This document shows, one piece after another, positions 1-64,000 of a stretch of DNA of 64,000 bases. A model generated the notes under the pieces. It was not told the DNA's origin. It did no database searches and saw only the letters and a list, made by a program, of their open reading frames with translations. This DNA is from Phycobacter azelaicus. Its GTDB lineage: Bacteria > Pseudomonadota > Alphaproteobacteria > Rhodobacterales > Rhodobacteraceae. The stretch spans positions 1,286,001-1,350,000 of the forward strand of contig NZ_WKFH01000003.1 of the NCBI RefSeq assembly GCF_014884385.1. Reading direction: 5' to 3'. The translations under genes and the position numbers were made by a program. The number at the start of each line of letters is the position of its first letter. Positions within the stretch are counted from its first letter, which is position 1.

Positions 1-644
1 TCGCGCAGGATCAGATCACCGGCGGCGATATCCCATTCCCAGCTGCGTCGCAGGGTCAGCATGGCGCCTGCACGGCCATCGGCCACCTTGGCCATGCGAT
101 AGGCGAGCGAGGGGCGATAGCTGCGGTTGAAACCGGGCGGCTGGCGGCCTTTCCAGTGTTCCGGGGCAAGATTGGGCCGTGCTGTCAGCACATCGGCCTG
201 CGCAAGGTCGGTGAGGGCGCTGGTTTCGATCGCGATGCCGTTCAGAGCAGCGCCTTGCCCCAAAGCCGCCGAATACATCCGTTCGCGTTGGGGCAAATAG
301 ATGACGGCGGCGGTGATCCGCCCACCCCTAGCCACGGCAAGCGAGTGCGCCCAGGTGCGGGACCCTTCGGCAAAGGCGCGGGTGCCGTCGATGGGATCAA
401 TGATAAAAACGCTGTCTCGTGTTAGCCGGTCTGCGCTGTCCTCGGTTTCCTCGGACAGCCAGCCATAATCGGGTCGGGCGGCGGGCAGCATCTCCTCCAG
501 AAGAGCATTGACCGCCAGATCAGCCTCGGTCACGGGGCCTTGGCCATCCGGCTTGTCCCAGCGCCGCGCCTCTGGCCCGCTAAAGCGCAGGGCGATCTCA
601 CCCGCAGCCTCTGCGGCGCGGGTCAGCAGATCCAGATCCGACAT
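1..644 (-). CDS. Inositol monophosphatase family phosphatase (CysQ-like), 3' end outside window
   Basis: The reading frame starts at an ATG at 644 and runs off the left edge, so about 214 residues are visible. The metal-binding signatures of the lithium-sensitive phosphatase family are present: SEET near residues 64-67, DPIDGT near 83-88, and WDIAAGD near 205-211. Members remove phosphate from inositol-1-phosphate or from 3'(2'),5'-bisphosphate nucleotides using Mg ions in the cytoplasm. The sequence alone does not separate the two activities. The gene begins about 20 bp after the pmbA-like stop, so the two are probably co-transcribed. Only the last few dozen residues should be missing, because the final conserved metal motif is already in view. 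Confidence 0.85.
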   Translation of the reverse strand, partial: MSDLDLLTRAAEAAGEIALRFSGPEARRWDKPDGQGPVTEADLAVNALLEEMLPAARPDYGWLSEETEDSADRLTRDSVFIIDPIDGTRAFAEGSRTWAHSLAVARGGRITAAVIYLPQRERMYSAALGQGAALNGIAIETSALTDLAQADVLTARPNLAPEHWKGRQPPGFNRSYRPSLAYRMAKVADGRAGAMLTLRRSWEWDIAAGDLILR

Positions 645-663
645 GTCGCCTATCTGCAGATCC

Positions 664-2010
664 TCAGTTGCCGGCAAGCGTCATCCCCTCGACCAGCAGC
701 GATGGCACCACGCGCGACAGATAGCTGCGCGCATCATTGGCAGGCACGATCCGCATCAGCATCTCAATCAGATTACCCGCGATGGTGCATTCGTTGACCG
801 GGTAGGCGATTTCGCCGTTTTCCACCCAGAAGCCCGAGGCGCCGCGCGAATAGTCCCCGGTGTTGGGGTTGATGGTCGATCCGATCAGCGAGGTCACCAG
901 AAGGCCAGTGCCCATGCCCGCGATCAGATCGGCGCGGCTTTGATCGCCCTCGGTCAGCGCAATATTCCAGTTCGACGGTGATGGCACCGAGCCGATGCCG
1001 CGCGCGGCGTTGCCGGTGCTTTGCATGCCCAGCTTGCGGGCCGAGGCCAGATCCAGCGTCCAGCCGGTCAGCACGCCGTTCTCGATAATGGAACGGCGCC
1101 GGGTGGGCAGTCCTTCGCCATCAAAGGGGCGGGAGCCGGCGATCCGGGGGCGGTGTGGATCTTCGATCACCGACAGATGCGCGGGCAGAACCTGCTGGCC
1201 GAGAGAGTCCTTTAGCCAGGAAGAGCCACGCGCAATGGCCGCGCCATTGGCTGCCGACAACAGGTGCCCGATCAAAGAAGAGGAAATCCGCTCGTCGAAC
1301 AGGACCGGATAGCTGCCGGTCTTGGGCTTGCGCGCGCCAAGCCGGGCCACGGCGCGTTCGCCCGCGGTGCGACCTATGTCTTCGGGGCTGCGCAGATCGG
1401 TTTGATAGGTGCGGGAATCGCCATCATAGTCGCGCTCCATCCCGGTGCCGGTGCCGGATATACCTGTGCATGAGGTCGAGCGCCCGGTGCGTGTGTAGCC
1501 GCCTGCAAATCCTGTTGAGGTCGCAAGGTACACCGTGTGGCGGCCATAACCCGCTGCCGCCGACTGTACCTGAGTTACGCCCTTGATGGCCTGGCAGGCA
1601 GCCTCAGCGGCTAGCGCGTCGTCCTGCAGGGCGGCGGGGGCGGGTTCGTCAGCAGGGTCAACGAGATCCAGTGCCGCCAGATCCCAGCCCTTGGCCAGTT
1701 GCTCGGGATTGGCGAGGCCTGCGTAGGGGTCTTCCGGTGCTTCACGAGCCATCGCGACAGCGCGTTCGGCCATGGCCGCGATGGTTTCGGGGCGGCTGTC
1801 CGAGGAGGAGACCTGCGCCTGCCGTTGTCCAATGAAAACCCGCAAGCCCAGATCCGTGCCTTCCGAGCGTTCGGCATGTTCCAGCTTACCCTCGCGCACC
1901 TCAATGCTGAGCGAGGAGCCATCTGCGGCCATTGCATCGGCGGCATCGGCGCCAGCCTTGCGCGCGGCATCGATCAGGGCATGGCAGAGGGTTTCGGGAG
2001 ATTGGGTCAT
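664..2010 (-). CDS. pmbA: TldD/PmbA family protein (TldE-like subunit)
   Basis: The 448-residue product matches the usual length of PmbA/TldE. In Escherichia coli, TldD and TldE form a heterodimeric metalloprotease that processes peptides such as microcin B17 and helps degrade the CcdA antitoxin. I see no HExxxH zinc motif, which belongs to TldD, so this is the TldE-like partner. Conserved-looking family stretches include the N-terminal EVREGKLEHAERSEGTDLGL region and a Gly-rich C-terminal part (RGASGFWVENGEIAYPV). The ATG at 2010 is preferred over an in-frame TTG two codons earlier. The inositol-phosphatase family gene follows downstream. No tldD is visible here. Confidence 0.88.
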   Translation of the reverse strand: MTQSPETLCHALIDAARKAGADAADAMAADGSSLSIEVREGKLEHAERSEGTDLGLRVFIGQRQAQVSSSDSRPETIAAMAERAVAMAREAPEDPYAGLANPEQLAKGWDLAALDLVDPADEPAPAALQDDALAAEAACQAIKGVTQVQSAAAGYGRHTVYLATSTGFAGGYTRTGRSTSCTGISGTGTGMERDYDGDSRTYQTDLRSPEDIGRTAGERAVARLGARKPKTGSYPVLFDERISSSLIGHLLSAANGAAIARGSSWLKDSLGQQVLPAHLSVIEDPHRPRIAGSRPFDGEGLPTRRRSIIENGVLTGWTLDLASARKLGMQSTGNAARGIGSVPSPSNWNIALTEGDQSRADLIAGMGTGLLVTSLIGSTINPNTGDYSRGASGFWVENGEIAYPVNECTIAGNLIEMLMRIVPANDARSYLSRVVPSLLVEGMTLAGN

Positions 2011-2113
2011 GCGCAAAGGGCCATCTTGTTATTCTGAGTTGCCATAGAGCTAGCCAGAGTGACCCCCTGCCGCAAGGGCAGAGGGCAGAATGATCCACAA
2101 ATGCCAATAAAAA

Positions 2114-2135
2114 GGGACCGCTCAGGGGCGGTCCC
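2114..2135 (-). terminator. Intrinsic terminator of the DUF2125-like gene
   Basis: Perfect 8-bp inverted repeat GGGACCGC / GCGGTCCC with a 6-nt loop. Read on the minus strand it is followed by TTTTTATT (plus-strand positions 2106-2113). It lies about 27 bp past the stop codon of the 2162-3691 gene. Confidence 0.8.
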
Positions 2136-2161
2136 AAACATGCATCCTCGCGAGAGATTGG

Positions 2162-3691
2162 TTACTTCAGGCGCTGACCGTTGGCCAGGATCTTGCCATC
2201 CTCAGTGATCTCGATCTTGGAGTTCAGCGTATCCTCGCCTTCACCCGGAACCGCCAGCATGCCCATCATCATGCGCGCGCCCATTGCATCTTCATCGCTC
2301 ATCAGGCCCATCTCGATCAGCTTGTCGATCAGCGTATTTGCGCCGCTAAGGGACAGGTTTGCTTCACCTGATGGTGCAGGCATGCCGTCAAAGCTGACCA
2401 GATCTTCGTTGTTGAAGGTGAAATCGCCGGTGCCGGTCAGCTTGGCGCCTGCGGCGGAGACCAGCAGTTGCTCGATTGTGACCGCGTTCAGCTCACCCGG
2501 TGCGATGTCGCCGTCCTCGACCTGCTCCATGGCTTCGGGATCGAAGATGTCAAACAGGACCTTGCCCTTGCCTGTGAGGCTCAACACCACGCTTGCCGGA
2601 TCATGTGGCAGTGTGCCTGCTGGGTCGATCATGCCCCACAGCATTTCCGGCACGGCAAAGTCACGCAGGGAAATGCCGAGGGCAAAGTCCTGCTCTTCCT
2701 CGGACTGGGCCAGTGGCATGGTGATGTTGAAGCCCGCCTCGGCCATGCTCAGTGCGATCGGGAAAGGGATATCAGAGCCGGTGACGTTAAAGTCCATATC
2801 CTTCTGGCTGACGTCATAGGAAAGCTTGCTTGCATCCATCACCATGCCGATGTCGCCACCGCCAGAGGTGCTGTTGAAGGCAAAGTTATCGCTGCCATCC
2901 TGGATCGAAATCGCGGAGTTGCCGCTTGCATAAGAGAAGGAGGCGTCAACACCAAAACCAGAGGCCAGAAGCGCGGCCATGTCACTTGCCTTGTCAAGCT
3001 CGGTGGGCACGGTGCTGTTGCCGAGGGTTTCCACCCCAAGCATCGTTCCAACCGCTGAAACGTGATCATCACCACCCGGCTCCCGGACGTCGATGTTGTA
3101 GGTGAAAGAGGACGCGGTCCAGCTCTGCATGTAACTGCGTGCATCGGTCACAGACAAGGTTGTCTTTGCGACAAAATCAGAAAGACTTGCGCTGGCTTTG
3201 ACGGCCCCGGCCGGAATGTCCTCGCCGGTTGCCTCGATGCTGTCCAGCGTCACAGTCATCTGGCTGGTGGCATAGTCATAGGTCATGGCCGTTGGATCGC
3301 CGGAAACTGTCATCGGCGTGCCATCGTGGGCGACGGTCACGGAAACCGTGAATTTCTCGTCATCCTCGCTCGCGCGGACGGTCATCGGGAATTCTGCTGG
3401 CAGCAGAATGCTTACGGTTCCGTCGCCGTTCTCGGTGAACTTTATCTCCGGCATGCTGATCGCCGCCGTCACGTCTTCCTCATCGGGGATCGGCATCATC
3501 ATGGACAGGTCCGAAACGGTGAGGGTGCCGCCGGACTGGCTTTCGGTGGCGGTGATTTCATAGCCCGTGCCTGTCATGTAGGACTTCCAGTCCGACCAGA
3601 CGTCCTGGGCGCTCAAATCGGCCAGCGCTCCCTGCGCCGAGAAAGCAAGCATGGCAGTGGCGCCAAAGCTGCGCACAAAGAAAATGGACAT
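2162..3691 (-). CDS. Secreted or periplasmic DUF2125-like protein
   Basis: This 509-residue protein has a cleavable signal peptide: a charged start, a hydrophobic core around residues 5-20, and a likely cut after an A-L-A motif near residue 24. The mature part is acidic, rich in Thr, Ser, Gly and Asp, and has many alternating short hydrophobic stretches, as expected for a beta-rich envelope protein. The opening AQDVWSDWKSYM segment and overall length resemble the DUF2125 family of Rhodobacterales; that assignment is from memory of the family. The ATG at 3691 has a GAGAGG ribosome site and places the signal peptide at the N terminus, whereas an upstream in-frame start would bury it. Function unknown. 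A terminator follows. Confidence 0.78.
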   Translation of the reverse strand: MSIFFVRSFGATAMLAFSAQGALADLSAQDVWSDWKSYMTGTGYEITATESQSGGTLTVSDLSMMMPIPDEEDVTAAISMPEIKFTENGDGTVSILLPAEFPMTVRASEDDEKFTVSVTVAHDGTPMTVSGDPTAMTYDYATSQMTVTLDSIEATGEDIPAGAVKASASLSDFVAKTTLSVTDARSYMQSWTASSFTYNIDVREPGGDDHVSAVGTMLGVETLGNSTVPTELDKASDMAALLASGFGVDASFSYASGNSAISIQDGSDNFAFNSTSGGGDIGMVMDASKLSYDVSQKDMDFNVTGSDIPFPIALSMAEAGFNITMPLAQSEEEQDFALGISLRDFAVPEMLWGMIDPAGTLPHDPASVVLSLTGKGKVLFDIFDPEAMEQVEDGDIAPGELNAVTIEQLLVSAAGAKLTGTGDFTFNNEDLVSFDGMPAPSGEANLSLSGANTLIDKLIEMGLMSDEDAMGARMMMGMLAVPGEGEDTLNSKIEITEDGKILANGQRLK

Positions 3692-3850
3692 TGGATGAAA
3701 CCTCTCATAGCCGGCATTTTCAACCATCGTCCGATGGTGCGTCCCTGCCGTCAAGGGGGCCTGGGGCTGGACCGTTCCCCCTAGGCGGTTTACCACATAC
3801 ACAGGATTGGAACCGCCGCAGGGGTGGCCGAAGGATTTGGGAGCGAAATC

Positions 3851-4600
3851 ATGGATATGAAGGGCAAGACCGTTGTCATCACCGGGGCCAGCCGTGGCAT
3901 CGGGGCAGATGCGGCGCGGGTTTTCGCGGCGGCGGGGGCAAGCGTTGTCCTCTTGGCGCGCAGCGCTGCGGCGTTGGAGGATTTGGTAGCAGAGATCGGC
4001 GACAAGGCGCTGGCCTGTGCCTGCGACGTGGCTGATCCCGAAGCTGTTTCAGCGGCACTGAAGAAGGCGCATGATCAATTTGGCAGCCTTGATGTGCTTA
4101 TCAACAATGCAGGCGTGATCGACCCAATCGTTCGCTTGGAGGAAGCGGATCCGGCGGCCTGGGGCAAGCTGATCGACATCAACATCAAGGGTGTCTTCTA
4201 TGGCATCCGCGCGGCCCTGCCGCTGATGAAACCGGCCGGTGGCGGCACAATCATCACCGTGAGTTCCGGTGCCGCGCATAATCCGCTAGAGGCCTGGAGC
4301 GCCTATTGCACCTCCAAGGCAGGCGCGGCGATGCTGACCCGTGCGCTTCACCTTGAGGAAGGCGAGAATGGCATCCGTGCCATGGGTCTGTCTCCCGGAA
4401 CCGTCGCCACCCAGATGCAGCGTGAGATCAAGGCCAGCGGAATAAACCCGGTGAGCGAGCTCAACTGGAAAGACCACATTCCCGCCGAATGGCCGGCGCG
4501 GACGCTGCTTTGGATGTGCAGCGGCGACGCAGATGAATATGTTGGACAGGAGATCGCCCTGCGCGATGAGTCAATTCGCCGCCGGGTTGGGCTGATATGA
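3851..4600 (+). CDS. Short-chain dehydrogenase/reductase (SDR)
   Basis: A classical SDR of 249 residues. The nucleotide-binding TGASRGIG motif lies near residues 12-19, NNAG near 83-86, a catalytic Ser in VSSGA, and a YxxxK pair in YCTSK. It should transfer hydride between NAD(P)H and a carbonyl or hydroxyl substrate in the cytoplasm; the substrate is not apparent. The ATG at 3851 has GGGAG about 9 bases upstream, and the first codons lead directly into the beta strand before TGASRGIG. The stop overlaps the enoyl-CoA hydratase start in ATGA, so the two genes are translationally coupled. Confidence 0.9.
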   Translation: MDMKGKTVVITGASRGIGADAARVFAAAGASVVLLARSAAALEDLVAEIGDKALACACDVADPEAVSAALKKAHDQFGSLDVLINNAGVIDPIVRLEEADPAAWGKLIDINIKGVFYGIRAALPLMKPAGGGTIITVSSGAAHNPLEAWSAYCTSKAGAAMLTRALHLEEGENGIRAMGLSPGTVATQMQREIKASGINPVSELNWKDHIPAEWPARTLLWMCSGDADEYVGQEIALRDESIRRRVGLI

Positions 4601-5208
4601 TTGATCTGGCTATTTCAGACGACGGCCTTTGGACGGTCACGATCAACCGCCCGGAGAAGGCCAACTCCCTGACGGGGGAGATGCTGACGGAGCTAGCCGA
4701 GATTGCCGAGCGTGCGGGCGACGCCCGTGGGTTTATTCTGACAGGCACTGGAAAGGTCTTCAGCGCTGGTGCTGACCTGGATGAAGCACGGGCCGGTCTT
4801 GCAACCTCGCCGCTGTGGGAGCGGCTGTCGGCTGCCATCGCCGCGCTGCCCTGCCTGAAGATCGCTGCCCTGAACGGCACGTTGGCAGGGGGTGCCAACG
4901 GCATGGTTCTTGCCTGTGACATCCGTGTTGCGGTGCCTTCGGCGAAGTTCTTTTACCCGGTAATGAAGCTGGGCTACCTGCCGCAGCCTTCGGACCCGGC
5001 GCGCATGGTGGCGCTGATCGGTCCTGCCCGCACCAAGATGATCCTGGCCGGTGGGCAAAAGATCGAGGCCGAAGAGGCCTGCGCCTGGGGGCTGGTGGAC
5101 CGGATCGTTGAGGCTGATGATCTGATGGAGAGTGCCCGAGCTTTGCTGAGTGATGCGCTGGCCGCCCAGCCCGAAACAGCCCAGGGCATTCTGCAGATGT
5201 GCCGCTAG
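4597..5208 (+). CDS. Enoyl-CoA hydratase/isomerase family protein (short)
   Basis: The product is 203 residues, shorter than the usual 255-270 of crotonases, mainly because the C-terminal trimerisation helices are reduced. The N-terminal INRPEKANSL segment, the FSAGADLDEA substrate-binding loop near residues 55-64, and the oxyanion-hole region ALNGTLAGGANGMVLACD are present. The usual GGG is GGA here. Enzymes of this fold hydrate or isomerise acyl-CoA thioesters. Coupling to the SDR suggests sequential steps in one acyl or hydroxyacyl pathway. A repeat unit ending in a terminator-like hairpin follows. Confidence 0.85.
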   Translation: MIDLAISDDGLWTVTINRPEKANSLTGEMLTELAEIAERAGDARGFILTGTGKVFSAGADLDEARAGLATSPLWERLSAAIAALPCLKIAALNGTLAGGANGMVLACDIRVAVPSAKFFYPVMKLGYLPQPSDPARMVALIGPARTKMILAGGQKIEAEEACAWGLVDRIVEADDLMESARALLSDALAAQPETAQGILQMCR

Positions 5209-5210
5209 GA

Positions 5211-5290
5211 GGAAGGCGGCTCCCGCCCGTCCTTGGGGCATTTGCATGCCCCGCGTCCCGTTGGGCGTAGCGCCGCGCTGATGCGCGGCG
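5211..5290 (+). repeat. Structured intergenic repeat, unit A
   Basis: The unit has the frame CTCCCGCC, a variable hairpin (GGGGCAT / ATGCCCC, 5235-5252), a TTGGGCG...GCGC box and a second hairpin (CGCCGCGC-TGAT-GCGCGGCG, 5271-5290). The same layout recurs at 18161, 18352 (reversed), 21034, 31129, 49191 and 49328 (reversed) with different stem sequences. It lies directly after the enoyl-CoA hydratase gene. Confidence 0.65.
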
Positions 5291-5300
5291 TTTCCTTTTG
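5271..5300 (+). terminator. Likely terminator of the SDR/hydratase operon
   Basis: The 8-bp perfect stem CGCCGCGC / GCGCGGCG with a 4-nt TGAT loop is followed by TTTCCTTTTG. It forms the second hairpin of repeat unit A, so repeat and terminator coincide here. Confidence 0.6.
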
Positions 5301-5306
5301 CTGAGA

Positions 5307-5340
5307 GGCCCTCTGAAGGCAGGATCTGCCTCTGAGGGCC
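5307..5340. repeat. Long imperfect palindrome
   Basis: GGCCCTC at 5307 pairs with GAGGGCC at 5334, with inner AGGCA / TGCCT arms around a GATC centre, giving a nearly symmetric 34-bp hairpin between the hydratase and HNH genes. No T tract follows on either strand. Role unknown. Confidence 0.5.
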
Positions 5341-5443
5341 ATATCAAGCGTATTGGCTCCGCCATCGCTTCAAGGCCCTTTGGCCCTGCTGCGCAGGGTG
5401 GCCTTTGGCCAGCCTTGACCCGCTGCCGGTGCCACGGCGCGCC

Positions 5444-5737
5444 TTAGCGTTTGCGCCGCTTGCCGGGGACGCGGGAGGAAAAGCCGGGCGGGCGTTTCTG
5501 GATCCAGGTGATGAAACGGGCAAGACGGGGATGGCTGTGCAGCGCTTCGACGGTGGAATAGTCGCGGGCGAGTTCGGCCTCGGTCAGGGCTGCGTGGATT
5601 TCGCGGTGGCAGATGTGGTGGAGCAATACGGTCGGCCCGCCCTTGCCGCCTTTGAGTTTCGGGACGAGGTGGTGCAGGCTTTGCGGGACATCCGCAGGTA
5701 TGGGGCGTTGGCAGAGGGGGCAGATCGGATCTAACAT
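5444..5737 (-). CDS. Small HNH endonuclease family protein
   Basis: The 97-residue protein has a CPLC pair near residues 6-9, HHLVPK near 22-27, and a C-terminal HHICHREIHA segment near 39-48. Together these match the HNH nuclease beta-beta-alpha metal fold. Free-standing HNH proteins of this size nick or cut nucleic acid, but the cellular role of this subtype is unknown to me. The ATG at 5737 starts just before the first Cys pair; longer in-frame extensions are Pro/Arg-rich noise. The basic C terminus ends in KRRKR. The gene is divergent from the flavoprotein at 5806, with only 68 bp between starts. Confidence 0.75.
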   Translation of the reverse strand: MLDPICPLCQRPIPADVPQSLHHLVPKLKGGKGGPTVLLHHICHREIHAALTEAELARDYSTVEALHSHPRLARFITWIQKRPPGFSSRVPGKRRKR

Positions 5738-5805
5738 CTTGGCCTCTCGTCTTTGCGGCTTGGGTGCAATAGATGCGGCGGAAACAGGCGTAGGCAAGGG
5801 GTGAC

Positions 5806-7014
5806 ATGGGCGATCAGGTGGAACAGTGGGATGCGGTGGTGATCGGCGCCGGACCAGCGGGCTTGATGGCGGCCGAGGAGCTGGCGCGCGCCGGGTATGC
5901 CGTGCTGGTGGCGGAGGCAAAGCCTTCTGTTGCGCGCAAATTCCTGATGGCGGGAAAGTCGGGCCTGAACCTGACCAAGGATGAGCCTTTCGAGGATCTG
6001 ATCGGTCACTACGGCGCTGCGCGGGGCTGGCTGGCGCCGATGGTGCGGGCGTTTGATGCGGGTGCCGTGCAGGACTGGGCGCGCGGGCTGGGGCGCGATC
6101 TGTTCACTGGCTCCAGCGGGCGGGTGTTCCCGAAGGAAATGAAGGCCTCCCCCTTGTTGCGGGCCTGGCTTGCGCGGCTTGAGGAACTGGGCGTTATGCG
6201 GCGGACGCGTTGGCGCTGGACCGGCTGGGAGGGTGAAGACCTGACCTTTGACACCCCTGAGGGACCGGCGGCGATCCGCGCCAAGGTGACCGTCCTGGCG
6301 CTGGGCGGTGCAAGCTGGGCGCGGCTCGGCTCGGATGGGGCCTGGGCGCCGTTGCTGGCGGAGCGGGGCGTGCAACTGGCGGCCTTCAAACCGGCCAATG
6401 CCGGGCTGGTGGTGGCGTGGTCGGATCACATTGAAACGCATTTCGGCGCGCCCCTGAAAGGCATCGCGCTGCGGGCCGGGGCGCTGTCTTCGCGCGGGGA
6501 GGCGGTGATCTCTGCTCGCGGTCTTGAAGGGGGCGGAATCTACGCCATTTGTGCAGAGGTGCGGGAGGGGGTGGATCTGACCCTGGACCTGCTGCCGGAT
6601 CTGACAGTTGAAGAGGTCACGCGCCGGTTGCAGCGTCCACGCGGCAAGGCGAGCCTGTCGAACCATCTACGCAAGGTGCTGAAACTGCCGCCCGTGCAGA
6701 TCGCCATTTTGCAGGAATTCGCCCGGCCCCTGCCGCGGGACCCGGAAGAACTTGCGGCGCTGATCAAAGCGCTGCCTGTACGCCACCAGGGGCTGCGACC
6801 GATGGACGAGGCAATCTCGACCGCTGGCGGCGTCTGCCACGAGGCCTTGGATGAGGCGTTGATGCTGAAAGCTGTCCCCGGCACGTTTTGCGCCGGGGAG
6901 ATGCTGGATTGGGAGGCGCCTACCGGGGGCTACCTGCTGACTGCCTGCCTTGCCACCGGGCGCTGGGCCGGGCGGGGCGCGGTCGATTACTTGGCCAACG
7001 CCGCGGTGCGCTGA
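5806..7014 (+). CDS. NAD(P)/FAD-dependent oxidoreductase, TIGR03862-like flavoprotein
   Basis: The 402-residue protein opens with an FAD-binding VIGAGPAGLMAAEELARAG dinucleotide fold. It contains a GKSGLNLTKDEPF segment near residues 46-58 and ends with GEMLDWEAPTGGYLLTACLATG, the layout of the HI0933/BaiN-related flavoproteins and the TIGR03862 subgroup. Some relatives reduce C=C bonds, but most are uncharacterised, so no substrate is proposed. The 3' end overlaps the convergent glutathione transferase by about 28 bp. Confidence 0.85.
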   Translation: MGDQVEQWDAVVIGAGPAGLMAAEELARAGYAVLVAEAKPSVARKFLMAGKSGLNLTKDEPFEDLIGHYGAARGWLAPMVRAFDAGAVQDWARGLGRDLFTGSSGRVFPKEMKASPLLRAWLARLEELGVMRRTRWRWTGWEGEDLTFDTPEGPAAIRAKVTVLALGGASWARLGSDGAWAPLLAERGVQLAAFKPANAGLVVAWSDHIETHFGAPLKGIALRAGALSSRGEAVISARGLEGGGIYAICAEVREGVDLTLDLLPDLTVEEVTRRLQRPRGKASLSNHLRKVLKLPPVQIAILQEFARPLPRDPEELAALIKALPVRHQGLRPMDEAISTAGGVCHEALDEALMLKAVPGTFCAGEMLDWEAPTGGYLLTACLATGRWAGRGAVDYLANAAVR

Positions 7015-7577
7015 AAGGCCTCGCGGCTGCGCACCGTCTTGGAATAGTCCAGCAGGATGCGGCTTTCGACTGGGAACTTGGCGCCATAGGCCCAGTTCAG
7101 GCAGTGCACGCAGATGATATCGGCAACGGTGAAGTCTTCGCCCATCAGGTAGGGGCCGGTCAGGCGCTTCTCCAGCCGGGCGATGTTGCGCTCGAACTCC
7201 CAGCGCAGGCTGTCCTTGATTTCGGGCACACGCTGCTCTTCGGGCAGGGCAAAGCTGTGGCGGGCGGCGGTCCACAAGACCGCGTCGATCTCATCCAGGA
7301 TCTGGTGCATCACGGCGTCCTGTTTGGCGCGGGCCATGGTCCCTGCGGGGGCGGTGAGCGCGCCGTGCTTGTCGGCCAGATAGGTGATGATGGCGGTGGA
7401 ATCGGTGATCACCTCGCCATCTTCGACCAGGGCCGGAACCTTGCCCGAGGGGTTCACGGCGACGATATCCGGGCTGTGCGGGGCGGCGGTGTTCAGCTCG
7501 TAAGGCTGACCCAGTTCCTCAAGCGTCCAGATCACGCGGAAGGCGCGGGTCATCGGTTTGCCGATCACGGTGTACAT
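6987..7577 (-). CDS. Glutathione S-transferase family protein
   Basis: The 196-residue protein has an N-terminal thioredoxin-like domain (MYTVIGKPMTRAFRVIW, then NPSGKVPALVEDG and the DSTAI glutathione-contact motif) and an all-helical C-terminal domain with the GEDFTVADI capping motif. GSTs conjugate glutathione to electrophiles or perform related thiol chemistry in the cytoplasm. The ATG at 7577 is chosen because a GGGAGAG ribosome site sits 8-10 bases upstream and because the N terminus then matches the family beta strand. The gene is convergent with the flavoprotein and overlaps it slightly. Confidence 0.88.
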   Translation of the reverse strand: MYTVIGKPMTRAFRVIWTLEELGQPYELNTAAPHSPDIVAVNPSGKVPALVEDGEVITDSTAIITYLADKHGALTAPAGTMARAKQDAVMHQILDEIDAVLWTAARHSFALPEEQRVPEIKDSLRWEFERNIARLEKRLTGPYLMGEDFTVADIICVHCLNWAYGAKFPVESRILLDYSKTVRSREAFQRTAALAK

Positions 7578-7660
7578 GTGTCTCTCTCCCAAATGTGTTG
7601 GTCGCATCAGATGCGCGCGGATGTCGTAGCGTCAAGGCATAAGAATTGGGACGTTACGGC

Positions 7661-8689
7661 CTAGCGTGACCGGCCCAGCATGGCGAGGCGGATCAGGGCG
7701 CGCTCCATCAGGGCCAGCGCGGGTGCGGTCTGCCCGGCAGAGCGCAGCTGCAGGTCTGTATCGGTCAGAATGGTCAGCGCGGTCTGGAGTTTTGCCGCGC
7801 CCCAGCCCTGTGCCTGCCGCAGCACCCGGTCTCGGCGTTTGCCATAAAGCGGCGGGCGCAACCGGCCGATGCCCTGCGCAGGACCGCCCGGATCGGCGGC
7901 CACGGTGTAAAGCGTGCGGAAATGGCGGGTTGCCCCGATACAGAGCGTCACCGCATTGGTGCCTTGCGCCTGCAGCCTCCGCAATAGCGGGCCGATCTCG
8001 GCGCTACGGCCCTCGGCCACCACGTTCAGGACATCGTCCAGCGCGGCCTCGGTGGATTGCGGGGCAACGGCATCGATATCTTCCAGCGTGAGGGGGCTGG
8101 TGTCGTCATATTTATAAAGCGCGAGCTTTTCGATCATGCGGGAGAAATCACCTGGCCCGATGTCATTGGCGATGTCCGTGAGGGCCGACATGCTGTCGCC
8201 GGGCACATCTCGGATCTGCGCCTCGGACAGGATTCGTTCGATTTCGGCGCGCGAGGGCGGATCGTCGTAAATGCCGGCGGCATAGGCGTTGCGGTGGCCT
8301 TCGAACCCTTTGCGCAGTTTGGATGTGGCCTTGAGCTGACCGGCGGTGACGATGATCTGGGCATCGCCCGGCTGCCAGTCCTCCAGCGTGGTCAGAATCG
8401 CGGGGGCCGCCGCATCTGTAGCGTCCTCGACAAAGACGGCGCGGGCGCCGGGAAAGAAGCCCACCGCCTTGACCGCATCCAAAAGCTGCGCGGGATCCTT
8501 GCGCAGATCAGAGCCGGGCATGCGCGACAGGCGCATTTCTTCTTCGGCGCCGGGGCCTAGCAGTGCGGCCAAAACCTGCTGCCGTTTCAGTGCCACCCGC
8601 ATGGAATCGGCGCCATAGATCAGAAGGCCGGTCTTGTCCGGGGCGGGCTTGGCGAAATAGCCCTCTGCCTCACGTGGGGAGAGTTTCAT
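7661..8689 (-). CDS. holA: DNA polymerase III delta subunit
   Basis: The 342-residue protein has the usual length and layout of HolA: an N-terminal AAA+-like domain with LLIYGADSMRV near residues 22-32, a middle VFVEDATDAAAPAI segment, and a helical C-terminal collar domain. Delta opens the beta clamp as part of the clamp-loader complex during replication. The start overlaps the lptE stop in ATGA, giving the order leuS-lptE-holA, a common alphaproteobacterial arrangement. Confidence 0.9.
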   Translation of the reverse strand: MKLSPREAEGYFAKPAPDKTGLLIYGADSMRVALKRQQVLAALLGPGAEEEMRLSRMPGSDLRKDPAQLLDAVKAVGFFPGARAVFVEDATDAAAPAILTTLEDWQPGDAQIIVTAGQLKATSKLRKGFEGHRNAYAAGIYDDPPSRAEIERILSEAQIRDVPGDSMSALTDIANDIGPGDFSRMIEKLALYKYDDTSPLTLEDIDAVAPQSTEAALDDVLNVVAEGRSAEIGPLLRRLQAQGTNAVTLCIGATRHFRTLYTVAADPGGPAQGIGRLRPPLYGKRRDRVLRQAQGWGAAKLQTALTILTDTDLQLRSAGQTAPALALMERALIRLAMLGRSR

Positions 8690-9237
8690 CCCTCTACCGG
8701 ATCGGTGGATGCAGGTGACAGATCCGCCGTGGTCAAGAGCCGCGCTGTGATCTGATCGGCGAGGATCTGCATCAGTCTCTCGTGCGCGTCGCGTTCACCG
8801 GCCAGGGTTTCCACGGTCGACCCCGTTGCGGAATATCCGGTGAAGGCGTCTTCGCTGCCGCTGGCAACAATCACGCCGTCCGAGAGGCGGGTCAGCACAA
8901 AACCTGCAGTGCCCACAATGGAATAGCGGGTGGTCGCATTGTCGGCGGTGATCGCCTGCCCCTCGCTTCGGGTGCTGAGGGTCAGATCAAGCCGGTAATC
9001 GCCGCCCACGGCGCCGCCGTCGCCGCGTCCCAGGTTCTCCTCAAGGCTACGCACCAGGTGATAGGCATCCACATCACTGTCGGCACGTATTTCTTCGGGG
9101 GATTGCACACGTACTTTTCCGAATAGGCCAGCCCCCGTGCCCCCCGGTGCATGAACCGGAGTGAAACCGCAGGCCGACAGTCCAAGGACCACGGCCAGCG
9201 GCAAAAGGAGTATATGCCTCAGATTAGGCAACAACAT
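8686..9237 (-). CDS. lptE: LPS assembly lipoprotein LptE
   Basis: The 183-residue protein has a lipoprotein signal peptide ending in the lipobox LSAC-G at about residues 20-24. The mature region contains repeated small beta strands ([23 protein letters not shown]) typical of LptE. LptE plugs the LptD beta-barrel and helps deliver lipopolysaccharide to the outer surface. The ATG at 9237 lies within the end of leuS, an overlap of 14 bp, so translation is coupled. Sequence conservation of LptE is low; the call rests on lipobox, size and the leuS-lptE-holA order. Confidence 0.85.
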
Positions 9238-11776
9238 TGACGATACGGCCCGGCACCACGATCACCTTTTTGGGGGCGCCGCCATCCAGCGCCTTTTGCA
9301 CAGCTTCGTGCGCCAGCGCGAGTTTTTCAACCTCGTCCTTGGGCAGATCCTTGGCCACGGTGATTTCACCGCGCCGCTTGCCGTTGATCTGGATCGGCAG
9401 GGTCACGCTGTCTTCGACCAGCATCGATTCGTCGGCAACAGGCCAGGGTGCGATAGCCACCAAACCTTCGCCGCCCTGTGCTTCCCAGATGGCTTCTGCT
9501 AGGTGTGGGGTCATCGGCGACATCAGCTGCGCCAGGGTGCGGATCGCCTGTTTCTGCGCGGCGGCGCCCGCCTTGGATTTCGCCAGCGTGTTGGTGAAGG
9601 CGTAAAGCTTGGCAATCGCGGCGTTGAAGCCGAAGGATTCCACGCCCAGCGTCACGTCACGGATCGCCTTGTGCATCTCGCGCAGAAGATCCTCATCGCC
9701 CGAACCGGTCTGGCCTGCGTCCATCTCGGCGATCTTCACCGAAAGGTTCCAGACCCGGTTCAGGTGCTTGAAGGCGGCTTCGGCCCCGGCGGCGGTCCAT
9801 TCCACGTCCCGCTCCGGCGGGCTGTCGGACAGCACGAACCAGCGCGCGGTATCGGCGCCGAAGGACGAGATGATGCTGAGCGGATCCACCACGTTGTTCT
9901 TGGATTTCGACATCTTGGCCGAGGGAATCACCTCAACCTCGGCGCCGGTTTCCTTGAGGAAGGCCTTGTCGCCCTGCAGCTCTACTTGTTCGGGGTAGTG
10001 ATAAACCGGGCGGCCATTGTCGCCCATGGTCTGGTAGATCGCATGGGTCACCATCCCTTGGGTGAAGAGCGCATCGAAGGGCTCTTTCGACTTTTCGGGC
10101 AGGTGGCCGCAGATGTGCATCGCGCGGGCAAAGAAGCGCGAGTACAAGAGGTGCAGAATCGCGTGTTCGATGCCGCCGATGTATTGATCGACGTTCATCC
10201 AGTATTCTGCTTCTTCCATCACCGTGGGCGTTTCGGCGCGCGGGGCGGTGAAGCGGGCGAAGTACCAGGACGAATCGACGAAGGTATCCATCGTGTCGGT
10301 TTCGCGTTGGGCGGGCTTGCCACACTTGGGGCAGGCACAATCGCGCCAGGTCGGGTGGCGGTCCAGCGGATTGCCGGGCTTGTCGAAACTTACATCATCC
10401 GGCAGGCGGACGGGCAGGTTTTCCTTTTTCTCGGGCACTACGCCGCAGCTGTCGCAATGGACGACCGGAATCGGGCAGCCCCAGTAGCGCTGACGGGAAA
10501 GTCCCCAGTCACGCAGGCGGAACTTGGTGACGCCCTGGCCCCAGCCTTCGGCCTCGGCCTTGTCGATGGTGATGTTGATCGCCTCTTCGCCGGTGGCCTC
10601 GTCGAGACCTGCGAAATGGTTGATCCATTTCACCTTTTCGGTCTTTGGCGGCACGAAGGCATCGTTCTCGACCGGCTTGGGATCGTCCAGCGCGACAAAG
10701 GTATCGGTGACCGGCAGATCGTATTTGCGGCAGAAATCAAGGTCGCGCTGGTCGTGCGCAGGGCAGGCAAAGATCGCGCCGGTGCCATAGTCCATCAGGA
10801 TAAAGTTCGCGATCCAGACCGGCAGCTCCCAGTTTGGGTCCAGCGGGTGTTTTACACGGATGCCGGTGTCGCGGCCGAGTTTCGGAGCGGTCTCGATGGC
10901 TTCGGCTGTGGTGCCGCCCTTGCGGCATTCGGCCAGAAATTCGGCCATCTCGGGGCTTTCTGCCTCAAGCTGCTTAGCAATCGGGTGATCGGGCGAGATA
11001 CCCACAAAGGATGCGCCCATCAGCGTGTCGGGGCGGGTGGTGTAGACCTCGATCGCTTTGCCGCCATCGGTGCGCTCGAACGAGAACTGCAGACCGCGGG
11101 ATTTGCCGATCCAGTTTTCCTGCATCAGCCGCACCTTGGCGGGCCAGTTCTCCAATCCGTCCAGCGCCTCTAGCAGTTCCTCGGAGTAGTCGGAGATCTT
11201 GAAAAACCACTGGGTTAGCTCGCGCCGCTCCACCAGCGCGCCGGAACGCCAGCCACGCCCGTTTTCGACCTGTTCGTTGGCCAGAACGGTCATGTCGACC
11301 GGGTCCCAGTTGACCACGGCGTTCTTGCGGTAGACGAGACCTTTTTCAAGGAAATCAAGGAACAGGGACTGCTGCTGGCCATAGTATTCGGGATCGCAGG
11401 TGGCGAATTCGCGGGACCAGTCGATCGACAGGCCCAGCGGTTTCATCTGGCCGCGCATGTCGGCGATGTTGTTATAGGTCCAGTCCTTGGGGTGGCCGCC
11501 GATGGCCATTGCGGCGTTTTCCGCGGGCATCCCGAAAGCGTCCCAGCCCATCGGGTGCAGCACGTTGTGGCCGGTGGACATCTTGTAGCGCGCCACCACG
11601 TCGCCCATGGTGTAGTTGCGCACATGCCCCATGTGGATGCGGCCCGATGGGTAGGGGAACATCTCCAGGACATAGTACTTTGGCTTGTCTGCCGTCCGTT
11701 TGGCCTGGAAAATCCCGGCTTTATCCCAGGCTTCCTGCCATTTTGCTTCGATCTCGGAGGCAGAGTAACGCGACAT
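9224..11776 (-). CDS. leuS: Leucyl-tRNA synthetase
   Basis: This 850-residue class I aminoacyl-tRNA synthetase has HMGH (the HIGH motif) near residues 48-51 and KMSKS near residue 620. The connective editing domain contains [12 protein letters not shown], and an anticodon-binding C-terminal region ends in the LeuRS-specific domain. It charges tRNA-Leu with leucine and hydrolyses misacylated products. The ATG at 11776 has AAAGGA about 9 bases upstream. A strong hairpin with a short T run lies just 25 bp before the start and may belong to the leader. Confidence 0.97.
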
Positions 11777-11797
11777 GGATGCGGTCCTTTGAGAGTG

Positions 11798-11823
11798 AAA
11801 ACGCCGGGCGATGGGGCCCGGCG
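11798..11823 (-). terminator. Hairpin with T run in the leuS upstream region
   Basis: The perfect 8-bp stem CGCCGGGC / GCCCGGCG (11802-11809 with 11816-11823) has a 6-nt loop and is followed on the minus strand by TTTTCAC. It lies 45 bp after the DUF3576-like stop and only about 25 bp before the leuS ATG. It may terminate the upstream gene or attenuate leuS. Confidence 0.6.
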
Positions 11824-11868
11824 CTGGTGATAATGATGTTTTTCGCGGCTTTCCAGAGGGTAGAGACC

Positions 11869-12354
11869 TTAGAAGTTTTTGTCCGCAATGCGCAGCTGCC
11901 GTGCGCGCGACAGAATCGCATCTTCGACCGCCCGCGTGGTGGAGGCGCTCACCGGTCCGCCCTTGGAGTGGAGTGATACATTCAGCGAACGCGCATCCAG
12001 CGCGGGATCCTTGATATGGACCGTCGCGCGATAAGCCCGTCCACCGCCGGGCGGGGTGCCATATCCGGTAACGATCACACCGGTGAAGGGGTCGACGCTT
12101 TGAACGGGCAGAAAGCTCAATACATCCATGCTGGCATTCCAGAGGTAGCGGTTGACCTGCACTTTCTGGTCCGGTTTGCCGCCAAAGACATCCCAGATCG
12201 AAGAGCTACTGCTTTGAGCCGCGTCCACATCGTTATTGAATTCTTGTGGTACACTGGTGTTGGCCGGGCGGTTGTTGCCGCGCCCGCCGCAGGCGGCGAC
12301 GCCCAGGCAGAGTGCGCCAATGAGTGTTACCTTGGAAATAGTCTGCAGTTTCAT
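11869..12354 (-). CDS. DUF3576-like lipoprotein
   Basis: The 161-residue protein has a signal peptide and lipobox (GVAAC-G near residue 22), then a low-complexity Asn/Ser linker and a compact domain ([34 protein letters not shown], and a basic C terminus with SRARQLRIA). This fits the DUF3576 family found upstream of leuS in many alphaproteobacteria; its function is unknown. It is probably anchored to an envelope membrane. The ATG at 12354 follows a GGGAGCGG ribosome site. Confidence 0.82.
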
Positions 12355-12848
12355 AGCCGCTCCCGGAGCCTTTGACCTGAGGCAGTCCTATCGCATGCGC
12401 TACAAGCGGGGCAAGCGCTTTAGCGCGGTGTCCTACAAGCACGATTCACAGGCTGAACAGAATTCCGATCCTGGCATGTATAACGTCAGTCCAGCGGACA
12501 GCTTCGAGGGAGCGCATTTTCAAAACGGTTTGGGCGAAGGTGGAAAACGTCAGGGTCGAAACGAATCCGAGAGCGGTGACACAGGCGGACATGATCCCGG
12601 TAGAGGTATATATGTACATGTACGGGGCTTCGAAGGCGATCCTGCTGCAGTCCAATCACCGCTGCTGACTGGGCGTTCAAACCACATGGTAAACAGAACT
12701 GTGGCAAAACTGCACCATCATGGGGGGCAATGATCTGCGGTCAATGGGCACCTCTTGCCAAACCGGGGGCTAAAAAGCGAAACCCCTTGTCATACCCACG
12801 CCGGATTCCCCGGTTTGGGCATGTGAATTGAAAACCGAGGGAAAAACT
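12355..12848. other. Gene-free interval between the DUF3576-like lipoprotein and the porin
   Basis: This 494-bp divergent interval holds no convincing gene; the short frames here lack a ribosome site and family features. It must carry the promoters of both neighbours. For the lipoprotein, TTGCCC (minus strand, near 12411) and GATAGG (near 12390) are a weak promoter guess. Close to the porin, AAACCGGGG at 12760 and CCCCGGTTT at 12808 form a 9-bp inverted repeat around a 39-nt loop, placing a possible large hairpin in the porin leader. Part of the interval (12610-12632) is AT-rich (TATATATGTACATGTAC). Confidence 0.5.
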
Positions 12849-13832
12849 ATGAAAAAGGTTCTCTTCGCAACCACCGCGCTGATCGCGACCGCGGGCATGG
12901 CTGCTGCAGACGTCAAATTCGGCGGTTACGGCCGTTTTGGTCTGGACTACAACTCCGCTAACGAGCGCGTCGTCGGCCGCTCCAAAACCAACATCACCAG
13001 CCGTCTGCGTCTGCAGGTGGACATGTCCACCGAAACCGACGCGGGTGTTGGCTTCAACGCTCGTTTCCGCGCACAGGCTGAAAGCCGTGACGGCACCGCC
13101 GGCACCGCAGTATTCAACGGCGCTCGTTTTGGTGTGACCTACAACGGTATCACCGTGAACGTTGGCAACATCATCGGTGCTGTTGAAAACGCACCCGGCC
13201 TGTATGCATCCGGCACCCGTTCCGCCGGCACCGGCATCGACGGCATGGGCTTCCACCAGATAGCGATCAAAACCAACGGCGGCACCACCTTTAACTGGGA
13301 TGCTTACTCCTCCGCTGGCACTGGCGTGAACGGCATCGAAGCTCTGTACTCCGCTGGCGGCTTCACCGGTCACCTGTCCTACTCGCAGCGTAACGGCGGC
13401 ACCGTTGCCGGTACCGCAGGCGGCGAAGACCGCACCGGCGCAATGGTCACCTACTCCTTCGGCGACTACTATGTCACCGCAGCGATGCAGTCCTCCTCCG
13501 TTGCAGCCAACGACATCACCTTTGCTGCCATCGGCGGTAACTTCGGTGCATTCGGCGCGAAACTGGCATACGGTTCGACCGACCAGGTTGACTCGTTCAC
13601 TCTGGAAGGCAACATGGACATCGGCGCAGCGTCCAACATCCTGGTTTGGGTGAACTCCGCTGACGCACCTGGTTCCGTGTCCACCGTTAAAGGTGACGGC
13701 GGCGTTGACGGCACCTCCTTCGGCATCAACTACCAGTACGACCTGGGTGGCGGCGCAACCATCGTTGCCGGTTACGTTGACGAAGCCGACGACGACAACC
13801 AGTTCCAGGCTGGTGTGTACTTCAGCTTCTAA
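12849..13832 (+). CDS. Rhodobacter-type outer-membrane porin
   Basis: The 327-residue precursor has a 20-21 residue signal peptide ending AGMAAA and a mature chain starting with DVKFGGYGRFGLDY, the first beta strand. Many alternating hydrophobic strands follow, and the chain ends with a C-terminal Phe (QAGVYFSF), the BAM recognition signature. Trimers of such proteins let small solutes cross the outer membrane. Codon use is strongly biased to a few codons, as expected for an abundant protein. GAGGGA lies 7 bases before the ATG at 12849, and an intrinsic terminator follows. Confidence 0.93.
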   Translation: MKKVLFATTALIATAGMAAADVKFGGYGRFGLDYNSANERVVGRSKTNITSRLRLQVDMSTETDAGVGFNARFRAQAESRDGTAGTAVFNGARFGVTYNGITVNVGNIIGAVENAPGLYASGTRSAGTGIDGMGFHQIAIKTNGGTTFNWDAYSSAGTGVNGIEALYSAGGFTGHLSYSQRNGGTVAGTAGGEDRTGAMVTYSFGDYYVTAAMQSSSVAANDITFAAIGGNFGAFGAKLAYGSTDQVDSFTLEGNMDIGAASNILVWVNSADAPGSVSTVKGDGGVDGTSFGINYQYDLGGGATIVAGYVDEADDDNQFQAGVYFSF

Positions 13833-13859
13833 GCTGAACCACGCTTAGCGTGAAATTGG

Positions 13860-13891
13860 GGGCGGGCCTGCTTGCAGGCTCGCCCTTTTCT
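13860..13891 (+). terminator. Porin terminator
   Basis: GGGCG-G-GCCTGC pairs with GCAGGC-T-CGCCC around a short loop, followed by TTTTCTTTT. It begins about 27 bp after the porin stop. Confidence 0.88.
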
Positions 13892-13971
13892 TTTGCCTCT
13901 TAACATTTTGCCCCAAACAGTGTTTCTCTGCGCCGAGATCCAACCGCATTTTCATTGCTCGGAGGCCACCC

Positions 13972-14631
13972 ATGTCCCTGGAAGAGATCAAGACCCGCAT
14001 CGCAAAGGCCGAACAGGCCGCAGGCCGCGCGTCGGGATCGGTGCATCTGATCGCCGTGTCCAAGGTCCAGCCTAACGAGCGGGTAGAAGCCGTGCTGGAG
14101 CAGGGCCACCGCTGTTTCGGGGAAAACCGTGTGCAGGAGGCCGCAGGCAAGTGGCCCGATTTTGCAACGCGATTCGACGGGATTGATCTGCATTTGATCG
14201 GCCCTTTGCAGACCAACAAGGCCCGTCAGGCGATGGAGCTGTTCGACAGCATCCACTCGGTCGACCGCCTCAAACTGGCCAAGACCCTTGCACGCCTCGC
14301 GCAGGAGATCGGCCATTGCCCGGATCTCTTCATTCAGGTCAACACCGGCGAGGAAGAGCAGAAGGCGGGCGTGCTGCCTGCCGATGCAGATTCCTTCATC
14401 GCGGAGTGTCGCGCGCTGGATCTGCCCATCAAGGGGTTGATGTGCATCCCCCCGGTGGACGAAGAGCCGGCGCTGCATTTCGCGCTATTGGCCAAGATCG
14501 CCAAACGCAACGAGCTGACCGGCCTCTCGATGGGGATGAGCGGCGATTTTGAGAGCGCCATCGCGCTTGGCGCAACCCACGTGAGGGTCGGCTCGGCCAT
14601 CTTTGGCGAGCGGGTCAAACCGGCGGAATGA
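13972..14631 (+). CDS. YggS/PLPHP family pyridoxal phosphate-binding protein
   Basis: The 219-residue protein matches the single-domain alanine-racemase-like fold of YggS/PROSC. The PLP lysine sits in LIAVSKVQP near residue 29, followed by GENRVQEAAGKWP, and HLIGPLQTNKAR is the second conserved block. The C-terminal LSMGMSGDFESAIALGATHVRVGSAIFG binds the cofactor phosphate. These proteins have no strong enzymatic activity and are thought to buffer PLP and affect amino-acid pools. GGAGG lies a few bases before the ATG. The 3' end overlaps the convergent L,D-transpeptidase by 17 bp. Confidence 0.93.
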   Translation: MSLEEIKTRIAKAEQAAGRASGSVHLIAVSKVQPNERVEAVLEQGHRCFGENRVQEAAGKWPDFATRFDGIDLHLIGPLQTNKARQAMELFDSIHSVDRLKLAKTLARLAQEIGHCPDLFIQVNTGEEEQKAGVLPADADSFIAECRALDLPIKGLMCIPPVDEEPALHFALLAKIAKRNELTGLSMGMSGDFESAIALGATHVRVGSAIFGERVKPAE

Positions 14632-15133
14632 TAACCCGGCAGCCGTGCCGAAGGCGTGGCGCAATCCAGTGCAGGTCGCTGCGACTGAAGGCGATGCAGC
14701 CTTCGGTCGGGTAGCCCGGCCTACGCCATTGATGCAGGAAGATCGCCGAGCCGCGCCCCTTGACCGCACCCGGCCAGTTCCAGTCGGTGATCAGCACCAG
14801 ATCATAAAGCGGATCGGCGCGGCGCAGGCGCTCGTGACTGTAGCTATGCGGCGTGCGGACCATCAGGTTGTAGTCAGGATCTTTCACATCGTCTGACCAC
14901 AGATCATTTGGCCCGATGGGAACCGCCCAATTCGCAGGTCTTGCGATGCGATCGGGCCGATAAAGCATCCCGACAATGCCATGTATGCCTGTCGGCGTCG
15001 CGCCATCGCCTTCGCGCTTGTTTGCAGTCAGCCCGCCTTTTCCGATTGAACAGGGCAGGGTGCGCCCCATGAAGCGGACACCGCGCGGCGTCAGGACCAA
15101 GTCAGAGGCAGAGGCGGCACGCGTCATCATCAT
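14615..15133 (-). CDS. L,D-transpeptidase family (YkuD) protein
   Basis: The 172-residue protein carries the YkuD catalytic signature: His in IFLHQWRRPGYPTEGCIAF and the nucleophilic Cys in the TEGC part. GATPTGIHGI near residues 44-53 is typical of the YafK/ErfK-like group. These enzymes form or cut peptide links in peptidoglycan, or attach proteins to it. I see no signal peptide, so it may act in the cytoplasm or use an unrecognised route. The start is one of three consecutive ATG codons overlapping the ribA stop, implying coupling with ribA. Confidence 0.85.
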   Translation of the reverse strand: MMMTRAASASDLVLTPRGVRFMGRTLPCSIGKGGLTANKREGDGATPTGIHGIVGMLYRPDRIARPANWAVPIGPNDLWSDDVKDPDYNLMVRTPHSYSHERLRRADPLYDLVLITDWNWPGAVKGRGSAIFLHQWRRPGYPTEGCIAFSRSDLHWIAPRLRHGCRVIIPPV

Positions 15134-16218
15134 AGCATGTGCCCCGATTTGGCAGCCTTGGTTGCAAGGTAGGCGCGGTTGTGGGCGTTTTCGCCGACCT
15201 TCAATGCAACGCGCTCAGTGACGGCAACTCCGGCTTTCTCCATCATCGCGATCTTGCCGGGATTGTTGGTCATCAGGCGGACGGCATTGAAACCCATTTC
15301 TTTTAGGATCGCCGCGCCGAGGCGGAAATCGCGCTCATCATCCTCGAACCCAAGACGGTGGTTGGCCTCGACCGTGTCGAACCCCTGATCCTGCAGGCTG
15401 TAGGCGCGCATCTTGTTGGCAAGGCCGATGCCGCGCCCTTCCTGGTTGAGGTACAAGAGAACGCCCGCGCCTTCTTCGCCCATCTGCGCCAGCGCGCCGC
15501 GCAATTGCGGGCCGCAATCGCATTTTAGCGATCCGAGGACGTCTCCGGTGAAACAGGCCGAATGCAGCCGCGCCAGTACCGGCTTGCTGCGGTCGGGGCG
15601 GCCGATTTCAACGGCGTAATGTTCTTCGCCGCCGTCTTCGGGCCGGAAGATGTGCAGGCGCCCAGCCTCAGCGGCATCCATGGGCAGGCGGGCTGCTGCG
15701 ACCGGGTGGAGCGGAGAGCTTTGGCTCAGGAGCGGTTCGGCGGCGGCCTCGGCAATGCGCGTCAGCCCATAATCGCCAACGTAGGGCGCACTCGAGTCGA
15801 TAGGCACCACAAGCGCAGCGGGCAGCAGGCGCGCCGATTTCACCAGCGCGATGGAAAGGCGGTGCAGGTCTGCAGGCCCGTCGCGCAGGCTGATAAGCGG
15901 GCCTTTCATCGGAGTGTTCAGGTCATCCGCGGGGTCGGCGAGCGCCTGTATCCAGCCCATGGTGGCGTCCGCCGGAACTTCGATCCGAGCAAGATCGCCA
16001 TCATAGGCGCGTGCTTTGAGCGTTTCGGCGCGCCGTGCGGTCAGCGCCAGTGATACCGGACCAAGAGCGCGCAGGTCCGCCAAGCGCTCGGCCGTAAGGC
16101 TTTCGGCTGCAAGCGCCAGTGTTGTCGTGCCGCCCCCCTCTAGCACCACGGGCAGCCCCATGCGAAGATCAACCCGCGCGCGGGCCAGCAGTTCGAGTGT
16201 GGTGGGCAGCAGGCTCAT
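15130..16218 (-). CDS. ribA: GTP cyclohydrolase II with degenerate RibB-like N-terminal domain
   Basis: The C-terminal part (about residues 165-362) is a full GTP cyclohydrolase II, which opens GTP in the first step of riboflavin synthesis. It has the zinc ligands C-F-T-G-D...KCDCG, the YLNQEGRGIGL motif and VEANHRLGF. The first ~165 residues resemble RibB (3,4-dihydroxy-2-butanone-4-phosphate synthase) in layout, for example the DLNTPMKGPLISLRDG segment. However, the acidic metal-binding cluster near the RibB N terminus is replaced by a Gly/Thr stretch (LEGGGTTTLALAAE), so that half is probably inactive. A TATAAT box sits at 16242-16247 on the minus strand. Confidence 0.88.
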   Translation of the reverse strand: MSLLPTTLELLARARVDLRMGLPVVLEGGGTTTLALAAESLTAERLADLRALGPVSLALTARRAETLKARAYDGDLARIEVPADATMGWIQALADPADDLNTPMKGPLISLRDGPADLHRLSIALVKSARLLPAALVVPIDSSAPYVGDYGLTRIAEAAAEPLLSQSSPLHPVAAARLPMDAAEAGRLHIFRPEDGGEEHYAVEIGRPDRSKPVLARLHSACFTGDVLGSLKCDCGPQLRGALAQMGEEGAGVLLYLNQEGRGIGLANKMRAYSLQDQGFDTVEANHRLGFEDDERDFRLGAAILKEMGFNAVRLMTNNPGKIAMMEKAGVAVTERVALKVGENAHNRAYLATKAAKSGHML

Positions 16219-16241
16219 GCAACCATCCGGATGTTCGTGAC

Positions 16242-16247
16242 ATTATA
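16242..16247 (-). promoter_or_regulatory. Putative -10 box of ribA
   Basis: Perfect TATAAT on the minus strand, 24 bp before the ribA ATG. No good -35 match is seen at the usual spacing (TTTGGG lies 16 bp upstream), so the promoter may be activator-dependent or have a very short leader. Confidence 0.4.
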
Positions 16248-16389
16248 ACGCTCCCTACCTAGGCCCAAATGCAACGGAAGTGAAACAAATCCTGCGTCAT
16301 GGACACGAGGGCGTGAAACTTTTGAAGCATATCTTGTGGTTGTGCGATGCTGACCGCATCTGTTTGCCAACGCAAAGGAGGACAGTGCC

Positions 16390-17076
16390 GTGGCGCAATT
16401 GAAAAAGATACTGCTGGTGGACGACGACGACGATCTGCGCGAGGCGCTGAGCGAGCAGCTGATCATGACCGAAGATTTCGACGTCTTTGAAGCCGAGAAC
16501 GGGCAGGCCGCTATGGAACGCGCCAAAGAGGCGTTGTACGATCTTGTTATCCTCGATGTAGGACTGCCTGACACAGACGGCCGGGAATTGTGCCGCCTGA
16601 TGCGTAAGCAGGGCGTCAAGGCACCGATCCTGATGCTGACCGGTCACGACAGCGATGCGGACACCATTTTGGGTCTTGATGCGGGTGCCAACGACTATGT
16701 GACAAAACCCTTCAAGTTTCCGGTTCTGCTGGCCCGCATTCGTGCCCAATTGCGCACTCACGAACAGTCCGAGGACGCGGTGTTCGGCCTTGGCCCCTAT
16801 ATCTTCAAGCCAGCGATGAAACTCCTTGAAACCGAGGACAACCGCAAGATCCGCTTGACCGAGAAGGAAACCAACATCCTGAAGTTCCTCTATCGCTCCA
16901 ACGATGGGGTCGTGGCGCGTGATGTGCTGCTGCACGAGGTCTGGGGCTATAATGCGGGCGTCACCACCCATACGCTTGAAACCCATATCTACCGCCTGCG
17001 CCAAAAGATCGAGCCGGATCCTTCGAACGCCCGGATTCTGGTGACGGAATCGGGTGGGTATCGGCTGGCGACCTGA
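16390..17076 (+). CDS. OmpR/PhoB-family response regulator
   Basis: The 228-residue protein has a receiver domain (residues ~6-120) with the acidic DDDDD cluster, a phospho-accepting Asp in LVILDVGLPDTDG near residue 55, a Thr in LMLTGHD and the invariant Lys in VTKPFKF near 106. A winged-helix DNA-binding domain (residues ~130-228) contains LTEKETNILKFLY and VTTHTLETHIYRLRQKIE. It should bind DNA after phosphorylation. The start is GTG at 16390, set by a strong AAAGGAGG site about 9 bases upstream. No histidine kinase is adjacent, so it is an orphan here. It is divergent from ribA. Confidence 0.92.
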   Translation: MAQLKKILLVDDDDDLREALSEQLIMTEDFDVFEAENGQAAMERAKEALYDLVILDVGLPDTDGRELCRLMRKQGVKAPILMLTGHDSDADTILGLDAGANDYVTKPFKFPVLLARIRAQLRTHEQSEDAVFGLGPYIFKPAMKLLETEDNRKIRLTEKETNILKFLYRSNDGVVARDVLLHEVWGYNAGVTTHTLETHIYRLRQKIEPDPSNARILVTESGGYRLAT

Positions 17077-17111
17077 GGGCGAAAGGAAGTCATCCTCACG
17101 CAGGGGAAGGC

Positions 17112-17246
17112 CGTTGACGCAGATCAAAGAGAGATCTAGCAGTCACCTTTATCCTGCAATGGATCTTCACCAAATCCCACGCATATCCGGGTTACGATAT
17201 GCACCTCCCTGTTGGACTGGACCGGGCCTGGCGCCCGGTCTTTTTT
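17112..17246 (+). ncRNA. Candidate small RNA ending in the 17220 terminator
   Basis: Between the response regulator and exonuclease III genes, TTGACG at 17114 is followed 17 bp later by TAGCAG (weak -10). About 85-100 bp downstream is a strong intrinsic terminator. The putative transcript contains no good reading frame but does contain the CACCTCCCT stretch, an anti-Shine-Dalgarno-like motif resembling the CCUCC loops of several alphaproteobacterial small RNAs. The same terminator could simply end the response-regulator mRNA. Confidence 0.25.
17220..17246 (+). terminator. Strong intrinsic terminator
   Basis: GACCGGGC / GCCCGGTC perfect stem with a 5-nt loop followed by TTTTTT. It lies 143 bp past the response-regulator stop and 107 bp before the exonuclease III start. 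Confidence 0.9.
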
Positions 17247-17353
17247 GGCCTATGGCCCGTCGTTCTATGGCGGGTCAGCGAATTCGCCTCTGGTATCCTG
17301 CGCAGCCTGAGGGCAAGAATGGCGCCGACCCGCCGCTATGAAAGAGATGCGTA

Positions 17354-18142
17354 ATGCCCTTCACACTTTGCACCTGGAACATCAACTCCGTCCGCCTGCG
17401 CGAGCCGATCGTGCAAAAGCTGTTGCAGGAAGAGGCGCCGGATGTGCTGTGTCTACAGGAATGCAAAAGCCCGGTGGAGAAGATCCCGATGGAGGGCTTT
17501 GCCGCGCTTGGCTACACCCATATGGTGGCGCGCGGGCAGAAGGGGTACAACGGTGTGGCGATCCTGTCGCGGATGCCCATCACCGAGGTCGGCAGCGAGG
17601 ATTTCGCGGATCTTGGCCACGCGCGTCATGTTGCGGGGCGGCTGGAGAACGGCGTCACTATCCACAATTTCTATGTGCCTGCGGGGGGCGACAAACCCGA
17701 CCGCGAGATCAACGAGAAATTCGGCCAGAAGCTCGATTACCTCACCGGCATGCGGGACTGGTTCCATGGGGAGAAACCGCAGAAATCCATCCTGGTCGGG
17801 GATCTCAACATCGCCCCGCGCGAGGATGATGTCTGGGACCACAAGAAACTGCTGAAGATCGTGAGCCATACGCCCATCGAGGTCGAGCATCTGGCACAGA
17901 CACAGGATGCAGGCGGCTGGGTCGATATCACTCGGCAGGACATCCCGGACGGGCGGCTTTACAGCTGGTGGTCCTATCGGGCGAAAGACTGGGATGCGGC
18001 GGACAAGGGGCGGCGGCTGGACCACGTCTGGGCCACCGGCGACATTTCGAACGCGGGTCATTCCAGCCGGATCCTGCGCGATGCCCGCGGCTGGGAAAAG
18101 CCCAGCGACCACGCGCCGGTCTTTGCGACTTTCGATCTCTAG
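17354..18142 (+). CDS. xth: Exodeoxyribonuclease III
   Basis: The 262-residue protein is a standard EEP-fold AP endonuclease/exonuclease. It has TWNINSVR near residues 7-14, the metal-binding Glu in CLQECKSP, the GYNGVAILSR loop, VGDLNIAPREDD near residues 148-159, and the C-terminal SDHAPVFATF His motif. It cleaves abasic sites and removes nucleotides from 3' ends during base-excision repair. A paired repeat unit follows the gene. Confidence 0.95.
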   Translation: MPFTLCTWNINSVRLREPIVQKLLQEEAPDVLCLQECKSPVEKIPMEGFAALGYTHMVARGQKGYNGVAILSRMPITEVGSEDFADLGHARHVAGRLENGVTIHNFYVPAGGDKPDREINEKFGQKLDYLTGMRDWFHGEKPQKSILVGDLNIAPREDDVWDHKKLLKIVSHTPIEVEHLAQTQDAGGWVDITRQDIPDGRLYSWWSYRAKDWDAADKGRRLDHVWATGDISNAGHSSRILRDARGWEKPSDHAPVFATFDL

Positions 18143-18160
18143 CACTTGGTGGCAGGGCTG

Positions 18161-18243
18161 GGCGCTCCCGCCTGTTCTGGAGCAATCAAAGATTGCGCCG
18201 CCACAGTTGGGCCGGGCGCCGTGCTGGCGCACGGCGGGTCTCT
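18161..18243 (+). repeat. Structured intergenic repeat, unit B
   Basis: GCGCTCCCGCC box, hairpin 1 GCAATC-AAA-GATTGC, TTGGGCCGGGCGC box, then hairpin 2 CGCCGTGC / GCACGGCG. It lies 3' of exonuclease III. A reversed unit (B') lies 34 bp further on. Confidence 0.65.
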
Positions 18244-18276
18244 GTTGGCCGCAGTAATGGATAATAGACGCGTAAC

Positions 18277-18352
18277 CGCAGCGCGCGTGCGCGCTGCGCG
18301 GCCCAAGGCCGCATAAGGCGCCCCTCAGGGCGGCTGTGGGCGCGGGAGGGGT
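18277..18352 (-). repeat. Structured intergenic repeat, unit B' (inverted)
   Basis: Read on the minus strand the unit starts CCCTCCCGCGCCC, has hairpin 1 (CGCCC-TGA-GGGGCG like), then CCTTGGGCCGCGC and hairpin 2 GCAGCGCGC-AC-GCGCGCTGC, a perfect 9-bp stem. It faces unit B, so the 300-bp gap between exonuclease III and the thioredoxin gene is mostly this inverted pair. Confidence 0.6.
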
Positions 18353-18443
18353 TGCCTTACGCTGGGCGCCTGAGAACTCCTCTCTTGGTTTCTGAGCCTC
18401 AGCAATCCATATAGGGGGCAAGTTCCAAACGGAGAACAAGAGC

Positions 18444-19379
18444 ATGATGGATATTCTCGGTAGTGCGGGCACGGCTGCGTCCGCAGGTGATCTGATCAAG
18501 GACGTCACGGAAGCGACCTTTATGCAGGATGTGGTCGAAGCCTCGATGCAAGCACCGGTGATTGTCGATTTCTGGGCACCCTGGTGTGGTCCCTGCAAGA
18601 CGCTTGGCCCGGCGCTGGAGGCTGCGGTGACGCGTGCCAAGGGCGCTGTGACCATGGCCAAGATCGATGTGGATCAGAACCAGCGCCTCGCCCAGGCGCT
18701 GGCGCAGCAGGGTCTGCCGCTGCAGTCGATTCCGACGGTTGTCGCCTTTGTGCAGGGGCGTCCCATCGATATGTTCCAAGGCGCGTTGCCTCCCAGTGAA
18801 ATCGATGCCTTCCTGAAAAAGGTGATTGAGGCTGCGGGCGGTGAAGCGGACGGAGGCCTTGGCGCTGCTCTTGAAGCCGCCGAAGAGATGCTGGCCGAAG
18901 GCGCCGTGGCCGATGCGGCCCAGACCTTTGCTGCTGTTCTGGGTGAGGATGACAAGAACGCGGCCGCGTATGGGGGGCTGGCGCGGGCGCATATTGCGCT
19001 GGAGGACCTGGATCAGGCTGAAGCGATCCTGAATGGCGCTCCGGCTGAGATTTCTGACGCGCCTGAGATCGAAGCGGCGCGCGCCCAGATCGAACTCGCC
19101 CGACAGGCAGCGAATGCGGGGCCGGTTGCCGAACTGCGCACCAAGGTGGAGGCCGATCCGGCCGATCACGCAGCCCGGTTCGATCTGGCACAGGCCTTGC
19201 ATGCTTCAGGTGATGCAGCTGGTGCCGTTGCCGAGTTGCTGGAACTCTTCCGCCGCGATCGTGAGTGGAACGATGGCGCTGCCAAGGCGCAGCTTTTCAC
19301 GATCTTCGATGCGCTCCAGCCGAGCGATCCGGTGGTCCTCGAAGGACGTCGCAAATTGAGTTCAATGATATTTGCCTGA
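18444..19379 (+). CDS. Thioredoxin-TPR protein, CnoX/YbbN-like
   Basis: The 311-residue protein has an N-terminal thioredoxin fold with the active-site WCGPCK near residues 48-53 and the cis-Pro loop QSIPTVVAF. The second half is a helical, Ala/Glu-rich TPR region (roughly residues 135-311). E. coli CnoX, with the same layout, protects proteins from oxidation and hands them to chaperones. Unlike the E. coli protein, both active-site cysteines are present here, so redox activity is likely. The LON-domain gene starts 27 bp after its stop. Confidence 0.88.
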   Translation: MMDILGSAGTAASAGDLIKDVTEATFMQDVVEASMQAPVIVDFWAPWCGPCKTLGPALEAAVTRAKGAVTMAKIDVDQNQRLAQALAQQGLPLQSIPTVVAFVQGRPIDMFQGALPPSEIDAFLKKVIEAAGGEADGGLGAALEAAEEMLAEGAVADAAQTFAAVLGEDDKNAAAYGGLARAHIALEDLDQAEAILNGAPAEISDAPEIEAARAQIELARQAANAGPVAELRTKVEADPADHAARFDLAQALHASGDAAGAVAELLELFRRDREWNDGAAKAQLFTIFDALQPSDPVVLEGRRKLSSMIFA

Positions 19380-19406
19380 GACGGCTGGTGCGCTACACTT
19401 CAGGCC

Positions 19407-20051
19407 ATGTTGAAACACGCGGACCTGCCGGGCTCTTTGCCCGTTTTTCCACTGCCCGGGGCACTTTTGCTGCCCCGGTCTAAACTGCCGCTGCATATAT
19501 TTGAGCCGCGTTACCTGCAGATGCTTGAGGATGCTCTGAAGACACGGGAGCGGCTTATTGGTATGGTGCAACCGTGTCCGACCCGAGATGGACAGGGGAA
19601 CGCTTTGCATGCCATTGGCTGTGCCGGGCGTGTCACCCAGTTTTCCGAAACTGAGGACGGCCGATACCTGATCACGCTCTCGGGCGTATCCAGGTTTCGG
19701 GTCAGCAGCGAAATCACCGGTTTTACGCCCTATCGCAAATGCGAGGTTGATTGGTCAGGGTTCGAGGCTGATCTGGGCCGGGCTGAACCCGACTGCGGAT
19801 TTGAGCGCGCGGCACTGCTGGAGCTGTTGTCTCGGTATTTCGCTGCGCGAAACCTCTCTACGGACTGGGAGGCGCTTGAGGGGGCGGATGATGAGCTTCT
19901 GATCAATTCTCTGTCGATGTTGCTCGATTTCGAACCTGAGGACAAACAGGCCTTGCTTGAGGCGCCTTCTCTTGCAACAAGGCGGGAAACCCTTGTCACG
20001 TTGATCGAATTCGCTTTGCGTAGCGGTTCGAATGAGGATCCCCTGCAATGA
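19407..20051 (+). CDS. LON peptidase substrate-binding (N-terminal) domain protein
   Basis: The 214-residue protein consists only of the LON-SB domain. It has [20 protein letters not shown] near residues 11-30, the [10 protein letters not shown] segment, and a helical C-terminal half. There is no AAA+ or protease domain. Function of such stand-alone proteins is unknown; a role as adaptor or regulator is inferred. The stop overlaps the Trm112-like start in ATGA, and the thioredoxin-TPR gene precedes it, so all three are likely one transcript. Confidence 0.9.
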
Positions 20052-20242
20052 GCGAAGAGCAGAACCAGTCGCCCGCCTTTGACCGACGCATGTTGGAGGC
20101 GCTCGTCTGCCCTGTGACCAATGCGGTGCTCGAATACGACGCTGAGGCGCAGGAGCTGATCTCCAAGCCCGCCAACCTGGCCTTCCCGATCCGGGGTGGC
20201 ATCCCGGTGATGCTGGTGGACGAGGCGCGCCCGCTGGAGTGA
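20048..20242 (+). CDS. Trm112-like protein
   Basis: The 64-residue protein has the Trm112/YcaR fold signature: [16 protein letters not shown] near residues 17-32 and [20 protein letters not shown] near 44-63. Only one Cys remains in the zinc region, as is common in bacterial YcaR-like members. Eukaryotic Trm112 activates methyltransferases; the bacterial role is not settled. It is translationally coupled to the LON-domain gene. Confidence 0.9.
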
Positions 20243-20249
20243 GGGTGGT

Positions 20250-21026
20250 TTGACCTGGCGAGGTTGGGCGCCAAGGACCTCTGTTTCCATACGCGCTGCA
20301 TGTGCTGCTCTTATAGCTGTCGGCTTTCTTCAGATGATGGATGCCAGGGTATCGCTTTCATCGATAGGGGTGTTTTCACTTCTCGCCCTGATGGTGTGGG
20401 CTGCTCCTTTGGTTCCCTTGATTGCGATACTGACAGAGCGTTTGCGAAAAACCCCTGTATCGCCGGTGCTGGCAAAGTCAGCTTCAATCGCTGTTCATCT
20501 GTCTGGATTTCTGTTGACGCTGATCTTCTCGGCATTCGCTACGCCAAAATCGGGCCTTATGGTGATGTACCATGGTGGTGCGCTGTCACTAGGGGTGGCA
20601 GCAAGCCTGCTGTTCTTGGGGGGTAAGCGGCTGGGGCCGTTTGCAGCACGCGCTGCTTTGTCGGGAATTGTCGTCGCCACAGTGGCAGCACTCTGGTCGA
20701 TCCTGTCGGCTGTCATCGTGCTTGGTCACGCAAACAGACTTGCCGGGGGAGCGCCACTCTGCATTGCGCATCACGGTCCTTGGGTGAAGATCCGGTCGAT
20801 CTGGGATCTGCGGGGGTTTTCTTTGTACACAACCGATTCAGGGTACAAATCAAACTCTGGCTGGTACTTTCATGGGGTCATGATCGTAGAAAATGACGAT
20901 GGGCGTCAGTACTTCAACTGGTCGCCAAGACGTATGCAGTATGACAGGATCGAACACCCCGGGCGGTTTATCGCGCCTTTGCATAATGTCTGTGAGCCGT
21001 CGTTGGAATTTTGGTCCGAGCTCTGA
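20250..21026 (+). CDS. Hypothetical membrane protein
   Basis: I do not recognise this 258-residue protein. The N-terminal ~165 residues contain about four hydrophobic membrane segments (near residues 17-30, 41-62, 79-96 and 105-160). The C-terminal ~90 residues are soluble and aromatic-rich, with YTTDSGYKSNSGWYFHGVMI and a Cys near the end (HNVCEPSLEFW). Both a lone TTG at 20250 and later codons are possible starts; the TTG is kept because GAGGGTGG lies just before it. Codon use looks less biased than in its neighbours, suggesting an accessory gene. It ends next to repeat unit C. Confidence 0.55.
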   Translation: MTWRGWAPRTSVSIRAACAALIAVGFLQMMDARVSLSSIGVFSLLALMVWAAPLVPLIAILTERLRKTPVSPVLAKSASIAVHLSGFLLTLIFSAFATPKSGLMVMYHGGALSLGVAASLLFLGGKRLGPFAARAALSGIVVATVAALWSILSAVIVLGHANRLAGGAPLCIAHHGPWVKIRSIWDLRGFSLYTTDSGYKSNSGWYFHGVMIVENDDGRQYFNWSPRRMQYDRIEHPGRFIAPLHNVCEPSLEFWSEL

Positions 21027-21033
21027 CGGGGGA

Positions 21034-21121
21034 GGCGAGCGCTCCTGCGTCCGGCCTGTCCATTGGCTGCGCCAAAGCAAAGGCGCGGACTTGGGCCTGG
21101 CGCCGCGCTGTCGCACGGCGC
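21034..21121 (+). repeat. Structured intergenic repeat, unit C
   Basis: GCGCTCCTGCG box, hairpin 1 TTGGC-TGC-GCCAA (21063-21075), TTGGGCCTGGCGC box, then an imperfect hairpin 2 GCGCCG...CGGCGC. It lies between the convergent 3' ends of the membrane protein and the UbiH-type gene. Confidence 0.6.
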
Positions 21122-21134
21122 GGTTGTGCCTCAA

Positions 21135-22361
21135 TCAGATGGGCTTGCCTTGCAGCAAGCGGGGTAGATCCCCGGTAAGACCGGCAGCCTCGCGCATGAA
21201 GCCTCGGCGCAGGCCGGGCAGGGCACCTGCCAGTCCCATAGCGATGTCGCGGCCCAGCCGCAGAAGCGGGTTGTCGTTGGAAAAGAGCTTGTTGAACACA
21301 TCCGTGGCCATGGCCAGTGTCGCGGTGTCAAACCGGCGCCACTGCTGGTAGCGTTCCAGAACAAGTGAAGATCCAATATCCTCGCCCCGCCGTGTCGCCT
21401 CGGTCAGCACCTCGGCCAGCGCGCCCACATCGCGCAGGCCCGCGTTCAGGCCCTGTCCGGCAATCGGGTGCATCCCGTGGGCGGCATCGCCGATCAGCGC
21501 CAGACGATCCGCGATGAAGCTGTTTGCGACGGTCAGGTTCAGCGGATAGGTGAAGCGTTTGCCTGCCAGTGAAATCTCGCCCAGGAAATCCCCGAACCGA
21601 GGCTTCAGAGCTGCGATGTAACCGGCATCATCTAGCGCGTGTATGGCTGCGGCAGTCTCGGTCCTTTCGCTCCAGACGATGGAGGAGCGATTGCCGGGAA
21701 GGGGCAGGATAGCCAGCGGCCCTGCGGGCATGAAGAACTGATGAGCAATGCCGCCATGGGGCTTATCATGTTCGATGGCGCAGACCAGTGCGGTCTGCCC
21801 GTAGTCCCAGCCGCTGCGCTTGATCCCGGCGCGCTGTGCAGTGCCGCTTTTGCGCCCGTCCGAGCCGACCAGCAGCCTGCCACGCAATTCGGACCCGTCA
21901 TCCAGGGTCACGATAACCCCGGTTGCGTCCGGCGACTGGGCCACCACGCGGCGCCCATTCACCGTGGTGATCAAGGGCTCGTCCTTCATTGCCTCAAGGA
22001 AGGCACGGCGCAGGAAGCGGTCTTCGACCATATAGCCCATGGGACCTTCTTCGATCTCGGTATGGTCAAAGTGAATGAAAAAAGGGGCGGGTCCTTCGCC
22101 CGCGTGACCGTCCGATGCTTTGATCTCGAGCATGGGCTGCGCCTTGTCCGCCACATGCGGCCAGACGCCGATCCGGTCGAGCAGGCGTTTGGAGGCCAGC
22201 GCCAGCGCATAGCCGCGCCCGTCGAAGCCGTCGTCTTGCAGGGCCAGTTCGGGCAGGGCGTCGATCACGGTCACGCTGTGGCCAGTCTGGGCCAGCGCCA
22301 GCGCCAGCGCAGGGCCGTTCAGCCCGCCGCCAACAATCAGGATATCAGAGCTGTTCATCAT
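21135..22361 (-). CDS. UbiH/UbiF-family FAD-dependent hydroxylase
   Basis: The protein is about 408 residues from the ATG pair at 22361/22358, which leads directly into the FAD-binding ILIVGGGLNGPALALALAQ fold. Other landmarks are the NAD(P)H/FAD DG motif (LLVGSDGRKSGTA near residue 165) and LIGDAAHGMHPIAGQGLNAG near residue 292, all typical of ubiquinone-ring hydroxylases. A role in ubiquinone synthesis is likely; which ring position is unknown. The gene is divergent from the amidase, with about 145 bp between starts. No clear ribosome site precedes the ATG, so the exact start is uncertain. Confidence 0.87.
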   Translation of the reverse strand: MMNSSDILIVGGGLNGPALALALAQTGHSVTVIDALPELALQDDGFDGRGYALALASKRLLDRIGVWPHVADKAQPMLEIKASDGHAGEGPAPFFIHFDHTEIEEGPMGYMVEDRFLRRAFLEAMKDEPLITTVNGRRVVAQSPDATGVIVTLDDGSELRGRLLVGSDGRKSGTAQRAGIKRSGWDYGQTALVCAIEHDKPHGGIAHQFFMPAGPLAILPLPGNRSSIVWSERTETAAAIHALDDAGYIAALKPRFGDFLGEISLAGKRFTYPLNLTVANSFIADRLALIGDAAHGMHPIAGQGLNAGLRDVGALAEVLTEATRRGEDIGSSLVLERYQQWRRFDTATLAMATDVFNKLFSNDNPLLRLGRDIAMGLAGALPGLRRGFMREAAGLTGDLPRLLQGKPI

Positions 22362-22506
22362 TGGGTGCAATATGCGCTTTGTACGGAGATTGTCCAACCG
22401 AATGTCCCGCTTGCGTCCTGTGCGGGATTGTCCCACCGACAACCTATCGTTACCGTCGCGCCCAAAGACACAGGGCGTGCAGGGTGCAAAACGGGAGAAA
22501 CGACGG

Positions 22507-23838
22507 ATGCATGAGTGGCTGAAGATGACTGCGGCAGAGCTGGGACGCGGAATCGGTGCGGGAGAGATCGATCCGATTGACCTGACCGGCTGTTATCTGG
22601 ATGCCATCGATGCTCATCCTCTGCGCGATAGGATTTATGCCGAGGTCACTCATGACCGCGCTCTTGCCGAGGCCGAGGCCGCCTCCAAGCGGGCCAAGCT
22701 GGATCTGCGGCGATCGGCTCTAGATGGGGTGCCGATCAGCTGGAAAGATCTGTTCGACAGCGCCGGAACCAGGACTGAAGCGGGATCAGACCTTCTGAAA
22801 GGTCGCGTGCCTGAGCGCGATGCGCGTGTTCTGGAAAGTGCCACCTCCATGGGAACGGTATGTCTGGGCAAGACGCATATGAGCGAGCTGGCCTTCTCCG
22901 GTCTTGGCCTCAACCCCGTAAAAGCAACCCCACCTTGTGTGAGTAATGAAGGTGCTGTTCCCGGCGGGTCGTCTTCCGGTGCCGCGGCTTCGGTTGCCTT
23001 TGGTCTGGCCGCTTGCGGGATCGGCTCTGATACGGGCGGATCGGTGCGGATTCCCTCGGCTTGGAATAACCTTGTCGGGCTCAAGACCACCTCGGGCCGT
23101 ATCAGCCTTGAAGGAGTCGTGCCTCTGTGCCTCAAGTTCGATACCGTCGGCCCATTGGCCCGCTCGGTCGAAGATGCCGGTCTGATGTTGGGTCTCATGG
23201 AGGGCACCAACGGCCCGGATCTGCGCAACCCGCCAACGCTGAAAGGCCGCCGCTTTGCCGATCTGCGCACAATCGCACGTGATGATTTGGAACCGGGGGT
23301 TGCAGCGGCCCATGTCGAAACTCTGGGCAAGCTGAAGGCGGCTGGCGCCGAAATCGTGCCACTTGAGGTGCCGCAGCTGCAAGAGGCTATGGATCTCAGC
23401 GCCATCCTCTACACGACCGAGGCCTACGGGCTTTGGAAGGACGTCATCGAGTCCAGCCCCGAGGTGATGTTTGCCGAAATCCTTGAACGCTTCCGGGCGG
23501 GCGCCCAGTTCAGCGGGCCCGATTATGTGGCCGCTTGGGCTAAGCTGGAGCAGTGCCGCATGGTCTGGGATCAGGCGGTTTCGGGCTTTGACGGGGTGTT
23601 GACGCCAACATGCCCTATCCTTCCGCCCAACATGGACCGGCTGGAGAAGGATCGCGATTACTACGTCAAGGCCAACCTTCTGACCCTGCGCAACACACGG
23701 ATTGGAAATCTGATGGGCCTTTGCGCCCTGACCTTGCCGACTGGCAAGGCGTCCTGTGGGTTGCAGATCCTGGGTCAGCCCGACTGCGAAGAGGCGCTGC
23801 TGAGAATCGGAGCGGGGGTAGAAGCCGTCTTGTTGTGA
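22507..23838 (+). CDS. Amidase (amidase-signature family)
   Basis: The 443-residue protein has the Ser-cisSer-Lys amidase apparatus. The Lys lies in VPISWKDLFDS near residue 80, and the Gly/Ser-rich signature GGSSSGAAASVAFGLAACGI is followed by GSDTGGSVRIPSAWNNLVGL, which holds the nucleophile Ser. It hydrolyses an amide to acid and ammonia. GatA-like specificity is unlikely in the absence of gatB/gatC. The ATG at 22507 follows GGGAGAAACGACGG. The aminotransferase follows 153 bp downstream on the same strand. Confidence 0.9.
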   Translation: MHEWLKMTAAELGRGIGAGEIDPIDLTGCYLDAIDAHPLRDRIYAEVTHDRALAEAEAASKRAKLDLRRSALDGVPISWKDLFDSAGTRTEAGSDLLKGRVPERDARVLESATSMGTVCLGKTHMSELAFSGLGLNPVKATPPCVSNEGAVPGGSSSGAAASVAFGLAACGIGSDTGGSVRIPSAWNNLVGLKTTSGRISLEGVVPLCLKFDTVGPLARSVEDAGLMLGLMEGTNGPDLRNPPTLKGRRFADLRTIARDDLEPGVAAAHVETLGKLKAAGAEIVPLEVPQLQEAMDLSAILYTTEAYGLWKDVIESSPEVMFAEILERFRAGAQFSGPDYVAAWAKLEQCRMVWDQAVSGFDGVLTPTCPILPPNMDRLEKDRDYYVKANLLTLRNTRIGNLMGLCALTLPTGKASCGLQILGQPDCEEALLRIGAGVEAVLL

Positions 23839-23991
23839 CAAAATTTCGGTAGGCTTGCGTAGCTTTTGCGGACGTTGTCCTGAAAGCCACAAATTCACCG
23901 TGCAGGGTCCATGCGACTGGACGGATGGGGTCGTGCTCTGTACCTTGTTTGCAAACGGGGCGCCAATGATCCCGAACCTGAGGCATATGCG

Positions 23992-25173
23992 ATGAACTTC
24001 CCTGAGCGGTTTTCGAACCTGCCAGCCTATGCGTTCCCGCGTCTGCGGGCGTTGTTGGACCACCACACTCCCGGCGGGGATGTGGTGCATATGACCATTG
24101 GTGAGCCGAAACATGCGTTTCCGGCCTGGGTCACGGATGTCATCGCGCAGAATGCTGCCGGGTTTAACAGCTACCCGCCAAATGATGGATCTGACGAATT
24201 GCGCGGTGCCATGTGCGATTGGATTGCGCGCCGCTATGGTGTGACGTTGGATCCGGACGGCCACGTTATGGCGCTGAACGGAACCCGCGAAGGGCTCTAT
24301 AATGCGGCCATGGCGCTTTGCCCGGAGACCAAGAATGACGCTCGGCCGGTGGTGCTGATCCCTAACCCGTTCTACCAAGTCTATATGGTGGCCACAATTT
24401 CGGTTGGGGCAGAGCCGGTCTTTGTGCCTGCAACCTCTGCCACTGGTCACTTGCCCGATTACGCAAACCTTCCCGAAGAGGTGCTGAACCGCACTGCGGT
24501 GGCCTATATCTGCTCTCCGGCGAATCCGCAGGGGGCTGTTGCCTCACGCGAGTACTGGGCTGATCTGGTGCGGCTGGCGGAAAAGTATGATTTCCGCATC
24601 TTTGCCGACGAATGCTACTCAGAGATCTACCGCGATGAAGCGCCTGTTGGCGCGCTTACCGTGGCGCAGGAACTGGGCGCCGATCCTGAGCGTGTGGTGC
24701 TGTTCAACTCCTTGTCGAAACGCTCGAACCTGCCGGGTCTGCGCGCGGGGCTGATCGCGGGGGGGCCGGAAAGCATCAAGCGTATCAAGCAGCTGCGCGC
24801 CTATAGCGGTGCCCCAATTCCCGGTCCCTTGCAGGCAGCGGCGGCGCGGGTCTGGGCGGATGAGGCTCATGTGGCGGAAAACCGTGCGCTTTATCAGGAA
24901 AAATACCGCATCGCGGACGATGTTCTGGGTGGCCTCAATGGATACATGGCGCCCGAAGCGGGCTTCTTCTTGTGGCTGCCGGTCGAGGATGGTGAGGCTG
25001 CAGCGCTAAAGCTCTGGACCGAGACGGGTGTGCGCGTTCTTCCTGGCGCCTACCTGGCGCAGGGCGAGGGGACAGAGAACCCCGGCAAAGGATATATCAG
25101 GGCGGCGCTTGTCGCCCCGGCAGAAACAACACGGGCGGCGCTGACCACATTGCGCGCGTGCCTTTACGAATAA
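23992..25173 (+). CDS. Class I/II PLP-dependent aminotransferase (DapC-like)
   Basis: The 393-residue fold-type I aminotransferase has IGEPKHAFP near residues 36-44, the NGTREGLYNAA cofactor segment, CSPANPQGAV (the SPANP motif), FADECYSEIY, and the PLP Lys in SLSKRSNLPGLRAG near residue 243. The sequence resembles alphaproteobacterial proteins annotated as succinyldiaminopimelate aminotransferase, but the substrate cannot be fixed here. The ATG at 23992 precedes the family-like FPERFSNLPAYAFPRL. Downstream is ftsK. Confidence 0.88.
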   Translation: MNFPERFSNLPAYAFPRLRALLDHHTPGGDVVHMTIGEPKHAFPAWVTDVIAQNAAGFNSYPPNDGSDELRGAMCDWIARRYGVTLDPDGHVMALNGTREGLYNAAMALCPETKNDARPVVLIPNPFYQVYMVATISVGAEPVFVPATSATGHLPDYANLPEEVLNRTAVAYICSPANPQGAVASREYWADLVRLAEKYDFRIFADECYSEIYRDEAPVGALTVAQELGADPERVVLFNSLSKRSNLPGLRAGLIAGGPESIKRIKQLRAYSGAPIPGPLQAAAARVWADEAHVAENRALYQEKYRIADDVLGGLNGYMAPEAGFFLWLPVEDGEAAALKLWTETGVRVLPGAYLAQGEGTENPGKGYIRAALVAPAETTRAALTTLRACLYE

Positions 25174-25286
25174 AGACTGCGGTTCGCCCCCGGCAGTGGG
25201 GCGGGCGGCCAAGATCAATAGACCAATGCAGGCGAAGATCCGACACCAAGCCGGGCGACCTGCGATAAACTGGAACTGAGGTAGGC

Positions 25287-28199
25287 ATGGCATTTCAAAC
25301 TCGCAGCCGGGATCCGTTGCTGGACAGCAATATGCAGGCAGCCATTGAAAAGCGTGGCAAGGAACTGATCGGCATTGCCCTTTTGGGGTGCGGTCTGATC
25401 GCGGCTGCGATGATCGGCTCGTACACACCGGATGATCCCAACTGGATGGTCTCCACGGATGCGCCTGTTCAGAACTGGATGGGCCGCATGGGCGCCTCGA
25501 TTGCGGCGCCACTGTTCATGGTCGTGGGTTGGGGCGGTGTGGCCTTTGCCGTGACGCTCTTAGCTTGGGGGATCCGCTTCCTGCTGCATCGCGGATCGGA
25601 ACGAGCGATTGCCCGGGTTGTTTTTGCGCCCGTTCTTGTTGCGGTGGCGTCGGTCTACGCTGCCACGCTGGTGCCCGGCGCGGAATGGTTGTCGACGCAC
25701 AGCTTTGGTCTGGGCGGTCTTTTTGGCGATACGGTGATGGGCGCTTTGCTGACACTCGTGCCGATCAGTTCTCATTTCGCTGTAAAATTGATGTCGTTCC
25801 TGATGGCGCTGGGCATGGTCGCTCTGGGTGTCTATGTCTGCGGTTTCTCTCGTGCCGAATTGACGCGCGCCGCTCGCTTCCTGCTGGTTGGTGTGGTGAT
25901 GGTCTACGGCGCACTGGCCAGCCTTCTGGGCCGTGGCGCCTCGGGTGGTTTGCAGGCTGCCAAGGCCTACCGCGAAAAGCGCGCTGCCCGCGCCGAAGCT
26001 GCAGCTGCACAAAGCGCGGCAATAGCCGAGGCAGCGGCAGAGCCACAGATGTTCGAAACATACCCCGAAGATCCCACGCCTGCGCCTACACCTGAAAAGG
26101 CAGGCTTGTTTGCGCGTGTGCCGAGCCTGATCCGCCGTGCTGATCCGGATCTGACGAATGCACCGATGCCGCAGCCGGAACTGGTGGAGCAAGAGCCGTC
26201 GATCCTGGACGAAGACTTGCCGGGAGATGACCGCATTTCCCAGAAGATTGCCAATGCCGTCCGGGTGCGCCGCGCTGCGGGCAAGGTGACGGAACCCGAT
26301 CCTAATCTGCCCCTGACCAAGGGGCGCGGCCGTCGCCCAGAACCGCTGGTCTTCAATGCCGATCCGTCGCCGCATGAGGGGCTTCCGCCAGAACCGCCTC
26401 TGACAGCGGCGCAGGCCGTTGCTTCGCCGGAGGTCTCGTTCGAGGAAGGCCTTGCGCAGGTGCCAGCGGCGCCGCAGGCGGCTGCGGCTGAAACGGCCGT
26501 ATCGACACTGCCGCCGGCGCCCGCGGCCGCACGGGCTGCTGAACCGGCTGGGGCGATGGAGCTTCCGGTGGCGGAGCCGCGCAAAGTTGTCGTGGAAAAA
26601 CCTCAGCGACGCGCGCCTGAACCCTCCACCCGCGCCAAGGCAGAAGCCCAGCCGAGCCTTGCGTTTGAAGAGGCAGATCAGGATGCGTTCGAGCTGCCAC
26701 CCCTGTCGCTATTGTCCAATCCGGCCGCCATTGAACGTCATCACCTGAGTGACGAAGCGCTGGAAGAGAACGCGCGGATGCTGGAATCGGTGCTGGATGA
26801 CTATGGTGTAAAGGGTGAGATTGTTTCGGTCCGCCCCGGTCCCGTTGTTACCATGTATGAGTTGGAGCCTGCGCCTGGCCTCAAGGCGAGCCGGGTGATC
26901 GGTCTGGCAGATGACATCGCGCGCTCTATGTCTGCCTTGTCGGCCCGTGTTTCGACCGTGCCGGGGCGCTCGGTCATCGGGATCGAACTCCCGAATGACA
27001 AGCGCGAGATGGTCAGCTTCCGTGAAATCCTGTCGAGCCGCGATTATGGTGACGGCACCCAGAACCTGCCGCTGGCCCTGGGCAAGGACATTGGCGGTGA
27101 TGCGGTCGTCGCTGATCTGTCGAAGATGCCTCACTTGCTGATCGCGGGTACCACCGGCTCCGGTAAGTCTGTTGCTATCAACACGATGATTCTGTCGCTG
27201 CTCTATAAGCTCAGCCCGGATGAATGCCGCCTGATCATGATCGACCCCAAGATGCTGGAGCTGTCCGTCTATGACGGCATCCCGCACCTCCTGTCGCCCG
27301 TGGTGACCGACCCGAAAAAGGCGGTTGTCGCCCTCAAATGGGTCGTGGGCGAGATGGAAGACCGCTATCGCAAGATGTCCAAGATGGGCGTGCGTAACAT
27401 CGCCGGCTACAACGGTCGCGTGAAAGAGGCGCTGTCCAAGGGCGAGATGTTCTCCCGCACAGTGCAGACTGGTTTTGACGATGACACCGGCGAGCCAGTG
27501 TTCGAAACGGAAGAGTTCGCACCCGAGGCGCTGCCCTATATCGTTGTCATCGTGGACGAAATGGCCGACCTGATGATGGTTGCAGGCAAAGAGATCGAGG
27601 CCTGCATCCAGCGTCTGGCGCAAATGGCGCGGGCGAGCGGCATTCACCTGATCATGGCCACGCAGCGCCCCTCGGTTGACGTAATCACCGGCACCATCAA
27701 GGCGAACTTCCCGACCCGGATCTCCTTCCAGGTGACCGGAAAGATCGACAGCCGTACCATCTTGGGTGAGATGGGCGCCGAGCAACTCTTGGGCATGGGC
27801 GACATGCTCTATATGGCAGGGGGCGCCAAGATCACCCGCTGCCATGGACCCTTCGTCTCTGACGAAGAGGTCGAGGAAGTCGTCACCCACCTCAAGCAGT
27901 TCGGCCCGCCCGCCTATGTGGGCACAGTTCTGGATGGCCCGGATGAGGAAAAGGCCGACGATATCGACGCGGTTCTGGGCCTATCGACAGGTGGCAATAC
28001 CACTGGTGAGGATGCGCTTTATGATTCTGCCGTGCAGATTGTGATCAAGGACCGCAAGTGCTCCACCTCCTACATCCAGCGCAAGCTGGCGATCGGTTAC
28101 AACAAGGCTGCCCGGCTGGTGGAACAGATGGAAGAAGAGGGCCTCGTCTCTCCTGCAAACCACGTCGGCAAGCGCGAGATCCTTGTCCCTGAACAATAA
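25287..28199 (+). CDS. ftsK: FtsK/SpoIIIE DNA translocase
   Basis: The 970-residue protein has four N-terminal membrane segments (roughly residues 25-215), then an Ala/Pro/Glu-rich linker to about residue 470, then the motor domain. The motor has Walker [11 protein letters not shown] near residue 620 and Walker [12 protein letters not shown] near residue 755. A C-terminal winged-helix gamma domain (residues ~905-970) recognises KOPS-type DNA signals. FtsK anchors at the division septum and pumps chromosomal DNA to allow dimer resolution. A terminator hairpin separates it from lolA. Confidence 0.96.
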
Positions 28200-28236
28200 A
28201 GGCCGCACGAACGCCGATCGGCGGATCGGTGCGCAG

Positions 28237-28270
28237 GGCCGCCCTTGGACAGGGCGGCCTCTTCCTTTTG
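28237..28270 (+). terminator. Hairpin terminator between ftsK and lolA
   Basis: GGCCGCCC / GGGCGGCC perfect 8-bp stem with a 7-nt loop, followed by TCTTCCTTTT. It starts 38 bp after the ftsK stop, yet lolA follows 26 bp later, so it may only reduce read-through. Confidence 0.7.
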
Positions 28271-28295
28271 GTGCCGCAGGGCTTATCTAGACCTC

Positions 28296-28886
28296 ATGAA
28301 ACAGATCCTATTCGCAATCGCGTTTGTTCTTGCGGCGCCGGCTGCATATGCGGCTGAAAAGCTGAGCCTCAATGAGCTGTCCGCCTATCTCAACGGGCTG
28401 ACCACGGCCGAGGCGCCCTTTACCCAGATCAATGATGATGGGAGCCTGTCTACCGGCAAGCTCTATATCCATCGCCCTGGCCGGATGCGGTTTGAATATG
28501 ACGGGGAAAATGGCGCGACCGTTGTGGCTGGATCGGGATCCGTTGTGATTCATGACCCTAAATCGAACCAGCCGCCCGAAACCTACCCCCTGAAACGTAC
28601 GCCTTTGTCTATCATATTGGCCAAGAATGTGGATTTGGCGCGAGCGGGCATGGTGGTCGGGCATCAATTCGATGGGACCTCGACGATTCTGCAAGCACAG
28701 GATCCCGAGAATCCAGAGCAGGGCGGGCTTGAACTGATGTTCACCGGTGATCCCGTAGAGCTGCGCAAGTGGGTTGTCTATGACAGTGCCGGGGGAAAGA
28801 CGACGGTGATCCTTGGCGCACTTGAGACGGGTGGGAAACTGTCGTCTTTTCTCTTCAATACCGGAGCAGGCAGCAAGTCGCGCTGA
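28296..28886 (+). CDS. lolA: Outer-membrane lipoprotein carrier protein LolA
   Basis: The 196-residue precursor has a signal peptide (residues 1-20, ending AAYA-A) and the LolA half-barrel with NELSAYLNGLTTAEAPFTQ, GKLYIHRPGRMRFEYDG (the highly conserved RPGRMRFEYD core) and VIHDPKSNQ. LolA ferries lipoproteins across the periplasm from LolCDE to the outer membrane. The ATG at 28296 gives the proper signal peptide; an upstream in-frame start would add a non-hydrophobic extension. Confidence 0.93.
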   Translation: MKQILFAIAFVLAAPAAYAAEKLSLNELSAYLNGLTTAEAPFTQINDDGSLSTGKLYIHRPGRMRFEYDGENGATVVAGSGSVVIHDPKSNQPPETYPLKRTPLSIILAKNVDLARAGMVVGHQFDGTSTILQAQDPENPEQGGLELMFTGDPVELRKWVVYDSAGGKTTVILGALETGGKLSSFLFNTGAGSKSR

Positions 28887-28945
28887 TCACGAGCAGGGCC
28901 AGATCTGTGCAAATGGCAGTTTCGTCTTTGTGCAGAAAATCCTCC

Positions 28946-29013
28946 CGCTCCCGCAGGTGCCTAGGTAGTGCATGACCCCCTTTTGTGCGGAATCAGGCCA
29001 GGCGCTATTGGCG
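28946..29013 (+). repeat. Possible decayed copy of the structured repeat
   Basis: CGCTCCCGCAGGTGCC resembles the left box and GGCCAGGCGC the second box, 50 bp apart, in the gap between lolA and the lytic transglycosylase. Neither hairpin is well kept. Nothing else is seen in this 269-bp interval. Confidence 0.25.
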
Positions 29014-29155
29014 AACACGCAGAGATAAGAGGCGCCAAATGCAAACCGCACCGCCGTTGTGCAGTGCCGAGCCCAACAGGTGAAGGACCTTCTTGCAAGG
29101 GCCTAAGACAGGTGGCAGAGCCTTATCCTTCGATTGCAAGCGACACGCTTTTCAA

Positions 29156-29743
29156 TCATCGAAACTTTCGGCAAGCGGCAAGCTGCGCCTGATACATCAG
29201 CGCGCGATCTTCGACTTTGTCTGCGACACGGATGAGCCAGGACTTCCTGCGATAGGTGCCGCGGGCATAGCCGCTGTGGCCCTCGTGATAGGCAAGATAT
29301 TGGTTGCGCGCATCATATAGCGGGATGCCGTTCCGTTCACGGGTTTTGTTCATATACCAGCCCATGAAATCCGAAGCGTCCCGGATCCGGTCCCGCTTGG
29401 CGCGGCGCTTTCCGGTTTCGCGGCGATACTCGTCCCAGGTCCCGTCCAGTGCCTGGCTATAGCCATAGGCGCTTGACTGGCGGCCCATCGGGATGACCCC
29501 CAGAAGATAGCGATGCGGCGTACGGGCATCGCCGTCAAACCGGCTTTCGTGATAGATCGTAGCCATCTGCACATGCACTGGAACGCCCCAGCGGCGCTCG
29601 GTCGCGCGGAAGGCCTTCAGGTATTCCGGCCGCTGCTTGATAATGCTGCAGGCGTTATCAAGGTTACGCGGCGGAGACTTGTACCCACCTCCACAGGAGG
29701 CAACTGCCAACAGGAGGATCAGGGCGACGATGATTCTGCTCAT
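29156..29743 (-). CDS. Lipoprotein lytic transglycosylase, SLT domain
   Basis: The 195-residue protein has a lipobox (AVAS-C-GGG, Cys near residue 17) and an SLT-type domain. The catalytic Glu is in IYHESRFDGDA near residues 63-73, followed by SAYGYSQALDGTWDEYR (the GYSQ/L signature) and YLAYHEGHSGYARGTYR near the end. It cuts peptidoglycan glycan strands to leave 1,6-anhydro ends and is probably anchored in the outer membrane. Confidence 0.9.
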   Translation of the reverse strand: MSRIIVALILLLAVASCGGGYKSPPRNLDNACSIIKQRPEYLKAFRATERRWGVPVHVQMATIYHESRFDGDARTPHRYLLGVIPMGRQSSAYGYSQALDGTWDEYRRETGKRRAKRDRIRDASDFMGWYMNKTRERNGIPLYDARNQYLAYHEGHSGYARGTYRRKSWLIRVADKVEDRALMYQAQLAACRKFR

Positions 29744-29796
29744 TGCCTCTGCCTTTTGTTTTCGGGCAGTGTAGCGAATTCACCCTTCGGGGGAAA

Positions 29797-30684
29797 TCAC
29801 ATTTCCAGAAGCAGGGACAGAAGCAGAGGCAAGGCTGCAACGGACATCAGGGTCGAAACCACGACCATGCCGGCCACGGCCTGAGCATCCGCTTCGAACT
29901 TTTCGGCAAGCAGGTACGAGGTTACGGCAACGGGCGTTGCCAATTGCAGAACCAGCACGCCGAAGGCGGTGTAATCAAGGCCAAATGCCAGTCCAAGCCC
30001 CCATCCAATGGCGGCGCTGAGCGTGACCTTGATCAGCGACAGTGCAATCGCCAGACCGGTCTTTCCCGGGGTCAGCCGCGCCACGGCAACACCAAGCGTG
30101 ATCAGCATCAGCGGAATGGCCATCTGGCCGATCAGATCCAGCGCATTTGTCAGGAACAGGGGCGTCTGCCAGCCTTGCCACAGGAAGAGCGCCCCCACCA
30201 GAGTCGCCCAGACCATTGGTTCGCGGAGGGCCTTGCTGCCACCGCCTTCACCGGCGACGAGGTAGATCCCGAAGGTAAAGGATAGGACGGCCGAGACCGC
30301 CAGCATCGCCACCGCATAGCCGAGACCTGCGTCCCCAAAGGCAAAAAGGGAAAGGGGAATGCCCAGGTTGCCGGTGTTGCCAAATATGAAGGGGGCAAGA
30401 TAACTGCGCCGCTCGAGTTGCATGATCCGGACCAGTGCAGCACCGACGAGCGCCAGAAGGGCATGCCCTGCCAAGGCGGCGAGCACGAACCAGCCTATCG
30501 CGCTCTTATCCAGCTCGGTCTTCATCAGGGCAGTGAAGATCAAGCAGGGCACGGCCAGAGTCATCGCCAGTCTGGTAACAAACTGAATTCTGTATTCAAA
30601 ACCGAGGCGCACCCAGGTGAAACCAACACCTGCCAGAAGGAAGACAGGGGCTACGATCTCGAGCACTGTTACAGCAAGGTTCAC
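29797..30684 (-). CDS. AEC-family transporter
   Basis: The 295-residue integral membrane protein has about ten hydrophobic segments in two five-helix halves. Features include FIFGNTGNLGIPLSLFAFG in the first half and VLVLQLATPVAVTSYLLA in the second, both typical of the auxin-efflux-carrier-like family. Bacterial members export or exchange organic anions or malonate-like solutes; the substrate here is unknown. It is divergent from hspQ, with starts 86 bp apart. Confidence 0.9.
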   Translation of the reverse strand: MNLAVTVLEIVAPVFLLAGVGFTWVRLGFEYRIQFVTRLAMTLAVPCLIFTALMKTELDKSAIGWFVLAALAGHALLALVGAALVRIMQLERRSYLAPFIFGNTGNLGIPLSLFAFGDAGLGYAVAMLAVSAVLSFTFGIYLVAGEGGGSKALREPMVWATLVGALFLWQGWQTPLFLTNALDLIGQMAIPLMLITLGVAVARLTPGKTGLAIALSLIKVTLSAAIGWGLGLAFGLDYTAFGVLVLQLATPVAVTSYLLAEKFEADAQAVAGMVVVSTLMSVAALPLLLSLLLEM

Positions 30685-30769
30685 AGTCTGTTTCCCCGAA
30701 AATTTGCCTCAAGAGTTGGACATCCGTCGCCCATACGCGTTAGTAGTAATCCACGGGGGCAGCAAGACC

Positions 30770-31096
30770 ATGTTGAGAACGCGCGCAAAATATAACCTGG
30801 GCCAGATCGTCCGCCACCGGAAGCATCCCTTCCGCGGGGTGGTGTTCGATGTGGACCCGACCTTTGCCAACACAGAGGAATGGTACGAAGCCATCCCCGA
30901 GGACAGCAGGCCGGTCAAAGACCAGCCGTTCTACCACCTTTTGGCTGAAAACGATCAGACCTATTACGTTGCTTATGTGTCCGAGCAGAACCTTGTGGCC
31001 GATTATTCTGGCGAGCCGGTCAGCCATCCGGACGTACCAGAGATGTTCGGACAATTTGATGGTGCTACATACTCCCTGCAGTACCAGCTGAACTAG
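30770..31096 (+). CDS. hspQ: Heat shock protein HspQ
   Basis: The 108-residue protein is the HspQ/YccV hemimethylated-DNA-binding-like domain: KYNLGQIVRHRKHPFRGVVF near residues 6-25, DVDPTFANTEEWY, QPFYHLLAE and TYYVAYVSEQNL. HspQ modulates Lon protease and was reported to affect DnaA. The ATG at 30770 starts directly at the domain and has GGGGG upstream. Repeat unit D lies just after the stop. Confidence 0.93.
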   Translation: MLRTRAKYNLGQIVRHRKHPFRGVVFDVDPTFANTEEWYEAIPEDSRPVKDQPFYHLLAENDQTYYVAYVSEQNLVADYSGEPVSHPDVPEMFGQFDGATYSLQYQLN

Positions 31097-31128
31097 GCAC
31101 TTTTCCAATCAGGGGTAGTCAAAGGACG

Positions 31129-31217
31129 GCAAGCGCTCCCGCGCCTGCGGTTAGATCGGCTGTGCCGATCTAGCCTGACAGCCTTGGGCCCGGCGCTGCA
31201 CCTTCCGGTGCAGCGCG
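31129..31217 (+). repeat. Structured intergenic repeat, unit D
   Basis: GCGCTCCCGCG box, hairpin 1 AGATCGGC-TGT-GCCGATCT (31153-31171), CTTGGGCCCGGCGC box, then hairpin 2 GCGCTGCACC-TTCC-GGTGCAGCGC (31193-31216), both perfect stems. It lies between convergent hspQ and gamma-glutamyltransferase. Confidence 0.7.
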
Positions 31218-31245
31218 GTCGCGCGTGACGGTGAATGCCCCCTGA

Positions 31246-32823
31246 TCAGTAACCGAGAGCGCAGCCATCCTTGCGAGGATCGCTTGCACCTTCGAGGAGG
31301 TCACCCTCGTGGATCCGGATCGCCTGCGATCCGCCAATCGCGGTTTCCGGAATTTCGACGGAGTGACCCATGTCTGCAAGCTCTTGGCGCACGGCATCTG
31401 AATAGCCGCGTTCCACCTTCAATACACCTGCATCCGAGAAGCTGCGCGGCGCATCCATTGCGGCCTGAGGATCCATACCGAAATCGGTGATGTTTGAGAC
31501 AAAGCGCGCGTGGCCGTTGGGTTGATAGGACCCGCCCATGACGCCGAAGGGCATGATGACCTTGCCGTTCTGACGCAGCATACCGGGAATGATCGTGTGC
31601 ATGGGGCGCTTGCCACCGCCCAGCTCGTTTGCGTGGCCTTCTTCGAGGGTAAAGCCTGCGCCGCGGTTTTGCAGCAGGATGCCAAACTTCTCTGAAGCGA
31701 TGCCCGAGCCGAAGCCGTGGAAGATCGAATAGATCAGTGAGACTGCCATACGGTCCTTGTCTACAACGGTGATGTAGATCGTGTCCTTGTGCACTGCCTC
31801 GCTGATCGGTGCGGCAGCGGCCATGGCGCGTTTCGGATCGATGAGCGCGGCCAGTTTTGCGGCCGTTTCCGGCGCCAGCATGTGCTCCAGGCGGCTTGTA
31901 TGATCCGGATCGGCGATGAAACGGTTGCGGGCATCATAGGCGAGCTTGGCTGCTTCGGCTTCGATGTGAGCGCGTTCGGCGCCAAATGGGGCCATACCAG
32001 CGATTTCGAAGTGTTTGAGGATGTTCAGCATGAGGATGGCTGTTGCCCCCTGGCCGTTGGGCGGATGCTCTACCAAGTCGATGCCTTTGTAGTCTCCTGC
32101 AACAGGCGTGGTTTTCATGCAGGCCGTAGCGGCAAAGTCGTCAGCGGTATGGACCCCGCCAAGAGCATTGAGAGCAGCAACCATGTCTTCGGCTACTTCT
32201 CCGGTGTAGAAGGCATCGCGCCCGCTCTTGGCAATGCGCCGCAGGACTTCGGCTTGACCGGGCGCGCGGAAGATCTGTCCGACCGAGGGTGCTTTGCCAC
32301 CGAACAGATAGCTTTCGCGCGCCGAACCCTGAAGTGTGTCTGCGTCATTGGCCCAGTCAAATGCTACCCGCGGTGCCACGGGCACACCGTTTTCGGCGTA
32401 GTGAATTGCGGGTGCAAGGATGGTGTCGAGACCCAGTTTGCCTTCGTTTTCAGAGAGGTGGCAGAACGCATCGATTGCCCCGGGAACGGATACAGCGTGT
32501 GGGCTTTGCAGGGGGATGGTCTTAAGCCCTTCAGCGCGCAAGTCTGCGGCATTTGCGGCAGCTGGCGCCTGGCCCGAACCATTGAGCGCGTGGATTTCTT
32601 CACTGCCGGGGCGGTTATAGAGCACGAAGCAGTCGCCACCGATTCCGGTCATCTGAGGTTCGCAAATCCCCAAAAGCACTGCACCGGCGATGGCAGCATC
32701 CATAGCGTTGCCGCCTTGTTTGAGAATGTCGATGGCAGCGCTTGCTGCCACTGGGTGTGACGTGGCACACATCCCATTTTGAGCAAAAACTGCAGATCGT
32801 CCCGGTTGTTGAAAGTCGCGCAT
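31246..32823 (-). CDS. ggt: Gamma-glutamyltransferase family protein
   Basis: The 525-residue Ntn hydrolase has the large-subunit start CATSHPVAASAAIDILKQGG and the self-cleavage site in KDTIYITVVDKD near residue 350, where the Thr becomes the small-subunit N terminus. GGGSYQPNGHARFV lies in the small subunit. These enzymes hydrolyse or transfer gamma-glutamyl groups of glutathione and related amides. No signal peptide is seen, so a cytoplasmic role is more likely than periplasmic. GGGAGAGG precedes the ATG. Confidence 0.9.
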   Translation of the reverse strand: MRDFQQPGRSAVFAQNGMCATSHPVAASAAIDILKQGGNAMDAAIAGAVLLGICEPQMTGIGGDCFVLYNRPGSEEIHALNGSGQAPAAANAADLRAEGLKTIPLQSPHAVSVPGAIDAFCHLSENEGKLGLDTILAPAIHYAENGVPVAPRVAFDWANDADTLQGSARESYLFGGKAPSVGQIFRAPGQAEVLRRIAKSGRDAFYTGEVAEDMVAALNALGGVHTADDFAATACMKTTPVAGDYKGIDLVEHPPNGQGATAILMLNILKHFEIAGMAPFGAERAHIEAEAAKLAYDARNRFIADPDHTSRLEHMLAPETAAKLAALIDPKRAMAAAAPISEAVHKDTIYITVVDKDRMAVSLIYSIFHGFGSGIASEKFGILLQNRGAGFTLEEGHANELGGGKRPMHTIIPGMLRQNGKVIMPFGVMGGSYQPNGHARFVSNITDFGMDPQAAMDAPRSFSDAGVLKVERGYSDAVRQELADMGHSVEIPETAIGGSQAIRIHEGDLLEGASDPRKDGCALGY

Positions 32824-32975
32824 GTACCTCTCCCTTTCTGCTTCGGGCGCACAGTAGTGTCTCCTTACTTAAAGGCAATGCGAAAGACGTGATGGCTGGT
32901 CAGTCACCAGGCTGGGGACCAGCATGCGGGATAAACCTGTCGTGACGGAGTGGAGGGCTGTTACGCTGGCCTAGA

Positions 32976-33028
32976 TAAAAACACCCGGCGCCAGGACTTT
33001 GGTGGGGGCAGTGACACATGGCGCCGGG
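32976..33028 (-). terminator. Terminator of the anti-sigma-factor operon
   Basis: The 10-bp perfect arms CCCGGCGCCA (32984-32993) and TGGCGCCGGG (33019-33028) enclose a 25-nt loop. Read on the minus strand they are followed by TGTTTTTAT. It lies about 90 bp after the RsbW-like stop. Confidence 0.7.
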
Positions 33029-33115
33029 CACAGCCATTAGAAGCTTATTCTTAATGTAAGCCACACCAATTGGGCGCTATTGGGTCAAATTTGTGGTGCA
33101 ATTGGGGCGCTGGTA

Positions 33116-33589
33116 TCAGGCTTGTGTAACCTGGATCTCGAAACATAGAGAAAGTTGATTGTTGCCTGCGTTTCGCTCGTAGTGGATATCGCTGGTCAAC
33201 TCGCGGATCAGGAACCAGCCAAACCCGCCTTCGGGCAGCTGATCCAGAGGAACGTCGATGTCGGCCGCTTTTCCGTCCGGGAGCTGCCCATCCGGGAATG
33301 GCGCGCCTGCATCGCTGATATTGATCCAAAGTCGCTGTGGGTCCAGCGAACACCGGATGCGGACATCCCCCGGTGCAGTTCCGGCATAGGCATGCTCAAC
33401 CACGTTGTTGACCGCCTCGGCCAGGGCAATCTGCACTTCATCCGCTCGCAGTTCGGGGATACCCATCTTGCGCAATCGCGTCACGACTTCTGTGATGCCC
33501 GAGCGTGCATCCAGTTCTGTAGCCGTGAACGAGCAGGCAAAGATTTCAGCCATTTTCATCTCGCTTCGCGCGGTTTCGCATTTGCGCAC
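33116..33589 (-). CDS. RsbW-like anti-sigma factor kinase (HATPase_c_2)
   Basis: This protein of up to 157 residues has a GHKL ATPase fold: EVQIALAEAVNNVVEHAYAG near residues 50-69 contains the N-box, and GGFGWFLIRELTSDIHYERN near 119-138 is the glycine-rich ATP-lid region. Such kinases phosphorylate a STAS antagonist and bind a sigma factor in partner-switching circuits. The STAS gene starts upstream and ends 12 bp before this start. In-frame ATGs at 33559 and 33553 are alternative starts. No PP2C phosphatase is seen nearby. Confidence 0.85.
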   Translation of the reverse strand: MRKCETARSEMKMAEIFACSFTATELDARSGITEVVTRLRKMGIPELRADEVQIALAEAVNNVVEHAYAGTAPGDVRIRCSLDPQRLWINISDAGAPFPDGQLPDGKAADIDVPLDQLPEGGFGWFLIRELTSDIHYERNAGNNQLSLCFEIQVTQA

Positions 33590-33601
33590 TTACGTGCGCA
33601 A

Positions 33602-33946
33602 TCATGTGCCGACCTTGGTTTCTGAGATCGCCTCTTTGAGCGATCCGTACAGGTTGAAGATCGTGTCCATGCGCGTCAGGCGGAAGACTTTTTCTACCAT
33701 GGGTGTGGGACCGGCCAGATCAAGGCGCCGCCCCTGTCCAAGCTGCTTCATGGCAGCTACAATCGCTCCCAGACCACTTGAATCGATGAACTGGACCTCG
33801 GACAGATCCAAAATCACACGATCCGGGCCACTTTCGGTGGCTGACCGCATGTCCTCTTTGAACCGAATCGCCATGGCAGCGTCGATCCTCTCGGCATTGA
33901 CCGTCACGATCTGCGCGCCGTCCGTTACAGTGCTGGATAGGCTCAT
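33602..33946 (-). CDS. STAS-domain anti-sigma factor antagonist (RsbV-like)
   Basis: The 114-residue single STAS domain has the phosphorylatable Ser in VQFIDSSGLGAIVAAMK near residues 51-67 and the typical ADxxxxLDLS beta strand before it. In partner-switching systems the unphosphorylated form binds the RsbW-like kinase and frees a sigma factor. It is upstream of, and coupled to, the kinase gene, and is divergent from the thiolase. Confidence 0.88.
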   Translation of the reverse strand: MSLSSTVTDGAQIVTVNAERIDAAMAIRFKEDMRSATESGPDRVILDLSEVQFIDSSGLGAIVAAMKQLGQGRRLDLAGPTPMVEKVFRLTRMDTIFNLYGSLKEAISETKVGT

Positions 33947-34043
33947 AGTATTTCCCCGGGCGTCAATCTGTACTTCACAAGAACTCTAGACCTCAAACCT
34001 TAGCATTCTGTATGGATAATTTCGACGATTGGAGGAAAATTTC

Positions 34044-35216
34044 ATGAAACAAGTTGTGATTGCCGGTGCGGCCCGAACGCCAATGGGCGGCTTTCAGGGC
34101 GTATTCGACGGTGTGACAGCTGCAGAACTGGGCGGAGCCGCGATCAAGGCAGCCCTGTCTGGCGCTGGCGCAGATACGGTGGACGAGGTTCTGATGGGCT
34201 GCGTTCTGCCGGCAGGTCAGGGTCAGGCGCCCGCGCGGCAGGCCGGGTTTGCAGCCGGTTTGGGTGAAGAGGTGCCCGCCACCACGCTCAATAAGATGTG
34301 CGGGTCTGGTATGAAGGCGGCTATGATTGCCTTTGACCAGATCGCGCTGGGCCATGCCGATACAATGATTGCAGGCGGGATGGAGAGCATGACCAATGCC
34401 CCCTACCTGTTGCCCAAGATGCGTGGTGGTGCGCGCATCGGTCACGGCCAGGTCATCGATCACATGTTCCTCGATGGATTGGAAGATGCCTATGACAAGG
34501 GACGCCTGATGGGCACCTTTGCCGAGGATTGTGCGGAAAAGTTCCAGTTCACCCGCGAAGCGCAGGATCAATACGCTCTGGCTTCCTTGTCCAACGCGCT
34601 GGATGCCGAGCGCAGTGGTGCCTTTGAAGGTGAGATCACGCCCGTAACTCTCCACACCCGCAGCGGCGAGCGGATCATAACCACCGATGAGCAGCCCCAG
34701 TCGGCCCGCCCGGAAAAGATTCCGAACCTGAAACCTGCTTTCCGCAAGGATGGCACGGTCACGGCGGCCAATGCCTCTTCCATTTCCGATGGGGCTGCAG
34801 CGCTGGTTCTGGCCTCCGAAGAGGCGGCCAAGGAAAAGGGTCTAAATGTGCGGGCGCGCATCATGGGCCATGCCAGCCATGCTCAGGCACCCGGCTGGTT
34901 TACCACCGCACCGGTTCCGGCGGCGCAGAATCTCTTGAAACGACTTGGCTGGTCGGTCGATGACGTGGATCTATGGGAGGTGAACGAGGCCTTTGCCGTA
35001 GTGCCCATGGCCTTCATGCACGAGATGGGGATCACCCGTGACAAGGTGAACGTCAACGGCGGCGCCTGCGCTTTGGGACATCCCATCGGAGCCTCGGGCG
35101 CGCGGATCATGGTGACGCTGCTCAATGCGCTTGAAAAACGCGGGTTGAAGCGGGGCGTTGCGGCGATCTGCATCGGCGGCGGCGAAGGTACAGCCATCGC
35201 GATCGAGCGCGTCTGA
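34044..35216 (+). CDS. Acetyl-CoA acetyltransferase (thiolase)
   Basis: The 390-residue thiolase has the acylated Cys in NKMCGSGMKA near residue 87, the His in GGACALGHPIGASGARI near residue 347, and the second Cys in AAICIGGGEGTA near residue 377. It condenses or cleaves acyl-CoAs (acetoacetyl-CoA or longer). No phaB neighbour indicates PHB synthesis. The start ATG at 34044 has a GGAGGA site 8 bases upstream. A bidirectional terminator follows. Confidence 0.95.
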   Translation: MKQVVIAGAARTPMGGFQGVFDGVTAAELGGAAIKAALSGAGADTVDEVLMGCVLPAGQGQAPARQAGFAAGLGEEVPATTLNKMCGSGMKAAMIAFDQIALGHADTMIAGGMESMTNAPYLLPKMRGGARIGHGQVIDHMFLDGLEDAYDKGRLMGTFAEDCAEKFQFTREAQDQYALASLSNALDAERSGAFEGEITPVTLHTRSGERIITTDEQPQSARPEKIPNLKPAFRKDGTVTAANASSISDGAAALVLASEEAAKEKGLNVRARIMGHASHAQAPGWFTTAPVPAAQNLLKRLGWSVDDVDLWEVNEAFAVVPMAFMHEMGITRDKVNVNGGACALGHPIGASGARIMVTLLNALEKRGLKRGVAAICIGGGEGTAIAIERV

Positions 35217-35233
35217 TCGCGGACCAATTCCTT

Positions 35234-35265
35234 AAAAAGGCGGGGACCAGTCCCTCGCCTTTTTT
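35234..35265. terminator. Thiolase terminator
   Basis: AAAAAGGCGGGGA pairs with TCCCTCGCCTTTTT, giving a near-perfect stem with an A run before and a T run after. It can act in either direction but serves the thiolase gene, ending 18 bp earlier. Confidence 0.85.
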
Positions 35266-35388
35266 GCGTTTCTGATCTGCCGCCGCGTTACATGGCTTGC
35301 GCGGCCGCTCAACTCCCCGCACTCTGTTTCACATATTCAATGACGTGTTGACTGAGCCACTGGCGGGTTTGGTGCTGGGAGGTTTCCA

Positions 35389-36435
35389 ATGAAGAAACTG
35401 AAGCTGCTTTGGGCGCTGGTGCGTGTTTTGTTGCCCGAGGGTCTTGTACGCAGGCTCTATAGTGGATCCTTGCCGGTCGTTGATGAGAGGCAGGCCGATC
35501 CCAAGGCGCAGGCCGTTGCAGATCTGGTGGGTCTGGTACGCGATCCGGGCGCCGTGCCCACGGTCGCGGAAAGCCGCGCGCAGCTGGCCGGTTTCATCGA
35601 GAAGTTCGACGCGCCCTGCATGGCCCGAGTGGCGCGGAGCGACATCACACTGCCCGGTGCGGATGGCCCGCGCCCTGCGCGCCAGTACCTGCCGGACGCG
35701 ATTGATCCGGGCCAGTCTTTGCCCTGCCTGATGTATCTGCATGGAGGAGGCTGGATTCAGGGCAGCATCGATACCCATGATGCGCTTTGTGCCAAACTGG
35801 CGGCGCGTGCAGGTATTTGTGTTGTGGCCTACAGCTATCGTCTTGCGCCCGAGCACCCTTTTCCGGCGGCGCCTCAGGATGTGATGGCGGGATATCGGGC
35901 TCTTTTGGACCATGCCGAGGAGCTTGGCATAGACCCACACCGTATTGCGGTCGGTGGCGACAGCGCCGGTGCCAACCTGACGGCCAGCCTGATGCACAGC
36001 CTGTCCGAGGCGGCAGTGCCCCTGCCACAAGCGCAGCTCTTGTTCTACCCGGCGGTGGATGCGCGGCTCAATTCCGCCTCGGTTGAGGCGCTGCACGAGC
36101 ATGCCCTTTTGTCGCGCCCTCGGATGGAGTGGTACATGGACCAGTATCTCCCTGCAGGTCAGGACAGGCTGGCGCCGGAGGTTTCTCCGGTGATGTCTCG
36201 GAAACTGGCAGGGCAGCCGCAGGCCTTTGTACTGGTTGCAGGTCACGATCCCTTGTGGGACGACGGCTTGTCCTATGCCGCGGCGCTGGAGCAGGCAGGT
36301 GTTGCGGTCACCCTCTCGCGCTATCCGGGCCAGATCCACGGCTTTCTGAACCTCACCAAGGTGGTCCCGCAAGGGGATCTGGCCATCTCCGAGGCCGCGA
36401 CCTGGCTGGGGCTGGCCTTAAACGCCGATGCCTGA
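35389..36435 (+). CDS. Alpha/beta hydrolase, hormone-sensitive-lipase type
   Basis: The 348-residue protein has the HGGGW oxyanion motif (YLHGGGWIQGS near residue 117), GGDSAGAN around the nucleophile Ser near residue 188, and a catalytic His in GQIHGFLNLT near residue 319. This is an esterase/lipase of the HSL family acting on short or medium acyl esters; the natural substrate is unknown. GGAGG precedes the ATG. The methionine-sulfoxide reductase gene follows. Confidence 0.9.
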   Translation: MKKLKLLWALVRVLLPEGLVRRLYSGSLPVVDERQADPKAQAVADLVGLVRDPGAVPTVAESRAQLAGFIEKFDAPCMARVARSDITLPGADGPRPARQYLPDAIDPGQSLPCLMYLHGGGWIQGSIDTHDALCAKLAARAGICVVAYSYRLAPEHPFPAAPQDVMAGYRALLDHAEELGIDPHRIAVGGDSAGANLTASLMHSLSEAAVPLPQAQLLFYPAVDARLNSASVEALHEHALLSRPRMEWYMDQYLPAGQDRLAPEVSPVMSRKLAGQPQAFVLVAGHDPLWDDGLSYAAALEQAGVAVTLSRYPGQIHGFLNLTKVVPQGDLAISEAATWLGLALNADA

Positions 36436-36509
36436 GCAGGATCTTGCGCTTGGGCGCCCGTCACGGGATACAGCACCTGTGAAATTGATAGATGCGGGAG
36501 CCTGACCTG

Positions 36510-36962
36510 ATGAGCCTCGATTACAGCACCTTGGCAAAGACTATCGCCGCCCTGACCGAAGGGGAGGACGACGAAGTCGCCCTGATGGCCACCGTGGCCT
36601 GCGAGGTGCATCACAGCGATGACCGGTTTGACTGGACTGGTTTCTACCGCGCGGTGGCGCCCGAGCTGCTGAAGATCGGCCCCTATCAGGGCGGGCACGG
36701 CTGCCTTCAGATCCCGTTTTCGCGCGGGGTCTGCGGCGCGGCGGCGCGCAGCGGCGAAGTGCAGCTGGTGCCGGATGTGGAGGCTTTTCCAGGCCATATC
36801 GCCTGCGCCTCTTCCACCCAGTCGGAACTGGTTCTGCCGGTCTGGAACAAAGCCGGGGATCTGATCGGCGTCTTTGATATCGATAGCGACCAGCCGGATG
36901 CCTTTACGCAAGAGGATGCCGACCAACTGGCTGCGATCCTGAAACAGGTCTTCGCCGTTTGA
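36510..36962 (+). CDS. Free methionine-(R)-sulfoxide reductase (GAF domain)
   Basis: The 150-residue single GAF domain has the three conserved cysteines of the fRMsr family: GHGCLQIP, GVCGAAAR and HIACASST, followed by SELVLPVWNKAGDLIGVFDI. The enzyme reduces free methionine-R-sulfoxide with thioredoxin as electron source in the cytoplasm. The ATG at 36510 is chosen because GGGAG lies about 10 bases upstream and because the product then matches the family; an upstream ATG at 36492 lacks this. Confidence 0.93.
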   Translation: MSLDYSTLAKTIAALTEGEDDEVALMATVACEVHHSDDRFDWTGFYRAVAPELLKIGPYQGGHGCLQIPFSRGVCGAAARSGEVQLVPDVEAFPGHIACASSTQSELVLPVWNKAGDLIGVFDIDSDQPDAFTQEDADQLAAILKQVFAV

Positions 36963-36980
36963 CGGGCTTTTGTGATATTC

Positions 36981-37044
36981 GTGAAAAAATGCTTTGAAAT
37001 TTCACTGACTCGGGGCATCGTGAAAAAGAACTGCATTTTTTCAC
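36981..37044 (+). promoter_or_regulatory. Pair of 25-bp palindromes upstream of the XRE-cupin gene
   Basis: Site 1 (36981-37005) and site 2 (37020-37044) both read GTGAAA-N13-TTTCAC, with identical spacing and centres 39 bp apart. They end 16 bp before the TTG start of the XRE-cupin regulator, a layout expected for autoregulation by a dimeric HTH protein bound at two sites. Confidence 0.65.
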
Positions 37045-37060
37045 GTCCCGGAGCCTCCTC

Positions 37061-37630
37061 TTGTCCGACCTGTCCCCGCCCTCTGCCACCCTTGGCGCCG
37101 ACATCCGTGCCCTGCGCAAGGCGCGCGGGCTGACCCTGACGGACATCGCGGAACGGCTTGACCGCTCTGTGGGCTGGCTCAGTCAGGTGGAGCGGGACCT
37201 GTCTGATCCGTCAATCTCGGACCTGCGCCAGATTGCGCAGTGTCTGGGCGTGCCCATGTCGATGCTGTTTGCCCATTCGAACGCTCCGGCCGAGGAACAG
37301 GGCTATGTGGTGCGTGCAGGTGCGCGCCGTCCCATGGGGTCGGGCGAGGAAGGTCTGATCGAAGAGCTGCTCTCGCCGGACCTCACCGATGATTTTGAAA
37401 TGGTGCATTCCACCTTTGCGCCCCGCTCACGCATGCAGACCCCCGCGGACCGGCCCACGCAGGAGGTGGGCTACATGATCTCGGGCAAGCTGGATCTGGT
37501 GATCGGCGGGCGCGCCTTCACCGTCGGCCCCGGCGACAGCTTCCGCATTCGCCATGAACCCTATCAATGGGCCAACCCTTATGACGTGGCCGCCGTGGCG
37601 GTCTGGGTCATCGCCCCGCCGGTGTACTAG
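37061..37630 (+). CDS. XRE-family transcriptional regulator with cupin domain
   Basis: The 189-residue protein has an N-terminal helix-turn-helix (LGADIRALRKARGLTLTDIA, then LDRSVGWLSQVERDLSDPSI, residues ~11-55) and a C-terminal cupin effector domain (QEVGYMISGKLDLVIGGRAF near residues 128-147, with GDSFRIRHEPYQW). Such regulators sense amino acids or small metabolites and control transport and catabolism. The start is TTG with GGAG 7 bases upstream. Two palindromic sites precede it, and the LysE gene begins 11 bp after its stop. Confidence 0.88.
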   Translation: MSDLSPPSATLGADIRALRKARGLTLTDIAERLDRSVGWLSQVERDLSDPSISDLRQIAQCLGVPMSMLFAHSNAPAEEQGYVVRAGARRPMGSGEEGLIEELLSPDLTDDFEMVHSTFAPRSRMQTPADRPTQEVGYMISGKLDLVIGGRAFTVGPGDSFRIRHEPYQWANPYDVAAVAVWVIAPPVY

Positions 37631-37641
37631 GGGGACGTGCG

Positions 37642-38271
37642 ATGAGTTTCGAAGCCTGGAGTGTTTTTGCCCTGTTCTGGGTGGTTTTTGTCACCACACC
37701 GGGGCCAAACGCGGTGAACTGCATCTCGAACGGCATGACCCTCGGCCTGCCCAAGGCGATGCTCGGGGTGCTTGCGATCCTGACGCAGGCCAGTGCATTT
37801 CTGGTTCTGTCGGCTCTTGGAGTGACGGCACTGATCGCGGCCTCGCCCACGGCGTTTTTCGTGGCCAAGGTGATCGGCGCGGGCTTTCTCATCTTCCTTG
37901 GCATTCGCGGCTGGCTCAACGCAACGCGCCCCACGCCCGCGGTCGAACGGCCCGCGCGCCACGTCTACCTGCACGCGCTGGCGGTCGCCACCATCAACCC
38001 CAAAAGCGTCGCCGGATATCTTGCCGCGTTTTCCCAGTTCGTGCAGCCCGGCGTGCCGATCTGGGATCAGATGGCGGTCATCATGCCCACGGCGCTGGTT
38101 CTGACGACGCTCAGCTACACTGGGTTCACGCTATTGGGCGTTCTGATGGGCAAGGCGGCGCTCAAGGCGGTCTTCAATGTCTGGATCCGCCGGGTGCTGG
38201 CTCTGTGCTTCATTACATATGGGATTCTGCTGGGGGCCAGCAGCACACCAAACCTGGAGGTGCCGCAATGA
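37642..38271 (+). CDS. LysE/RhtB-family exporter
   Basis: The 209-residue protein has about six membrane segments and the family-typical FWVVFVTTPGPNAVNCISNG near residues 12-31 and LAVATINPKSVAGYLAAFSQF near residues 113-133. Members export amino acids or related compounds. Spacing of 11 bp to the XRE-cupin gene indicates one operon and suggests the regulator controls efflux in response to a substrate, perhaps one of the methylated amino acids handled by the genes that follow. Confidence 0.9.
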   Translation: MSFEAWSVFALFWVVFVTTPGPNAVNCISNGMTLGLPKAMLGVLAILTQASAFLVLSALGVTALIAASPTAFFVAKVIGAGFLIFLGIRGWLNATRPTPAVERPARHVYLHALAVATINPKSVAGYLAAFSQFVQPGVPIWDQMAVIMPTALVLTTLSYTGFTLLGVLMGKAALKAVFNVWIRRVLALCFITYGILLGASSTPNLEVPQ

Positions 38272-38316
38272 CACAGCCACCAGTCCCAACACCTCATTCA
38301 GCAAAAGGGAGCGGAT

Positions 38317-40764
38317 ATGTCTGATTTTCCATCAAAGGCCCGCGTGGTCATCATTGGCGGCGGTGTCGTCGGCTGTTCCTCCCTCTATCATCTGGCCAAG
38401 AAGGGCTGGAGCGATTGCGTGCTCTTGGAAAAGAACGAGTTGACGGCGGGCTCGACCTGGCACGCGGCAGGCAATGTGCCGACTTTCTCGACCTCCTGGT
38501 CGATCATGAACATGCAGCGCTATTCGACCGAGCTTTATGCGCGGCTGGGCGATGAGGTTGACTACCCGATGAATTATCATCAGACGGGGTCGATCCGGTT
38601 GGCGCACACGAAAGAACGGATGCAGGAGTTCGAGCGGGCCGCAGCCATGGGTCGCTATCAGGGCATGGGGATGGAGATCCTGACCCCGCAACAGGCCAAG
38701 GATCGCTATCCCTTCCTTGAAACCCACGATCTGGCGGGCGCTCTTTATGATCCCAACGACGGCGATATCGACCCCGCGCAGGTGACGCAGGCGCTGGCCA
38801 AGGGCGCGCGTGACATGGGCGCCAAAATCCTGCGCTTCTGCCCCGCGACTGGCGTCACGCAAACGGATGACGGCTGGATCGTGCACACCGACAAGGGCGA
38901 CATCGCCTGCGACTATGTGGTCAACGCCGCCGGATATTACGCGCAGCGCGTCGGTGAATGGTTCAAACCCTATGGCGGGCGCACGGTGCCGATGATGGTG
39001 ATGAGCCACCAATATCTTCTGTCCGAGGAAATCCCCGAGATCGAAGCCCACAGCAAAAAGACCGGGAAGAAGCTACCGCTGTTGCGGGATGTGGATGTCT
39101 CCTACTACCTGCGGCAGGAAAAGCATGGCTTCAACCTGGGCCCCTATGAACCCAACTGCCGCGCCCATTGGGAGACCGACGCCGATCCCATGCCCGAGGA
39201 TTTTTCCTTCCAGCTGTGGAACGACGATTTGGACCGGATCGAAGACATCGTCACCGACGCAATGGAGCGTGTGCCTGCACTGGCGACAGCGGGCGTTTCC
39301 CGCGTGATCAACGGTCCGATCCCCTATGCTCCCGATGGGCTGCCCTTGCTAGGGCCGATGCCTGGCGTGAAGAACGCTTTCGAAGCTTGTGTTTTCACCT
39401 TCGGCATCGCCCAAGGCGGCGGCGCGGGCAAGGTGCTGGCGGAATGGATCGTCGATGGGCAGACCGAATGGGACATGTGGTCCTGCGATCCGCGCCGCTA
39501 CACCGATTACACCGATCACGACTACTGTGTCGCCAAGGGCATGGAGGTCTACGGCCACGAATATGCCATGCACTTCCCGCGCCACGAATGGCCTGCGGGG
39601 CGAGACAAGAAGCTGTCGCCGGTCCATGATAAGGTCATCGCGCTGGGCGGGCAGATGGGCGCCTACAACGGCTGGGAGCGCGCCAACTGGTTCGCCAAAC
39701 CCGGCGATGACACGTCGGAGGAAGCCACTCGCACCTGGGGGCGCGCTGGCCCCTGGGAGGCCCGCATCCGCGAAGAATGCGAGGCGGTGCGCGATCACTG
39801 CGGCGTGCTGGACCTGCCCGGTTTTTCCCGCTTCGAGGTCAAGGGACCCGGTGCGCGTGAATGGCTGCTCGGCAAGATCACCGGCGCCCTGCCGGGACCG
39901 GGGCGCATGGGGCTGGCCTATTTCACTGATCCCCGTGGCCGTATCCTGACCGAGATGAGCGTCATGTGGCACGGGGAAGATCACTACATGCTGATCACCG
40001 CCGCCACGGCCCAGTGGCATGACTACTATGTGCTGGCACATGACCTGCCCGAAGGGATCACGCTGCGCGACCGCACCACGGATTTCTCGACCCTGATCGT
40101 TACTGGCCCCGCCGCGCGCGATATATTCACTGCCATTAAAACCAAAGCCGATCTTTCGCTACCTTGGCTTTCGGTGCAGACCGCGCGCATTTCCGGGATC
40201 GACTGCGGATTGGCGCGTGTCTCTTTCGCCGGGGAACTGGGCTGGGAAATCCACGCTGCCCCCGATGACATTCCGGCGCTTTATGACGCGGTGCTGGATG
40301 CGGGCGCCAAACCCTTTGGCATGTACGCGCTGAATTCCCTGCGGATCGAGAAAGGCTACCGCGCCTGGAAAGGGGATCTCTCCACCGACTATTCGGCAAT
40401 CGAAGGCGGGCTCGATCGGTTCATTAGGTTGGACAAACCGCAGCACTTCCCGGGCAAGGCGGAGCTCGCGGCAGAGGCAAAGGCCGGACCGGCAAAACGC
40501 TTTGTCACCCTGATCGTCGAGGCGGCAGAGGCGGACGCCCCTTACATGTCCTGCATCTGGAAGGATGGGGAGATTGTCGGAGAGACCACCTCGGGCGATT
40601 GGGGATACCGCGTCGACGCTTCCATCGCTCTGGGCATGGTGCGGGCCGATCTCGCCGTCGCCGACACCGAGCTGGAGGTCGAAATCTACGGGCAGATGTG
40701 CCCTGCCATGGTGCAAAAGGATGAGCCGCTCTGGGATCCGGAAAACGCCCGCTTGCGCGCATGA
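38317..40764 (+). CDS. FAD-dependent oxidoreductase with C-terminal GcvT domains (dimethylglycine/sarcosine dehydrogenase type), copy 1
   Basis: The 815-residue protein has an N-terminal FAD-binding DAO domain (VVIIGGGVVGCSSLYHLAKK near residues 9-28, and the STWHAAG motif near 48-54 whose His binds FAD covalently in mammalian dimethylglycine dehydrogenase). Its C-terminal half has aminomethyltransferase folds (GVLDLPGFSRFEVKGPGARE; GMYALNSLRIEKGYRAWKGD; YMSCIWKDGEIVG). It should oxidise an N-methyl group and pass formaldehyde to tetrahydrofolate. It lies 45 bp after the LysE gene. A paralogue is at 42819. Confidence 0.88.
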   Translation: MSDFPSKARVVIIGGGVVGCSSLYHLAKKGWSDCVLLEKNELTAGSTWHAAGNVPTFSTSWSIMNMQRYSTELYARLGDEVDYPMNYHQTGSIRLAHTKERMQEFERAAAMGRYQGMGMEILTPQQAKDRYPFLETHDLAGALYDPNDGDIDPAQVTQALAKGARDMGAKILRFCPATGVTQTDDGWIVHTDKGDIACDYVVNAAGYYAQRVGEWFKPYGGRTVPMMVMSHQYLLSEEIPEIEAHSKKTGKKLPLLRDVDVSYYLRQEKHGFNLGPYEPNCRAHWETDADPMPEDFSFQLWNDDLDRIEDIVTDAMERVPALATAGVSRVINGPIPYAPDGLPLLGPMPGVKNAFEACVFTFGIAQGGGAGKVLAEWIVDGQTEWDMWSCDPRRYTDYTDHDYCVAKGMEVYGHEYAMHFPRHEWPAGRDKKLSPVHDKVIALGGQMGAYNGWERANWFAKPGDDTSEEATRTWGRAGPWEARIREECEAVRDHCGVLDLPGFSRFEVKGPGAREWLLGKITGALPGPGRMGLAYFTDPRGRILTEMSVMWHGEDHYMLITAATAQWHDYYVLAHDLPEGITLRDRTTDFSTLIVTGPAARDIFTAIKTKADLSLPWLSVQTARISGIDCGLARVSFAGELGWEIHAAPDDIPALYDAVLDAGAKPFGMYALNSLRIEKGYRAWKGDLSTDYSAIEGGLDRFIRLDKPQHFPGKAELAAEAKAGPAKRFVTLIVEAAEADAPYMSCIWKDGEIVGETTSGDWGYRVDASIALGMVRADLAVADTELEVEIYGQMCPAMVQKDEPLWDPENARLRA

Positions 40765-40808
40765 TGCTCCGGGGTTAGGCCGCAGTCAGGTAAAGCAAGA
40801 GGCATGAA

Positions 40809-41705
40809 ATGTCGGATATTACATTGCTGGATGGCTCCATTGGTCAGGAGCTGGTGAAGCGGGCCAAGGGGCAGCCGACGCCCATGTGGTCGACCTCGGT
40901 GATGCTGGATCAGCCCGAAGCCGTTGAGGCTGTGCACAAGGCCTATTTCGATGCGGGAGCGACCATTGCCACGGCAAATACCTATGCGGTGCACCGGGAC
41001 CGCCTGCCCATGGGTGGGCTTGAGGATCGATTTGAAGATCTGATCGACATGGCCTTGCAGGGCGCTGGGGCCGCGCGCGATGCCAATGGCGGGGGAAGGG
41101 TGGCCGGGGCGATGGGGCCGCTTGGTGCCACCTACCGCACCGACAAGACGCCCCCGGCAGAGCAAGCCGCGCCGCTTTTTGCCGAATTGGTTGATCTGAT
41201 GCGCGACCGGGTGGATCTCTTCATTCTGGAAACCGTCGCCTCGATTGATCAGGCGCGGGGCGGATTGATGGGCTGCCAGAAAGCAGACCGCCCGGTGTGG
41301 CTGTCGGTGACGGTCGATGACGAGGACGGAACTCGCCTGCGCTCCGGTCAGCCGGTGGCGGATCTGGCGCCTGTGGTGGCGGAATTTGCCCCCGATGCGG
41401 TGCTGATCAACTGCTCCCGCCCCGAGGCGATCCCGGCGGGCCTTGAGATCCTCAAAACCTTTGGTCGCCCCTTTGGCGCCTATGCGAACGGTTTCACCAA
41501 GATCTCCGAAGGGTTCCTGAAGGACGCCCCGACAGTAGACGCCCTGGAAGAGCGCAAGGATCTGGGGCCCAAAGCCTATGCGGATCTGGTCATGGGCTGG
41601 ATTAATCAGGGTGCCACAATCGTTGGTGGTTGCTGCGAGGTTGGTCCCGATCACATTACCGAGCTGGCGCGCCGCCTGACGGCAGAAGGGCATCGGATTA
41701 TCTAA
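40809..41705 (+). CDS. Homocysteine S-methyltransferase family protein (betaine-homocysteine methyltransferase-like)
   Basis: The 298-residue Zn-dependent TIM-barrel protein has LLDGSIGQEL at the N terminus and the three zinc Cys ligands: LINCSRP near residue 201 and GGCCEVGPDH near residues 275-284. It transfers a methyl group to homocysteine to make methionine; possible donors are glycine betaine, S-methylmethionine or a sulfonium compound. Placement between two N-methyl oxidoreductases makes glycine betaine a good guess, giving dimethylglycine for its neighbours. The GlxA-type gene starts 20 bp past its stop. Confidence 0.88.
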   Translation: MSDITLLDGSIGQELVKRAKGQPTPMWSTSVMLDQPEAVEAVHKAYFDAGATIATANTYAVHRDRLPMGGLEDRFEDLIDMALQGAGAARDANGGGRVAGAMGPLGATYRTDKTPPAEQAAPLFAELVDLMRDRVDLFILETVASIDQARGGLMGCQKADRPVWLSVTVDDEDGTRLRSGQPVADLAPVVAEFAPDAVLINCSRPEAIPAGLEILKTFGRPFGAYANGFTKISEGFLKDAPTVDALEERKDLGPKAYADLVMGWINQGATIVGGCCEVGPDHITELARRLTAEGHRII

Positions 41706-41725
41706 CCGATTGGAAAAGGGGCGCG

Positions 41726-42706
41726 ATGACGCGGGAAACCGGCACTCAGGAAAAAGGGTCGTGGCAGATCGATATTCTGGTCTGCGAGGGCTTCGTTTTG
41801 ACCGAAATGGCAGCGGTGACGGATACGCTGCGGATTGCCAACCGGGTCATGGCACGCCGCCAATTTGAATGGACCGTACGCTCGGCCATTGGCGGGCCTA
41901 TCGGCTGCCGTTCCGGCCTTGATGTGGAAACCAAGCCCTTTGTCACGCGGCCTGATGCGGATTTCGCCTTTGTGCTGGGAAATACCGATCCCAGCCATCC
42001 TGGTCTGTCACTGAACCGTGTGATCCAGAGTTATACCAGCCGTGGGACCAAGGTTTATCTGCTCGCCGAAGCTGCGGCCCGTCACATCCGCAATCAAAGG
42101 GGACAGGTCGGCCCCCATACAACCCATTGGGAAAATTCGGATCTGTTGCGCGAGCAGCTTGGTCTAGACCCGGGCAGCCAGACCCTGGCCCATGAGGACG
42201 GGCTGGTCGTAACCTGCGCCGGGATGGGCGCCACCACCGATATCGTTCTGGCGCTGGTTGGGCGGCTCACTTCGGCGGCAGTGCAGGTGACAGTGGCGAA
42301 TATCCTCTTGCATGATCACATCCGCGATTTTGCCTCGCTGCAGCCCTTTGCAGGGCATGCGCCGACCACATCGGGGGATCGCGATCTGGATCACTGTATT
42401 CTCCTGATGCAGGCCCACATCGAAGAGCCCTTGCCGATCAGCGCAATCGTGGCTGAGCTGGGTCTCTCCAACCGGTCTCTGGAACGCAAGTTCAAGACCT
42501 TTTTTGGCACGACACCAAATGGCTTTTACCGCGAGATGCGACTCGCCAAGGCCAATAATCTGCTTCTGAACACGACCCTCAGCGTGCGCGAAATTGGTCT
42601 CGCCTGTGGATTTCCCAATGGGTTTTCCTCGCTCTATAAATCCGTCTTCGGGATCACGCCCTTTGCCCTACGCAAACAGCGCCGGGCCCGGTCTTCTGTC
42701 GGCTAG
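41726..42706 (+). CDS. GlxA-family AraC-type transcriptional regulator
   Basis: The 326-residue protein has an N-terminal DJ-1/PfpI-like domain (QIDILVCEGFVLTEMAAVTD near residues 14-33, FVLGNTDPSHPGL near 79-91, LVVTCAGMGATTDI with a small-residue elbow) and a C-terminal AraC HTH pair (residues ~215-320, including LGLSNRSLERKFKTFFGTTP). Relatives GbdR and CdhR control glycine-betaine and carnitine catabolism, which fits the neighbours. The ATG at 41726 has AAAGGGG upstream. Confidence 0.9.
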   Translation: MTRETGTQEKGSWQIDILVCEGFVLTEMAAVTDTLRIANRVMARRQFEWTVRSAIGGPIGCRSGLDVETKPFVTRPDADFAFVLGNTDPSHPGLSLNRVIQSYTSRGTKVYLLAEAAARHIRNQRGQVGPHTTHWENSDLLREQLGLDPGSQTLAHEDGLVVTCAGMGATTDIVLALVGRLTSAAVQVTVANILLHDHIRDFASLQPFAGHAPTTSGDRDLDHCILLMQAHIEEPLPISAIVAELGLSNRSLERKFKTFFGTTPNGFYREMRLAKANNLLLNTTLSVREIGLACGFPNGFSSLYKSVFGITPFALRKQRRARSSVG

Positions 42707-42818
42707 CGTTTCATCATAGGTCAGGCAAAGACCGGGCTAGAGCTGACGTTTTTGGTGCATTTCCTGCCGTCTATCTGTGCCATCATGGGATGAAGATAAT
42801 GCCTTTGGAGTGCACAAG

Positions 42819-45269
42819 ATGAGCGATCTTCCAACATCGGCCCGCGTGGTCATCATTGGCGGCGGCGTGGTGGGCTGTTCGGTGGCATACCACCTGACAA
42901 AGCTGGGATGGAAAGACGTTGTGCTGCTGGAGCGCAAGCAGCTCACCTCCGGCACCACATGGCATGCGGCGGGGCTGATCGGTCAGTTGCGCGCTTCCTC
43001 AAACATGACGAAACTCGCACGCTACTCTGCCGATCTTTATCTGGGCCTGGAAGAAGAAACCGGAGTTGCCACCGGCATGCGGCAGGTCGGTTCCGTATCG
43101 GTCGCACTGACGGATGAGAGGCTTGAGGAACTCTATCGCAATGCCGCCATGGCGCGCGCCTTTGGCGTGCCGGTAGAGGAGCTGTCGCCAGCCGAGGTTA
43201 AAGAGCGCTACGGCCATATCAACCTGAATGGTGTCACCGGCGGTGTCTGGCTTCCCACCGACGGTCAGGCGGATCCGGCCAATATTGCGCTGGCCCTGGC
43301 CAAGGGCGCGCGCCAACGCGGCGCCCTGGTCAAAGAGCGGATCAAGGTCACAGGCCTCACGCGGGAGGGACGTCGGATCACCGGGGTTGATTGGGCTTCC
43401 GATTCAGGCTCTAACATGGGGCGTATTGCCTGTGACATGGTGGTGAACTGCGCTGGCATGTGGGGGCATGAGGTGGGCCGGATGGCGGGCGTCAACGTGC
43501 CGCTCCATGCCTGTGAACACTTCTATATCGTCTCTGAACCGATCCAGGGCCTCACCCAGATGCCGGTGTTACGGGTGCCCGATGAATGCGCCTACTACAA
43601 AGAGGACGCGGGCAAGATCATGCTGGGGGCATTTGAGCCCACCGCCAAACCCTGGGGCATGGAGGGCATTCCCGACAGTTTCGAATTCGACCAGCTGCCC
43701 GAGGATTTTGACCATTTCGAACCCATCCTGGAGGCCGCCTGCACCCGTATGCCGATGCTGGCCGAGGCGGGGATCCATACCTTCTTCAATGGCCCTGAAA
43801 GCTTCACACCCGACGATGCCTACCACCTGGGACTTGCGCCCGAGATGGACAATGTCTGGGTCGCGGCGGGGTTCAATTCGATCGGGATCCAGTCTGCAGG
43901 CGGCGCGGGAATGGCGCTGGCACAATGGATGGAAGACGGCGAAAAGCCCTTTGATCTGGGCGATGTGGACATCTCCCGGATGCAGCCGTTTCAGGGCAAC
44001 AAGCACTACCTCTTCGAACGCTCCAAGGAAACGCTGGGCCTGCTTTATGCCGATCACTTCCCCTATCGCCAAAAGGCGACCGCACGGGGGGTGCGGCGCT
44101 CTCCGTTCCATTATCAGCTACAGGAACAGGGCGCGGTCTTTGGCGAACTCGCAGGCTGGGAGCGCGCCAACTGGTTCGCCGACGAAGGCCAGCACCGGGA
44201 ATACCGCTACAGTTGGAAGCGGCAGAACTGGTTCCAGAATTCGGCTTCCGAACACCATGCAGTGCGCGAAAATGTCGGGATGTATGATATGTCTTCCTTC
44301 GGAAAGATCCGTGTGGAAGGGCCCGATGCGGAAAGTTTCCTGAACCATATCTGCGGGGCGAATATGTCCGTCCCTGTGGGCAAGATCGTCTACACTCAGT
44401 TCTTGAACAGCCGCGGAGGGATCGAAGCAGATGTGACCATCACGCGCCTGTCAGAGACTGTATTCTTGGTTGTGACGCCCGCAATCACCCGGTTGGCGGA
44501 TGAAACCCGTATGCGGCGGCTGGTCGGAGAGCGCCGCGTCACCATCACCGATGTGACGGGTGGTGAGGGCGTGTTGGCTGTCATGGGGCCGCGTTCTCGT
44601 GAGCTGCTGCAGAAGGTCTCTCCGAATGATTTCAGCAATGCGGTAAATCCCTTTGGCACCGCGCAGGAGATCGAGATCGGCATGGGTCTGGCGCGCGCGC
44701 ATCGCGTGTCCTACGTGGGGGAGCTGGGTTGGGAGATCTACGTCTCTGCCGACATGGCGGGACATGTGTTCGAAGTGCTGCACGAGGCCGGGCAGGACAT
44801 GGACCTCAAGCTGTGCGGCATGCATATGATGGACAGTTGCCGGATCGAAAAGGGCTTTCGCCACTTTGGCCATGACATCACTTGCGAGGATCATGTAATC
44901 GACGCGGGGCTGGGCTTTGCCGTCGACATGAAAAAGGATGACTTCATCGGCAAGGGGGCGGTTGCTGCCCGCAAGGAAAGTGGCCCCAAGGCGCGGATGC
45001 TGCAATTCCGGCTGACCGACGCTGAACCGCTGCTCTATCACAATGAACCGCTGCTGCGGGATGGAGAGATCGTGGGCTATGTCTCTTCAGGCGCCTATGG
45101 GCATACCCTGGGCGGTGCCATCGGCATGGGCTATGTCCCTTGCGAAGGCCAAAGCGCGGCCGAGGTGCTGGCCTCCACTTACGAGATTGACGTGATGGGC
45201 ACCCGCGTAAAAGCAGAGGCATCATTAAAGCCGATGTATGACCCGAAATCAGAGCGCGTGAAGGTATAA
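42819..45269 (+). CDS. FAD-dependent oxidoreductase with C-terminal GcvT domains (dimethylglycine/sarcosine dehydrogenase type), copy 2
   Basis: At 816 residues this is the same two-part architecture as the copy at 38317: VVIIGGGVVGCSVAYHLTKL, a TTWHAAGLIGQLRASSNMT motif with the likely covalent-FAD His, and C-terminal aminomethyltransferase domains (GMYDMSSFGKIRVEGPDAES; HMMDSCRIEKGFRHFGHD; YVSSGAYGHTLGGAIGMGYV). The TTWHAAGLIGQLR stretch is closer to characterised dimethylglycine and sarcosine dehydrogenases than in copy 1. The ATG at 42819 follows GGAG. Confidence 0.88.
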   Translation: MSDLPTSARVVIIGGGVVGCSVAYHLTKLGWKDVVLLERKQLTSGTTWHAAGLIGQLRASSNMTKLARYSADLYLGLEEETGVATGMRQVGSVSVALTDERLEELYRNAAMARAFGVPVEELSPAEVKERYGHINLNGVTGGVWLPTDGQADPANIALALAKGARQRGALVKERIKVTGLTREGRRITGVDWASDSGSNMGRIACDMVVNCAGMWGHEVGRMAGVNVPLHACEHFYIVSEPIQGLTQMPVLRVPDECAYYKEDAGKIMLGAFEPTAKPWGMEGIPDSFEFDQLPEDFDHFEPILEAACTRMPMLAEAGIHTFFNGPESFTPDDAYHLGLAPEMDNVWVAAGFNSIGIQSAGGAGMALAQWMEDGEKPFDLGDVDISRMQPFQGNKHYLFERSKETLGLLYADHFPYRQKATARGVRRSPFHYQLQEQGAVFGELAGWERANWFADEGQHREYRYSWKRQNWFQNSASEHHAVRENVGMYDMSSFGKIRVEGPDAESFLNHICGANMSVPVGKIVYTQFLNSRGGIEADVTITRLSETVFLVVTPAITRLADETRMRRLVGERRVTITDVTGGEGVLAVMGPRSRELLQKVSPNDFSNAVNPFGTAQEIEIGMGLARAHRVSYVGELGWEIYVSADMAGHVFEVLHEAGQDMDLKLCGMHMMDSCRIEKGFRHFGHDITCEDHVIDAGLGFAVDMKKDDFIGKGAVAARKESGPKARMLQFRLTDAEPLLYHNEPLLRDGEIVGYVSSGAYGHTLGGAIGMGYVPCEGQSAAEVLASTYEIDVMGTRVKAEASLKPMYDPKSERVKV

Positions 45270-45395
45270 ACCAGGCTCTATTGCGGGCGAGTTTTGCAAG
45301 AGGGCAGGCGTGGTGCGTACTGCGATCACCCCTCGTGTTTTTCTTCATTCCCTTCGCTCGCAAAGCTGCCATAAAGGCGGCAGAGGAGAGCCGAG

Positions 45396-46313
45396 ATGAC
45401 CAGCCAAAAGCCCGAGAATGTCGACACCCCACAGGGTCTCGCCTTTGCGATTACGGCCTATCTGATGTGGGGGTTTCTGCCTTTGTACCTGAAAGCTGTT
45501 TCTCACATTCCGGCGGCGGAGGTAGTGGCGCACCGAGTGATCTGGTCTGTGCCCCTGGCGGGCGCATTGCTGATCTTGTTGCGCCGGACCGATGATCTGC
45601 GTGCGGCTCTTCGCAATCCGCGAACCCTGCTTATGGCATGTATTACGGCGGCGCTCATTTCGATCAACTGGGGCATATACGTCTGGTCTATAGCGACAGA
45701 TCATGCGCTGGATGCAGCGCTTGGATACTACATAAATCCCTTGTTTAGTGTCGCATTAGGGGCGCTCCTCCTGGGAGAACGTCCAACCCGCACGCAGATG
45801 GTCGCCATCGCCCTTGCGGCGGCGGCGGTCGTGGTCTTGACGGTCGAGACCGGAAGCCTGCCCTGGGCAGCAATCGGCCTGACTTTTAGTTGGGGGTTTT
45901 ATGCCTTCTTCAAGAAATGGCTGCCGGTTGGCCCGAACCAGGGATTTCTACTGGAGGTGCTGATCCTGTCGGTACCTGCCCTTGGCTATCTTGCCTATCT
46001 AGGGGCCGTGGGGGGAGGGCATTTCACCGTCAGCTGGCAGCAAAGCCTATTGTTGATGGGCTGCGGCGTGGTGACGGCGGTGCCGCTGATCATTTATGCC
46101 AATGGGGCAAAGCTGCTGCGGCTGTCGACCATCGGGATCCTGCAGTATATCGCGCCCACGATGATCTTTCTGGTGGCTGTCTTTGTTTTTGGTGAGGAAT
46201 TCGGCCGCGCCCGGATGATCGCCTTCCCGATGATTTGGGCCGCTTTGGTGATCTATTCAGTGCCGCTCATCCGGCAGATGCGGCGTAAGCCAAAGGTGCA
46301 AAACCCGACCTGA
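45396..46313 (+). CDS. rarD: RarD-type EamA transporter
   Basis: The 305-residue protein has ten predicted membrane helices in two EamA repeats. Family landmarks include AYLMWGFLPLYLK near residues 18-30, SINWGIYVWSI near 88-98, ALGYYINPLFSVALGALLLGERP near the middle, and TVETGSLPWAAIGLTFSWGFYA in the second half. RarD proteins are drug/metabolite-superfamily exporters of unknown physiological substrate. The 3' end is adjacent to the convergent SGNH hydrolase. Confidence 0.9.
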   Translation: MTSQKPENVDTPQGLAFAITAYLMWGFLPLYLKAVSHIPAAEVVAHRVIWSVPLAGALLILLRRTDDLRAALRNPRTLLMACITAALISINWGIYVWSIATDHALDAALGYYINPLFSVALGALLLGERPTRTQMVAIALAAAAVVVLTVETGSLPWAAIGLTFSWGFYAFFKKWLPVGPNQGFLLEVLILSVPALGYLAYLGAVGGGHFTVSWQQSLLLMGCGVVTAVPLIIYANGAKLLRLSTIGILQYIAPTMIFLVAVFVFGEEFGRARMIAFPMIWAALVIYSVPLIRQMRRKPKVQNPT

Positions 46314-46314
46314 A

Positions 46315-47040
46315 TCAGGCTCTAATAAACAGTTTTTCGATCTCATGAGCCAAACGCTCGGCCCAAAACGAATAGGCTTTTGGGTTTGGATGATAGCCGT
46401 CCTCGGCGGCAAAGTGCGGATCGCTTGGCAGGTCAAACGGCAGGTGGTGAAACCCGTCGATTTGCGTGGAAAGCCGCGCAAGCCGATGATCAAGCCGCCG
46501 AGCTTGTTGTCCGAGTACCCATGCCAGGGGCTGTGGCAAGGCCGGAAAATGCTCCATGTGCGGGACACCAGAGACGAGGATATGGCGCACAGAAAACCGA
46601 TCCTTGAGGAGACTGGCCAATTGCTGCTGCTGCTGCGCAAATCGTCCCTGTGAGACCGCTCCGGTCACGTCATTCACCCCAAGCGCCAGAATGGCCACAT
46701 CAAAAGGTCGCGCAGGCAACTGCGAAATGCGGCGCAAGGTGTCTGCGGTACGGTGTCCGGTGGTCGCCTCCAGTTGCCAATGCACTGTATGTCCTTGCGC
46801 AAGCCGGTGGGCCAGCTGCCCCGCAAGGGCCTGTGTCTGATCGGAGGCTCCAACCCCGGCTGCAGAACTGTCCCCGGCAATTAACAGACGCAAGAACGGA
46901 CCCGATCCCAACCGCCCCTGTCTGGGGCCTTCCGGTTCCGGCAGGCGCAGAGCCTTGCGCCGTACGACCATCCCTTGTGCGATCAAAAGGGGCAAAAGCG
47001 GCAGGCGCAGGATCTGGTCGGCTGCGATCATCAGGGTCAA
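46315..47040 (-). CDS. SGNH/GDSL hydrolase family protein
   Basis: The 241-residue protein contains the block-I nucleophile motif LLIAGDSSAAGVG near residue 55, the block-III ALGVNDVTG motif near residue 120, and a C-terminal DGYHPNPKAY with the catalytic Asp-x-x-His. This family covers lipases, esterases and acylhydrolases; the substrate is unknown. A hydrophobic N-terminal segment (LRLPLLPLLIAQGMVV) could be a membrane anchor. It lies back to back with rarD, with a 1-bp gap at the 3' ends. Confidence 0.85.
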   Translation of the reverse strand: MTLMIAADQILRLPLLPLLIAQGMVVRRKALRLPEPEGPRQGRLGSGPFLRLLIAGDSSAAGVGASDQTQALAGQLAHRLAQGHTVHWQLEATTGHRTADTLRRISQLPARPFDVAILALGVNDVTGAVSQGRFAQQQQQLASLLKDRFSVRHILVSGVPHMEHFPALPQPLAWVLGQQARRLDHRLARLSTQIDGFHHLPFDLPSDPHFAAEDGYHPNPKAYSFWAERLAHEIEKLFIRA

Positions 47041-47064
47041 AAAACAGGCTCTAACAGGGCGATT

Positions 47065-47475
47065 TTAGCTGAGTGCCTCGCGGAATTTCAGGAAACGGGC
47101 ATCGGTCTGAACCCGCGCATTCATCGCATCGCGCAGGGCGCCGACGGATTTATAGGGGCGCATCACAACCTCGAAGGTCTCAATCAGCCCGTCGTCATCC
47201 AGGGTGATCAGGTCCACGCCCACGGCGTCGAACTCACCGATCTTGCACTGGAACTCCAGCGCCCAGTCGTTGCCCTCTCCCATAATGCGGCGGTAGCGGA
47301 AATCGGAAAACACTTGCCCTACGTGCCCCAGAACGGCGGCCACGGGAGCGCGCCCGGTCCAGGTTTTCCAATAGGTGGGCGGCAGGAATTTCACGTCTTC
47401 GGCCAGAAGCTCGGCGATCAGGTGTTCTTCGCCCTTGGCGACGACCTCCTGCATGCGAATGATGGTTGGGTGCAT
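47065..47475 (-). CDS. NTF2-like (SnoaL-type) fold protein
   Basis: The 136-residue protein has the helix-cone-and-sheet profile of NTF2-like proteins: EHLIAELLAEDVKFLPPTYW near residues 17-36, WALEFQCKIGEFDAVGVDLI, then LDDDGLIETFEVVMRPYKS near the end. Some members are isomerases or hydratases, others just bind ligands. Function unknown. The ATG at 47475 has a GGAGAGA ribosome site. Confidence 0.75.
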   Translation of the reverse strand: MHPTIIRMQEVVAKGEEHLIAELLAEDVKFLPPTYWKTWTGRAPVAAVLGHVGQVFSDFRYRRIMGEGNDWALEFQCKIGEFDAVGVDLITLDDDGLIETFEVVMRPYKSVGALRDAMNARVQTDARFLKFREALS

Positions 47476-47582
47476 TGTCTCTCTCCCTGTTTGCGCATGA
47501 TCCTGCCCTTGGGGTGCAGCGCGGAGCAAGAAGGACGTCGCGGGAACTTGCCGCAGTCGCGGCAAGCCAGTAGGCAGTCGCC

Positions 47583-48236
47583 ATGACCGTATCAAGCGAA
47601 TATGACCCGCCGCAGGAGCCTTTGGAGATCCTGCACCATGATGCGCAGATCCTTGCGGTGAACAAACCGGCGGGGCTTCTCAGCGTGCCGGGCCGGGGGG
47701 AGCATCTGTCCGATTGCCTGCTCAGCCGGGTGCAGCTTGCCTTTCCCGAGGCGCTGCTTGTGCATCGGCTGGATCGGGACACCTCGGGCGTCATGGTCTT
47801 TGCGCTGACGCCCCATGCGCAGCGGCACCTGTCCATGCAGTTTGAAAAGCGCACCGCTCGGAAGGTCTATGTAGCACGCATTTCGGGGCGGCTTGAACCG
47901 CGTTCGGGGACGGTAGATCTGCCGCTGATCGTGGATTGGCCGAACCGCCCGCGCCAGATGGTTTGTCACGAGACCGGTAAGCCTGCCCTGACCGATTGGC
48001 GAGTGATCAAGTATGGGGCTGATGAAACGCGCGTACGCCTGACGCCCAAGACCGGGCGCTCACATCAGCTGCGGGTGCATATGTTGTCGCTTGGTCATCC
48101 CATCTTGGGCGACCCCCTTTATGCGGAAGGGGCCGCGCGCGACTTCCCTCGCATGATGCTGCATTCCGAGGAACTGCGGATCAAGCATCCCGATAGCGAA
48201 GAATCGCTGAAGTTCCGGGCCAAGGCGCCATTCTGA
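47583..48236 (+). CDS. RluA-family RNA pseudouridine synthase
   Basis: The 217-residue protein has the catalytic Asp in HRLDRDTSGVMVF near residues 61-73 and LAVNKPAGLLSVPGRG in the N-terminal part, with TGRSHQLRVHMLSLGHPILGDPLY near the end. It isomerises specific uridines in rRNA or tRNA. The absence of an S4 domain and the short length fit the RluA/TruC group. The 3' end abuts the convergent fucosyltransferase-like gene. Confidence 0.93.
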   Translation: MTVSSEYDPPQEPLEILHHDAQILAVNKPAGLLSVPGRGEHLSDCLLSRVQLAFPEALLVHRLDRDTSGVMVFALTPHAQRHLSMQFEKRTARKVYVARISGRLEPRSGTVDLPLIVDWPNRPRQMVCHETGKPALTDWRVIKYGADETRVRLTPKTGRSHQLRVHMLSLGHPILGDPLYAEGAARDFPRMMLHSEELRIKHPDSEESLKFRAKAPF

Positions 48237-49082
48237 TCAGGCGTTGATGCGGAGCCAACTGTCCGGCAGGATGTCGGGGTTGTGCAGCTTGGGATCCCCA
48301 AACCACTGTGCGGGACCTGTCACGCGCTTGTCTGGGTTCTGGTTCAGCCATGCCGCCCACCAGGAGAAAGAGCTGTTGGCGATGATGTTGTGCTGGCACA
48401 GGGTCATCAGCCGCATATCCTCGTAATCTGTCTCTGGCCCGTTGAAGTCCACGACGACCTTTTCGCAGGGCAGGGGCAGGTTTTGCTTCGCCCAATCGGG
48501 ATCGTCAGAAAAGACATAGACTGTCGGTGTGCCGGGAAGATCACCCATGATGCGGTTGAGGGCTGCCTCATAGTAGGCCTGATCGCAAAGCACGTGGGCC
48601 GCAAGTGCCAGGTAGTCGCCGCGGCGCACATGAAGGGAGATTGCATGGCTGTTTTGGATGCGGTCGGCCATCTCGGCATTTTGGCTGTTAGAGATTTCCG
48701 GGAAAGTGAAATCGGCACGGATTCGATCGGCGATATCGGCAAAGTATTTTTCGCTCTGCCAGTAGCCGTGTAGATAGGTGTCATCACCCCAGGTTTCGAA
48801 ATCCGCGTTGTAGCCCAGCCCCCGTTCACGACGAAACTTTGGCCTGCTGCCAAAGCTGCGCCAAAGGGCATAGCGCAGGGGGGCGTCGGACTTCAGCGGG
48901 GGGAGCGCATCGGGTGCTGCCAAGTCAAGATCGAAGACCCGCGTCAGCACTCCTTCACTGCGCTGTATCGCCCCCCTCGTGTCGATGGCGACCGAGGTGC
49001 CCAGACGTTCGGCCAGGGCGCGTGCGGCGGCATATTGAAACATCTGATTGCCAAGGCGGCCATGCAGGCGGGCGGTGATCAT
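48237..49082 (-). CDS. Alpha-1,2-fucosyltransferase-like glycosyltransferase (GT11)
   Basis: The 281-residue protein starts with HGRLGNQMFQYAAARALAER, the GT11 signature, followed by SLHVRRGDYLALAAHV near residue 155, VYVFSDDPDWAKQNL and NSSFSWWAAWLNQNPDKRV near the end. Such enzymes add fucose or related sugars from GDP-linked donors to surface glycans or O-antigen. The ATG at 49082 directly precedes the signature and is preferred over longer frames. No other polysaccharide genes are nearby, so it may be a solitary acquisition. Confidence 0.87.
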   Translation of the reverse strand: MITARLHGRLGNQMFQYAAARALAERLGTSVAIDTRGAIQRSEGVLTRVFDLDLAAPDALPPLKSDAPLRYALWRSFGSRPKFRRERGLGYNADFETWGDDTYLHGYWQSEKYFADIADRIRADFTFPEISNSQNAEMADRIQNSHAISLHVRRGDYLALAAHVLCDQAYYEAALNRIMGDLPGTPTVYVFSDDPDWAKQNLPLPCEKVVVDFNGPETDYEDMRLMTLCQHNIIANSSFSWWAAWLNQNPDKRVTGPAQWFGDPKLHNPDILPDSWLRINA

Positions 49083-49190
49083 GGCAGGGGCTGTCCTTGC
49101 AAAGTGCTGTGTTTGGCCCTGCATATCGGTGTGACGGACACAATGAAAGGCCGTTGCTGCCAAGGTGCTATTGCTCAGAAACCGACCTGA

Positions 49191-49257
49191 GGCTCTCCCG
49201 CCCGTCATCACCCTTCTTAATGGAAGGGTGCCTCCTGTTGGGCCCGGCGCTGCGCAA
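49191..49257 (+). repeat. Structured intergenic repeat, unit E
   Basis: GGCTCTCCCGCCC box, hairpin 1 ACCCTTC / GAAGGGT (49209-49228), TTGGGCCCGGCGC box, then the arm of a long stem shared with the reversed unit E'. The joint stem GGGCCCGGCGC / GCGCCGGGCCC has an 11-bp arm on each side of a 13-nt loop. It lies between the iorB 3' end and the fucosyltransferase start. Confidence 0.7.
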
Positions 49258-49328
49258 AGCGCGGCGCCGGGCCCAAGGCCGCCAAGGGTGTCGTGGCAGT
49301 GCCACGGCATCCTGCGGGCGCGGGAGGG
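49258..49328 (-). repeat. Structured intergenic repeat, unit E' (inverted)
   Basis: Read on the minus strand: CCCTCCCGCGCCCGC, hairpin 1 CGTGGCA / TGCCACG (49293-49307), CTTGGGCCCGGCGC box, then the stem shared with unit E. It forms a head-to-head pair with E, comparable to B/B'. Confidence 0.65.
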
Positions 49329-49347
49329 CGACGTTGACCTGACCGGA

Positions 49348-50889
49348 TCAGATGAAGCTTTGGATGGTTTTCAGCGCACCGTCGAGGGCTTCGCCTTTTT
49401 CGTCCTGCAGGGCGGCTTCCCGCAGGCGGGCGACCCATTCGGGGCCGTCTTCGCGGGCCTCGACTAGTCTTGCGCCATCCAGAACGCGGTCAAACTTCGA
49501 AAGACCCCGCGCATGGGTGTCGGAATAGCCCTTGATCAGCCTGCGGCAGCGCAGGATTTCGACCGCCATGTCATAGCGATCCGGCAGGTAGCCATGGGCG
49601 CGGGCCAGCCAATCGTCCAGATGAGCCTGCTCCAGTGCGTGACGGTGGGTCTTGCGACGCCAGCCACGTAGGCCTCCGATCAGGTAAAGCATGACAAAGC
49701 CGCGCAGGCTGTCGGTGCGGATGCGGCGTCCCTTGTTGAACAGGCGATCCAACCGCTTCATCCAGGTGGGGCTTGCTTCAACCCGGGCGCCCAGACGGGC
49801 AGGAAACAAGCCTGCAATCTCCTCGGCACGGGGATGCAGGTAGTCGGTGAGGGTCATCGCCTTGCCTGCGCTGCCAATCTCACCTTCGATACGTTCGAAC
49901 CGGCTGGCACGGGTCTTGAGGTCGGCCACGCGGATCACGTCGTCATAGGCCATGGCGTTAGCGATGTATTTCGCTGCTTCGCGAGACAACATGTGGTCGC
50001 GGCTGGCGTGGTCTTTCGCCACGAAAGTGTCGAGCCGGTCCAGATATTCCGCACCATAGGCGACGTCCTGGAACTCCACCACCTTCCGGAGGCCTGCCTC
50101 TGCCATCTCCTGCACTTGGGCTGGCAAGGCGGCGATGCGGGCCGTCAGGCCCTCGAACGCGCGGATCTGCCGTGGCGAACCTGATGGAGCCTGCGCCGGT
50201 ATTGCTTTGGGCTGTCCTGTTGGACGATCTTCCCCCGTCTGCGCGAGATCATACCCGGCAGCAAAGGCGCGCAGGCTGGCCTCGACCCCCTTGCCTGACG
50301 CGCGGATCGCATCCTCGAAAGCGGTTCGTTCAAACGGCAGGGCGCCGGATCCGGCCAATGCTCCGAACAGTGACGCCGAGATCACCGACCCCGCGCCCAC
50401 GGCCGCGCGTTCCATATCGGCCATGATCAGCTTTTCAGCGGCCATTTCGGCGGCGGCGCGCACCTCTTCGGCATCGGCCATACCGTCGCCGGGCACCATC
50501 TTTTCCGAAACCGCCAGCGCCCGGTGGGTTGAGGCAATCAGGGTCGTGCGATCAGGGGTTACAAAGCCGCGCAGGATAGCGCGCCCGGCCTCCATCATCT
50601 CGGCGGCAATCATCACGTCCACGTCGCCCTGTGCGGGCGCCAGGGAGAATACCGGGTTCGGGACTGAGGCCGGAGCCATCTCGACATAATAGATCGTGGC
50701 ACCTGTGCGCTGGGCGACGCCCGCAACGCTGGTAGCTTGGGCGTTGTAGCCTTGAGACCGCGCCAGGGATTCGATCCAATTGGTCAGCACGCCGCCGCCC
50801 TGGCCACCCACGGCGAGGATCGCCAGTTTGATCACTCCTTCGAGCCCGGCATCGCGCTGGCCCGCCCCGATTGGCAGTTCGATGGACAT
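49348..50889 (-). CDS. iorB: Indolepyruvate oxidoreductase subunit beta (IorB-type, long form)
   Basis: The 513-residue protein has an N-terminal gamma-domain-like segment (LAILAVGGQGGGVLTNWIE near residues 20-38, VAGVAQRTGATIYYVEM) that carries the usual IorB fold, followed by a long C-terminal helical extension. Classical archaeal IorB is only ~200 residues; the extended form occurs in proteobacterial aryl-pyruvate oxidoreductases. With IorA it oxidatively decarboxylates a 2-oxo acid to acyl-CoA. The start overlaps the iorA stop in ATGA. Confidence 0.88.
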   Translation of the reverse strand: MSIELPIGAGQRDAGLEGVIKLAILAVGGQGGGVLTNWIESLARSQGYNAQATSVAGVAQRTGATIYYVEMAPASVPNPVFSLAPAQGDVDVMIAAEMMEAGRAILRGFVTPDRTTLIASTHRALAVSEKMVPGDGMADAEEVRAAAEMAAEKLIMADMERAAVGAGSVISASLFGALAGSGALPFERTAFEDAIRASGKGVEASLRAFAAGYDLAQTGEDRPTGQPKAIPAQAPSGSPRQIRAFEGLTARIAALPAQVQEMAEAGLRKVVEFQDVAYGAEYLDRLDTFVAKDHASRDHMLSREAAKYIANAMAYDDVIRVADLKTRASRFERIEGEIGSAGKAMTLTDYLHPRAEEIAGLFPARLGARVEASPTWMKRLDRLFNKGRRIRTDSLRGFVMLYLIGGLRGWRRKTHRHALEQAHLDDWLARAHGYLPDRYDMAVEILRCRRLIKGYSDTHARGLSKFDRVLDGARLVEAREDGPEWVARLREAALQDEKGEALDGALKTIQSFI

Positions 50890-53051
50890 CAGGCGGCTCC
50901 CTGGCTCACGGTGCTGGAAAACTGCAGGCGCCGTGCCGAACGACGGTTTTGCAGCCACGAAATGACCCGCGTTCGCAGCCCTGCCTTCCAACGCTCAAAC
51001 CCGGTGGGATTATGCACCACACGGGCCTCGTAGAAAGAGGGGCACAGGATCGCAGCATCGGCAACCTCACCGCAGTTGCCACAGCCAACGCAGGTCTGGT
51101 CGATATGGGCAACCGGATCGTCGCGCAGGGGATCGTCGAGTTTCTTCAAGGACAGCGACGGGCAGCCCGACAGGCGGATACAGGCGTGATCGCCGGTGCA
51201 GATGTCCTGATCGACGCCGAAACGGGGCACCTCGACGCGGGTGCCTTCCTTGATGGCGGCATTGCGCAGGGGTTTCTCCCGCCGCTGCCGGTTCAGCATG
51301 CATTCCGAGGAGGCGACGATCACCTTTGGCCCGTCATAATCGGTGGTCAGCGCCTCGCGGATGGTGGCGCGCATCTGTGTGACGTCATAGGTGCGGTCGA
51401 TCTGGCGGATCCATTTGACGCCCGCGCCCTCCAGCGCCTTGGTGATCGGGTTGTTGGTCGCCTTGCTGGTATTCTTGGCGCGGCTTGAGGGGATATCCTG
51501 TCCGCCGGTGGCAGCGGAATAGTAGTTATCGACGATGATGGCGACGCTGTCGGACTTGTTGAACACCATGTTCCCGATCGAGGAACTGAGCCCGTTGTGC
51601 CAGAAGCCCCCATCGCCAAGGATCGAGATCGCACGCTTTTCGCCGCCGCCGTCAAAGGCCGCGTTTGAGGCCGGGCCAAGACCATAGCCCATGGTCTGCC
51701 CGCCGATTTCGAACGGAGGCAGGGCGGCGAAGAGGTGACAGCCGATATCGGCCGAGATCTGATGTTTGCCGAGCTCCTTCTCCACCAGCTTCATCGAGGC
51801 AAAGATGGGCCGCTCAGGGCAGCCGGTGCAGAACCCCGGCGGGCGGATCGGCACGGTCTGGCTGAGGTCCGGGATCTCGGGCGCGGGTTCGTTGGGGGCG
51901 AGGATCTGACCGGGCAAAAGGCTTGCGGCATAGGTGCGCAGAAAGTCTTCGATCCCGTCTTTCATCACCTGGCCGGTGTATTCGCCCGCCTTGGGGAAAG
52001 TGCCCTTGCCTTCGAGTTTCGTGCTGCTGCCCGCTTTGTAGAGCATCGCGCCCAGTTGCTGCTCGATGAACTCGGGCTGGCCTTCCTCGATCATCAGGAC
52101 GGCGTCCTTGTCTTTGCAGAAATCGAGAAGATCGCTTTGCACCAGCGGGTAGGTCACGTTCATCACGTAAAGCGGCACGTCCGTGTTGCCGGACAGATCT
52201 GCAAGGCCAAGGCGCTGCAGCGCGCGGATGACGCTGTTGTACATACCGCCAAGGCAGATCAGCCCGACCTTTCCCTCCTTGGGGCCGAACCGCTCGTTCA
52301 GGCCATTTTCGAGGATGTATTTCTCGGCAGCTGGCCAGCGGTTGTCGATCTTGTCATGCTCGTGCAGATAGGACATCGGCGGCAGCACCACGCGGGAGAA
52401 ATCCCGCTGCGGGTTGGCCAGCGCATCGCGCACGGTCAGATTGGGCCGCTGGTTGTCGCGGCAGTCAAAGGTGCCGGTCACATGGCACGACCGGATGCGC
52501 ACCATCAGCATCACCGGAGTGTTAGAGGCTTCGGAGAGGCCAAAACCATCGCCCACTGATTTCACGATCGAGGGCAGATTGGGGCGCGGATCCAAGAGCC
52601 AGAACTGTGACTTCATCGCAAAGGCATAGGAGCGTTCCTGCATGATCGAGGAGCCTTCGCCGTAGTCTTCCCCCACCACCACAAGGGCGCCGCCGGTGAC
52701 CCCGGAGGAAGCGAGGTTCGCCAGCGCATCAGAGGCCACGTTGACCCCGACCGATCCCTTGAAGGTGACAGCGCCCCGGATGGGATAATGCACCGACGCG
52801 GCCAGCATCGCTGCGGCTGCCGCCTCTGACGCGTTCGCCTCGTAGCGAACGCCAAGTTCGCCAAGCAGATCCTCGGCATCGGCCAGAACATCCATCAGGT
52901 GCGAGATCGGAGCCCCCTGATAGCCGCCCACGTAGCCTACCCCGTTTTCAAGCAGAGCCTTGGTGATGGCGAGAATACCCTCTCCGGTAAAGCTGTGCCC
53001 TGCGCCTTTGCGAAGGTGCTCGACTTCTGCCTTGAACGACCTTTCGGCCAT
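50889..53051 (-). CDS. iorA: Indolepyruvate oxidoreductase subunit alpha (IorA-type)
   Basis: The 720-residue protein has a pyrimidine-binding domain at the N terminus (GYVGGYQGAPISHLMDVL; EANASEAAAAAMLAASV) and a TPP-binding domain with GDGGFWHNGLSSSIGNMVFN near residue 515. It also has two C-terminal ferredoxin-type Cys clusters (CTGDHACIRLSGCPSL; CVGCGNCGEVADAAILCP). It oxidises an arylpyruvate or other 2-oxo acid and reduces a ferredoxin. The ATG at 53051 has AGGAGGC upstream. The MarR gene ends 28 bp before it. Confidence 0.92.
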   Translation of the reverse strand: MAERSFKAEVEHLRKGAGHSFTGEGILAITKALLENGVGYVGGYQGAPISHLMDVLADAEDLLGELGVRYEANASEAAAAAMLAASVHYPIRGAVTFKGSVGVNVASDALANLASSGVTGGALVVVGEDYGEGSSIMQERSYAFAMKSQFWLLDPRPNLPSIVKSVGDGFGLSEASNTPVMLMVRIRSCHVTGTFDCRDNQRPNLTVRDALANPQRDFSRVVLPPMSYLHEHDKIDNRWPAAEKYILENGLNERFGPKEGKVGLICLGGMYNSVIRALQRLGLADLSGNTDVPLYVMNVTYPLVQSDLLDFCKDKDAVLMIEEGQPEFIEQQLGAMLYKAGSSTKLEGKGTFPKAGEYTGQVMKDGIEDFLRTYAASLLPGQILAPNEPAPEIPDLSQTVPIRPPGFCTGCPERPIFASMKLVEKELGKHQISADIGCHLFAALPPFEIGGQTMGYGLGPASNAAFDGGGEKRAISILGDGGFWHNGLSSSIGNMVFNKSDSVAIIVDNYYSAATGGQDIPSSRAKNTSKATNNPITKALEGAGVKWIRQIDRTYDVTQMRATIREALTTDYDGPKVIVASSECMLNRQRREKPLRNAAIKEGTRVEVPRFGVDQDICTGDHACIRLSGCPSLSLKKLDDPLRDDPVAHIDQTCVGCGNCGEVADAAILCPSFYEARVVHNPTGFERWKAGLRTRVISWLQNRRSARRLQFSSTVSQGAA

Positions 53052-53079
53052 GGGCGCCTCCTTGGCTTGTCTTCGGGGG

Positions 53080-53574
53080 TCAGATCTGGTGCACGCGCAC
53101 GTTGCGCAGAATAGTTTGCAGGGTGGCGACGAACTGGCGCTGCTCTTCTTCGCTGATGCCTTTGAACATCTGCGCATAGGCCGCAGCGATATGCGGCCAG
53201 AGCTTTTCCTGCGTTTCACGACCCCTCGGCGTCATGTAGATGCGGGTGGCGCGGCTGTCGTCCGGGTCAGGGCAGCGGGAAATCAGCCCTTCCTTTTCCA
53301 TCTTGTCCAGGGATCGGCTGAGCGTCGATTGCTCCACCACCGCATAGACGGCAAGTTCACGGATCAATAGTCCATCCATCACGGAAAGCACCGCCAGCGT
53401 CCGCATCTTGGGTGTCGTTAGGCCCAGGGCCGCCATTTCTTCGCGCAGGGAGGCGTTGTAGCGCCCCATTATGCGGTTCATCAGGTAGGGCGGGAAATTC
53501 TCCAGCCCGATCTCTCCCAGCCGCGGCGTACCTGCGGCTTGCGGTTCTTGCGTGACAACATTTTCCTCGTTCAT
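53080..53574 (-). CDS. MarR-family transcriptional regulator
   Basis: The 164-residue protein has a winged-helix domain with PKMRTLAVLSVMDGLLIREL near residues 54-73, EQSTLSRSLDKMEKEGLISR near 84-103, and the wing motif PDDSRATRIYMTPRG. MarR proteins usually repress a nearby divergent promoter and are released by an aromatic or acidic ligand. Its start overlaps the upstream FAD oxidoreductase stop by 4 bp, so it is cotranscribed with the catabolic genes. The palindrome between the two operons (56002-56017) is a good operator candidate. Confidence 0.92.
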   Translation of the reverse strand: MNEENVVTQEPQAAGTPRLGEIGLENFPPYLMNRIMGRYNASLREEMAALGLTTPKMRTLAVLSVMDGLLIRELAVYAVVEQSTLSRSLDKMEKEGLISRCPDPDDSRATRIYMTPRGRETQEKLWPHIAAAYAQMFKGISEEEQRQFVATLQTILRNVRVHQI

Positions 53575-55130
53575 GCACCCATCCTTTTAGCAAGGTTGTA
53601 GCCGGACCCGCCGCCCAGACCAGGTCCGGGGTGGGTCGCAGCGCCAATCATATGCAGGTCCTTCACTGCGGTGGTGTTATTGACCGATTGAGGGAAGGGG
53701 CGCCAGACAAAGAACTGGTCGAGGGTGCAGGCCCCGCCATAGGGGTCGCCGCCCACCAGATTCATGTTCAGATCCTGCAGGTCGGCGGGGGAATAGGCGC
53801 GGCGGGCCAGTTTGATCTTGTCGAAATCCTTGATGTGCCGGGCAAGGATCGCCTCGATCCGGTTGGCAAAGGCTTCGCGGGTAGCCTCGTCCCACTCTGG
53901 CCCTGTTTCGATCTGGCCTGCGGCATCCCCCTTGATCACGCGGGGGGCGTCGGGGATCTGCAGCCAGAGGATCGCCTTGCCGTCCGGGCAGCGGGTGGGG
54001 TCCATGCGATGGGGCTGGCCGACGCAGATGGTCGGGGTTTCGGGCAGCATGCCGCGCTCCGCTTCGTTGGCGGATTTCGACACGCTGTCGACGCCATCGG
54101 CGAGGTGGATCAGAGCGACGTCTTCCAAGCCTTCGCTCAGCCATTCGGGGGCAGCGTCCAGCGCATAGTGCAGCTGGAAATTGCCACGCCCATGGCGATA
54201 ATTCTTGGTGGCTTCGGGGGCATCCTCTTGCGGCAACAGACGGCCATACAGCTGCGAGGGGGTGACCGATGCAATGACCGAGGCGCCGTGGATCACCTCG
54301 CCATCGCTGGTCTCCACGCCCACGGCATGCCCGTTCTGTGTGATGATCCGGGTCACATCCGTGCCCGTGCGGATCACGCCGCCGTTTCCCGTGATCAGGC
54401 GACCGAATGCCCCAGCCGCTGCACCGGCGCCGCCCTTGACCACGGGCGCCCCAGCGGCCTCCAGCGCGAAGGCGACGACCCGGCCCATCTGGGCAGAGTA
54501 GGTGCTTTCCGGGGTCAGCCCGCAGTGGAGCACCCAGGGCGCCCATAGGGCCTGCATGTCTTCGGAGCCGTAAGAGGATTCCAGCCAGCCCCGCGCCGGT
54601 TGCAGCGCCGCGCCGACCCAGGATTTGAGGCCGTTTAAGCCCCGCTTCCAGGCCTGTTTCGCCATCAGTTTGGCGGTGCCCAGCGACCAGAGTGGCCCGC
54701 CGAGCAGAGCAAAAAGGAACTCCGCATCCGCTTCGATCCCGCCCACATCGCGGCCATGCTGCGCCCCGTCGCCGGGATGTAGTGCGTCAAAGGCCGCAAT
54801 ATTGGTGGCGCGGTCCATGGTCAGCACCGTGGCGCGCCCGTTCGGGCGCAGTACTGCCGTGGGATGGGCGGTGTGGCAGAACTCCAGCCCGTGCTTGCCC
54901 AGATCCTCGGCCAGCTCTGCATAGGCGGGGGAGGTCAGGAACAGAACAAAGGTCGCCGCCATCACATCATGGGCATAGCCCGGCAGCGTGATCTCATCGG
55001 TGCGCATGCAGCCGCCGATCCGATCAGAGCGTTCAAGCATCAGAACCGGCTGCCCCTTGCGGGACAGGAGCGCGGCGGAGACCAGCGCGTTGATGCCAGA
55101 GCCGATGATGATATGCGGAGCGGCGGCCAT
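53571..55130 (-). CDS. Phytoene-dehydrogenase-like FAD oxidoreductase, copy 1
   Basis: The 519-residue protein opens with IIIGSGINALVSAALLSRKG, the N-terminal FAD fold, then LERSDRIGGCMRTDEITLPG. The C-terminal part NLVGGDPYGGACTLDQFFVW...GAATHPGPGLGGGSGYNLAKR resembles carotenoid desaturases and the NAD(P)/FAD-dependent oxidoreductase branch of that superfamily. No carotenoid genes are nearby, so it is more likely an unusual dehydrogenase or isomerase for the substrate handled by this divergon. A paralogue lies at 56049. Confidence 0.85.
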   Translation of the reverse strand: MAAAPHIIIGSGINALVSAALLSRKGQPVLMLERSDRIGGCMRTDEITLPGYAHDVMAATFVLFLTSPAYAELAEDLGKHGLEFCHTAHPTAVLRPNGRATVLTMDRATNIAAFDALHPGDGAQHGRDVGGIEADAEFLFALLGGPLWSLGTAKLMAKQAWKRGLNGLKSWVGAALQPARGWLESSYGSEDMQALWAPWVLHCGLTPESTYSAQMGRVVAFALEAAGAPVVKGGAGAAAGAFGRLITGNGGVIRTGTDVTRIITQNGHAVGVETSDGEVIHGASVIASVTPSQLYGRLLPQEDAPEATKNYRHGRGNFQLHYALDAAPEWLSEGLEDVALIHLADGVDSVSKSANEAERGMLPETPTICVGQPHRMDPTRCPDGKAILWLQIPDAPRVIKGDAAGQIETGPEWDEATREAFANRIEAILARHIKDFDKIKLARRAYSPADLQDLNMNLVGGDPYGGACTLDQFFVWRPFPQSVNNTTAVKDLHMIGAATHPGPGLGGGSGYNLAKRMGA

Positions 55131-55136
55131 CTGCTT

Positions 55137-55928
55137 TTATCCTTTGGGAACCAGCGCCAAGGCGCGGATCGGGCTGCCGGTGCCGCGCTCGATCTTCAGC
55201 GGGGCGGCGATCAGGATGGCGCCCTTGGGCGGCAGCTTGTCGAGGTTGGCAAGCGAGGCCAGGCCAAAGCAGTTGTCGCGGTGCAGCAGGTTGTGCGCCG
55301 GGTAGGGCGGCTCCATCCCGCCGGCCTGACCGGCATCGGTGCCGATGCACTGGCTACCCCAGCCTACGATGCCCTTGCTGAGAAGGTACTCGATCGCATC
55401 CGGGGTCGGCCCGGGGCTGTGCGGGCCGGTTTCATCGGCGTTGAGGAAGGCCGCCTCGTCGCCTGCGCGCTTGTCCCAGTCGGTACGCATCACCACCCAT
55501 TCGCCCTTGCCGATTTCGCCATGCTCGGCCTCCCAGGCCTTGATCAGATCGGCGGTCAGCAGGAAATCCTCATTTTCCGCGCTTTCGGCGGAGCAGTCGA
55601 TCACATTGACCGGAGCAATCAGGCGCTGCACGTCCAGCGTGTCTGTGAAGCCTTCCTCATAGTCCTTGCCGGTGATCCAGTGGTGCGGCGCATCGAAATG
55701 CGTGCCGGAATGTTCACCTAGCACCATCCAGTTCCAGGCAAAGAACGGACCATCCTCGTCGTATTCGCTGATCTTGTGGATCTCGACCTTGGGGGTGTTC
55801 TTTGCAAAATCCTCGGGCAGTTGCAGGATCGGATTGTTCGGACCCAGCACGCCGGTGCAGTCCACGACCTCGATCTCTCCGGTCAAAAGCTTGGCGCCAA
55901 GCCCGTCCAATGCGGTTGTTGCGGTCAT
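55137..55928 (-). CDS. Cyclase family metal-dependent hydrolase
   Basis: The 263-residue protein has the metal-binding HSGTHFDAPHHW motif near residues 68-79, typical of the cyclase/kynurenine-formamidase-like family, and a C-terminal GAILIAAPLKIERGTGSPIR. Known members hydrolyse formamides, lactones or cyclic amides. It is the first gene of the minus-strand operon, and the ATG at 55928 follows a GGGAGGCG ribosome site. Activity on the pathway substrate is inferred from position only. Confidence 0.87.
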   Translation of the reverse strand: MTATTALDGLGAKLLTGEIEVVDCTGVLGPNNPILQLPEDFAKNTPKVEIHKISEYDEDGPFFAWNWMVLGEHSGTHFDAPHHWITGKDYEEGFTDTLDVQRLIAPVNVIDCSAESAENEDFLLTADLIKAWEAEHGEIGKGEWVVMRTDWDKRAGDEAAFLNADETGPHSPGPTPDAIEYLLSKGIVGWGSQCIGTDAGQAGGMEPPYPAHNLLHRDNCFGLASLANLDKLPPKGAILIAAPLKIERGTGSPIRALALVPKG

Positions 55929-55986
55929 TATCGCCTCCCGTGTTGTGCGCGGTCTGTTGCTGCCGCTTTTGTGCGATGACAAATCC

Positions 55987-56015
55987 ATGCTAGACAGATT
56001 TAAATGCATTTGCAA
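55987..56015 (-). promoter_or_regulatory. Candidate minus-strand promoter of the cyclase-ior operon
   Basis: TTGCAA (56010-56015) and TAGCAT (minus strand of 55987-55992) are separated by 17 bp. The TTGCAA sits inside the overlapping palindrome, so binding of a MarR dimer would occlude the -35. Each box matches only four of six consensus bases. Confidence 0.3.
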
Positions 56016-56017
56016 AT
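56002..56017. promoter_or_regulatory. Candidate MarR operator between the divergent operons
   Basis: Two overlapping perfect 10-bp palindromes, AAATGCATTT (56002-56011) and ATTTGCAAAT (56008-56017), lie in the 120-bp gap between the cyclase and FAD oxidoreductase starts. The position fits repression of both arms. No second copy was seen in the window. Confidence 0.45.
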
Positions 56018-56048
56018 ATCAATGTGTGAAGGATAAAGGAATCTCCCC

Positions 56049-57620
56049 ATGTCCACGGTGCCGGATGCAGTCATAATAGGAAGCGGTCACAATTCACTGG
56101 CCTGCGCTGCGCATCTGGCGGCGAAGGGGTGGCGCGTTGCCGTCTACGAGCGCGCCGAAGTGCCGGGCAGGGCTGTAAAGACAGGTGAATATACGCGTCC
56201 CGGCTTTCGCCATGATTGGGCTGCGATGAATCTATCCCTTTTTGCAGGGTCTTCATTTCATCAGGCATATGCACAGGAGCTTGCGGGTCATGGGCTGTCT
56301 TTCGCGCCTGCGGCCAATTGTTTTGCTTCGGTTTTTCCGGATGGGACCTGGCTGGGAATCGGCACCGACGTGGGTGCGAATACGGCGCGAATCGAGCGTG
56401 AGAACCCGGCGGATGCCAAAGCCTGGGAGGCGTTGAGCGCAGAATTCCCGGCGCGTGCTGAAACTTTGTTCGCTCTTCTCGGAAGTCCGATCAATAAACG
56501 TGCATTTGCATCTTTAGGGTGGAAGTCCTGGCGCAAGATGGGCTCTGCCGGGCTGATGGATCTGGGTCAGTTCCTGGCTTCATCCCCGCGCAGTTGGCTG
56601 GAAGAGACGTTTCAGTCGCCCAAGGTGCGCGCGCTGCTGGCGGCCTGGGGCATGCATCTGGATTTTGCCCCCGATGTGGCGGGCGGTGCCCTGTTTCCCT
56701 ATCTCGAAGGGCAGGTCAATCAGGCCTTTGGCATGGTGCTGGGGCAGGGCGGCGCCGACGGCATGATCAAGGCGATGGTCGCCATGATCGAAGCGCGCGG
56801 CGGGTATGTGACCTGTGGGGTAGAGGTTTCGCGCGTTTTGCAGTCTGGCGGGCGGGCTACTGGCGTTGAGTTGGCCGATGGCACGCGGGTAGAGGCGAAA
56901 AGGGCGGTGATCGCCAATGTCGCCCCCGCCGCGATGTTGCGGTTGACCGGTGGCACACCTGACAAACGGTACGACCGGGGGATGGAGACATTCTCACATG
57001 CGCCGGGCACCATGATGATCCACTTGGCCATGGAGGATCTGCCGGATTGGGCGGCGGGCGAAGAACTCAAGCGGTTCGCCTATGTGCATATGGCGCCGAG
57101 CCTTGATCAGATGGCCCGCACCTATGCGCAGGCCAAGGCGGGGCTGTTGCCGGATGAGCCGGTGATTGTCTGCGGTCAGCCGACCGCAATCGACCCCAGC
57201 CGCGCGCCCGAGGGAAAGCATGTGCTGTGGCTGCAGGTGCGCATGGTGCCGGGACAGATCAAAGGCGATGCCGCTGGCGAAATCACCGCAACCGAATGGA
57301 CAGAGGCTGCGCAGCCGATGGCAGAGCGCGCGCTTGATCTCCTTGAAACCTATGCACCCGGCACAAGGGCAAAGATCCTTGGCCAGCATATCGTGACTCC
57401 CGCCATGCTGGAGGCCGACAACCCCAACCTTGTGGGCGGGGATCAGGTCTGCGGCAGTCACCATCTGAACCAGCATTTCATGTTCCGGCCCCTGCGCGGG
57501 TTCGCTGACGGCTCAACCCCCATTCGTGATCTCTATCACACCGGGGCGGCGGTCTGGCCAGGCGCGGGAACCGGGGCCGGGGCGGGATACCTGCTCGGGC
57601 AAAAACTGGCCGGCGCCTAA
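56049..57620 (+). CDS. Phytoene-dehydrogenase-like FAD oxidoreductase, copy 2
   Basis: The 523-residue protein is a paralogue of the divergent gene at 53571. It starts with AVIIGSGHNSLACAAHLAAKG, has an ERAEVPGRAVKTGEY lead of the FAD fold, and ends with NPNLVGGDQVCGSHHLNQHF and HTGAAVWPGAGTGAGAGYLL. Both paralogues keep the NLVGGD box and the Gly-rich C terminus. The ATG has AAAGGA upstream. The ABC importer genes follow on the same strand, so the enzyme is probably co-induced with uptake. Confidence 0.85.
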   Translation: MSTVPDAVIIGSGHNSLACAAHLAAKGWRVAVYERAEVPGRAVKTGEYTRPGFRHDWAAMNLSLFAGSSFHQAYAQELAGHGLSFAPAANCFASVFPDGTWLGIGTDVGANTARIERENPADAKAWEALSAEFPARAETLFALLGSPINKRAFASLGWKSWRKMGSAGLMDLGQFLASSPRSWLEETFQSPKVRALLAAWGMHLDFAPDVAGGALFPYLEGQVNQAFGMVLGQGGADGMIKAMVAMIEARGGYVTCGVEVSRVLQSGGRATGVELADGTRVEAKRAVIANVAPAAMLRLTGGTPDKRYDRGMETFSHAPGTMMIHLAMEDLPDWAAGEELKRFAYVHMAPSLDQMARTYAQAKAGLLPDEPVIVCGQPTAIDPSRAPEGKHVLWLQVRMVPGQIKGDAAGEITATEWTEAAQPMAERALDLLETYAPGTRAKILGQHIVTPAMLEADNPNLVGGDQVCGSHHLNQHFMFRPLRGFADGSTPIRDLYHTGAAVWPGAGTGAGAGYLLGQKLAGA

Positions 57621-57663
57621 CAAAATCAACAAGCCGGTCTTCCAACCAACAGGGAAACGCAAA

Positions 57664-59190
57664 ATGAAACTCACAAGACGCACGTTATTACAAAGTACCG
57701 CCGCCAGTGTAGCCCTTGCCGGGGCCAGCCTGCCCAGCTTTGCCGCCGGGATCGAGGAACTGGTGATCGCCTACAACGTCAATCTGCCCAGCTGGGACCC
57801 AACCGTGGGCCCTTCGGCGGTGAACCCGACCATCCAAGGCATCTACCAGTCGGTGTTTGACCTGTTCATTCCGCAGAACCCGGATCTGTCGTTCGGCTCT
57901 GGCATCCTGACCGGCTATGGCTGGAATGAGGACAAGACCAAGATCTGGATGGATGTGCGCGAAGGGGTGACTTGGCACAATGGCGACCCCCTGACGCCCG
58001 AGGACGTGGCCTGGTCGCTGGAGCGCGCGGGCAATCCAGAGACCGGCAACCCGATCCAGTTCATCTGGGGCAAGATCGGCAATTATGCCATCGATGGCAA
58101 CCGGGTGACGGCGGATGTTCTGGCCTATGAGCCGACGATCTTCAAATGGATGAGCTTCCTCACCGGCTATATCCTGCCCAAGAACTACTATGAGTCCGTC
58201 GGCGCCGATGGATTCGAGGCCGCCCCCGTGGGCACCGGCCCCTATATGGTCGAAAAGTTTGAGCGCAACGCCTTCGTGCGCCTCAAGGCCAATGAAAACT
58301 ACTGGGGCGGCGCGCCCGAGTTCAAATCCGTCACCATTAAATTCGTGACCGATGCCGCCAGCCGCGTGGCCGAGGTGGAATCGGGCAACGCCCATGTGAC
58401 GTTGGAAATGCCCTATGAGGAGTTCGACCGCCTCAAAGAGAAATCCGGTATCATGGGCACCGCCGCGCCGGTCTCGGATATCGGGATGATCTTCATCAAC
58501 GATGTGGACGTGATGAAGGACGCCAATGTGCGTATGGCCATGGCCCATGCCATCGACAAGCAGTTGATCATCGACCGCCTGCTGTCCGGCTATGGCGTTG
58601 CCATCGACACGCTGCAGACGCCGGACTATTCCGCCTATGACGCTTCGATCAAGGTCGCCTATGACCCTGAGAAGGCCAAGGAGTTGCTGGCGGCCTCGGG
58701 TTATGGGCCGGACAATCCGGTCAAGTTCACCATCCAGACCACCCGCGGCTTCAAGCCGAAGGATTACGAGATCATCCAGGCCATCGTCGGCCTCTGGCGC
58801 CGGGTCGGGATCGAGGCCGAGATCGAAGTCTACGAGATCGCCAAACACTACGAGCTGCGCGCGGCGGATACGTTGGCGCCTGCGGCCTTCTACAACTGGG
58901 GCAACTCGATCGGTGATCCCACAACCTCGACCGGCTTTGCCATGTTCGGCCCCTCGCCGCATTCGGTCTGGGATGGCGAAGACCTGATGCAGAAGATCCT
59001 GCCTTTGTGGGGGGAAGCGGATGAGGCCAAGCGGATCGATGGCTGGAAAGAGGTGGATCGCTTCATCGCGGCCAATGCGCTAGTCATTCCGCTGCTGCAA
59101 TATGTTCAGCCGATCCTGCACAGTGAGCAGGTCAAGGTTGTTCCCCATGCCTCCGGGGCGCTTCTGCCCCACCTGATGACGCGGGCCTGA
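57664..59190 (+). CDS. ABC transporter substrate-binding protein, peptide/opine type (SBP_bac_5), Tat signal
   Basis: The 508-residue protein has a signal peptide with an Arg pair and a hydrophobic core ending in AAGASLPSFA-like Ala sites (MKLTRRTLLQ...); the RR followed by TLLQ suggests Tat export. The mature chain has the family's VTWHNGDPLTPEDVAWSLER near residues 97-116 and GTGPYMVEKFERN. Such proteins bind di- or oligopeptides, but also opines, nickel and amide or sugar derivatives. A large hairpin separates it from the permease genes, a common way to make more binding protein than permease. Confidence 0.92.
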   Translation: MKLTRRTLLQSTAASVALAGASLPSFAAGIEELVIAYNVNLPSWDPTVGPSAVNPTIQGIYQSVFDLFIPQNPDLSFGSGILTGYGWNEDKTKIWMDVREGVTWHNGDPLTPEDVAWSLERAGNPETGNPIQFIWGKIGNYAIDGNRVTADVLAYEPTIFKWMSFLTGYILPKNYYESVGADGFEAAPVGTGPYMVEKFERNAFVRLKANENYWGGAPEFKSVTIKFVTDAASRVAEVESGNAHVTLEMPYEEFDRLKEKSGIMGTAAPVSDIGMIFINDVDVMKDANVRMAMAHAIDKQLIIDRLLSGYGVAIDTLQTPDYSAYDASIKVAYDPEKAKELLAASGYGPDNPVKFTIQTTRGFKPKDYEIIQAIVGLWRRVGIEAEIEVYEIAKHYELRAADTLAPAAFYNWGNSIGDPTTSTGFAMFGPSPHSVWDGEDLMQKILPLWGEADEAKRIDGWKEVDRFIAANALVIPLLQYVQPILHSEQVKVVPHASGALLPHLMTRA

Positions 59191-59209
59191 CACCACGTCT
59201 TCCTTGGCG

Positions 59210-59254
59210 GCGGGGGGCGGATTGATTGCGCCGACCCCCCGCGGCCCTTTTTCA
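59210..59254 (+). terminator. Hairpin after the binding-protein gene
   Basis: GCGGGGGG (59210-59217) and CCCCCCGC (59235-59242) pair, with inner GCG/CGC contacts, followed by GGCCCTTTTT. It lies between the binding-protein stop and the first permease start at 59280, and probably attenuates or stabilises the mRNA rather than ending the operon. Confidence 0.6.
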
Positions 59255-59279
59255 CGACCTGACAGAATGAAGGTAGACA

Positions 59280-60290
59280 ATGCAGATCCTGCGCAGAATG
59301 ATCGCGCGGCTGGCGGCCACGGCTGTGACGCGGGTCGGGGTGGCGGTCATCGTCTTTGTGGTCATCCGCGTGGTGCCGGGCAACCCGATTGCCATGATGC
59401 TGCCGCCGGGGGCCACCGATGCGGATATCCAGCGGCTTCAAGAACTTTACGGCCTTGATAAAACCATCCCCGAGCAGTTCCTGATCTGGGCGGGCGGCGT
59501 GCTTCAGGGCGATTTCGGCACCTCCATTTCGCTGCGCCAGCCGGTGTCCGAGCTGGTTCTGGGTCGTCTGCCCGCCACGCTGGAGCTTTCGGTGATGGCG
59601 CTGGTCATCGCGGTGATCCTCGGCGGAGGCATGGCGCTGACTGCGACCCTATATCGGGGCACGCGGTTAGAGGGCGCCATTGATGTCACCGGCGGCATGG
59701 CCCTGTCGGTGCCGGATTTCCTCTGGGGGCTGGTGCTGATCCTGCTCTTTGGTGTGCTTTGGCCCCTGTTTCATATCTCGGGGCGCATCTCGCCCTCTTT
59801 GGGGTTTGAGTTTCAGTCGAACTTCTACCTTTGGGAAAGCTTTGTCCGCCTGCGGTTTGATGTCTGGGCGGATATCGTCGCCCATATGTTCATGCCCGCG
59901 CTGGCGCTGGCGATTCCGCTGGCGGCGATCATCTCGCAGCTGCTGAAGCAGTCGCTTAAGGAAACCATGCATCTGGATTACGTGACCCTGGCGCGCACCA
60001 AGGGGTATTCCGAGACCAGCATCATCACCCGCGAGGCGCTGCCCAATGCGATCCTGCCGACGCTGACGCTGGTCGGGGTGCAGTTCACCTTCCTGATCGG
60101 AGGCACGGTCATCGTGGAGCGGCTGTTCTCTTATGAAGGGCTTGGCAACATGGCGATCGACGCGGTGATCAACCGCGATCTGCCGCTCATTCAGGGGATC
60201 GTGATCCTGTTCGCTCTGATTTTCACCGTGGTCAATCTGGTCGTCGATATGACCTATGCCGCCCTGAACCCGAGGCTGCGTCATGCGTGA
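59280..60290 (+). CDS. ABC transporter permease, DppB-like
   Basis: The 336-residue membrane protein has about six helices. It opens with a DppB-like segment (VVPGNPIAMMLPPGATDADI) and contains the EAA loop near LARTKGYSETSIITREALPN (residues ~240-260), the contact with the ATPase. GGTVIVERLFSYEGLGNMAI follows. The 3' end overlaps the next gene by 8 bp. Confidence 0.92.
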   Translation: MQILRRMIARLAATAVTRVGVAVIVFVVIRVVPGNPIAMMLPPGATDADIQRLQELYGLDKTIPEQFLIWAGGVLQGDFGTSISLRQPVSELVLGRLPATLELSVMALVIAVILGGGMALTATLYRGTRLEGAIDVTGGMALSVPDFLWGLVLILLFGVLWPLFHISGRISPSLGFEFQSNFYLWESFVRLRFDVWADIVAHMFMPALALAIPLAAIISQLLKQSLKETMHLDYVTLARTKGYSETSIITREALPNAILPTLTLVGVQFTFLIGGTVIVERLFSYEGLGNMAIDAVINRDLPLIQGIVILFALIFTVVNLVVDMTYAALNPRLRHA

Positions 60291-61131
60291 TACAAGAGCA
60301 CATACCCGCGAACCCGGTCTGCGCCTGTGGCTGTCGGGGGGCTGGATCACCATTCTGGTGCTGGCTGCCCTGCTTGCCCCCTGGATCAGTCCGCATGACC
60401 CGTTGGCGCAGGATCTGTTCGCCGGGCGCATGCCGCCCTTCTGGCAGGCGGGGGCCGATCCCAACTACCTGCTTGGCACAGATTCCCTGGGCCGTGATGT
60501 CCTGAGCCGCATTCTGCATGGTGCGCGCCTCGCCTTGACTGTGGCGCTGATTGCCGGGGTTCTGACCTGCCTGATCGGCGCCGCGCTGGGGCTGATCGCG
60601 GGTTACTATGGCGGTTGGGCCGATCTGGTGATCTCGCGCCTTGTTGACATCTGGATGGCCTTCCCGCCGGTGCTCTTTGCGATCCTGCTGATCGCTGTCC
60701 TAGGCACCGGCATGACCTCGATCATTATCGCCATCGTGGTGATCGACTGGACGCGGTTCGCCCGCGTCATTCGGGCCGAGGCGATGAGCCAGTCCAAGAT
60801 GGATTATGTGGCCTCGGCCCAAGTGGTGGGGCGCAGCCGGTTTGGTACCGCCCTGACCGAGATCCTGCCCAATGTGCTGCCCACCATCGTGGCGCTTCTG
60901 ACGCTGGAGATGGGCATCGCGGTCATCGTTGAGGCGATCCTCAGCTTTGTGAACCTGTCGATTTCCACCGATGCGCCCACATGGGGCGGGATGATCGCCG
61001 AGGGGCGTACCTCGGTGCATCAGGCCTGGTGGGTGCTGGTCTTCCCGTTGGTCGCCCTGTTCTTCACCGTCCTCAGTTTCTCCCAATTGGGTGAGGGGCT
61101 GAAGGACCATTTCGATCCGGTGCTGCGATGA
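60283..61131 (+). CDS. ABC transporter permease, DppC-like
   Basis: The 282-residue protein has five to six helices and the N-terminal LLAPWISPHDPLAQD segment typical of DppC. LLGTDSLGRDVLSRILHGARL (residues ~63-83) and the EAA loop SQVVGRSRFGTALTEILPNV are present. It pairs with the DppB-like subunit to form the membrane channel. The start lies inside the previous gene's end, and its stop overlaps the ATPase start. Confidence 0.92.
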   Translation: MRDTRAHTREPGLRLWLSGGWITILVLAALLAPWISPHDPLAQDLFAGRMPPFWQAGADPNYLLGTDSLGRDVLSRILHGARLALTVALIAGVLTCLIGAALGLIAGYYGGWADLVISRLVDIWMAFPPVLFAILLIAVLGTGMTSIIIAIVVIDWTRFARVIRAEAMSQSKMDYVASAQVVGRSRFGTALTEILPNVLPTIVALLTLEMGIAVIVEAILSFVNLSISTDAPTWGGMIAEGRTSVHQAWWVLVFPLVALFFTVLSFSQLGEGLKDHFDPVLR

Positions 61132-62000
61132 GCTTTCTGTCCATTCAAGACCTGACCGTGCGGCTGCGGGGCAACCTGCCGATTCTGCGCCGTGTCTCCA
61201 TCGATGTGGCGGCGGGAGAGGTGCGCGCCCTCGTTGGCGAAAGCGGCGCGGGCAAATCCATGATTGGCAAATCGGTTCTGGGCACCCTGCCGCAGGCGCT
61301 GGGCATCACCGGTGGGCGGATCATCCTGGACGGCGAGGATCTGGAGCAGCTCTCCCCCCGTGCCCGCCGCCAAAGGATCGGCGCCAAGGTCGCTTTGATC
61401 CCGCAGGATCCCTTGACCGCGCTCAACCCCTCGCGCCGGGTCGGGCCGCAGATCACCAATCGCCTCGTCGATATCCTCGGCTGGACCCGCAAGGCGGCTG
61501 ATGCCCGCGCGCTGGAGCTTTTGGCAGAGGTCCATATCCCCGATCCCGCCCGTGTTGTGCGCGCCTACCCGCACGAGCTGTCGGGGGGGATGCGCCAGCG
61601 GATCCTAATCGCTTCGGCTTTTGCGGCAGAGCCGAAGCTGATTATCGCGGACGAGCCGACAACCGCGCTGGATGTGACCGTGCAGAAACAGATCCTTCGG
61701 CTGATCTCGGAGATGCAGCAGCGCCACGGCACCGCGCTCTTGTTCGTGACCCATGATCTGGGTGTGGTCTCCAAGGTCTGCCAGACCATGACCGTGCTCT
61801 ATTCTGGCATGGTGGTCGAGGACACGAATGTGCGCGATTTCTTCGCCAGCCCAGGGCATCCCTATTCGGCGGCCCTGTTGGCAGCGACGCCGAAATACAC
61901 CGATCCGGACGGTAGCCTGACCCCGGTGCCAGATGCGGTGATCCGCGCGGTCGAGGAAGAAGTCGCGGGTTTTGATCGCGAGATGGAGGGCGCGGCATGA
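61128..62000 (+). CDS. ABC transporter ATP-binding protein, DppD-like
   Basis: The 290-residue ATPase has Walker A GESGAGKSMIG near residues 37-47, the signature LSGGMRQR near 152-159, Walker B LIIADEPTTALD near 171-182, and the H-loop in FVTHDLGVVS. One of two nucleotide-binding subunits for the importer. Four-base overlaps link it to its neighbours. Confidence 0.95.
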   Translation: MSFLSIQDLTVRLRGNLPILRRVSIDVAAGEVRALVGESGAGKSMIGKSVLGTLPQALGITGGRIILDGEDLEQLSPRARRQRIGAKVALIPQDPLTALNPSRRVGPQITNRLVDILGWTRKAADARALELLAEVHIPDPARVVRAYPHELSGGMRQRILIASAFAAEPKLIIADEPTTALDVTVQKQILRLISEMQQRHGTALLFVTHDLGVVSKVCQTMTVLYSGMVVEDTNVRDFFASPGHPYSAALLAATPKYTDPDGSLTPVPDAVIRAVEEEVAGFDREMEGAA

Positions 62001-62800
62001 GCGATGTGATCTATGACGTAAAGGATCTGCGGCTCAGCTTTCCCGATATGTCGCGCAAGCCAATTCTTGGTCCCGCGCCCCGCATCGAGATCCTCAAAGG
62101 TCTGACCTTCCAGATCCCCAAGGGCGAGGTGCTGGGTATTGTCGGCGGGTCTGGCTCTGGCAAATCCACCCTCGGGCGGGCGCTGATCCGGCTGATTGAA
62201 CCGGACAGCGGCCAGATCGATTTCGAGGGAACAGACATCACCCATATGGGCGAGGACGAACTGCGACCCCTGCGGCGTCGGTTCCAGATGATCTTTCAGG
62301 ATCCCCTGTCCTCGCTCAACCCGCGCCGCCGGGTGGCGGGGATCATCGCCGGGCCTTTGCGCCTGCAGGGGCTAGAGGGGATCGATACCCGCGTCAATGA
62401 GGCGCTGGATATGGTGGGCCTGCCCCGCAGCTTTGCCAGCCGCTATCCGCATGAATTGTCCGGCGGACAGCGTCAGCGCGTCGGGATCGCCCGCGCCATC
62501 GCCCTAAGCCCCGATTTCATTCTGGCGGATGAGATCGTCTCGGGGCTGGATGTATCGAGCCAGGCGCAGGTGCTGAATCTGCTCGAAGAGCTGGTACGCG
62601 AGTTGGGCCTTACGCTGGCCTTCATCAGCCACGACCTGTCGGTGATCCGCCGCCTGTGCAGCCGCATTCTGGTGCTCTATCAAGGCGAAATCGTCGAGAA
62701 CGCCGCCACGGCGGATCTCTTTGCGGCGCCTGCAGCGCCCTACACGCAAGAGCTGTTGTCGGCGATCCCCTTACCTGATCCTGATCAGGTCTGGGCCTAA
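61997..62800 (+). CDS. ABC transporter ATP-binding protein, DppF-like
   Basis: The 267-residue ATPase has Walker A GGSGSGKSTLG near residues 49-59, LSGGQRQRVGIARAIA near 154-169, Walker B FILADEIVSGLD near 174-185 and FISHDLSVIRRL. DEIVS replaces the common DEPTS in the Walker B region. It pairs with the DppD-like subunit. Its stop faces the convergent PLP gene 12 bp away. Confidence 0.94.
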   Translation: MSDVIYDVKDLRLSFPDMSRKPILGPAPRIEILKGLTFQIPKGEVLGIVGGSGSGKSTLGRALIRLIEPDSGQIDFEGTDITHMGEDELRPLRRRFQMIFQDPLSSLNPRRRVAGIIAGPLRLQGLEGIDTRVNEALDMVGLPRSFASRYPHELSGGQRQRVGIARAIALSPDFILADEIVSGLDVSSQAQVLNLLEELVRELGLTLAFISHDLSVIRRLCSRILVLYQGEIVENAATADLFAAPAAPYTQELLSAIPLPDPDQVWA

Positions 62801-62812
62801 GGCGGGGCTATT

Positions 62813-63943
62813 TCAGCAGACATCGAAGGGGCGCCACGTCTGGCTGATACGCGCGCCGTCAAAGACCTGCAACTCGGGGAATTGCTGGAGCACGGCCTCA
62901 GATTGTGTTGGGCGAAACACCAACTGGCTTGGCTCTACTGCGTGCCGTGGCAAGCAGAACCCATGTTGGTTTGAGGAGGGCGCAAAGAACGGGCTGGCGC
63001 TCAGGCCGACTGGGAAAACCGGATCTGCCATCCATTTGCCGCCATAGCAGAAAGCGATGCGATCCCGGATGACACCGGTCTTTTGCAGGATGCGGGTCAG
63101 ACGCGGATGGCCGGGCAATTGATGGTCATAAATCTTCAGAACCGGCGTCACGATAAAGGCTGCCGGTTCGATCTGTGCGTTGATGGGTTGATCAAAGTCG
63201 GATGGCTTGATCATCAAGGATCCGATAGTGAAATCATTCGCAGGCCCCGACATCGGCAATCCAAGAAGGGTCGAACTGCCGGCGGTGTTGATGATCTCGC
63301 GCTGATCTGGCGTCAAGCAGTCAGCAAAATCAGCCAGCCGTCTCATCGCCTCGGCCTGGGCGTTTTTCCCGCCGCCAAGGATTTTGGGCAGGGCGTGGAT
63401 ATGGGCCTCATATCCCATAAGACCACAGACCTTTAGCTGACCCGTCTGGCCAAGAATGACACGCAGATCCGCTGGTTCGGCAAAACCCCCGCGACCAAGG
63501 CCGATATTGACCTCAAAAGCGATGCGAAGTGTGGTTTCGGTTTGCTCTGCCAGTGCTCGGTACTCGGCAAGACGGGCTGCGCTGTCGATGAGCCATGTGA
63601 CCTGATTGGCGAGCGGAGTCTGATCGATGAATGTTGCCGCCGCCGCAACGGGCATGGGCTTGCCCAAAAGGATTTCTGCCCTGGGAAAATGTTCCAGAAG
63701 TTGCGCCGTCAGCGGGAGGTGAAAGGACATCACCCGCTGTGTTCCAAATACCTCAAAGCCTTGTTTAAGCAGGGCAGGCACCGGGATGGATTTATCGGCA
63801 AGACGCAAACGATCCGTGTTGGGTAGGGCCTTGCGTATTGTCTTCAGGTTCTTTGTCAGACGCTCGGCATCAATGACCAGCGCCGGGCGATGCAAGCCAG
63901 CCAGTTTGACCGCATGGATCAACCGTTCGTAGTAGTGGGTCAT
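62813..63943 (-). CDS. PLP-dependent amino acid deaminase/aldolase-like protein (alanine racemase N-terminal fold)
   Basis: The 376-residue protein has an alanine-racemase-like TIM barrel with ALVIDAERLTKNLKTI near residues 21-36, a likely PLP Lys in LRLADKSIPVPALLKQ near residue 51, and VCGLMGYEAHIHALPK and INTAGSSTLLGLP further on. It resembles D-threonine aldolase or D-serine dehydratase-like enzymes rather than a true racemase, since a C-terminal beta domain with the usual racemase Tyr is not apparent. The start overlaps the stop of the next upstream gene in ATGA, tying it to the partial gene at the window edge. Confidence 0.8.
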   Translation of the reverse strand: MTHYYERLIHAVKLAGLHRPALVIDAERLTKNLKTIRKALPNTDRLRLADKSIPVPALLKQGFEVFGTQRVMSFHLPLTAQLLEHFPRAEILLGKPMPVAAAATFIDQTPLANQVTWLIDSAARLAEYRALAEQTETTLRIAFEVNIGLGRGGFAEPADLRVILGQTGQLKVCGLMGYEAHIHALPKILGGGKNAQAEAMRRLADFADCLTPDQREIINTAGSSTLLGLPMSGPANDFTIGSLMIKPSDFDQPINAQIEPAAFIVTPVLKIYDHQLPGHPRLTRILQKTGVIRDRIAFCYGGKWMADPVFPVGLSASPFFAPSSNQHGFCLPRHAVEPSQLVFRPTQSEAVLQQFPELQVFDGARISQTWRPFDVC

Positions 63944-64000
63944 AGGCCTAGAAGTCTTGCGATATAGGGCGTGACCAGGCGGTTCTGTGGGTCCAGCTCC
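63940..64000 (-). CDS. Partial C-terminus, probably FAD-binding (lactone) oxidase
   Basis: Only about 19 codons before the TGA at 63940 are visible, encoding ELDPQNRLVTPYIARLLGL. The DPxxRLVTPYIARLL pattern fits the C terminus of FAD-linked oxidases (arabinonolactone-oxidase type), which are often encoded beside the alanine-racemase-fold gene in this lineage. The ATGA overlap supports one operon. The rest lies outside the window. Confidence 0.5.
   Translation of the reverse strand, partial: ELDPQNRLVTPYIARLLGL

Follow-up and report, generated by a model that had tools for sequence, protein, structure and literature searches.

A conserved divergent gene cluster in Phycobacter azelaicus that most likely degrades indoles via isatin

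The window, a 64,000-nucleotide stretch of the Phycobacter azelaicus genome, contains eleven genes in two divergent arms, one running cyclase–FAD1–MarR–IorA–IorB and the other FAD2–SBP–two permeases–two ATPases (Table 1), as established from open reading frames and a domain check. All named frames are open at the tabulated coordinates and carry the domains named there (Pfam, NCBIfam), bearing out the divergent operons around a palindrome, the metal-dependent hydrolase and the full importer of a preliminary description of this DNA. Its paralogous FAD oxidoreductases on opposite arms were likewise recovered, with 34% identity between FAD1 and FAD2, though a recent local duplication is ruled out by a tree that places them in separate clades, each supported at 100/100.

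Table 1. Genes and features of the cluster, with positions in the window.
Feature	Position	Strand	Description
IorB	49348..50889	-	513 aa; POR-type domain and DUF6537; Pfam PF01558, PF20169; NF006179 680 bits (cut-off 348)
IorA	50889..53051	-	720 aa; TPP-binding alpha subunit; PF02775; C-terminal Cys-rich tail
MarR-family regulator of core	53080..53574	-	PF12802/PF01047; third gene of minus arm
FAD1, CrtI-like flavoenzyme	53571..55130	-	PF01593; proposed dioxindole (3-hydroxyindolin-2-one) dehydrogenase
Isatin hydrolase, IHB-type cyclase family	55137..55928	-	263 aa; PF04199
29-bp conserved element TTGCAAATGCATTTAAATCTGTCTAGCAT	55987..56015	-	proposed MarR operator; overlaps putative promoter TTGCAA - 17 nt - TAGCAT
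FAD2, second CrtI-like flavoenzyme	56049..57620	+	PF13450/PF01593; proposed first oxidation of imported compound
SBP, substrate-binding protein SBP_bac_5 (Opp/Dpp type)	57664..59190	+	PF00496 237 bits
Importer permease 1	59280..60290	+	PF00528, PF19300
Importer permease 2	60283..61131	+	PF00528, PF12911
Importer ATPase 1 (OppD type)	61128..62000	+	PF00005
Importer ATPase 2 (OppF type)	61997..62800	+	OppF/DppF-like models, scores under cut-offs

The preliminary description treated these genes as a set, and as a set they are conserved elsewhere: all eleven occur in a single order in 43 of the 80 loci compared (the best 80 of 313 relatives), and of the 45 loci in which FAD1 is flanked on either side by sufficient sequence, 41 hold all eleven. 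IorB was detected in 69 and MarR in 75 of the 80 best loci, while FAD2 was present in every one of the 51 SBP loci and in four further loci lacking SBP. Partial versions include two loci with FAD2 and no importer alongside (L012, L013), two with FAD1 and no FAD2 despite room for it (L025, L064), and four in which FAD1 is followed by sufficient downstream sequence with no IorA nearby (L025, L034, L052, L073). The cluster occurs in marine bacteria, many of them named strains, including Roseibium aggregatum IAM 12614, where the same eleven genes stand in identical order. On the Sulfitobacter plasmid pDSM110093_c, the divergent FAD1 and FAD2–importer part lies about 60 kb from cyclase–MarR–IorAB and adjoins proline-racemase-family genes.

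We identify the cyclase as an isatin hydrolase from a solved close relative, with hydrolysis of isatin predicted. It aligns over residues 1-262 of 263 with isatin hydrolase B of Labrenzia (Roseibium) aggregata (PDB 4j0n/4m8d; 567.8 bits), an enzyme with a solved structure and assayed isatin hydrolase activity (PMC6117287), and is 93% identical to the gene of R. aggregatum IAM 12614. The sequence HSGTHFDAPHH at residue 73 satisfies the metal motif HxG[T/A]HxDxPxH reported for these enzymes (PMC6117287); the main text of the same paper contains neither 'operon' nor 'gene cluster'.

Structure models predict that FAD1 and FAD2 (pLDDT 87 for both) share a CrtI-type fold, with 4rep the best PDB match of each (TM 0.78 and 0.75, respectively). 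The top 50 solved matches of the two models were carotenoid desaturases, amine and nicotine oxidases, protoporphyrinogen oxidases and similar enzymes, one of them an amine oxidase in complex with tryptamine (8eeh), and none was named as acting on oxindoles. A homologue search with FAD2 returned 4568 relatives, and the 120 listed are named only as phytoene desaturase family, NAD(P)/FAD-dependent oxidoreductase or putative dehydrogenase. A class-wide search for distant FAD1 relatives in 387 genomes gave matches of E 1e-100 or better in just 4; one is P. azelaicus, and the matches in the other three are 69-71% identical.

Both flavoenzymes also occur apart from the full cluster. In one Azospirillum locus (L104), IifB-, IifC-, IifD- and IifE-like genes (58, 58, 49 and 30% identical to an Acinetobacter baumannii set) are followed by FAD1 (60%) and then by a cyclase 49% identical to that of the window. 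Agrobacterium carries FAD1 (43%) with no isatin hydrolase or IorAB within the stretch examined, and in Neorhizobium FAD2 (54%) is joined by all the importer genes, while the stretch examined there lacks both FAD1 and isatin hydrolase. The Neorhizobium genes adjoin alkanesulfonate monooxygenase genes, an arrangement that is uninformative on indoles. No isatin-hydrolase-type gene is annotated within 8 kb of the FAD2-like genes of haloarchaea, Cedecea and Agrobacterium leguminum, or of the FAD1 relative of Brachybacterium. A Tsukamurella locus (L108) was rejected as a carrier of both FAD genes, its first flavoprotein having no full-length match to FAD1 or FAD2.

The distribution of IorA was surveyed in 199 genomes of the family, with at least 64% identity for the IorA clade and at least 46% for isatin hydrolase, the latter threshold taking in both the B-type and a more distant type. 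IorA-clade genes were present in 38 genomes and isatin hydrolase in 37, with both together in 37, counts that ignore shared ancestry. The sole IorA-clade genome lacking isatin hydrolase (G139) holds FAD1 as a fragment (residues 200-519), which probably sits at a contig end. FAD1 itself was detected in 22 of the 199 genomes, all with the IorA clade, and was absent from 16 of the 38 IorA-clade genomes, so isatin must form there without FAD1. Six genomes with IorA at only 51-55% identity had isatin hydrolase in none and an aminobenzoyl-CoA-type monooxygenase/reductase (ACMR) gene in one.

ACMR-type genes matching NF006101 accompany the IorA clade in 35 of 38 genomes, compared with 35 of the 161 others; in six genomes (G189, G071, G029, G095, G158, G110) ACMR and IorA share a contig and are no more than 12 kb apart, by distances taken by hand. 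We take this model to be tied to aminobenzoyl-CoA; its name is 'bifunctional salicylyl-CoA 5-hydroxylase/oxidoreductase'. Genes of the salicylyl-CoA 5-hydroxylase type also accompany IorAB in Azospirillum (L093), Caballeronia (L094), Alloyangia (L107) and Tsukamurella (L108), and in two further loci (L017, L075). Against TIGR03336, the model for indolepyruvate ferredoxin oxidoreductase, IorA scores 271 bits, under the cut-off of 651, and by that model is not the canonical indolepyruvate enzyme. A PDB sequence search with IorA as query gave no match; a regular expression for the TPP motif hit a non-catalytic GDG and was discarded, so the TPP domain rests on Pfam. From their genomic context, we propose that IorA and IorB together form an isatinate:CoA oxidoreductase. 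The preliminary description had linked IorAB to phenylalanine breakdown in Phaeobacter, a link for which we found no support: the two other Ior-like frames of the genome (1148 and 1156 aa, probably fused) are merely 26 and 28% identical to the window IorA.

Genes that could act before and after these steps lie elsewhere in the genome. About 0.7 Mb from the cluster, an AraC gene stands divergent to IifB–IifC–reductase; no IifA-like gene was found within that stretch, and IifA, IifB, IifC and IifD do not form one cluster there. The A. baumannii gene at the IifA position likewise had no match in the Azospirillum (L104), Alloyangia and Tsukamurella loci or in the 80 best loci. IifC-type genes were present in 9 of the 199 genomes. 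Each of the 9 belongs to the 22 FAD1 genomes, none to the 16 with IorA and no FAD1, and in 4 of them the gene lies 2-7 kb from the cluster (distances by hand). A separate operon encodes ACMR–SDR–hydratase–acyl-CoA dehydrogenase–CoA ligase. Assignment of a 150-aa frame of this operon as a thioesterase (abmTE) proved wrong, as the match in Alloyangia falls on a gene annotated as MarR.

The gap between the arms (55929-56048) contains two overlapping perfect 10-bp palindromes, AAATGCATTT (56002) and ATTTGCAAAT (56008), both within or overlapping the 29-bp element on the minus strand. With at most 7 mismatches, this element was found upstream of the cyclase in 67 of 81 regions, namely 56 of the 59 with FAD genes (58 loci and the window) and 11 of the 22 without. 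None of 1620 mononucleotide shuffles reached this recurrence, although they overstate its weight, since the same sequences, themselves related, had been inspected by eye to define the pattern. The P. azelaicus genome has a single site matching the first 16 bases of the element with at most 1 mismatch, and a strict sigma-70 scan found no promoter at the element. Both separated promoter regions of the Sulfitobacter plasmid carry it, with 3 and 2 mismatches. Co-regulation of the two arms, a further point of the preliminary description, thus draws its support from sequence conservation alone, and a single such element may allow MarR to repress both arms. The nearest solved relatives of MarR are 3cjn (187 bits) and then 7kym and 7kua, which were deposited with the auxin-locus MarR paper; 7kfo scores 36 bits. 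In the IAA-binding MarR_73 (IadR), carboxylate is bound by Ser28, His32 and Arg46. MarR accompanies the core irrespective of which entry genes are present, which makes isatin or isatinate, as late intermediates common to the entries, its probable ligand.

We suggest uptake of an indole-type compound and degradation of indoles via isatin as the most likely function of the cluster. An IifBCD-type indole oxygenase set encoded at another site would yield dioxindole, which FAD1, proposed from its context to be a dioxindole dehydrogenase, would convert to isatin. The hydrolase would then open isatin to a 2-oxo acid, isatinate (2-aminophenylglyoxylate), from which oxidative decarboxylation with CoA by IorAB would yield CO2 and 2-aminobenzoyl-CoA. 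The latter could enter an aminobenzoyl-CoA monooxygenase/reductase route coded elsewhere, skipping the anthranilate-CoA ligase step; as the aminobenzoyl-CoA operon of this genome already has a CoA ligase, IorAB would be a second route. The order given in the preliminary description, in which an imported compound passes from oxidation by the FAD enzymes to the cyclase for ring opening and then to IorAB for decarboxylation, fits this evidence and can now be specified as the opening of isatin to isatinate, leaving aside the phenylalanine link. As a second entry, the Opp-type importer may bring in an indolic or oxindolic compound that FAD2 would oxidize toward dioxindole. The nearest solved relatives of SBP are named as binders of peptide, agrocinopine and nickel, pointing to no single ligand; the imported compound is probably indolic or oxindolic and larger or charged, the weakest step of this reasoning, and an oxidized auxin or a conjugate of one is our guess. 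Such an import may bear on algal–bacterial exchange of auxin-type signals.

As an account of the whole cluster, we modestly favor degradation through isatin, with a core, a FAD1 entry, an entry through FAD2 and the importer, and MarR control, and hold it less firmly because of the four FAD1 loci without IorA nearby. These loci speak for a separate role of IorAB: isatin hydrolase and FAD1 would work as outlined above, anthranilate would arise from isatinate either spontaneously or through another enzyme, and a different 2-oxo acid would be the substrate of IorAB. Variovorax strains with only iadC-K2 are reported to form anthranilate, that region alone having restored it (PMC12633357), which makes IadAB dispensable for anthranilate, and the 51-55% IorA relatives are found without isatin hydrolase. 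We nonetheless regard this alternative as unlikely, since the IorA clade at 64% identity or more lacks isatin hydrolase in a single genome of the 199, and on named records the neighbors of IorAB include ACMR and thioesterase genes. The locus could also be the marine counterpart of the iad locus for auxin (IAA), importing IAA and using FAD1 and FAD2 in place of the Rieske oxygenase and side-chain removal. IorA/IorB-type genes with a MarR are reported hallmarks of iad loci (PMC9613470), the same core stands beside Rieske, AMP-ligase and thiolase genes in Paracoccus, and Rieske-beta, ligase and thiolase matches flank the full FAD cluster in Tateyamaria. The Tateyamaria locus has iad-type and FAD genes together, however, so they are not simple replacements; the P. 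azelaicus genome has no close relative of the Rieske subunit (best 26% over residues 25-225 of 441), no ligase and thiolase set for side-chain removal lies in the cluster, and the importer is Opp-type as opposed to the B-III type described for IadK2 (PMC10374108). We find an IAA locus improbable as well, though IAA itself may be the imported compound.

A peptide-type importer and the proline-racemase-family genes beside the Sulfitobacter part would also suit a cyclase and FAD pair acting on another cyclic amide or amino-acid-derived ring, with isatin merely a side substrate. The full-length match of the cyclase to an enzyme assayed on isatin and the confinement of indole oxygenase genes to FAD1 genomes among the 199 make this quite improbable. 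That FAD1 and FAD2 are carotenoid-type desaturases placed here by chance is very improbable: their best NCBIfam matches are CrtO and CrtI models and their fold is CrtI-like, but the CrtO scores (151 and 189 bits) are far under the cut-off of 1000, the crtI_fam scores (91 and 118 bits) are under 238, FAD1 is restricted to IorA-clade genomes among the 199, and gene order is fixed in 43 loci.

The statement of the preliminary description that the combination could not be matched to a described pathway was too strong for the core, since isatin hydrolase (PMC6117287) and a MarR with IorA/IorB-type genes in iad loci (PMC9613470) were already known; the full set of FAD1, FAD2, Opp-type importer and core was not found in the literature searched. 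The iif/ind cluster of Acinetobacter and Cupriavidus (PMC6221969, PMC12538310) shares IifB-, IifC- and reductase-like genes with this genome, and its oxygenase product is reported as 3-hydroxyindolin-2-one; the IifA step, which leads straight to anthranilate, appears to be replaced here by FAD1 and isatin hydrolase. The 2-aminobenzoyl-CoA monooxygenase/reductase pathway is represented by the ACMR operon described above, which we propose is fed by IorAB besides the CoA ligase.

Another close comparison is with the iad locus of Variovorax and Bradyrhizobium (PMC9613470, PMC12633357, PMC10374108), which shares IorA/IorB-type IadA/IadB, reported as exclusive markers of iad loci (PMC9613470), and a MarR. 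Its reported route, like the one proposed here, has dioxindole, isatin and isatinic acid as intermediates and leads towards anthranilate, and its IadI, annotated as kynurenine formamidase, is likely of the cyclase family. Unlike iad, the window cluster has no Rieske IadDE with reductase IadC, CoA ligase or thiolase (IadF, IadG), and has FAD1, FAD2 and an Opp-type importer; IorA relatives 68 and 78% identical stand beside Rieske genes in Azospirillum (L093) and Paracoccus. A 2018 review, in its available text, left the part of isatin in indole degradation open and tied no iif gene to making or using isatin (PMC6221969). For the auxin iad locus, C8H7NO2 and C8H7NO3 are reported as intermediates in a 2025 preprint (PMC12633357), and we read these as the formulas of dioxindole and isatinic acid; the available parts of the preprint name no enzyme from dioxindole to isatin and no role of IadAB, and those of the iad papers together assign IadAB no reaction (PMC9613470, PMC12633357, PMC10374108). 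We give an even chance to a wider scheme in which FAD1 is a dedicated dioxindole dehydrogenase, IorAB/IadAB is an isatinate:CoA oxidoreductase, isatin is the hub of indole, auxin and an imported indolic compound in marine bacteria, and FAD2 with its importer is a further undescribed entry. Both gaps, the conversion of dioxindole to isatin and the role of IadAB, concern steps of bacterial indole and plant-hormone breakdown without a named enzyme in these sources, and the cluster offers concrete candidate genes for each, with phyletic and neighborhood evidence.

The cyclase-family hydrolase of the cluster matched isatin hydrolase B (4j0n, 4m8d) from Labrenzia aggregata at 568 bits over residues 1-262 and retains the metal motif described in PMC6117287, which establishes isatin to isatinate as the likely chemistry of this node. 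The enzyme is also 93% identical to a gene of Roseibium aggregatum IAM 12614. In Phaeobacter sp. QD34_24 (L053, position 10001), the isatin hydrolase shares 84% identity with that of the window and its cluster neighbors share 90-99%, as if the hydrolase alone had been swapped for another copy. The preliminary description had arranged the genes in two divergent arms, and its coordinates and gene calls for both were correct. The borders were drawn from conservation, since among the best 80 of 313 related loci the left-hand glycosyltransferase occurred in two and the right-hand Ala_racemase_N gene in none. Elsewhere in the window, the sole above-threshold Rfam match was the SorX singlet-oxygen resistance sRNA (RF02784, 90 bits).

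Features of the cluster, its neighbors and the window
Feature	Coordinates	Strand or arm	Position
SorX sRNA	17174-17246	plus	
GT11 glycosyltransferase	48237-49310		left neighbor of cluster
IorB	49348-50889	minus arm	last gene
IorA	50889-53051	minus arm	fourth gene
MarR	53080-53574	minus arm	third gene
FAD1	53571-55130	minus arm	second gene
Cyclase-family hydrolase	55137-55928	minus arm	first gene, reading leftwards from 55928
Terminator-like stem-loop	55949-55966	plus	divergent gap
Conserved element, 29 bp	55987-56015	minus	upstream of hydrolase
FAD2	56049-57620	plus arm	first gene
SBP_bac_5 binding protein (SBP), then two permeases, two ATPases	up to 62800	plus arm	
Ala_racemase_N gene	62813-63943		right neighbor of cluster

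With the window hydrolase as query, the genome collection yielded 313 relatives, and the best 80 were retained and scored for gene presence at an identity of at least 50%. All 11 genes were found in one order at 43 of these 80 loci, and a four-gene core of hydrolase, MarR, IorA and IorB at 68; FAD1 was present at 58, FAD2 at 55 and the binding protein at 51, never without FAD2 (51/51). Where FAD1 had enough sequence on both sides, 41 of 45 loci held the full set. Despite such room, L025 lacked IorAB, FAD2 and the importer, L034 lacked MarR and IorAB, L065 lacked MarR at the 50% threshold, and L073 lacked IorAB; at L052, which has FAD1, IorA was absent from the 6 kb downstream, and at L012 and L013, which have FAD2, the binding protein was absent from the 5 kb past it. 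Both FAD genes were missing from 22 of the 80 loci and the core was kept in 21 of those; the core is thus the more constant unit, and the FAD and importer genes form one of several entry modules. Beside the core, Paracoccus saliphilus (L096) carries Rieske, CoA-ligase, thiolase and SDR genes of the type found in the auxin-degradation (iad) locus along with a TRAP importer, and four Leisingera loci (L007, L008, L010, L014) carry a TRAP-type binding protein. The closest loci (L004, L053) place the host near Phaeobacter/Pseudophaeobacter. One contig labelled as the actinomycete Nocardioides marinus (L016) holds the roseobacter cluster at 77-93% identity, and in the tree its FAD genes group closest to those of the window; this assembly is probably mislabelled or contaminated.

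Of 81 regions preceding the hydrolase on its upstream side, 67 contained the element TTGCAAAYGCATNTAAWTNTGTCTAGCAT with at most 7 mismatches, comprising 56 of 59 regions with FAD genes and 11 of 22 without. It did not occur at this stringency in any of 1620 mononucleotide shuffles, a comparison that overstates its weight because the pattern was drawn by eye from the same related sequences. Its 16-bp head occurs once in the own genome, and in a Sulfitobacter plasmid with a split cluster the element stands on both parts. At L091-L094 and L107-L109, the sequence preceding IorA or the hydrolase gave only poor matches with 8 or more mismatches, so the element is a trait of the close relatives. The element can be interpreted as a putative operator that overlaps a promoter (TTGCAA, 17 nt, TAGCAT); a strict promoter scan reported no promoter there. 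From its place and constancy, we infer that MarR may bind it. The nearest solved relatives of MarR include two structures deposited with the paper on the auxin-locus MarR (7kym, 7kua), and since MarR accompanies the core regardless of which entry genes are present, its ligand is expected to be a late shared compound. The divergent gap also holds a terminator-like stem-loop that leads into a T-rich tail, with two overlapping matches versus a mean of 0.2 in shuffles.

Isatinate is 2-aminophenylglyoxylate, a 2-oxo acid of the type used as substrate by the IorAB enzyme superfamily. Among 199 family genomes, 38 had IorA at an identity of at least 64% and 37 had isatin hydrolase (E-value no higher than 1e-50, identity at least 46%, covering the B-type and the more distant type); all 37 also had IorA. 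The sole IorA genome without hydrolase, G139, has a fragmentary FAD1 that probably sits at the end of a contig. The model NF006101, which we take to be the 2-aminobenzoyl-CoA monooxygenase/reductase type, was found in 35 of the 38 IorA genomes versus 35 of the 161 others (Fisher 4e-16, kinship ignored); in contrast, six genomes with only a 51-55% IorA had hydrolase in none and NF006101 in one. Genes matching NF006101 lie less than 12 kb from IorA in six of the 199 genomes (distances by hand) and share clusters with IorAB at L093, L094, L107, L108, L017 and L075, while in the own genome (L098) one at 1295 bits stands with SDR, enoyl-CoA hydratase, acyl-CoA dehydrogenase and CoA-ligase genes. 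A thioesterase gene comes after IorAB in Caballeronia, Shinella and Ruegeria (L091, L092 and L094 among the loci), alongside cupin (gentisate-dioxygenase-like in L094), FAH, nitrilase-like and Asp/Glu-racemase genes, which likely form a lower pathway via 5-hydroxyanthranilate. Together, the substrate type, co-occurrence and neighborhoods suggest that IorAB would convert isatinate to 2-aminobenzoyl-CoA. A class V PLP enzyme weakly similar to kynureninase was near the cluster at 19 of the best 80 of 313 loci (e.g., L005 16942-18108), with or without FAD genes, and also in Caballeronia L094; at 10 loci a class I/II aminotransferase was likewise near. A Variovorax plasmid (L090) that comes from linuron-contaminated soil carries a 64% IorA relative in two pieces, with an IS1071 transposase gene near each side.

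Three observations count against the proposed isatin pathway as a whole: PMC12633357 describes anthranilate formation without IadAB, the IorA/IorB-type proteins of the auxin locus, in Variovorax; four FAD1 loci with room have no IorA nearby (L025, L034, L052, L073); and the 16 of 38 IorA genomes that lack FAD1 must obtain isatin another way. All assignments other than that of the hydrolase rest on gene context. The preliminary description had also mentioned an IorAB-type enzyme linked to phenylalanine breakdown in Phaeobacter; what it meant for aromatic amino acids is probably the pair at L002 (C3:735731) and L003 (C3:3202248) of the own genome, long and probably fused Ior-like frames of 1148 and 1156 aa that are 26 and 28% identical to the window IorA.

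AlphaFold2 models of FAD1 and FAD2 (pLDDT 87 each) both had gamma-carotene desaturase 4rep as top structural match (TM 0.78 and 0.75), followed by CrtI and a Methanosarcina oxidoreductase, with weaker matches to flavin amine oxidases, nicotine oxidases among them. The predicted folds support flavin-dependent dehydrogenation and do not fix the substrate. FAD2 forms a clade separate from FAD1 in the tree, and FAD1 stands without FAD2 at three of the best 80 of 313 loci (L025, L064 and L055, the last cut by a contig end) and at L104, L106 and L108. Neorhizobium sp. SOG26 (L112 2476-9557) has FAD2 (54%) and a complete importer (57-68%), with neither FAD1 nor isatin hydrolase within the stretch read; given this and the constant pairing of the binding protein with FAD2, the imported compound is the probable substrate of FAD2. 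The L112 genes adjoin genes for alkanesulfonate monooxygenase and for transporters of taurine/sulfonate type. The Opp/Dpp-type binding protein of the window has solved relatives named as peptide, agrocinopine and nickel binders, and our guess is that the imported compound is an oxidised auxin or conjugate.

Searches of open-access papers, judged by title, abstract and passages, turned up no description of the cluster, no function for IadAB and no assigned dioxindole dehydrogenase; passages of PMC9613470, PMC6117287, PMC6221969, PMC12538310, PMC10374108 and PMC12633357 served for comparison. IifC-type indole oxygenase genes, of the kind in the indole-degradation (iif) cluster, occurred in nine of 199 genomes. 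All nine belong to the 22 with FAD1 (hypergeometric 4e-10), and the 16 IorA genomes lacking FAD1 have no such gene (Fisher 0.003). In four of the nine genomes (G125, G029, G110, G195), the distance to the closest gene of the isatin-hydrolase cluster, taken by hand, is 2-7 kb. The nine include the own genome, which has AraC divergent from IifB, IifC and a reductase (L121; IifB 55% to Acinetobacter baumannii and 75% to Alloyangia, IifC 60% and 71%, reductase 54% to Alloyangia) and no IifA match in that stretch. A 25-kb stretch of Alloyangia pacifica (L107) unites indole oxygenase genes, NF006101, hydrolase, FAD1, MarR, IorAB, FAD2, binding protein and importer. In Azospirillum thermophilum (L104), the order is AraC, SDR, styrene/indole monooxygenase, flavin reductase, porin-like, FAD1 (60%) and a cyclase sharing 49% identity with that of the window; the SDR, monooxygenase, reductase and porin-like proteins are 58, 58, 49 and 30% identical to those of an A. 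baumannii cluster (L115), whose genes, unannotated in the record, were named by position and whose order agrees with that described for iif (PMC6221969, PMC12538310). The L115 gene at the IifA position had no match in L104, L107, L108 or the best 80 of 313 loci. As IifA is reported to act on 3-hydroxyindolin-2-one, or dioxindole (PMC6221969), FAD1 and the hydrolase occupy the place where a dioxindole-consuming step is needed.
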